Origin: a virus
DNA: 22,519 nucleotides
Virus record (IMG/VR): IMGVR_UViG_3300049812_003812
Coordinates: 1-22,519 of that record
Strand: one strand, 5' to 3'
This document shows positions 1-22,519 of the stretch, one piece after another. Under the pieces are notes generated by a model, which was not told where the DNA came from, ran no database searches, and worked only from the letters and a program-made list of their open reading frames with translations. Positions within the stretch are counted from its first letter, which is position 1, and the number at the start of each line of letters is the position of its first letter. Position numbers and translations under genes: made by a program.

Positions 1-1595
1 GGAACGAGGCCGGGCAATTCAGCCTGGAGCGCCGCGACGATCCGCGCCCGCTCATTCGCCGTGTCGACCCCTGGCACTTCTTCCCCGATATGTCGGCCTC
101 GTGCATCAGCGAATGCGAGTTCACCTTCGAGCGCTACCTGTGGACGAAGCGCGACCTTCGCAAAGCCGTGACCAAGCAGGGCTTCAATCCCGATGCCGTG
201 CGCGAATTGCTGCGCGAGGGCCGCGACCGGAAGATGAACCACGAGACGAGCCTGAATTACCTGACGCAGCTCAAGTCGGTAACGGGCGAGGAAAATGGCG
301 CGATCAGCAATCGCTACCTTGTGTGGGAATACCACGGCGAGCTGGAGAAGGACGAGATTGTCACGATTCTCCAGGCGACCGGGCAACTGGAAATGGCGGA
401 AGAGTACGCCGCCATTGATGATCCTTTGCGCGAGTTTCGCGTGATCCTACATTTCTGCGAAGGCACCATCCTCAAGATCGCGCCGGAGTACCCGCTCGAC
501 AGCGGCGAACCGCTCTACAGCGTGTTCAACATCGAAAAGGTCGAAGGCTCGATATTCGGTTACGGCGTGCCCGACCTGATGGATGACAGCCAGAACGCGC
601 TCAATAGCGGCTGGCGCATGGCGCTCGACAATGCCGGGCTGTCGGTCGGGCCGCAGATGATTGTCGACAAGTCGGCCATCCAGCCCTCCGACAATAGCTG
701 GACGATGCTCGCGCGGAAGGTGTGGCTCCGCATCAAGTCGGGCGTGAAGGGCGAGAACCCGCCGATCGAGTTCTTTAATATCCCGAACAATATGCAGGAG
801 ATCGAGCGGATCATCCTGCTATCGCTCCAGTTCATCGATATGGAAACCGGCCTGCCGATGCCGCAGCAGGGCGACCAGACGCGCGACCAGACCAAGACCG
901 TCGGCGGCATGACGATCTTGCAGAACGCCGCGAACATCATCTTCCGCCGCATCGTGAAGAATTACGACGACGACGTGATCTCGCCCACCATGCGCCGGTT
1001 CTACGATTGGAATATGCAGTTCAATCCGAACCAAGCGGTGAAGGGCGATATGCAGATCGACGCGCGCGGCACCGCCGTTCTGTTGCTCAAGGAGATCCAG
1101 GCGCAGAACCTCATGTTCGTGGTTACGCAGCTCATGGAGCATCCGACGATCGGCCCGATGCTGAAACCCTACGACAACGTGATGAAGCTCTTTCAGGCGA
1201 TGATGATTTCGCCGGGCGACACGATGGTCAGCAAGGAAGACTACCTCGCCAGCATGAAGAAGCTCGCCGAGCAGCCGCCGCAGCCCGACGCGGCGCAGAT
1301 CAACGCGCAGGCTCGCATCGACAGCGCCAAGATCAACGCCGAGGCGTCGGCCAAGGATAACGAAACCGCGATTCGTGTGGCGGAGCTGCGCGAGAACACG
1401 GCAATGCTGGAGCTGGCGCAGGCGCAGGGGCTTCGCCTCGAAGAGATCCGCGCCGACCTCGAAAAGCTCGATCGCAAGCTCGCAGGGGATGAGCGCATAA
1501 AGGCGGTCGAGATCGCGAAGGAGGACGAGCGCGCCCGCGTTGCTCGCGAGCAGGGCCGTGACGAGGTTGAAGCCGTGGGGCAGGGGATCGGCTGA
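1..1595 (+). CDS. Phage portal protein (5' end outside window)
   Basis: The reading frame is open from the first base, so the start lies upstream; about 530 C-terminal residues are visible. The protein would form the dodecameric ring at one capsid vertex through which DNA is packaged and ejected and to which the tail adaptor binds. Support is the overall resemblance to portal proteins of P22/N4-type podoviruses: an aromatic patch DPWHFFPD near the visible start, a central mixed region with a GYGVPDLMDDSQ segment typical of portals that follow an N4-like order, and a long C-terminal alpha-helical, Ala/Glu/Arg-rich stretch (about 1290-1590) that suits a barrel or coiled coil. The position just before scaffold and major capsid genes fits. 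The stop overlaps the next start by one base (TGATG). The family is recognised by pattern only, without a search. Confidence 0.85.
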   Translation, partial: NEAGQFSLERRDDPRPLIRRVDPWHFFPDMSASCISECEFTFERYLWTKRDLRKAVTKQGFNPDAVRELLREGRDRKMNHETSLNYLTQLKSVTGEENGAISNRYLVWEYHGELEKDEIVTILQATGQLEMAEEYAAIDDPLREFRVILHFCEGTILKIAPEYPLDSGEPLYSVFNIEKVEGSIFGYGVPDLMDDSQNALNSGWRMALDNAGLSVGPQMIVDKSAIQPSDNSWTMLARKVWLRIKSGVKGENPPIEFFNIPNNMQEIERIILLSLQFIDMETGLPMPQQGDQTRDQTKTVGGMTILQNAANIIFRRIVKNYDDDVISPTMRRFYDWNMQFNPNQAVKGDMQIDARGTAVLLLKEIQAQNLMFVVTQLMEHPTIGPMLKPYDNVMKLFQAMMISPGDTMVSKEDYLASMKKLAEQPPQPDAAQINAQARIDSAKINAEASAKDNETAIRVAELRENTAMLELAQAQGLRLEEIRADLEKLDRKLAGDERIKAVEIAKEDERARVAREQGRDEVEAVGQGIG

Positions 1596-1819
1596 TGAAC
1601 CGCCACAACCCCGATTGGCTGGAGCTTCGCAAGAAGATCGCGAAAGCGATCGAGGATGATCGCGACCGGCTCGAACAGCCGGGGCTAGATCCCGAATTTA
1701 CGCGCGGGCGCATCGACGCCATGCGTGCGATCATTCAGATGGTGGAGCCTGCCGCGCCCTTCTCGACAGAGATAGCCACCGTGGATTACAACCAGTCTTA
1801 CGAACCGTCCGAAACCTAA
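1595..1819 (+). CDS. Small hypothetical phage protein, 74 aa
   Basis: This small protein is not recognised. It starts on an ATG that shares one base with the portal stop codon, so it is probably translated by coupling to the portal gene. The first 55 residues look helical and highly charged (WLELRKKIAKAIEDDRDRL), followed by a short non-helical tail with several Ser, Thr and Tyr. It lies between portal and scaffold genes, where podoviruses often keep a small accessory head gene. GC-rich third positions and the tight junction support it as a real gene. No function is assigned. Confidence 0.7.
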   Translation: MNRHNPDWLELRKKIAKAIEDDRDRLEQPGLDPEFTRGRIDAMRAIIQMVEPAAPFSTEIATVDYNQSYEPSET

Positions 1820-1841
1820 CGCTTGAAGAAAGACCCCGACT

Positions 1842-2864
1842 ATGGCAATCGAACAAGACCAGACGCAGCCCCCTTCCAATGATGCCGAGGTCGAGCAGAC
1901 CTCCGCCGAGGAACAACAGGCGGTTGATGACGGTGATGACGATGGCGATTTCAGCGATGCGTTTTCGGAGCGGGCCACCGATCCGGGGAAGCAAAGGCAG
2001 AAAGAGCCGCAGGACGGCGGTGCGCCCTCCCCCGAAGAAGAGCCGGAGCAATCCCGCTCGCAGGACGCTCCCCCGCAAGGGGCGGCAAAGGACACCACCG
2101 CCAGCGGCACCAACGCATCAGCGTTCGACCCCTGGTCAGGACTAAGCCCCGAGCAGAAGTCGCACTTCGAGAGACTCCAGGCTTCAGAGAGATCGCAGCG
2201 CGGGCGCGTTAGCGCCTTGACCCGCAAGATGAACGAGCAGCGGCCAGCCCCGGCGCCGACACCGGCCCCGAAGCAGGATCGCCGCGAAGAGCAATCGAGC
2301 GAGGACAGCGGTTCGGAACGTCAATCCCAAGAAGGAAACACCGTTTCCGACTTGGATAAGCGCCTACAGGAAGCCGCCGACGAATACGGCGATGTTGTAG
2401 GGCCGCTGGTCGACGCTCTTGCCGACGTTCGTGCGGAAGTCGCCACCCTCAAAGGGTTCGCTTCCAAGGTTGAGGTCGAAAACGACTCCCAAGAATTGGC
2501 CCGTTCCTATGCGGCCCTTGAAGAAGCCCACCCGGATTACGCCGATTACGGCCCCGGTAGTGACTTCGAGGCATGGCTTGGCGACCAGCCTGCAAAGGTG
2601 GTCGAATTGGCGGGCAGCTACGATCCTCGCGAAGTCTCATTGGCGCTCACGTTGTTCAAGACGGAACGCTCCGCCGAAACCGCCAAGCTGGCCGGTGAAG
2701 AAGGCGCAGGGAACGAAGGGGCCAGCACCGCAACCGACGCAAAGCGGGCGCGGCAACTGGACGGAAGCAGGCAAGTGACCTCGCGAGGGGCACCGGCAGC
2801 TTCCGGTACGCCGAATGACTTTGATTCGGCGTTCGATGCGAGAGCTAGGCAGCACGCCAAGTAA
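1842..2864 (+). CDS. Putative capsid scaffolding protein
   Basis: A 340-aa, very hydrophilic, acidic protein placed directly between portal and major capsid genes, the classic position of a head scaffold that guides procapsid assembly and is then removed. Residues 1-160 are disordered and rich in Asp, Glu, Gln, Ser and Pro, with an acidic run DDGDDDGD near residues 29-36. Residues about 165-290 are predicted helical (VSDLDKRLQEAADEYGDVV and following), as expected for a scaffold core. A short motif of the form DFxxAFxxRA occurs near both ends, at residues 36-45 and 326-335. The ribosome-binding site is weak (GAAG upstream of the ATG). The call rests on position and composition rather than recognised sequence identity; an internal head protein is the main alternative. 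Confidence 0.65.
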   Translation: MAIEQDQTQPPSNDAEVEQTSAEEQQAVDDGDDDGDFSDAFSERATDPGKQRQKEPQDGGAPSPEEEPEQSRSQDAPPQGAAKDTTASGTNASAFDPWSGLSPEQKSHFERLQASERSQRGRVSALTRKMNEQRPAPAPTPAPKQDRREEQSSEDSGSERQSQEGNTVSDLDKRLQEAADEYGDVVGPLVDALADVRAEVATLKGFASKVEVENDSQELARSYAALEEAHPDYADYGPGSDFEAWLGDQPAKVVELAGSYDPREVSLALTLFKTERSAETAKLAGEEGAGNEGASTATDAKRARQLDGSRQVTSRGAPAASGTPNDFDSAFDARARQHAK

Positions 2865-2919
2865 TCGCGGGCCGGGGGCCAAGCTCTCTGCGCTCGAATG
2901 AGTAACGAGGGAAAATACG

Positions 2920-3921
2920 ATGGCCACCGGCACCACCACCTACGGCGACATCAACCAGCGTACCGCGGGCTATGCGTCCGCGGATATGCTTCGCCACTCC
3001 GAGCCTTGGCTTGTCCTGTCCAAGATGGGCGTGACCAAGCCGGTTCCGAAGAACAAGGCGGAGACGATCAAGTTCCGCCGCCCGATTCCGTTCGCTCCGG
3101 CCACCACGCCGGTTGTCGAAGGCGTCACGCCCACCGCGCAGAAGGTCCAGTACGAAGACGTGCAGGCCACTTTGAAGCAGTACGGGCGCCCGATCGAAAT
3201 CACCGACAAGGTGACGGAGCTTTCCGAAGATCCGGTCATGGAAACGGCGACCATGCTCGCAGGCGAGCAGGCGGGCGGCACGATCGAGCAGGTGCTTTAC
3301 GGCATCCTCAAGGCGGGCACGAACGTCTTTTACGCCAATGGCGCGGCGCGCAGCCAGGTCAACACCGTCCTGACGCTCAACAAGCAGCGTGCGGTCACTC
3401 GCGCGCTTGCCGGGCAGAAGTCGCTCAAGATCACCCGTATGCTGAAATCCGGCCCGGATTACGGCGTGCAGGCGGTCGAGGCGGCTTACGTTGCCGTGGC
3501 GCACACCGACCTCGACAGCGACATTCGCAACCTCGCCGGGTTCATCCCGGTCGCGAAGTACGGCACCCGTCAGACGATTTCCGATCACGAGATCGGTTCG
3601 GTTGAACAGGTCCGCTACGTCCTGTCGCCGGATCTGGCACCGTGGGAAGATGCAGGCGGCGCCGCTGGTGGCACCATGCTTTCGACCAGCGGCTCGCAGT
3701 CCGACGTGTACCCGATCCTGTATCTGGGTCAGGATGCGTTCGCGCACGTTCCGCTCAAGGGCAAGGAGGCGATCAAGCCGATGGTCCTCAACCCCGGCAC
3801 GCCGTCGAAGTCTGACCCGATGGGCCAGCGCGGCTATGTGTCGTGGAAGTGCTGGTACACCGCCGTCATCCTCAACGATCTGTGGATGGCTCGCCTCGAA
3901 GTCGCTGTCAGCGTTCTCTAA
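2920..3921 (+). CDS. Major capsid protein, N4-gp56 family
   Basis: This 333-aa protein matches the N4-gp56 family of major capsid proteins, which adopt an HK97-type fold and form the icosahedral shell. Visible hallmarks include the N-terminal MATGTTTYGDINQRTAGYAS, a conserved LRHSEPWLVLSKMG segment, KFRRPIPFAPATTPVVEGVTP around residues 50-70, the stretch YGRPIEITDKVTELSEDPV, and a C-terminal GYVSWKCWYTAVILNDLWMA. Length is within the family's usual range. A clear Shine-Dalgarno sequence (GAGGGA, 2907-2912) sits 7 bases before the ATG, in keeping with high expression. The gene follows the scaffold candidate and is followed by two hairpins and a small gene. Identification is by recognised family pattern and is secure; host range cannot be read from it. 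Confidence 0.92.
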   Translation: MATGTTTYGDINQRTAGYASADMLRHSEPWLVLSKMGVTKPVPKNKAETIKFRRPIPFAPATTPVVEGVTPTAQKVQYEDVQATLKQYGRPIEITDKVTELSEDPVMETATMLAGEQAGGTIEQVLYGILKAGTNVFYANGAARSQVNTVLTLNKQRAVTRALAGQKSLKITRMLKSGPDYGVQAVEAAYVAVAHTDLDSDIRNLAGFIPVAKYGTRQTISDHEIGSVEQVRYVLSPDLAPWEDAGGAAGGTMLSTSGSQSDVYPILYLGQDAFAHVPLKGKEAIKPMVLNPGTPSKSDPMGQRGYVSWKCWYTAVILNDLWMARLEVAVSVL

Positions 3922-3940
3922 TCGCTGACTGACCAGAACC

Positions 3941-3965
3941 GGGGGTGACAATTCGTGTCACCCCC
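3941..3965 (+). promoter_or_regulatory. Perfect 10-bp hairpin after the capsid gene
   Basis: A 10-base arm beginning GGGGGTGACA pairs perfectly with its inverse across a 5-base loop, 19 bases after the capsid stop codon. No U-tract follows, so it is not a standard intrinsic terminator. It may protect the 3' end of the capsid message, mark an RNase processing site, or lower read-through into the next gene. Confidence 0.6.
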
Positions 3966-3969
3966 ATCC

Positions 3970-3984
3970 GGCTCCGAGGGAGCC
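3970..3984 (+). promoter_or_regulatory. Small 6-bp hairpin before the 3998 gene
   Basis: GGCTCC pairs with GGAGCC across a 3-base loop (GAG), four bases after the larger capsid hairpin and just before the Shine-Dalgarno sequence (GGAGAG, 3988-3993) of the next gene. In RNA it could stack on the first hairpin and affect translation of the small downstream gene. Its stability is modest, so its function is uncertain. Confidence 0.35.
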
Positions 3985-3997
3985 TACGGAGAGAACG

Positions 3998-4300
3998 ATG
4001 TTCCCCAATACCGTTATCGGCCAGGTCACTGCGACCGGCAACGCCATCAACGTCGTGCTGGGCTTCAAGCCCGACAAGGTTCGCGTTGTGCGCGTCTCGA
4101 ACGGCGCTGAATTGCAGCGCTTCCGTGGTCAGACCGGAATGCTGATCGCCGCGAGCGGTGCGCGCACCGTGCAGGCTGGCATCACCGACTATGAAGGCAC
4201 CGAAGGCGAAGGCTTCACCATCCCGGCCACCGCCGCGGTGAACGCCAACGGCGAAGTGCTGATGTACGAAGCCGTTCGGTCGGCACCCGGCGCGCAGTAA
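3998..4300 (+). CDS. Small head protein, possible capsid decoration protein, 100 aa
   Basis: This 100-aa protein directly follows the major capsid gene and is preceded by a good Shine-Dalgarno sequence (GGAGAG, 6 bases before the ATG). It looks all-beta: alternating hydrophobic strands such as INVVLGFKPDKVRVVRVSNG, a Gly/Ala-rich middle, and GFTIPATAAVNANGEVLMYE at the end. Small beta-rich proteins encoded just after the capsid gene are often shell-decorating (cement) proteins, and this is the best guess from position and composition. It is not recognised by sequence, and a minor head or connector component is possible. An intrinsic terminator follows at once, so the capsid gene and this gene may form one highly expressed unit. 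Confidence 0.7.
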   Translation: MFPNTVIGQVTATGNAINVVLGFKPDKVRVVRVSNGAELQRFRGQTGMLIAASGARTVQAGITDYEGTEGEGFTIPATAAVNANGEVLMYEAVRSAPGAQ

Positions 4301-4305
4301 TGAGG

Positions 4306-4328
4306 GCGGGGCTTCGGCCCCGCTTTCT
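4306..4328 (+). terminator. Intrinsic terminator with UUCG tetraloop
   Basis: A 7-bp GC stem (GCGGGGC with GCCCCGC) closes a TTCG loop at 4313-4316, one of the most stable RNA tetraloops, and is followed by TTTCT. It starts 6 bases after the stop of the 3998 gene. The short, imperfect T-tract suggests partial termination, reducing expression of the genes after the capsid unit. Confidence 0.75.
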
Positions 4329-4379
4329 GTTGGCGCATAGCTCCAACATTCCTCCAACACTCTTTCAGGAGTGATCGAA

Positions 4380-4928
4380 ATGAAAACCGCCACCATCAAT
4401 ATCAGCAAGGACAAGCACGGCGGGACCGTTCGTGGCGCCGTGAACGGCCAGCGCTTCGATCTCGAAGTCGGCAAGGATATTCCTGTCACCGAGCAGGTTC
4501 TTGCCTCGCTCGATCAGAGCCACGTCGATTACCGTCTCGTTTCCCCGCTCGCGGGGGAGGACGCGGGTGAGGGGTCGCCCGCGTCCTCGACGGTCGAGTC
4601 CACCGCGATCCGCCTCGAAACGCCCACCGATGGCGAAGGGGCGAACGATCCCGATGCCGAACCGGTCGAATTGCAGCAGCGCACCGATCGCGAGCTGACC
4701 GAGGAAAGCCAGGAAGCCAGCAGGCAGAATGCCGAAACCGGCACTTTCGACCACGATGGCGACGGCCAGCCGGGCGGCAGCGAGCCGAAAGATCCGCCCG
4801 CGCTTTCCGGCAAGACCACGGAAGAGCTGAACACCATCGCCAAGGACGAAGGTGTGGACCTGTCCGAAGCGAAGACCAACAAGGATCGGCGCGAGCTGAT
4901 CGAGAAGGCGCGCGCCAAGGCCGCGTGA
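4380..4928 (+). CDS. Acidic phage protein with C-terminal Rho-N/HeH-like segment
   Basis: The ATG at 4380 is preferred over an in-frame GTG at 4371 because AGGAG (4367-4371) lies 8 bases before it and overlaps the GTG. The product is 182 aa. Residues 1-55 form a compact domain (VNGQRFDLEVGKDIPVTEQV and following) of the kind seen in small head-tail proteins. The middle is acidic and disordered, with an EF-hand-like loop DHDGDGQPGGS near residues 120-130. The C-terminal 40 residues (TTEELNTIAKDEGVDLSEAK and beyond) resemble the helix-extension-helix fold of Rho N-terminal/SAP-like domains found in phage head proteins. The gene lies after the terminator and before another protein with a similar short helical motif. 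The exact role is unknown. Confidence 0.7.
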   Translation: MKTATINISKDKHGGTVRGAVNGQRFDLEVGKDIPVTEQVLASLDQSHVDYRLVSPLAGEDAGEGSPASSTVESTAIRLETPTDGEGANDPDAEPVELQQRTDRELTEESQEASRQNAETGTFDHDGDGQPGGSEPKDPPALSGKTTEELNTIAKDEGVDLSEAKTNKDRRELIEKARAKAA

Positions 4929-5015
4929 CCTTGCCGCTTTGCGCGGCGTAAGGCATGAAGCGTGGCGGGCCTCCAACCGGAGCGTCCGCCCGTTTCGCAT
5001 CAGAGGAAAGACCCC

Positions 5016-5594
5016 ATGGCAATTCGCAATATCTCCATCACCGAGGCGACCCCCGCGCAACTCAGCGAGTACGTCCGCACGTTCCTCAATCTCGAAGTGA
5101 GCGGCCACGAGACGCCCGAAGAGCTGAACGCCAAGATCGACGCAGCCCAGCCCGGCGCGACCATGATCTTCGTGAACGAACCCGACACTCCCGCGCAGGT
5201 GACAGCGCAGGAAACGGCGGGCGAAGTGCCGCTGCGAACCGAAGAGCCGCGCGGCAAGCAGGCTGGATCGCTCGGCCAGGGCGATCCGCGTGCCGTGATC
5301 CATATCCCGATCGTGGATACCGAGGACGAATCCGGCAAGCGCGATGTGTTGGTCGGCGTGAACGGTCGCGCATGGCAGCTCAAGCGCGGCCACGATCTCA
5401 CCGTTCCGTGGCGCGTCGTCGTCGCATTGCAGAACGCCGTGACGGATGTTGTTCGTCATAGCCAAGCCGCTGAAACGCTGGGAGACGTTACCGTCAGTAA
5501 GGCGCAGCGGGTCGCTTTCAATATGCTCGAACGCCCTTCCGAGGCTGAATTGGCCGAATGGAATGAGCGCGTCGGCCAGCAATTCTGCGCGTGA
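5016..5594 (+). CDS. Hypothetical virion-type protein with HeH/LEM-like N-terminus, 192 aa
   Basis: The start is placed at ATG 5016, 8 bases after AGAGGA (5002-5007). An in-frame GTG at 4962 would add 18 residues but has no ribosome-binding site. Residues 7-42 (ATPAQLSEYVRTFLNLEVSG, then a helix EELNAKIDAA) resemble a two-helix SAP/LEM-type module. A second domain near residues 95-145 has the pattern VLVGVNGRAWQLKRGHDLTV followed by a P-W-R-V-V helix, seen in small unassigned podovirus proteins encoded near the capsid gene. The gene ends with an NERVGQQFCA tail. It sits 8 bases before the adaptor gene. No biochemical role is recognised; a head-completion or minor head component is plausible from position. 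Confidence 0.7.
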   Translation: MAIRNISITEATPAQLSEYVRTFLNLEVSGHETPEELNAKIDAAQPGATMIFVNEPDTPAQVTAQETAGEVPLRTEEPRGKQAGSLGQGDPRAVIHIPIVDTEDESGKRDVLVGVNGRAWQLKRGHDLTVPWRVVVALQNAVTDVVRHSQAAETLGDVTVSKAQRVAFNMLERPSEAELAEWNERVGQQFCA

Positions 5595-5602
5595 GGTAAG
5601 TT

Positions 5603-6301
5603 ATGAATTTCCTGCAACTGTGCCAGGCTACCGCGCTCGATAGCGGCACGGTTGCAGGCGTTCCCAACTTCACCAGCGTCGAAGGCGCGACCGGGCGCGT
5701 GGCGCAGGTGGTCGGCTGGGTGCGCGATGCGTACATCGACATTCAGAACGAGCGCGGCGATTGGCGCTGGATGCACAAGCGGTTTACCGCCGCGCTCACG
5801 ATCGGCGAGAACCGTTACAGCGCCGCCACTTTGGGCGTTCCGGATCTTCGCCGTTGGCTCGGCGATATTCCTGCGCTCGGCTGGTCCCCGCTCTCGCTCT
5901 ACGAAGTGGGCAAGAAGGAGCAGGAAGGCGCGCTACACCAGATCGAATACATGAGCTGGGTCGAGCGCTATGCACGCGGGCAGCACGATGCGAACAAGCC
6001 GACGGAATGGGCTGTCTCGCCGCAGAACGAGCTGCTGGTGGGGCCGACGCCCGATAAGGCGTACCTGATCGCCGGAGAGTATCGAGCGAAACCGCAGGTT
6101 CTCCAGCTCGACGGTGACGTTCCCGAAATGCCGGAAGACTATCACCGGCTGATTATCGCCGAAGCGATCCGCCTGATGGCGCGCAGCGACGAGGCGTTCA
6201 ACGTCCTCGCCGAAAAGGCGCAAATGTATGACCGGCTGCGACAGCCGCTCGTGAACGATCAGACGCCGGATATAGATTTCGGCGGGGGTAGCCTGGCATG
6301 A
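5603..6301 (+). CDS. Head-tail adaptor protein (SU10-adaptor-like)
   Basis: A 232-aa protein that starts with MNFLQLCQATALDSG, followed by a helix with VVGWVRDAYIDIQNERGDWR and the word WMHKRF. This N-terminal pattern (a helix, a conserved W-V-x-x-A-x-x-x-I, then W-x-W-M) is typical of the adaptor ring proteins of podoviruses, which sit under the portal and connect it to the tail nozzle. The C-terminal region MPEDYHRLIIAEAIRLMARS is the expected long helix followed by a short tail that inserts into the neighbouring ring. The gene follows the head genes and overlaps the next gene by ATGA, consistent with equimolar connector assembly. AGGT upstream of the ATG gives a moderate ribosome-binding site. 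Family assignment is by pattern. Confidence 0.78.
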   Translation: MNFLQLCQATALDSGTVAGVPNFTSVEGATGRVAQVVGWVRDAYIDIQNERGDWRWMHKRFTAALTIGENRYSAATLGVPDLRRWLGDIPALGWSPLSLYEVGKKEQEGALHQIEYMSWVERYARGQHDANKPTEWAVSPQNELLVGPTPDKAYLIAGEYRAKPQVLQLDGDVPEMPEDYHRLIIAEAIRLMARSDEAFNVLAEKAQMYDRLRQPLVNDQTPDIDFGGGSLA

Positions 6302-8355
6302 CCGCGCGCCCGCTCTTCTATCCGACACAGGGCGGGATCGACCAAGAGACGCCTTCGATCTCGATCCCACCGGGCCGGGCTATCGCCGCGAACAATCACG
6401 AGGCGGTGAGCCGCGGGTATCAGCGCACGCAGGGGTACGAGCGGTACGACGGCAGAGCTGCGCCCTCCGCTGCGAAGTTTTCGGTCGCCACATTCACCGA
6501 GGGCGCGCTGGAGATAGAGGCGGGCGACACCCTGACCGGCCTCGCAAGCGGGGCCGTCGCGCGCGTCTTGGCCGCGCCGGTTGTGGCGCTGGGGGCTTGG
6601 GAATCGGACAACGCCGCAGGCACGATCGCACTCCACAACATCGCCGGGCAGTTCGTGACAGGCGAAACGCTCTTGCTGGGAGATTTCGCCGCCGCACGTA
6701 TGGACGCGCCGCCCGTCGAATCGGATGGGATCGAATACCCGGCCTATCTTCTGGCCGCGCAGACCTATCGCCGGGATCTGATCGAGCGTGTGCCCGGTAG
6801 CGGGCCGGTGCGCGGCGTGGTCTGGTATGAAGGCCGCTTGCACGCATGGCGCGACAATGCGGCTGGCGATGCCTGCGTCCTGCATCAATCGACCGGCACC
6901 GGCTGGACCGCGCCGGATCTCGGCGCCGCCCTGCTATTCGAGGGCGGCAGCATCGAAATTGTGGTGGGCGATACTGTCACCGGGACCGAGAGCGGGGCGA
7001 CCGGAACGGTGCGGTATATCGTGGTCGACGCCGGAACCGATTGGGGGTCAGACGCGACCGGCACCATGATCCTCGACGGGATCGCGGGCGAGTTCGTGGA
7101 AAGCGAACCCCTCGCCGTTGGAGAAAACCCGCAGGCGGTCGCAGTCGGCCCGGCCAGCCCGGTGACTTTCCCCCCTGGCGGTCGCTACGAGTTCACCATC
7201 AAGAATTTCTACGGCACTGTGGGGACCGAGCGCGTCTATGGCGCGAACGGCGTCGGCCCGGCGTTCGAGTACGATGGCACCAATGTGATCTCGATCGACA
7301 CCGGGATGCCCGACGATCGCCCGTTCCTCGTGGCCGCGCACAAGAACCATCTGTTTCTCGGCTTTCCCAAGGGATCGCTCCAGCACAGCGATCTTGGCGA
7401 GCCGCGAAGCTTCACCGCCGTTCTCGGCGCGGCAGAGCTGGGGATGGGGCACGAGCTGACCGGGATCATTCCGAACGCGCAAGCCACGCTCCTGATTACG
7501 ACGGACAGCACGCTCGGCATTCTGACCGGCAACGATTCGAGCGATTGGCTTCTCGAAGGGCTTTCCGACGAGGCGGGCGGCAGGCGGCACAGCGCGCAGC
7601 GCATCGGACAGATCATTTACCTGGATGAACGCGGCGTGCGATCGGTCGCGGCCACGCAATCCTACGGCAATTTCAGGCTCGGCACCTACACCAGCATGAT
7701 CCAATCCGAGCTGGAGGCAAAGCGGAAGCGCGGCGCAAAGCCGGTGGGTTCGTGCATCATCAAGTCGAAGGACCAATACCTGTTGTTCTTCGATGATCGG
7801 ACAGGGATCAGCATCTATTTCGGCAGGAAAAAGCCGGAACCCATGCTGTTCGAGTACCCTTTCGAGGTTTCATGCCTGCACGTCGCAGAGGTCGACGGGC
7901 GCGAGCGCGCGTTTGTCGGCGCTACCGACGGTTTCGTTTACGAGCTGAACGTCGGCACGAGCTTCGACGGCGCGGCGATCGAAGCATACTTGCAGCTCCC
8001 GTTCGCGCATCAGGGCGGGCCGCGCACGTTGAAGCGCTACCACAAGGCGGTCGCGGATATTATCGCCGGGCCGCAAAGCCAGCTCGCCATGGTCGCGCAA
8101 TTCGATGGGGGAGCTGGCATCCAGCCCTATTCTCATAGCGAAGTGTTCGGCATATCGGGCGGCGGAGGTATGTGGGGCCTGTCGAATTGGGCGGAGTTCC
8201 AATGGGACAGCCCGACAATCGCCAACGCGGAGAGCTACATTCAGGGTCTTGGCGTTAACATGAGCCTCGTGATGTTCTCTTCGTCGGCCACGATGGAGAG
8301 CTACATCATCCAGGGGATCACCCTGATGTTCACCACGCGAGGGATGAAGCGATGA
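6298..8355 (+). CDS. Large tail (nozzle-like) protein with duplicated beta segment
   Basis: A 685-aa protein encoded directly after the adaptor and coupled to it by an ATGA overlap. It is beta-rich, with long runs of strands and few charged helices, and its C-terminal part suggests a ring-forming propeller-type body (KNHLFLGFPKGSLQHSDLGE; FVGATDGFVYELN; a final block GITLMFTTRGMKR). Position, size and composition fit the nozzle or tail-tube protein that hangs below the adaptor in podoviruses. Residues about 68-130 and 216-279 are clearly related: both carry GDTxTG, SGA, then xAGTI/GTMIL, IAGxFV and xxLxxG, so an insertion domain has been duplicated. The function is inferred from location and general resemblance. 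A stabilisation/plug protein of the P22 gp10 type is an alternative. Confidence 0.7.
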   Translation: MTARPLFYPTQGGIDQETPSISIPPGRAIAANNHEAVSRGYQRTQGYERYDGRAAPSAAKFSVATFTEGALEIEAGDTLTGLASGAVARVLAAPVVALGAWESDNAAGTIALHNIAGQFVTGETLLLGDFAAARMDAPPVESDGIEYPAYLLAAQTYRRDLIERVPGSGPVRGVVWYEGRLHAWRDNAAGDACVLHQSTGTGWTAPDLGAALLFEGGSIEIVVGDTVTGTESGATGTVRYIVVDAGTDWGSDATGTMILDGIAGEFVESEPLAVGENPQAVAVGPASPVTFPPGGRYEFTIKNFYGTVGTERVYGANGVGPAFEYDGTNVISIDTGMPDDRPFLVAAHKNHLFLGFPKGSLQHSDLGEPRSFTAVLGAAELGMGHELTGIIPNAQATLLITTDSTLGILTGNDSSDWLLEGLSDEAGGRRHSAQRIGQIIYLDERGVRSVAATQSYGNFRLGTYTSMIQSELEAKRKRGAKPVGSCIIKSKDQYLLFFDDRTGISIYFGRKKPEPMLFEYPFEVSCLHVAEVDGRERAFVGATDGFVYELNVGTSFDGAAIEAYLQLPFAHQGGPRTLKRYHKAVADIIAGPQSQLAMVAQFDGGAGIQPYSHSEVFGISGGGGMWGLSNWAEFQWDSPTIANAESYIQGLGVNMSLVMFSSSATMESYIIQGITLMFTTRGMKR

Positions 8356-9446
8356 ACGACTTTTACACCGCGCCCGAATCCCCGGTGGATTTCACCACTG
8401 CGCGCTCGGCGCCGGTCCGTGCGCAATACCAAGCGATCGAAGCCGCGTTCGACAAGCTCAAGGGCCGCATCAGCTACGTGATTGCGGTTGGCGTCAACGC
8501 ACTGACCGTCGAGCTGCAATACCCGCCCGAATCCTACACCGACGGGATGCTGATGCACGTCGGCATCACGGCGACCAACACCGGCCCGGCCACGATGAAC
8601 GTCAACGGCCTGGGCGCGGTCCCGATTGTGTCCCGTTCTGGGGCACCTTTGATCGCCGGGGATCTGATGGCCGGTTCGGTCGAAACCCTGTTCTATGTCG
8701 GCGGGCGGTTCGTGATCCGTGCGGTCGCGGGCGCGCAGGGGCCGAAAGGCGAAAAAGGCGATGCGAACGGAATTGTGGGGCCGACCGGGGAGCGTGGACC
8801 GGCAGGGGCCGATGGCGAGGATGGCGAGGACGCATACGAAACTGCGCTCACCTTGGGCTTCGTCGGCACGCGCGCCGAATGGCTGGCCTCGCTGGTCGGC
8901 CCGCAGGGGCCGGAAGGTCCGCAGGGAGTGCAGGGGCCGAAGGGTGACAAGGGCGACAAGGGCGAAACCGGCCCGGCTGGGGCGGACGGCGCGGACGGCG
9001 CGGGTTCGACCTGGGCGGATCTCGGCGGGAAGCCTACCAATCTGGTCGAGCTGGCTGCAATTCCTGACCTTACACAGATCGGCCTCGCGCTTCTTGGTGC
9101 CGCCGATGAAAACGCTCTTGCCCGGCTGGCAGGTGGCGCGGTTCGCGTCGTGGCAGCGAGCTTCGCCAAGGGGGGTGGATATGTGAAGCTCCGTATGCCG
9201 ATCGGCGAGGCCGACACCGATTTCATCGTGCAATGGGGCACGCAATCAATTTCCAGCGGCACGCGCACGATCGCGTACCCCACCGCATTTGCGGCGTGGT
9301 CGATTGCGCTCGTGAGCGGCGGCACACCCCGCGTCGGAAAGGAAGAGCATAGCGCTCTGACCCTTTACACCGGCACAACCTCTTTCACCGTGGATAGCGA
9401 CTTGAACGGCTCGAAGTCGGTCTTCTGGATAGCCTTGGGAGTATAG
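8352..9446 (+). CDS. Collagen-like tail fibre with gp53-type C-terminal domain
   Basis: A 364-aa protein coupled to the previous gene by ATGA. Residues 1-125 form a beta-rich attachment part. Two collagen-like blocks of Gly-X-Y repeats follow at about 127-159 and 183-218, separated by a conserved spacer (AYETALTLGFVGTRAEWLAS) that often interrupts collagen blocks in phage fibres. The last 100 residues (VQWGTQSISSGTRTIAYPTA through SKSVFWIALGV) match the C-terminal knob of gp53-like tail fibre proteins: a QWG start, an aromatic/Pro middle and an iAiG-type end. It likely trimerises through the collagen parts and binds the host surface with the knob. It is the only obvious receptor-binding candidate in the window. 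Confidence 0.85.
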   Translation: MNDFYTAPESPVDFTTARSAPVRAQYQAIEAAFDKLKGRISYVIAVGVNALTVELQYPPESYTDGMLMHVGITATNTGPATMNVNGLGAVPIVSRSGAPLIAGDLMAGSVETLFYVGGRFVIRAVAGAQGPKGEKGDANGIVGPTGERGPAGADGEDGEDAYETALTLGFVGTRAEWLASLVGPQGPEGPQGVQGPKGDKGDKGETGPAGADGADGAGSTWADLGGKPTNLVELAAIPDLTQIGLALLGAADENALARLAGGAVRVVAASFAKGGGYVKLRMPIGEADTDFIVQWGTQSISSGTRTIAYPTAFAAWSIALVSGGTPRVGKEEHSALTLYTGTTSFTVDSDLNGSKSVFWIALGV

Positions 9447-9449
9447 GCC

Positions 9450-9860
9450 GTGGAAACGATCAATTACGCTGCTGTGGTCCCCTGGGTTATCGAAACGATG
9501 ACCCTGTGCTTTCGCGCCGTCGCTGGCGGTCACGCGCTAATCGCGATCCTGATATGGTGGATGTTCCGGGGACAGGCCGAGCGCCCGCCCCATGATCGCC
9601 GGTTGAATGACAGAGCGTGGAATTGGTTCAACACCGGGGCGATCATAGGATCGGTGGGGTTCATCGCGCTCGATGTTCAGTATTTCACCGTCACCGGCAA
9701 AACGATCGGCGATGTGATCGCGATGATTGTGTGGTGGTGCTTCGCCACCGCAGGGACAATCCGCGTTGCCTCGCGTTCCGATCGCCCACGCTTCGTCTAT
9801 CTCGGCACGTCTATCTTCGTGATCGGAATGCCCCTCTATGTCTGGGCCACCGCTGGGTGA
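9450..9860 (+). CDS. Four-segment membrane protein of the lysis cassette
   Basis: The GTG at 9450 is chosen because GGGAG (9437-9441) lies 8 bases upstream and the frame then begins 3 bases after the fibre stop. The 136-aa product has four likely membrane segments: around residues 11-40 (rich in Ile, Leu and Trp), 57-79, 84-107 (VIAMIVWWCFATAGTI) and 114-136. The loops carry basic and acidic clusters (RGQAERPPHDRRLNDR). It stands immediately before the holin candidate and lysozyme, so it may be a second holin, an antiholin or a membrane regulator of lysis timing. The sequence is not recognised as a named family. A superinfection-exclusion protein is another possibility. Confidence 0.72.
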   Translation: METINYAAVVPWVIETMTLCFRAVAGGHALIAILIWWMFRGQAERPPHDRRLNDRAWNWFNTGAIIGSVGFIALDVQYFTVTGKTIGDVIAMIVWWCFATAGTIRVASRSDRPRFVYLGTSIFVIGMPLYVWATAG

Positions 9861-9946
9861 TTAGCCAGTTTCTCGCAGTTGGCACGAACACCGGAGCAAA
9901 GTACGCTGCCCCGGCAGGGATTTTTGCGCTTTTTTCGGAGCTTACT

Positions 9947-10360
9947 GTGGGGGGAATTGACATTGCCATGGTGGGCGCAATCGTAATCGGGCTTGCGTCC
10001 GGTGCGATGATCCGCCTTTCGTTTTTCATTCGCGAACCGGATGCCAAGCAGCGAATCCGCAGCGACATCATGGTGTCGTTCCTGTCCGCAATGGCGAACC
10101 TTATCATCGCTGGTATCATGGTCGCGGCGGGCACCCTGGCGATGCCGGATCTTCCCCTTTGGGGCGCGGCGGGTGTCGGCATGGTGGTCGGTTTCCGCGG
10201 CAACGACAATGTGCCTGCGTTCGCGCGCAAATGGATGAACCTCGAAGTGGAAAAGCCCAACGCCGAGACGATGCGCAAGGGCCTGTATGACGCGACCGAT
10301 CGCCCGAAAGATGGCGCAATGGACGATCTCATTCGGAGAATAGATGATGACGAAGCGTAA
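9947..10360 (+). CDS. Putative holin, three membrane segments
   Basis: Three candidate starts exist in this frame. GTG 9857 overlaps the preceding stop but lacks a ribosome-binding site, and the codons from 9857 to 9946 lack the usual GC3 bias. GTG 9947 has GGAG (9937-9940) at 6-base spacing and is chosen, giving 137 aa. ATG 9968 is a weaker alternative only 7 codons later. The protein has three hydrophobic segments: IAMVGAIVIGLASGAM, ANLIIAGIMVAAGTLAM and WGAAGVGMVVGF. A hydrophilic charged tail ends in DDLIRRIDDDEA. This topology and the position right before an endolysin, overlapping it by 17 bases, fit a class I-type holin that forms inner-membrane holes at lysis. The specific family is not recognised. 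Confidence 0.7.
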   Translation: MGGIDIAMVGAIVIGLASGAMIRLSFFIREPDAKQRIRSDIMVSFLSAMANLIIAGIMVAAGTLAMPDLPLWGAAGVGMVVGFRGNDNVPAFARKWMNLEVEKPNAETMRKGLYDATDRPKDGAMDDLIRRIDDDEA

Positions 10361-10964
10361 AGCGATATTCGACGCGGTGCGCCGCATTCTGGGGCGCGGG
10401 TTCAGTCCCGACGAAGTGGCGCAGCTCGATGCTGCACTGGATAGCGCGATGGTTCCTGACGCCCCTAGCGCGCCCGAACGCCCCGGCTCGCCGCGCAGGG
10501 TAGGGAGTAAAGGCACGGCGCTGATAAAGCGTTTCGAGGGGTGCGCTCGCATTCGGCCCGACGGCAAGGTCGAAGCCTATCCCGACCCCGGCACTGGCGG
10601 CGCACCGTGGACGATCGGCTGGGGGTCAACCGGCCCCGGCATCTCTCCCGGCACGGTATGGACACAGAAGCAATGCGACGACCGCCTAGACGCGGACCTC
10701 GTGCGCTATGCCGAGGGCGTGGCAAAGGCTCTGGGATCATCCATTGCCTCAACCAGCCAGGCGCAGTTCGATGCGCTGGTCAGCTTCCACTACAACACCG
10801 GGGCCATCGGACGCGCCACGCTCACCCGCCTGCATCGCGCGGGGGACTTCAATGCCGCAGCGGCGGAGTTCGGCAGATGGAAACACGCCGGTGGGCGAGT
10901 CCTGCGAGGGCTTGTCGTTCGCCGTGAAGCCGAAGAAGCGCTTTACCGGGAGGGTTCGCGATGA
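10344..10964 (+). CDS. Endolysin: GH24 (T4-type) lysozyme with N-terminal helical extension
   Basis: A 206-aa muramidase that cleaves the N-acetylmuramic acid to N-acetylglucosamine bond of peptidoglycan at the end of infection. The GH24 catalytic signature is clear: Glu65 in IKRFEGCARI, Asp81 in YPDPGTGGAP and Thr90 in WTIGWGST. A substrate-groove helix (SQAQFDALVSFHYNTGAIG) and the end block VLRGLVVRREAEEALY are also typical. Residues 1-50 precede the catalytic domain: a conserved-looking helical segment RKAIFDAVRRILGRGFSPDE, then a Pro-rich linker. No signal peptide or SAR segment is seen, so release should depend on the holin. Two adjacent ATGs (10344, 10347) are possible; GGAG at 10335-10338 serves either. 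It overlaps the holin gene, and the next gene starts at its own ATGA. Confidence 0.93.
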   Translation: MMTKRKAIFDAVRRILGRGFSPDEVAQLDAALDSAMVPDAPSAPERPGSPRRVGSKGTALIKRFEGCARIRPDGKVEAYPDPGTGGAPWTIGWGSTGPGISPGTVWTQKQCDDRLDADLVRYAEGVAKALGSSIASTSQAQFDALVSFHYNTGAIGRATLTRLHRAGDFNAAAAEFGRWKHAGGRVLRGLVVRREAEEALYREGSR

Positions 10965-11290
10965 AACGTATCGGCAATTTCGTGGCGAGCATTGCGCCGA
11001 AGGGATGGATCGCGATCGGATTGGTGGCCGTCCTGATCGCGGGCGTGATCGCCGCCGTAATCATTTCTGGCAACAGCGAGGAACGTCTGGTCGAAACCGC
11101 GCGCGAGAGCGGCGCCGCCGATGCAGTAATCACCGGGCAGAACACAACGCTCGATCAACTTGGAGACGCGAACGATGCCGAAGAGAACCTTGAGGCTGGC
11201 GGCGAGCGTAGTGCTTCTCGCTTTGCTGAGTGCTTGCGCAACAGTCGAAGAAAGCCCGCCTGCGAGCGCTACCGACCGCTCGCGGAGTAG
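10961..11290 (+). CDS. Inner-membrane spanin (Rz-like)
   Basis: A 109-aa protein starting inside the endolysin stop (ATGA). It has a short N-terminal cytoplasmic part, one membrane segment at about residues 16-37 (WIAIGLVAVLIAGVIAAVII), and a periplasmic helical region with TTLDQLGDANDAEENLE. Two cysteines, C91 and C101, near the end could stabilise dimers. This is the layout of an inner-membrane spanin, which spans the periplasm and joins an outer-membrane lipoprotein to fuse the two membranes in the last step of lysis. The partner gene lies largely within it in the +1 frame, the classic Rz/Rz1 arrangement. The protein is short for an Rz but has the expected order of elements. Confidence 0.82.
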   Translation: MKRIGNFVASIAPKGWIAIGLVAVLIAGVIAAVIISGNSEERLVETARESGAADAVITGQNTTLDQLGDANDAEENLEAGGERSASRFAECLRNSRRKPACERYRPLAE

Positions 11291-11441
11291 CTGGTGCCAG
11301 GGCGATAAGGCCATCAGCTACGCCCAGGCCGACGAGGAAAAGCAGGACGATCCCGGCAACCAGCTCGACAGCGAACCAACGGTTGCAGAGATCCAGGCTC
11401 ACAATGCGCGGCTGGCTGCGGCCTGCCGTGAAGAAGAGTGA
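11175..11441 (+). CDS. Outer-membrane spanin lipoprotein (Rz1-like), overlapping Rz
   Basis: An 88-aa lipoprotein. The signal peptide MPKRTLRLAASVVLLALLSA ends at a lipobox LSAC, so Cys21 is the predicted lipidated residue of the mature protein. The ATG at 11175 is chosen because it gives a compact signal peptide and has GGAG (11162-11165) upstream; a TTG at 11160 would only add five residues. The mature part is hydrophilic and ends in a helix with EIQAHNARLAAACREEE. The first 116 bases overlap the inner spanin gene in another frame and the rest extends past it, a staggered version of the Rz/Rz1 nesting. The product should meet the inner spanin across the periplasm and trigger membrane fusion. 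Confidence 0.85.
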   Translation: MPKRTLRLAASVVLLALLSACATVEESPPASATDRSRSSWCQGDKAISYAQADEEKQDDPGNQLDSEPTVAEIQAHNARLAAACREEE

Positions 11442-11474
11442 TTTTCGAGGCCGGTTGATATAGTACGGGCCGAC

Positions 11475-11480
11475 AGGAGG
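11475..11480 (+). promoter_or_regulatory. Consensus Shine-Dalgarno for the first ejection-protein gene
   Basis: AGGAGG, a full consensus, lies 5 bases before the ATG at 11486 in the 44-base gap after the lysis cassette. It is the strongest ribosome-binding site among the non-capsid genes here and suggests independent, efficient translation of the following block. Confidence 0.7.
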
Positions 11481-11485
11481 ACGCG

Positions 11486-12334
11486 ATGGCGTGGACGAAA
11501 GACGGACGTTGGATTCCAGAGGACGATAGCGTTGAAACGCGCCTGACCGGACTCCTCGCCAACGACAGCAAATACATGACCACCGCGCGCGCGGCGGGCA
11601 CGCGCACCGCGGCCCGGCGGGGGCTTCTGAACAGCAGCATCGCGGCGGGTTCGGCGGAGTCCGCTGCCATAGCCGCTGCCGCGCCGATCGCCTCGCAAGA
11701 CGCATCGCAGACTTTCCAGCGCAATCAGGCAACGCTCGAAACCGGGCTGCAATCCGATCTCTCGAAGCAGAGTTTCAACCAGCAGAGCGACCTCAACCGT
11801 CAGCAGAACGAGGCGTCTCTGGCGACGATCGACAAACAGGCCGGGTATCAGCGCGAGCTGGCGCAGATGCAGGAAGCCGCGGCGCTCGAACGGGCGAAGT
11901 TGTCCGAATCCGGCGCGACCGCGCGCCAGCTCGCAGACTTCGACCAGCGCACCGCCGAGCAGATCCGGAACATCGAGAGCCAGACCGCGCAGCAGGAGCG
12001 CCAGCTATCGAGCGCGGAGCGTCAGGCGATGATGGCTGCGGACACGAACATTCTGCAATCGCAAATCTCAGCCAATTCTCAGCTCTCCAGCCAGTACCTT
12101 TCCGCGTTCTCGAACCTTGCGGCGAGCCCGGATATTCCGGCCAACGTCCGCAACGCTTACATCGCGGAGTTCCAGCGCGTGATGAAGCAGGGGCAGGGGC
12201 TTATCAATCTGATGGACAGCGCCGAAGTGACGTGGAGCGGAACGCCCGCGCAGCCCATCGCGCCCTCCAACGCTCCGCCGATTATGAACGGCGGCGGTAA
12301 TGTGAACATGGCCGCGCGAGAGCGCATCGTATGA
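11486..12334 (+). CDS. Putative internal virion (ejection) protein, coiled coil
   Basis: A 282-aa protein. Its N-terminal half contains ARRGLLNSSIAAGSAESAAI followed by AAAAPIASQDASQTFQRN, a motif seen in internal core or ejection-associated proteins of several podoviruses. From about residue 95 to 190 it is a long Gln/Glu/Ala-rich helix with many QQ and ER pairs (TAEQIRNIESQTAQQERQL), likely coiled coil. The C-terminus ends in an unstructured Pro/Asn/Gly-rich tail. A consensus ribosome-binding site precedes the ATG. It opens a run of genes that ends with the giant polyvalent gene, as expected for proteins packed inside the head or ejected into the host. Function is inferred from motif and order; a minor tail protein cannot be excluded. 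Confidence 0.7.
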   Translation: MAWTKDGRWIPEDDSVETRLTGLLANDSKYMTTARAAGTRTAARRGLLNSSIAAGSAESAAIAAAAPIASQDASQTFQRNQATLETGLQSDLSKQSFNQQSDLNRQQNEASLATIDKQAGYQRELAQMQEAAALERAKLSESGATARQLADFDQRTAEQIRNIESQTAQQERQLSSAERQAMMAADTNILQSQISANSQLSSQYLSAFSNLAASPDIPANVRNAYIAEFQRVMKQGQGLINLMDSAEVTWSGTPAQPIAPSNAPPIMNGGGNVNMAARERIV

Positions 12335-12813
12335 TTCGACCGGCCACGCCTGCCGATCTCCCGCGGCTCTACGAGCTGGTGTTGGAAATGCACGCCCGCA
12401 GCGAATATGCGCGGCGCGGCATCGGCGTGGACGAGGCCAGCGCGCGGAGCATCCTCAAGGATGGGGTCTATCGCAACGGCAGAACGAACAACGGCGGCAC
12501 GCTTCTGAATGTGGTCGAGTTCCGGGGCGAGGTCGAAGGCTTCATGCTGGGGCTTCTCCAGCGCGTCTATACGATCGGCGACCGGTTGGAGGCGCAGGAC
12601 TATTGGCTCTTCACCACGAAGCGCTGCCCGCGCGTCGGATGGGGAAAGCTGGTCGACGCCTATCTCGCATGGGCGCTGAATAATCCGAAGGTGGCTGACG
12701 TTCGCGCATCGTGGACGGATGCTGCCGGAGTGGACGGCGAGAAGCTAGGTCGGATATACGAGAAGAAGGGCTTTCGCCGCTGCGGGGCGATCTACACGAG
12801 GGAATCGAAATGA
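12331..12813 (+). CDS. GNAT-fold acetyltransferase-like protein
   Basis: A 160-aa protein starting MIRPATPADLPRLYELVLEM, the usual first strand and helix of GCN5-related N-acetyltransferases. A central strand block (TLLNVVEFRGEVEGFMLGLL) leads to the acetyl-CoA loop region CPRVGWGKLVDAYLAWALNN, which corresponds to motif A (R/Q-x-x-G-x-G/A) with R-V-G-W-G-K. The C-terminal GRIYEKKGFRRCGAIYTR matches the usual Y-x-K-x-G-F end. It is joined to both neighbours by ATGA overlaps within the internal-protein run. GNAT-like proteins occur in this position in some podoviruses (the T7 gp13 family is related), so it may be a structural or virion-packed relative rather than an active enzyme. Substrate is unknown. 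Confidence 0.8.
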   Translation: MIRPATPADLPRLYELVLEMHARSEYARRGIGVDEASARSILKDGVYRNGRTNNGGTLLNVVEFRGEVEGFMLGLLQRVYTIGDRLEAQDYWLFTTKRCPRVGWGKLVDAYLAWALNNPKVADVRASWTDAAGVDGEKLGRIYEKKGFRRCGAIYTRESK

Positions 12814-13616
12814 GCGGCATCGTCAAAGCGGTCGGCAAGGTATTCAAGAAAGTCGTGAAGGTGGTGAAGAAGGTAGCTCTTCCCGCGCTCGCGATCGGCG
12901 CCGTCGTGCTGACCGGCGGCGCGGCGTTGGGCGTGCTTCCTGCCGTTGGCTCTGTCGTCGGAGGATTGGGACTCGGCGCAACGGTCACGAGCGCCTTGAC
13001 GGGCGCGGTCACTATGGCGGGCTACGGCGCGATGGCGGGCGGGCTTCTCGGCGGCAAGAAGGGATTCATGAAAGGCGCGGGCATGGGCGCAGCGGCAGGC
13101 GGGCTTCTCGGCCTGGCCGCGCCGGGCGCGTTGAGTGCGATCCCTGGCGCCATGCCAAGCGCGAATGCCGCCGCTGGCGCAGCCGGTCAGGTGGCGACCG
13201 CTGGTAGCGATCTCGTCGCGGGCGCAACCGGCGTGGCGGATATTCCCGCCGCGATGCAGGTGGTCGACCCTACCGTCGCGGCCATGACGCAGGGCGGCGC
13301 GAGCGCAGCGACCACGGCGGCGACAACCGCTGCGAAGCCGTCCCTTCTCCAAGGGCTTCTTGCCTCGCCCGTCGTGGGGCAGGTAATCGGCGGGATCGGT
13401 TCGGGAATGTCTGCAAACGCAGACGCGAAGGAGCGCAGAGCAGCCGAGGAACAGCGCCGCGCGAATTACGATGTGTCTGGGGGGCCGCTGGCGAACGGGC
13501 TTCTGGCGCCATTCCAGCCTGCCGCCGCTGGCACAGGGCCGACGGACTCGTTCGGGCAGATGGGCCGCTGGTATTACGATCCGAAGCTGGGGCGCCTCGT
13601 GCGCCGTGAGGGGTAA
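12810..13616 (+). CDS. Gly/Ala-rich hydrophobic internal virion protein
   Basis: A 268-aa protein starting at the ATGA that overlaps the previous stop, with GAGGGA a few bases upstream. It opens with a basic amphipathic helix (VKAVGKVFKKVVKVVKKVAL), then has long Gly/Ala/Val-rich hydrophobic stretches (to about residue 115) that could insert into membranes, then an Ala/Thr-rich middle, and a C-terminal tail with an Arg/Glu-rich helix (ADAKERRAAEEQRRANYD) and an aromatic end RWYYDPKLGRLVRR. Proteins of this make-up are common among podovirus ejection proteins that form a conduit through the cell envelope. The assignment is from composition and place in the gene run; the sequence is not matched to a named family. 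Confidence 0.65.
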   Translation: MSGIVKAVGKVFKKVVKVVKKVALPALAIGAVVLTGGAALGVLPAVGSVVGGLGLGATVTSALTGAVTMAGYGAMAGGLLGGKKGFMKGAGMGAAAGGLLGLAAPGALSAIPGAMPSANAAAGAAGQVATAGSDLVAGATGVADIPAAMQVVDPTVAAMTQGGASAATTAATTAAKPSLLQGLLASPVVGQVIGGIGSGMSANADAKERRAAEEQRRANYDVSGGPLANGLLAPFQPAAAGTGPTDSFGQMGRWYYDPKLGRLVRREG

Positions 13617-13624
13617 AGACTGCC

Positions 13625-14218
13625 ATGGGACTGTTGCAACAAAGCTCGAAGACTCTTCCCGGTCTGCCGTCGCCGCCAGAACAGGCGCAGCCCGCCCCCA
13701 CCAAGGTCGAGGACGGCGAGGGGAACGTCACGCCCGAAGAGCAGAAAGCATACGAAGAGTTCGTCGCCAACGCGCTCACGCTGATCCACACCCCGAAGGG
13801 GCCGAAGCCGGAAGTGCTGGAAGCTCTCAAGGTCGGTGGCGAGCAGGCGGAAGGAGCGCCCAACCCGTTCATCCTCGCGCTCGCGCAATCGGCGGTCACT
13901 ATCGTCGGCAAGCTCGATGACAGCGCGGCACAGGCTGGCAAGCAGATTTCCGACGATGTGCTATTCCATGGCGCGCAGGCGGTGATCGAAGAGCTGGTCG
14001 AGGTCGCAGAGGCCGCGCAGATCCACGAGTTCACCGAAGAGGACGTAAACGGCGCGTTCTTCCAGGCGATCGACCTCTACCGCCCGAAGCTGATTGAGAG
14101 CGGGCGCACCACGGAGGAAGAGCTGAAAGGGCTTTTCGCCGAGATCAACGAAGCAGACGCGCAGGGTTCGCTGGGGCAGATGCTACCGGGCCTGCCCGCG
14201 ACCGGCATGGAGGGCTGA
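13625..14218 (+). CDS. Hypothetical internal virion-type protein, 197 aa
   Basis: A 197-aa protein of unknown function in the internal-protein run. Residues 1-38 are Pro/Gln-rich and disordered. Residues about 38-175 look fully helical: EEQKAYEEFVANALTLIHTP, then PFILALAQSAVTIVGKLDDS, then a helix with AVIEELVEVAEAAQIHEF, and later FFQAIDLYRPKLIESGR. It is acidic overall. It begins 8 bases after the previous stop and is separated by one base from the next ATG, so it belongs to the same transcription unit. The helical pattern with a buried hydrophobic central helix suggests a folded assembly protein rather than a linker. No catalytic motif is seen. Confidence 0.68.
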   Translation: MGLLQQSSKTLPGLPSPPEQAQPAPTKVEDGEGNVTPEEQKAYEEFVANALTLIHTPKGPKPEVLEALKVGGEQAEGAPNPFILALAQSAVTIVGKLDDSAAQAGKQISDDVLFHGAQAVIEELVEVAEAAQIHEFTEEDVNGAFFQAIDLYRPKLIESGRTTEEELKGLFAEINEADAQGSLGQMLPGLPATGMEG

Positions 14219-14219
14219 T

Positions 14220-15062
14220 ATGAGCCGCATTCTTGGGGGCCTCCTGCAAGGTCTGAGTTCCGGCCTTGCGATTCAGGCGCAGCAAATGCGCGAGGACTCG
14301 CTCAACGCGCTTCGCCGACAGGACGCGCTCGCCGCAGAGGCGAGGCAGGACCAGCGCACGCTGGATGCGGAGAACCGTGGCGAACAGCGCATGATCCGCG
14401 CGGAAGGGCGCGAGGATGACCGCACGGTCGCCAGCGAGCAGCGAAACGCGGTGCTGAAAACCGGGCTTCTCGCGCTCCAGCACGAGTACGATATGACGGA
14501 GCTGGAAGTTCGCCAGCGGTTTTCGCTCGAAGAGATCGCGGCGCGCGGCGATCAGGATCGGGAAACTGCGACGCACAAGGGCGGGATCGACCGCAGCCTT
14601 GCCACATGGAAGGCCAATTTGGACCGCAGGAACGACGCGGCCTCGCAGAAGCTCCGCGACAAGCTCGATAGCGATGATGTGGACCGCATCATCACCGCCG
14701 AGGATGGGGAAGCGATCATCGTCTATAAAAACGGGGATCGCGAGAAAACCGGCGTCAAGCAGCGCGAGCAATCGTCGGGCGGTTATCCTTCATTGCTCGG
14801 CACCCCGCCAGCGCAAGAGCAAGCTCCAGCCCCGGCACCCAGCCCGACGCCGACGTTCAATGCGAACGATCGCCCGGTTCGCATCGACACGCCCGAAGCC
14901 AAGAGGCAGATCGAGAGCGCGGCATCGCGGCTTATGTCGAGCGGCGAGCTTGGAAAAGGCACGCGCGTTGGAGAAACAGTTACCGCTCCCGCTGGCGTCC
15001 TCGCCGGAAAGCCGGTAACACTCCGCTGGAATGGCAATCGCTGGGAGTTCGTGCCCGGCTGA
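14220..15062 (+). CDS. Hypothetical internal virion-type protein with charged coiled coil
   Basis: A 280-aa protein preceded by GGAGGG (14209-14214) at 5-base spacing. The N-terminal residues 1-20 have a Gly/Leu-rich start (MSRILGGLLQGLSSGLAIQA). Residues 20-155 form an extremely charged helix rich in Arg, Glu, Gln and Asp (RQDQRTLDAENRGEQRMIRA and onward), probably a single alpha helix or coiled coil. A short beta segment (DRIITAEDGEAIIVYKNGDR) and a Pro/Ala linker follow. A C-terminal beta module (VTAPAGVLAGKPVTLRWNGN) closes the protein. It is the last gene before the giant polyvalent gene, so the two products may be packaged or ejected together. Not recognised by sequence. Confidence 0.68.
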   Translation: MSRILGGLLQGLSSGLAIQAQQMREDSLNALRRQDALAAEARQDQRTLDAENRGEQRMIRAEGREDDRTVASEQRNAVLKTGLLALQHEYDMTELEVRQRFSLEEIAARGDQDRETATHKGGIDRSLATWKANLDRRNDAASQKLRDKLDSDDVDRIITAEDGEAIIVYKNGDREKTGVKQREQSSGGYPSLLGTPPAQEQAPAPAPSPTPTFNANDRPVRIDTPEAKRQIESAASRLMSSGELGKGTRVGETVTAPAGVLAGKPVTLRWNGNRWEFVPG

Positions 15063-15075
15063 CGAAAGGGGCGCT

Positions 15076-18000
15076 ATGCCGACTAAGGTTCCTACCGGCT
15101 GGTCAACGCAGGGAAGCAAGAGCAGTAGCGGCGTAAAGACCCCGGATGGCTGGACCTCTTCTGCCCCCACGCCCAACATTCGGCGCGGGCTTCTGTTCGA
15201 CACCCCGGAACCCGGCCCGGCCAAGACGCCCGCACAGCAGACCGAAGAGCGTATCGCGAGCGGCGAGCTTCAAACGGCGCCGCCCCCTGTCGAGCCGAAA
15301 ACGATCGAGGCCGACAATCTCGGCGAGCGAGCTGCGATCAAGTTCTGGCAGCGCATCAAGGGACTCGGCGCAGGCGGCGGGCGCATTGTCGGCGTGGGCC
15401 TCGATGAAGTTGGCGTCGATCCCGATAGCGCTTTCGCGCAATGGTTCAGCCGCCGCACCGAGGCGAACGAGGAATATGCCGGGCGCCGCGTCCAGGGTGA
15501 AACCACCTGGGAGGACGTGAAGGAGCGACCGAGCTTCGCCAACATCACGAAGTACGTGATCGAGCAGGGCGCTTCTTCTGCCGCCGATATGGGAACGCTC
15601 GCCAGCGGCGCGGGTGTCGGCGCGTGGATCGGTATGCAGTCGGGCGGCATTGCGCAGGACCGCGCCGAAAGCGACCTTCGCACCGATGCGGAATTGAAGG
15701 ACGTGGCCGTCGCGCTTCCCGCCGCCGTGGCGAGCGCGGCGCTCGAACGCTTGGGTATGTACGGGATTTTCGGCGCTCCGGCGAAAACCGTGCTGGGCCG
15801 CATGGTGCAATCTGTCGGCACCGAAGCGCTCACCGAAGCGCTGCAAAACCCGCTCGAATATGCAGCCTCCAGTGTCGGCACCGAAAAGGGTTTCGACGCA
15901 ATGGAAGCCATCGACCAAGCCGCCGCGGGCGCGGTGGCCGGTGGCGGCATGGGTGGCGGCATCCGTGGCACGAGCGAGGCGGTGGGTGCCACCGCGCGCG
16001 GCGTGCAGGGCTTCCGCGAAAACCGCGCGCTCGATCGCGAGCTGGCGCGTGATGCCGGTCAGGCGTCGGTTGACGCTTACGATCCCGGCCTGCTGTCCGA
16101 CGCCGATCGTTCGTCGGCGCTTCCGAACGATGCCATCGCGCGCGGCAAGGCGAAGATTGCGGAGCTGCTGGGAGAAAACCCGTTCACCGATCGCACGCCG
16201 ATCGCCCCCGTCGAACCCGCTGCGCCGGTTGAACCCGTCGCGCCGCCCGCGCCCCGCCCGGCGCCCGTAGCGCAGCCGAGCGGTGATGCGCGCTCGCAGT
16301 TCATGGATCGCGTGGGCGGTGTCGAAAGCGGAAACAGCGCCACGGCGAAAAACCCCAATTCGAGCGCGAGCGGCCTGTATCAGTTTACCAAAGGCACATG
16401 GGAAGGGCTGGGCGGCGATTGGTCGAAGCGCTTTGACGTGGGCGAGCAGACGCGCCTGATGAACAAGCTGACCGACCAGAACGAGTCGGCGCTCAAGCGC
16501 GCGGGCGTGAGCCTCACTCCCGGCAATTACTATCTCGCGCACTTCGCCGGTTCGGGTGGCGCGGTCGCGCTGCATAAGGCCGATCCGAACGCGAGCGCGG
16601 AAAGCGTGCTGGGCGAGGCCGTGGTGAAGGCCAATCCGTTCTTGCGCGACATGAGCGCGCAGGAAGTGATCGCGTGGGCCGCTGGCAAAATGGGCGGAGA
16701 GGCTACCGCATCGCCCTCCACCGCGCCGCAGAGCGAGGACACGCCTTCACTGATGGACGAATACGAGTCCGGCCTGGGCGAGCGCGGCGAGACAACGCAG
16801 GATCGCATCGACCGGGTACTTGGCCCCGATGTGGAGCAGCCCGCCAAGGGGCAGCGCGTCGACTTCACCCAGGGCGACAACACGGTCGCGGGCGTGGTCG
16901 AAGAGATCTGGGAGGATGGCGGCGAGAGCGGAGTTCGCATCCGTCTCGATAACGGCGCGGTGGTCAACGAAACGCTGTCCGACGTGCGCGATGCGGGCGC
17001 GCGGATCACGAGTCCGGTTGAGGTCGAGCAGGCGGCGGCGCCAGTGGCGACCGATGTACCGACCAGCGCCGAACCTGTCGCGACCGCAGACACCAGCCCG
17101 GCGCCGAAGCCTGCCGCGAGCGCAAGCCCGGTTGAGGCGCAGACCGCAACCCCGGAGCCGGTTCAACCCGCAGAGACGCCCCAAGCAGAAAGCCCTGCTT
17201 ATACGCTGACCGATAGCGCCAGTGGGAAAGGCTTGGAGCTGCGCGGCGCAACGCCGGAGCAGATTGAGGCAATTCGTGAAGCGGGCGTTCCGATCCCACC
17301 AGCCAAGCGCGATGGCGCGCTCGTGTTCTCGAAGAAGCGCGAAGAGGCTGTTCGTGCTGTGCTGGAAGAGTCGTCCAGCACAGCACGAACAGCCGCGCAG
17401 GAAGAGACGCCTGACTTTGCCGGTGCGGTGGAGAGTGATCTTTCGCGCGATCAGGTCGAGGCCGCAGCCGCGATCTTCGACAGGGCCGAGCAGCGCGAGA
17501 GCGCGCCCGCGCGTGCCAGCGCGCCGGAGGGGGCCGTGACCGATCTTGGACGCGATGATGGCCGATACAGCGTGGCGACCGGCGCCGTTTTGGAAACCGC
17601 GAGCGGCAGGCGTACCGCGCCTGCGCCAAAGTGGGATGCCAGCACACCGCGCAAGCAGACGTTGAGCCTCCAACGCCAGGCCAACTGGCTGATCGAAGAG
17701 GCGCGCAAAGAGGTCGAGGGACAGAGCGGGTTTGCTGCCGACGTTCTGAATCGCCTGTCTGCGAAGAACATGGCTCCGGTTGACTGGTCGCTGGTGAACG
17801 AGACGCTTTTCGGAAGCGAAGCAGGGCCGCAGACGCGCACCGCCCCCGCCGACAATCGCGCTACCCGCGATCGTATGCGTGCCGAAGCAGCGCTACCCGA
17901 AGGCTATCGCATTGCCGATACGTCGAGCGGTTACGTGCTGATGCGTCCCGACAACACAATGGTCGGAGAGAAGCCACTTGCGCCCGGCAACGTCTCACCG

Positions 18001-21000
18001 GAGACGTTCGAGCGCGCGGTGCAGCAGGCCGAGAACATGGCGCAGCGCGACCAGCAGAACCGGGCCGAGCGCCAGCCTGGCGCAGCTCTTCCGAACGCAA
18101 CCGCGCCGGAGCAGGTGCAGGGCGCAAGCGACGAACAGCTCGCCGAGATTGTGCAGGATTACGATTCTGTCCGCTCGTCGCAGGGCGTGGGCGATCAGCA
18201 GGTGACGCACGTATTCGATCCGCCCACGAGGGGCGAGGTCGTTCGCCTTGCGGATAAGGTGAAGGTGTTTCGCGATGGGCGCGGCTGGATGACAGCCGAA
18301 GAGGCCGCAGCGGAGATCGCCGAATGGAAAGAGCGAGCGCGGCAGCAGGGCGGGCCAGGCAGCGCGAACGCCGACAAAGTTGTTCTCTCTCTCTTCGATC
18401 TTTCGGGCGAGTGGTCGCGGCCTTGGGAAGAGGCCGGGTATCAGGTCTATCGGTTCGACATTCAGGACAATGCCGAAACCGGCGACGTGAACAATTTTTC
18501 GACCGAGTTTTTCGGCGATTGGTTCGGCGATTTCGACGGCCAGGACATTTACGCGATCCTCGCCGCCTGCCCTTGCACGGACTTCGCAAGCAGCGGGGCG
18601 CGGCACTTTGCTGCGAAGGACGAAGATGGCCGCACGGTTTCCAGTGTGCGCCTCGTTCAGCAGACCCTCGCGACTATCGAGTATTTCAAGCCTGCCGTGT
18701 GGGCGCTGGAGAACCCGGTGGGCCGTATCGAGAAGCTGGGCGGGCTTCCGCCGTGGCGTCTGTCATTCGATCCCAACCACGTCGGCGAAACCTACACGAA
18801 GAAAACGCTTATCTGGGGCCGGTTCAATGCCGACCTCCCGATCGCGCCGCGCGATCCCGTTGAGGGGTCGAAGATGCACAAGCTCTATGGCGGGAAGAGC
18901 CTCAAGACGAAGAACGCGCGCAGCGTCACGCCCGAAGGCTTCGCCTACAGTTTCTTCGCCGCGAACAACGCGGTCGACCATCCGGCGATGGCTCTCGCCA
19001 ACAAGTTCGATCGGCTTGACCGCGAGCTGATCGAGCGCGCGGTTGACGCGGGCGTCACGCCCGAAGCTATCACCGAAGCGGTGGAGGATCTGTATTACGG
19101 AGAGCTGGATGACGCAGGCGCGAATGATGCGATCCGCACGCTCTTGCCTTCCAGCCCTGGCGACCCGCAGGCTGATATGCTTCGCGCCGCCCAGGACTCC
19201 GGGCGGCTGGAGATCGTGGACGCGCGCACCCAGCGCAGTCGCGACAATGCCGACCGAGCGCTGGCCAGCGCTGATGCGGCCAACGCGCAGCAGGCGGCAG
19301 AGCAATCCGATATTAGCAGGCCGACCGACAAGAAGAACCCCAACCCGTTCGTTCGGAGGGGTGAGCGCTATACCCTGACGGGCGATATTGATTACCTTTC
19401 GGGTGGCAATACCTACGAGGTCGACATTGCCGAGAAGCGTTCGGCGTCGTTCCGCAACGTCGAGACGGATGGGCGATCGAGCCTGAATAATTATGCCATG
19501 CGCGAAGCGCTGGCCGATGGCCGAATGGTGCGCGCCGAAGCGGAGCAGGCGGCAGAAGAGGCGGAGGCCACCCCAGAAAGCGCACCCGCCACGCCCGATT
19601 ACGGCGCAAGCAATCGCCTCGTCTCGCAGGATCGCGCCGCCGAGCTGCGTGCGCGCCTCAAGGAAAAGCTCAACCCTGGCCGTCTGAATGCGGGCATCGA
19701 CCCCGAATTGCTGGCGATCGGGACGGAGCTGGCCGTGTTCCACGTCGAGGCCGGTGCGCGCCGGTTCATCGACTTCGCGAAGGCGATCCGGGCCGACGTG
19801 CGCGCAATGGATCTCGATCCCGATTCGGTGCGCCGTTATCTGCGTGGCTGGTACAACGGCGCGCGCGACTTCATGGAGGACAGCGGTGAGTCCGTCGCAG
19901 GCATGGACACCGCCGACGAAGTAGGCCGCTCCATGCGGACCTATGGCGAATGGGCGACCGACACCGTGCCCGCAGCGGAACCGGCTGCAACGCCCGCTCC
20001 CGTCGCGCCTGTTACCAATGCGCCGCCGCTGGAGGCCGCTTTCGCGCAAGCCTTTGTCGAAGGTCGATCGTTTGCGTCGATCACGCAAGCGCGCGCCTTC
20101 GCCAAGGAAACGACAGGACAGGATTATCGGGCGGGAACCGCCGAAGCGAAAACGCTGGACGAGGCCGTGGAGGCCGCGGTGGTTCGCGCCGCACAGGCGA
20201 TCGTGATCGAGTATCGCGGCGACCCGCAGCAAACTTATGGGCGGCTGGTTGATCTCTATTCTCGCCAGCCCAAGCTCGGCGTTCGCACGTCCACGAGCGT
20301 CAGCCAGCAGGCATATTCGACGCCGGTTCCGCTGGCCTATCTCGCATCACAGCGCGCGGGTATCACGCCGGAGTCCACCGTGTTCGAGCCGAGCGCGGGC
20401 AATGGCGCTTTGCTGATCGCCGCCACGCCGTCGAAAGTAATCGCCAACGAGCTGAACGCGGCGCGCGCGGCGCAGTTGCGCGGCCTCTATCCCAGCGCGA
20501 CCGTGCGCGAGAACGACGCCACCGATTATGCTCCGGCCACGAAGGTTGACGCCGTGATCGCCAACCCGCCGTTCGGCCCGATCAAGGGTGAGAATGGTCA
20601 ATCCATCGTATTCGATGTGGATGGCGAGTATTCAACGCGCGAGATCGACCACGCCATTGCGATGAAAGCGCTCTCGTCCATGAAGGACGATGGCAGCGCG
20701 GTCCTGATCGTGGGCGGATTGAACAAGCTGATTACCGACCCGCAGAAGCGCGCCGATGCCTACAACGGCAAGGCGAAGCGCGAGTTTTACCTCAAGCTCT
20801 ATTCGCAGTACAACGTCACCGATCACTTCACCGTCGCGGGCGAATTGTACGAGCGCCAGGGTGCGGGGTGGCCGGTTGACGTGATCGTTATCCAAGGGCG
20901 CGGAAAGTCCGCGCTTGCGGTCCCCGCGGTGCAAGCGCCGCGTCAATACAGCGATTGGGAATCGCTCACGGAGGCATTGAATGGAAGACCCCGCCAAGAT

Positions 21001-22519
21001 GCTGCGCCAGATCGCGAGCCGAGCCGAAACGATACTGTCGAAGCAGCCCGACCCGAAGCCACTGATGCGCGAAATACTGGCGAGCGCGGAGAGCGCGGGC
21101 CTGTTGGACGCGCCGGGCCCGATACGGACGGAGAACCCGGCCCTGTTCGTGCAGGATCTTCTGACGGACAACCCTCGCGCGCTGGAGTGGATGCAGACGC
21201 AAGAGACGCTGGAGCCGCTGAAAATCGCCGACCAGTTCGAGCTGCTAGACGCGATCCAGTAGAGGGGCAGGAAGGCGCGACACAGATCGCGTACCGCCCT
21301 GGCAGCAAGGCGAAGGCGATGGATACGCTGGTTCCGGTCAACATGGCGGCATCCATTGATGACGCGCTCGCCACGCTGGCCTCTGTTCAAGGCGACATTG
21401 ACGCTTTTGTCGCTGACCGCCTGGGCTATCCCGTTGCGGACCTGTCCGATTATTACGGCGCCGAGCAGATCGACGCGCTCGCGCTCGCGATCGACAATAT
21501 GGAGCGCGGCAGCGGCTTCATCATTGGCGACCAGACCGGGATCGGGAAGGGCCGCGTGGTTGCGGGTGTGATCCGCTACGCGATCCGCACGAATCGCAAT
21601 CCGATCTTCGTCACCGAAAAGCCGAACCTCTACCGCGATATGTTCCGCGATATGGCCGACATTGGCCTGCCCGCGATGCTGGGCCGCGAGATCAATGTCG
21701 TGATGACCAACGCGAACGAGAAGGTTCCGCTGGACGAAGACGGCGAAGCGTTCCTGACAAGCCCGTCGGCGAAGAAGCACAACGATATGCTTGCCAAGCT
21801 CGCGCGCGGCGGCGACCTGAAAGCCGAGGGCATCGACGCGCTCTTTACGACATACGCGCAGATGCAGACCGTGGCGGGCAAGGAAACCGTGCGCCAACAG
21901 GTTCTCGAAAGCCTGGCTGGTGGCGGCATCATCATCATGGATGAAAGCCACAACGCGGGTGGGCAGGGTCCGGCCATGTTCGAGGACAAGAACGCGCCCC
22001 GCAGCCGGGCCAAGTTCGCGCGAGATCTGGTCGAGAAGGCGCACGGCGTTTTCTATTCGTCGGCTACCTACGCCAAGCGCCCCGACGTGATGGATCTCTA
22101 TGCCGCGACCGATATGCGAATGGCGGTGCCGGAGATCGACAAGCTGGGCGAGACGATCGCCAAGGGCGGCGTGCCGATGCAGCAGGTGGTGGCCTCGATG
22201 CTGGCCCGCTCTGGTCAGTACGTGCGCCGCGAGCGCAGTTTCGACGGGATCGCCTACAATACCCCGTCGGTCGAGATCGACCGGGCGCAGTACGACGCGA
22301 CCGCCAGCATCCTCGCGGCTATTCAGGATTTCAGCGAAACGTATGTGGGCGAAGCGACGAAGGCGATCGACAAGCGCCTGCGCGCGGAAGGCCGGTCAAT
22401 CAATGCGGACAACGCTACCGGCAGAACCGGCGCCACATCGACCAATTTCACCGCGATCATGCACAACGTCGTGGATCAGATGCTTCTCGCATTCAAATCC
22501 GGCCCCTCGGCTGACCGGT
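15076..22519 (+). CDS. Giant polyvalent protein: transglycosylase, C5- and N6-methyltransferase-like domains, DarB/Sbno-like helicase (3' end outside window)
   Basis: The frame stays open for 2481 codons to the window end. The ATG follows AAGGGG (15066-15071). Domains in order: residues 1-400 contain Gly/Ala-rich hydrophobic segments (165-195, 216-290); 402-545 is a lytic-transglycosylase domain with Glu417 in GVESGN and SSASGLYQF; 592-641 is SH3-like; 655-705 is a Pro/Ala linker; 1096-1310 resembles a cytosine-C5 methyltransferase (C1165-P1166-C1167; ENPVG from 1212); 1515-1635 is a helical domain (GIDPELLAIGTELAVFHVEA) common in polyvalent phage proteins; 1736-1950 is a SAM methyltransferase (FEPSAGNG 1770-1777, NPPFGP 1830-1835); from about 2080 an SF2 helicase of the Strawberry-notch/DarB type begins (GDQTGIGKGR 2151-2160, DESH 2289-2292, SSAT 2328-2331). 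It likely travels in the virion, opens peptidoglycan, and protects or remodels entering DNA. The enzymatic domains are recognised; virion delivery and antirestriction are inferred. Codon bias is lost at residues 1969-2063, where a second ORF overlaps. Confidence 0.88.
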   Translation, partial: MPTKVPTGWSTQGSKSSSGVKTPDGWTSSAPTPNIRRGLLFDTPEPGPAKTPAQQTEERIASGELQTAPPPVEPKTIEADNLGERAAIKFWQRIKGLGAGGGRIVGVGLDEVGVDPDSAFAQWFSRRTEANEEYAGRRVQGETTWEDVKERPSFANITKYVIEQGASSAADMGTLASGAGVGAWIGMQSGGIAQDRAESDLRTDAELKDVAVALPAAVASAALERLGMYGIFGAPAKTVLGRMVQSVGTEALTEALQNPLEYAASSVGTEKGFDAMEAIDQAAAGAVAGGGMGGGIRGTSEAVGATARGVQGFRENRALDRELARDAGQASVDAYDPGLLSDADRSSALPNDAIARGKAKIAELLGENPFTDRTPIAPVEPAAPVEPVAPPAPRPAPVAQPSGDARSQFMDRVGGVESGNSATAKNPNSSASGLYQFTKGTWEGLGGDWSKRFDVGEQTRLMNKLTDQNESALKRAGVSLTPGNYYLAHFAGSGGAVALHKADPNASAESVLGEAVVKANPFLRDMSAQEVIAWAAGKMGGEATASPSTAPQSEDTPSLMDEYESGLGERGETTQDRIDRVLGPDVEQPAKGQRVDFTQGDNTVAGVVEEIWEDGGESGVRIRLDNGAVVNETLSDVRDAGARITSPVEVEQAAAPVATDVPTSAEPVATADTSPAPKPAASASPVEAQTATPEPVQPAETPQAESPAYTLTDSASGKGLELRGATPEQIEAIREAGVPIPPAKRDGALVFSKKREEAVRAVLEESSSTARTAAQEETPDFAGAVESDLSRDQVEAAAAIFDRAEQRESAPARASAPEGAVTDLGRDDGRYSVATGAVLETASGRRTAPAPKWDASTPRKQTLSLQRQANWLIEEARKEVEGQSGFAADVLNRLSAKNMAPVDWSLVNETLFGSEAGPQTRTAPADNRATRDRMRAEAALPEGYRIADTSSGYVLMRPDNTMVGEKPLAPGNVSPETFERAVQQAENMAQRDQQNRAERQPGAALPNATAPEQVQGASDEQLAEIVQDYDSVRSSQGVGDQQVTHVFDPPTRGEVVRLADKVKVFRDGRGWMTAEEAAAEIAEWKERARQQGGPGSANADKVVLSLFDLSGEWSRPWEEAGYQVYRFDIQDNAETGDVNNFSTEFFGDWFGDFDGQDIYAILAACPCTDFASSGARHFAAKDEDGRTVSSVRLVQQTLATIEYFKPAVWALENPVGRIEKLGGLPPWRLSFDPNHVGETYTKKTLIWGRFNADLPIAPRDPVEGSKMHKLYGGKSLKTKNARSVTPEGFAYSFFAANNAVDHPAMALANKFDRLDRELIERAVDAGVTPEAITEAVEDLYYGELDDAGANDAIRTLLPSSPGDPQADMLRAAQDSGRLEIVDARTQRSRDNADRALASADAANAQQAAEQSDISRPTDKKNPNPFVRRGERYTLTGDIDYLSGGNTYEVDIAEKRSASFRNVETDGRSSLNNYAMREALADGRMVRAEAEQAAEEAEATPESAPATPDYGASNRLVSQDRAAELRARLKEKLNPGRLNAGIDPELLAIGTELAVFHVEAGARRFIDFAKAIRADVRAMDLDPDSVRRYLRGWYNGARDFMEDSGESVAGMDTADEVGRSMRTYGEWATDTVPAAEPAATPAPVAPVTNAPPLEAAFAQAFVEGRSFASITQARAFAKETTGQDYRAGTAEAKTLDEAVEAAVVRAAQAIVIEYRGDPQQTYGRLVDLYSRQPKLGVRTSTSVSQQAYSTPVPLAYLASQRAGITPESTVFEPSAGNGALLIAATPSKVIANELNAARAAQLRGLYPSATVRENDATDYAPATKVDAVIANPPFGPIKGENGQSIVFDVDGEYSTREIDHAIAMKALSSMKDDGSAVLIVGGLNKLITDPQKRADAYNGKAKREFYLKLYSQYNVTDHFTVAGELYERQGAGWPVDVIVIQGRGKSALAVPAVQAPRQYSDWESLTEALNGRPRQDAAPDREPSRNDTVEAARPEATDARNTGERGERGPVGRAGPDTDGEPGPVRAGSSDGQPSRAGVDADARDAGAAENRRPVRAARRDPVEGQEGATQIAYRPGSKAKAMDTLVPVNMAASIDDALATLASVQGDIDAFVADRLGYPVADLSDYYGAEQIDALALAIDNMERGSGFIIGDQTGIGKGRVVAGVIRYAIRTNRNPIFVTEKPNLYRDMFRDMADIGLPAMLGREINVVMTNANEKVPLDEDGEAFLTSPSAKKHNDMLAKLARGGDLKAEGIDALFTTYAQMQTVAGKETVRQQVLESLAGGGIIIMDESHNAGGQGPAMFEDKNAPRSRAKFARDLVEKAHGVFYSSATYAKRPDVMDLYAATDMRMAVPEIDKLGETIAKGGVPMQQVVASMLARSGQYVRRERSFDGIAYNTPSVEIDRAQYDATASILAAIQDFSETYVGEATKAIDKRLRAEGRSINADNATGRTGATSTNFTAIMHNVVDQMLLAFKSGPSADR
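17346..17394. repeat. Perfect 21-bp inverted repeat with 7-nt loop inside the giant gene
   Basis: The left arm (17346-17366) and right arm (17374-17394) are exact reverse complements over 21 bases, with AGAGTCG between them. It lies in coding sequence at residues 757-773, in a region joining the SH3-like part to later domains. It would form a very stable hairpin in mRNA or a cruciform in DNA. No T-tract follows, so it is not an intrinsic terminator. Confidence 0.95.
20970..20974 (+). promoter_or_regulatory. Shine-Dalgarno for the nested ORF at 20981
   Basis: GGAGG lies 6 bases before the ATG at 20981, an ideal spacing, although it is inside the giant gene's coding sequence. It supports internal translation initiation in the second frame. 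Confidence 0.6.
20981..21262 (+). CDS. Nested 93-aa ORF in the +1 frame of the giant gene
   Basis: This ATG-to-TAG ORF lies wholly inside the giant gene in another frame. By hand count 79 of its 93 sense codons (about 85%) end in G or C, like flanking true coding sequence, while the overlapping giant-frame codons fall to 37 of 93 (about 40%). The product looks like a folded, acidic, mainly helical protein: MEDPAKMLRQIASRAETILS, then a helix PLMREILASAESAGLL, then VQDLLTDNPRALEWMQTQ and a final ADQFELLDAIQ. By contrast the giant frame here reads as a Gly/Arg/Asp/Ala/Pro linker without aromatic residues. A GGAGG site precedes the ATG. No family is recognised. The alternative is two compensating frameshifts, by mutation or assembly error, that would make this segment part of the giant protein. 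Confidence 0.6.
   Translation: MEDPAKMLRQIASRAETILSKQPDPKPLMREILASAESAGLLDAPGPIRTENPALFVQDLLTDNPRALEWMQTQETLEPLKIADQFELLDAIQ

Follow-up and report, generated by a model that had tools for sequence, protein, structure and literature searches.

A phage polyvalent protein with predicted lytic transglycosylase, two methylase-like domains and a helicase, encoded in a conserved slot of variable domain content

The stretch analysed here (the window) is a viral contig of 22,519 nucleotides which spans the whole of its source record (IMGVR_UViG_3300049812_003812, exactly 22519 bp). From the portal onward come a scaffold-position protein, the major capsid protein and the tail genes, followed by endolysin-like and GNAT genes, three small proteins and, at the contig end, a giant gene (Table 1). 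Among isolates, the capsid and portal are related to those of Pseudoalteromonas phage vB_Pun_Y3 (48% identity for the capsid protein) and Stenotrophomonas phage StenR_269, and the contig is best assigned to a short-tailed phage, as yet uncultivated, whose capsid protein is N4-like. An endonuclease VII-like ORF lies beyond the capsid gene, and in StenR_269 a homing endonuclease adjoins the capsid gene. The PHROG label of the amidase gene may mislead, as its vB_Pun_Y3 homologue is annotated as a stabilization protein. The three small proteins between the GNAT and giant genes had no family match, no promoter-like site was found from 9000 to 15400, and no RNA family match was found.

Table 1 Genes of the window and domains of the giant protein.
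Feature	Position	Strand	Residues	Remarks
Portal protein	3..1595	+		5' end missing
Major capsid protein, N4-gp56-like	2920..3921	+		
Endonuclease VII-like ORF	4371-4928			Between capsid and tail genes
PHROG 'amidase' gene	6298-8355			vB_Pun_Y3 homologue annotated stabilization protein, adjoins head-to-tail adaptor
Tail-fiber-like protein	8352-9446			Matches include collagen-like tail families
Endolysin-like gene	10344-10964			Separate from giant gene
GNAT acetyltransferase-like gene	12331..12813	+		Kept upstream of giant gene in related phages
Candidate virion/ejection protein	13625..14218	+		Kept before giant gene in related phages
Candidate virion/ejection protein immediately before giant	14220..15062	+		No family match; position as in vB_Pun_Y3
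Giant polyvalent-protein gene, 5' part	15076..22519	+		2481 codons, stop-free to contig end
Gly/Ala-rich N-terminal region	15547..16260	+	158-395	Common to N-terminus of L186 giant
Lytic transglycosylase domain (predicted)	16288..16689	+	405-538	Catalytic Glu417 by alignment
Conserved extension N-terminal to C5 methylase	18094..18294	+	1007-1073	
C5-cytosine-methylase-like module	18298..19104	+	1075-1343	PC Cys1167 (motif IV), ENP 1212-1214 (motif VI)
Module of ~115 residues, without Pfam match	19591..19947	+	1506-1624	In many giants
N6-adenine methylase (predicted)	20041..20934	+	1656-1953	TP 1749-1750, NPPF 1830-1833
Strawberry-notch-type SF2 helicase, first lobe	21277..22503	+	2068-2476	Second lobe beyond contig

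The giant frame is free of stops from the ATG at 15076 to the contig end, giving at least 2481 codons. We favour this start over a second in-frame ATG at 15031, because an AAAGGGG ribosome-binding sequence lies 7 nt before it and it falls just past the stop of the upstream gene at 15062, whereas the 15031 codon lies inside the upstream gene and has no such site. GC content is ~65% and even along the giant frame, and at this composition a stop-free run of such length is no chance event. The gene is incomplete, since the record stops before the second helicase lobe; complete or near-complete giant relatives comprise about 2300-7200 residues. Searched with a 24-base stretch from close to the 3' end, no other viral contig gave a match that would extend the gene towards its missing C-terminus, which is expected to hold the second helicase lobe and LPD-type domains, since relatives carry LPD and other polyvalent domains in that part. 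In order, the visible protein holds a transglycosylase domain, a C5 module, an N6 methylase and the first lobe of a helicase.

The Gly/Ala-rich region ahead of the first domain matches the N-terminus of another C5-bearing giant of 2939 aa (L186, E-value 7.8e-18). The transglycosylase domain itself matched phiKZ gp144 weakly at the sequence level, its AlphaFold2 model (pLDDT 88) found the phiKZ gp144 structure 3bkh as the best Foldseek match (E-value 1.2e-5, probability 1.00, query TM-score 0.71), and Glu417, part of an ES motif, is nearly invariant in the transglycosylase alignment. The modelled fold confirms the prediction of a phiKZ gp144-type lytic transglycosylase.

The C5 module matched phrog_757 ('DNA methyltransferase', 1.2e-40) and exceeded the PF00145 gathering score once the domain was scanned alone, with matches in all 14 aligned members. 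It carries the PF00145 signatures of motif I, motif IV (Pro-Cys) and motif VI (Glu-Asn), the Pro-Cys and Glu-Asn-Pro motifs being invariant in the 14-member alignment. Across 84 distinct C5 stretches, PC was kept in 82, missing only from a fragment and from half of a frame-split copy, and ENP was also kept in 82. The main catalytic signatures are present in all four domains of the giant, the sole departure being motif VIII of this module, where a lysine-rich YTKKT replaces QxRxR, a motif found in only five of the 84 stretches. Because motif VIII is non-canonical we use the name C5-methylase-like, and methylation activity is predicted only. The AlphaFold2 model of the module was of low confidence (pLDDT 45, 13 similar sequences) and a PDB sequence search with the C5 profile gave no match; the motifs and family matches support its assignment as a C5-cytosine-methylase-like module. 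A frame change within the C5 module interrupts the giant frame of a close relative (L022:10264-10426) and may reflect sequencing error, decay or recoding.

Between the C5 and N6 domains lies the ~115-residue module (LNAGIDPE...), which is 67% identical in the giant of Serratia phage Parlo and ranks with the best conserved stretches of the window's protein. A search for relatives using linker residues 1479-1718 as query found none. The methylase that follows fits the gamma-class signature, a TP motif followed by NPP(Y/F), both TP and NPPF being invariant in the alignment of relatives, and motifs and family matches support a predicted N6-adenine methylase. Of LPD36, which precedes the methylase in the DarB-type dyad, no clear GXGU motif was seen in residues 1640-1740, and there was no LPD36 match. 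C-terminal to this methylase, as in the DarB-type methylase-helicase dyad, lies an SF2/SNF2-related helicase with GDQTGIGKGR (Walker A, 2151-2160), DESH (2289-2292) and SAT (2329-2331) motifs, which matched AAA_34 (6.9e-24), and full-length relatives possess the second lobe (Helicase_C_4). A PDB sequence search with the N6-helicase stretch gave no match.

An earlier note on this DNA had proposed one uninterrupted frame of at least 2481 codons, holding a lytic transglycosylase, two different methyltransferase-like domains and a Strawberry-notch-type helicase. Each of these was borne out: the frame is open throughout, the transglycosylase was recovered by its model and the Foldseek match, and profile searches recovered the methyltransferases (phrog_757 and PF00145 for C5, family matches together with the motifs for N6) and the helicase (AAA_34, with its second lobe in full-length relatives).

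Rather than by catalysis, the methylase and helicase domains could protect DNA mainly by binding and covering it, with the C5 module as a DNA-binding or base-flipping scaffold. Dar of phage P1 acts in cis only, and a 2025 review describes its mechanism as unclear and perhaps one of physical occlusion (PMC12707154); this possibility, together with the non-canonical motif VIII, counts against a methylation-based reading. However, the retention of PC and ENP across the C5 stretches, and of NPPF and the helicase motifs in six of six aligned relatives, is as expected under selection for catalysis, and we consider protection by covering rather unlikely.

The gene occupies a slot that is shared with related phages. 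In vB_Pun_Y3 the position after GNAT and three small proteins is taken by a 3421-aa protein with ddrB-ParB, ART, LPD1, LPD5 and methylase matches, in StenR_269 the corresponding slot encodes a putative virion-associated RNA polymerase, and in L023 and L119 it holds a giant with transglycosylase and LPD38 domains (2349 aa in L023). As these genes differ in their domains, the slot is conserved whilst its domain content is exchanged. N6 methylase matches also occur in large frames on three further contigs (L079, L081 and L094). Virion-borne giant RNA polymerases are a protein class of N4-like phages, and StenR_269, with its putative N4-type polymerase, shares both the slot and a related portal and capsid with the window; by contrast, the visible 2481 residues of the giant hold no RNA polymerase domain.

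Candidate virion/ejection genes directly upstream and the late-gene surroundings agree with the ejection-protein context that had been suggested for the giant. A late protein might also remain unpackaged, modifying progeny DNA before packaging and using its transglycosylase for lysis or wall remodelling, but the slot is common to a putative virion RNA polymerase, and the separate endolysin-like gene means that lysis does not need the giant's transglycosylase. Further, the DarB-like gp69 of phage JC1 was detected in CsCl-purified virions by 51 unique peptides (PMC9144972), and P1 DarB is packaged in the capsid via its N-terminal 30 residues (PMC9024508). On the late-gene context, the shared slot and these two precedents we favour packaging, and regard a non-virion protein as quite improbable.

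For the C5 module, profile searches across all ORFs in the loci collected yielded 83 distinct matches. A C5 module, N6 methylase and helicase occur in one chain in 28 distinct giants among these loci; C5 is always first, and N6 precedes the helicase in 27 of the 28. An isolate with C5, N6 and helicase joined in this way is Pseudomonas phage 8P (L003), whose 5145-aa protein is annotated 'structural protein'. Five distinct giants, that of the window included, have an N-terminal transglycosylase and this triad in the same four-part order, and two of the other four are in bacterial genome assemblies (L052 and L066). In the complete L052 giant (4877 aa) all four parts were found by Pfam alone, its C5 match (E-value 0.0053) lying below Pfam's cut-off, and in L210 the transglycosylase, C5 and helicase parts were found in the same way. 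The four-domain fusion is therefore not unique to the window. As the contig is metagenomic and ends inside the giant gene, an assembly chimera might be suspected, but we reject this as having a negligible chance of being correct, on the intact frame, the even GC and the same domain order in four other giants.

The chains of the relatives also hold LPD1/3/5/37/38/39, InPase, ART-PolyVal, ddrB-ParB, PBECR1 and MuF_C domains. For example, a Massilia plasmid-borne giant (WP_099883082.1, L047, 5555 aa) combines InPase, C5, N6, SNF2, LPD37 and ART, and tail genes adjoin it. The C5 module is also found as a stand-alone plasmid gene, conjugative plasmids included, which suggests that modules are exchanged between plasmids and phage giants. 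At 62-68% identity, it stands alone on Pseudomonas, Citrobacter and Agrobacterium plasmids (L046:11771-12859, L048:19899-21143 and L049:11143-12195), two of them typed conjugative. In a tree of 80 C5 modules, in which the place of the window's module is without support, well-supported branches force at least eight gains or losses of the N6-helicase partner, a count that includes some 'C5 only' giants which are truncated or whose partners are perhaps too divergent for the profiles used. Such repeated gain and loss fits an exchangeable C5 module.

The giant is a phage polyvalent protein, a class defined in phages and conjugative elements, including members with lysozyme domains, and thought to be injected with phage DNA (Iyer 2017, PMC5512222). 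As in the proteins described there, it is very large, joins dissimilar enzymes in one chain and lies in a late virion gene neighbourhood, and its relatives contain the named LPD, InPase, ART, ddrB-ParB and PBECR1 domains; the C5 module, however, does not appear in the main text of that paper, where 'cytosine' occurs only in a reference title. Giants with transglycosylase, methylase and helicase are likewise published. In Bcep22 (PMC6630229) and Serratia phage Parlo (PMC6606913), DarB-like giants have an N-terminal transglycosylase, a methylase and an SF2 helicase in one chain, and, in Bcep22-like podophages and Parlo as in the window, their genes close the run of virion genes. A peptidoglycan-cleaving domain on a DarB-like chain, which the earlier note had held to be a notable step, is therefore not new. 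The Parlo giant differs in that its helicase comes first, then the methylase, and the searches found no C5 module in it, whereas in the window C5 and N6 precede the Strawberry-notch-type helicase. The cytosine-methyltransferase-like domain is a real addition, as the note had proposed, but not a unique one, since it recurs in other giants.

P1 DarB, a virion-borne anti-restriction protein that had been named as the precedent for the C-terminal half, shares an adenine methylase and an SF2 helicase with the giant, yet it is 2255 aa long and has no transglycosylase or C5 module described. In hhalign the two aligned weakly (probability 88%) over 124 columns of the methylase region only, and as the helicase did not align, orthology was ruled out. 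The precedent thus holds for a weak resemblance of the methylase part, but not as orthology, and P1 Dar may itself act by occlusion (PMC12707154). A search of the literature outside subscription journals found no paper joining polyvalent protein, cytosine methyltransferase and phage. Our analysis adds the recurrent C5 module ahead of the N6-helicase dyad, and the shared gene slot.

Taken together, the giant is probably packaged in the virion and co-ejected, opening peptidoglycan and protecting the incoming DNA through its methylase domains and motor. It would leave the virion with or ahead of the DNA, the transglycosylase would cut glycan strands as the periplasm is crossed, and both methylase domains and the SF2 motor would act in the cytoplasm, in cis, on the incoming genome against host restriction. 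Dar proteins have been described as co-ejected and protective (PMC12810830), and the motor has been proposed to travel along injected DNA with the methylase (Iyer 2017, PMC5512222). The N6 methylase and motor would form the known DarB-type dyad, to which the C5 module may add a second kind of base modification, making a methylase-methylase-motor triad.

The giant may plausibly be injected as one chain. Alternatively, the giant may be packaged but cleaved into working parts, such that no one chain serves both envelope and DNA: processing of polyvalent proteins by zincin-like peptidases has been proposed and it is the processed form of P1 DdrB that is incorporated (PMC5512222), and the C-terminal part, with a possible peptidase site, lies beyond the contig. 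Against this, neither the visible 2481 residues, in a domain scan, nor the Pfam matches of the relatives scanned include a peptidase domain, and we hold transport as fragments to be unlikely, if not markedly so. The same scan found no named LPD domain in these residues, and this, with the lack of a peptidase and the missing C-terminal part, counts against our favoured explanation of a co-ejected protein acting on both wall and DNA.

More tentatively, we suggest as a possibility short of an even chance that a widespread, virion-delivered triad marks the incoming genome on two bases, and that in some phages the same molecule opens the cell wall. If this were true, virion-borne enzymes would let some phages alter two bases of their newly arrived DNA. 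The range of known anti-restriction strategies would then be wider, and it would be easier to tell whether proteins of the DarB class act by methylation or by occlusion. The conserved slot, whose exchanged domains include an N4-type RNA polymerase, offers a natural series for the passage of very large proteins through a short tail.

Follow-up and report, generated by a model that had tools for sequence, protein, structure and literature searches.

Long overlapping genes are thought to be rare in prokaryotes and in large DNA phages, and gene finders suppress them. Known cases include comS of Bacillus subtilis, a small out-of-frame gene within the giant multidomain srfA that encodes a regulatory peptide in a single lineage, and the surface gene of Hepatitis B virus, which overprints the polymerase spacer, i.e. 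a constrained protein on a tolerant spacer of a multidomain enzyme. Internal initiation inside cas8/cas10d gives Cas11, a small partner made from the large-subunit gene.

The DarB-like polyvalent proteins of phages include a 'DNA methylase-helicase dyad', as described by Iyer et al. (2017, PMC5512222), and DarB of phage P1 is described as packaged and co-ejected with the DNA (PMC12810830). Here we analyse a 22,519-base virus fragment from IMG/VR (the window, i.e. the whole stretch of DNA that was analysed), in which positions 20981-21262 are very likely a real gene nested in the +1 frame of a giant DarB-like gene, with a product that is predicted to fold, would be made from its own start and possibly acts as a partner of the enzyme.

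The giant DarB-like gene and the reading frame within it

The window reads as a phage fragment of 22.5 kb, and the virion gene cluster, the giant ORF with its parts and the nested gene lie on the plus strand. A cluster of virion genes (90-15062) encodes a portal of the SU10 type, a major head protein, a lysozyme, an acetyltransferase and others; a protein with collagen-like G-x-y repeats is found among them at 8352-9446. The giant ORF (15031-22518, 2496 aa) is open at the 3' end of the window. Serratia phage Parlo shares the order of acetyltransferase, virion proteins and DarB-like giant, and by this gene order the window is probably a podovirus of the wider Parlo-like kind. The virion-gene neighbourhood and the behaviour of P1 DarB suggest that the giant protein may be packaged in the virion and ejected.

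The giant protein comprises a transglycosylase-like part (16294-16638, approximately residues 422-536; phrog_22520 and phrog_11561, with PF06737 below the cut-off), a C5-cytosine methyltransferase-like part (18367-18987, residues 1113-1319; phrog_757, E=1.2e-40), a DarB-like part (19375-20103, residues 1449-1691; phrog_10089, E=2e-38), an N6-adenine methyltransferase core (20275-20715, residues 1749-1895; phrog_9133 and phrog_3820, with a sub-threshold match to Pfam N6_Mtase) and an AAA_34 helicase of the strawberry-notch type (21502-22293, residues 2158-2421; PF13872, E=7e-24). An adenine methyltransferase is thus followed by a helicase within a single ORF (AAA_34; phrog_10089, phrog_9133, phrog_3820), as expected of a DarB-like polyvalent gene.

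The nested ORF (20981-21262) maps to the linker between the N6-methyltransferase and the AAA_34 helicase. It lies entirely within the giant ORF, in the +1 frame and with its own ATG and TAG, and encodes 93 amino acids (10.4 kDa, pI 4.4). A Shine-Dalgarno (SD) sequence GGAGG (20970-20974) precedes the ATG with a spacing of 6 at a position that is conserved among relatives, and a TGA in the nested frame (20978-20980) directly abuts the ATG and blocks same-frame read-in from upstream. The original prediction, made from the letters of the window, had described a 93-codon ATG-to-TAG frame with GGAGG 6 nt before its start, and its coordinates are exact.

The base composition of this region follows the nested frame. 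Read in the ORF frame, the bases of the ORF have a GC content at third codon positions (GC3) of 0.849; read in the giant frame they have 0.398, compared to 0.767 for the giant gene elsewhere, and downstream of the ORF the signal reverts to the giant frame. By codon position the ORF frame has a GC content of 0.69/0.40/0.85, so that the giant third position amounts to 0.40 over the ORF. At the ORF the GC3 difference is 0.452; across the 2196 other 93-codon windows of this gene, which overlap one another, it never exceeds 0.129. Thus, the originally reported jump in GC3 between about 85% and about 40%, and back, is reproduced. The same holds for the predicted contrast between a hydrophobic pattern in the second-frame product and a linker-like giant protein: the overlaid linker (20983-21300) is of low complexity and at the ORF consists to 93% of A/G/P/R/D/E/S/T/N/Q/K with 7% hydrophobic residues, whereas the ORF product has 30%. 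ORF length, in contrast, was rejected as evidence for the window gene. A +1 run as long or longer occurs in 71% of synonymous shuffles of the giant codons in the window (p 0.71), and since this length is unremarkable the claim of a nested gene is borne by composition and conservation. Another nested candidate of the window, located in the LPD-methyltransferase linker (17251 region), was rejected owing to weak composition and arginine-rich products.

Relatives, start signals and selection

Searches with the 93-aa product alone gave no match in viral contigs, in phages (tblastn), in Pfam or in PHROGs, and a distant blastn of the ORF DNA against phages gave none either. The search against phage proteins that had been proposed with the prediction therefore yielded no direct match, and relatives surfaced via the flanks. 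They were gathered with the flanking methyltransferase and helicase and then with their alignment A1 (loci L002-L010 and L013-L172), and the set includes the best 80 of 135 relatives and the best 80 of 329. Both flanks are present in 168 of 172 loci; the other 4 were dropped before counting. A profile-matched ORF is found in the linker of 141 of the 168 loci, in the +1 frame in all of them and nowhere else in the examined DNA. Nearly all relatives have a giant frame without stops throughout the linker. As training of the linker-ORF profiles behind this count had used these very loci, two held-out profiles were compared. The first, of the short type and built without the window, L013 and L014, matches the window ORF with E=6.2e-9 over residues 5-89. 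The second, derived from 39 viral long-type ORFs, recovers an ORF in 37 of 77 genome loci; every match is in the +1 frame and falls in a linker. These two tests remove the objection of training on the same loci.

The ORFs fall into a short type of approximately 92-111 aa, which includes the window, and a long type of about 125-170 aa in most members; the long type has a W-x-P module at its N-terminus and an L-x-x-W motif at its C-terminus. Between the two types, hhalign finds a relationship that spans 70 columns (probability 94.4, P 8.5e-8). For the 127-ORF alignment 3 insert-type linkers and runs of fewer than 85 codons were dropped first, and the sets of 96-97 members were obtained by removing near-duplicates at 85% identity. 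According to the record titles the loci originate from Cyanobacteriota, Pseudomonadota, Thermodesulfobacteriota, Myxococcota and Bacteroidota, among others, and from many viral contigs.

No profile match was obtained for 27 of the 168 loci. Eight of these harbour a divergent +1 ORF of at least 106 codons (L082, L099, L105, L109, L111, L113, L144, L156), and the others, without such an ORF, include Bacteroidota-type loci whose linkers measure 135-234 nt, L012, L117, L143, L145, L164, L167 and L104. The short-linker Bacteroidota and Acinetobacter phage MD-2021a have no +1 ORF in the linker. The linker of L117 contains an 82-codon run in the +2 frame (p 0.003 in synonymous shuffles, as one of 145 linkers tested). 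Bacteroidales loci and phage BS-TP4 (L153, L163, L165, L168, L169 and L011) carry a +1 ORF in the same linker without an SD; a comparison of these ORFs with the main family gave an hhalign probability of 1.3%, which does not support homology. SD use is weak in this phylum, consistent with SD-less ORFs there.

In a tree of the methyltransferase-helicase with 111 rows, presence and absence of the ORF cost 2 changes. The main clade has the +1 ORF in 90 of 90 rows, including L104, which was scored as ORF-bearing by run length alone and whose product is unrecognisable by profile. A search of viral contigs with the long-type ORF profile A5 placed 48 of 48 matches inside a giant open frame. Matches in cyanobacterial plasmids come from five records, among them pAQ6 of Picosynechococcus PCC 7002, and each lies under a helicase CDS or a strawberry-notch CDS. 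In pAQ6 (L241) the nested ORF falls within SYNPCC7002_RS15125; a toxin gene of the RelE/ParE family, together with a small gene, occupies 2638-3220, between the N-6 methylase gene and the ORF-bearing strawberry-notch gene. No nested gene is among the listed features of pAQ6, of Leptolyngbya NIES-3755 (partial table) or of BS-TP4. The VESPA proteogenomics study of PCC 7002 is described as a six-frame search with plasmids included (PMC3364912). Among 292 genomes from the phylum of L119 (titled Nodosilinea nodulosa, a cyanobacterium), 5 matched: L189-L191 are nested in a long open frame, and in L192 and L178 the match is on the other strand. No standalone copy of the ORF was seen in the viral contigs, 21 genomes or records, the 292 genomes, plasmids and phages.

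We then characterized the start region in the non-Bacteroidales loci. The start was set at the foremost ATG of every +1 run, irrespective of SD, and other +1-frame ATGs from the same genes served as controls. An SD match of at least 5 nt precedes the start in 88 of 121 loci, compared to 78 of 2099 control ATGs. When the giant codons are recoded synonymously, an SD is expected in 56 of 121 loci, as opposed to 96 of 121 observed at the chosen start, and giant-frame residues thus account for part of the SD signal. In 89 of the 121 loci the ORF frame is closed by a stop no more than 5 codons ahead of the start, and in 44 of them this stop abuts the start codon.

For the comparison of both frames across homologues that had been suggested with the prediction, 26 disjoint pairs of relatives with 75.1-94.3% nucleotide identity are available. 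Over the overlap the ORF frame has a pN/pS of 0.39 and the giant frame one of 1.51, and ORF third positions vary most in 26 of 26 pairs. The window has no kin at 75-98.5% identity and is not among the pairs, so that the selection result rests on its relatives. In the helicase, taken as a control, the giant frame has a ratio of 0.16 and the +1 frame one of 1.79 (195 pooled, non-independent pairs). Conserved giant-frame residues over an unconstrained second frame had been named as the observation that would speak against a gene here, and the relatives show the reverse. With constraint in the ORF frame and a giant-frame ratio of 1.51, the overlap behaves as coding sequence of the ORF, and the giant frame there is only kept open. 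The window itself, when aligned with L013, gives a Z of 15.0 for the ORF frame and 1.6 for the giant frame; with L014 the values are 11.4 and 2.3, respectively. The ORF frame aligns better than the giant frame in 158 of 190 short-type pairs.

Predicted fold, possible role and alternatives

AlphaFold predicts a well-defined fold for the window product with a pLDDT of 89.9 and a pTM of 0.80, based on 20 own-locus sequences, and with five helices (4-20, 26-38, 53-62, 65-73 and 85-92). For the long-type product of L051 the values are 95.5 and 0.88 (58 sequences). Neither the short nor the long model has a match in BFVD at E<=0.001, and the long model reaches a best Z of 2.5 in the PDB; such absence of a fold match does not amount to a new fold. 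Pfam, PHROGs, NCBIfam and PADLOC show no consistent family among 96 members, with at most 2 members per family, and a PurK-like NCBIfam match (E 1.2e-5) in 1 of the 96 is regarded as chance. Thus, site, frame, start and selection are conserved, the fold is confidently predicted, and the real small gene in the second frame that had been envisaged from the sequence is upheld by homologous ORFs that share site and frame, a conserved ATG and SD, selection confined to the ORF frame and the confident fold.

The opposite proposal, in which the segment belongs to the giant protein and is set off by two frameshifts, fails on the giant frame, which is open in nearly all relatives, the ORF's own start and stop and the upstream stops in 89 of 121 loci. 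A sequencing or assembly error of this kind, i.e. two indels that misframe the segment, would explain why the composition changes frame and then returns; it is refuted by the relatives, where the identical arrangement recurs in 141 of 168 loci, always in +1, and also in records of genomes and plasmids, pAQ6 of PCC 7002 among them, so that we regard its probability as negligible. We attach just as little weight to a compositional accident in an unconstrained GC-rich linker. The non-significant length of the window ORF, matched in 71% of shuffles, would fit such an accident; it is refuted by the conservation of ORF-frame amino acids across loci, by pN/pS and by the held-out profile, and long +1 ORFs occur in AT-richer loci too. 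Programmed frameshifting could fuse the ORF to the methyltransferase and give a short alternative product with no separate protein. The ORF does directly follow the methyltransferase, and in phage PBC5 a long annotated CDS terminates, in frame, with another nested ORF. The ORF-frame stops close upstream of the start (89 of 121 loci; abutting in 44 and in the window) argue against such read-in, as do the conserved ATG and SD, and frameshifting appears very improbable.

For the nested gene, we infer translation, a binding partner and a role as follows. Ribosomes would initiate at the nested ATG behind its own SD on the mRNA of the giant gene, and this internal initiation would yield a separate, acidic and mostly helical protein of 10.4 kDa, possibly in amounts exceeding the giant protein. 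The giant protein's version of the same bases may be a mere flexible tether from methyltransferase to helicase, in which case almost any residues would be tolerated there. As the second codon position of the ORF, which sets hydrophobicity, falls on the giant wobble position, +1 would be a cheap frame. The partner protein would be made beside the methyltransferase-helicase and inherited only with that enzyme. This inheritance, for which the 48 of 48 viral matches and the 2 changes on the tree speak, together with the position directly before the helicase, makes a dedicated partner the likeliest role, and the packaging and co-ejection of P1 DarB make the need for such a partner plausible. We therefore tentatively propose a separately made partner of the surrounding methyltransferase-helicase, be it a chaperone, an inhibitor or a co-injected or co-packaged subunit. 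Obligatory co-occurrence would be equally expected if the ORF were simply unable to leave its host gene.

A serious rival is a real protein that is independent of the enzyme, namely an anti-defence or host-takeover effector riding on the tolerant linker. Polyvalent genes are described as anti-defence elements (PMC5512222), and sequence-unrelated nested ORFs in other DarB-like linkers look as if such linkers host varied passengers. The window family, however, is one lineage at one site over a deep tree, the ORF searches match only such giant genes, unlike what is expected of movable effectors, and no consistent PADLOC family is matched; an independent effector is conceivable but somewhat doubtful. 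As to origin, the nested gene may or may not be a small gene trapped by read-through fusion of two genes, as the original prediction had it; no relatives of the window family were seen with the three parts as separate genes.

Nested frames in other DarB-like genes and known systems

Further +1 ORFs are found in DarB-like genes of cultured phages, at linkers that precede the methyltransferase or the helicase. Five Burkholderia Lessievirus genes (BcepIL02, BcepMigl, CSP3, DC1 and JC1; L244 10374-10697, L251, L252, L253 and L254) share a conserved +1 ORF of 107-112 aa preceded by AAGGAGGT or AAGGAG. Serratia phage Parlo (L243, 10467-10856) and Klebsiella phage ZX1 (L248, 6488-6877) share a conserved 129-aa +1 ORF that abuts the helicase and has an SD and a GC3 switch. 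A third family (MNLNNW...HWK; L245 10332-10640, L246 10920-11318, L249, L250 6425-6751 and L247 10340-10648) comprises Atu_ph08, Mwe-JY07, LASTA, SopranoGao and PBC5, phages of Agrobacterium, Microcystis, Klebsiella and Sinorhizobium. It corresponds to the C-terminus of phrog_938, and in 21 of 21 phage records that match one of its ORFs the match sits beneath a long CDS, for which DarB-like or DNA methylase is the usual name. The cultured-phage ORFs have a GC3 of 0.71-0.92 and an SD, and in 7 pairs the ORF-frame ratio is 0.11-0.71 compared to 0.63-2.09 in the giant frame, lower for the ORF in 7 of 7. Homology of the window family to the HWKEFLP-type nested ORFs is not supported (hhalign 0.2%, one group compared), and P1 darB has no comparable nested ORF.

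In Sinorhizobium phage PBC5 (L247) the giant gene is split into CDSs 4106-10648 and 12280-19854, and at the split the annotated CDS gp22 runs in frame into the nested-type ORF and ends with it. It is possible that this split pictures the unfused state, or that it reflects an old sequencing slip. A possible further nested ORF lies late in the giants of L247 (16898-17101) and L245 (approximately 16959-17129), with 45% identity.

Taken together, it is fairly likely that the disordered linkers of DarB-like genes hide folded +1 proteins of several unrelated families, as long-kept partners or regulators of the adjoining module; annotation misses such genes because one long ORF covers them. We suggest the disordered linkers of giant phage proteins as a hunting ground for hidden genes. 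The window family is deeply conserved and has a cultured carrier in Picosynechococcus PCC 7002 with plasmid pAQ6; Bacteroides phage BS-TP4 is a cultured system with an ORF at the corresponding site, and nested genes of a related type are available in cultured Burkholderia, Klebsiella and Serratia phages. The nested protein is likely to be a component so far missing from the methyltransferase-helicase systems by which injected DNA is protected. Nested genes are already a known kind; the protein family, its site and its recurrence in polyvalent genes appear to be new, as no description of such nested genes was found in the open-access literature searched or in family libraries.

The nested ORFs of cultured DarB-like phages (Lessievirus, Parlo and the Atu_ph08/Mwe-JY07/LASTA groups) resemble the window in the +1 frame, the SD, the GC3 switch and the location in a linker before the methyltransferase or helicase. 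The giant host gene itself is like the DarB-like dyad of PMC5512222, with an adenine methyltransferase beside a helicase and other phage domains; that article treats a single polypeptide, the word 'overlap' occurs 0 times in its main text, and the nested gene described here is additional.

Compared to other nested genes, Cas11 is in frame with its host gene whereas the window ORF is in another frame. The Hepatitis B virus overprint differs in that the proteins are unrelated and the virus is of another type. Unlike comS within srfA, the nested family described here encodes a folded protein, spans several phyla and occupies an inter-domain linker.
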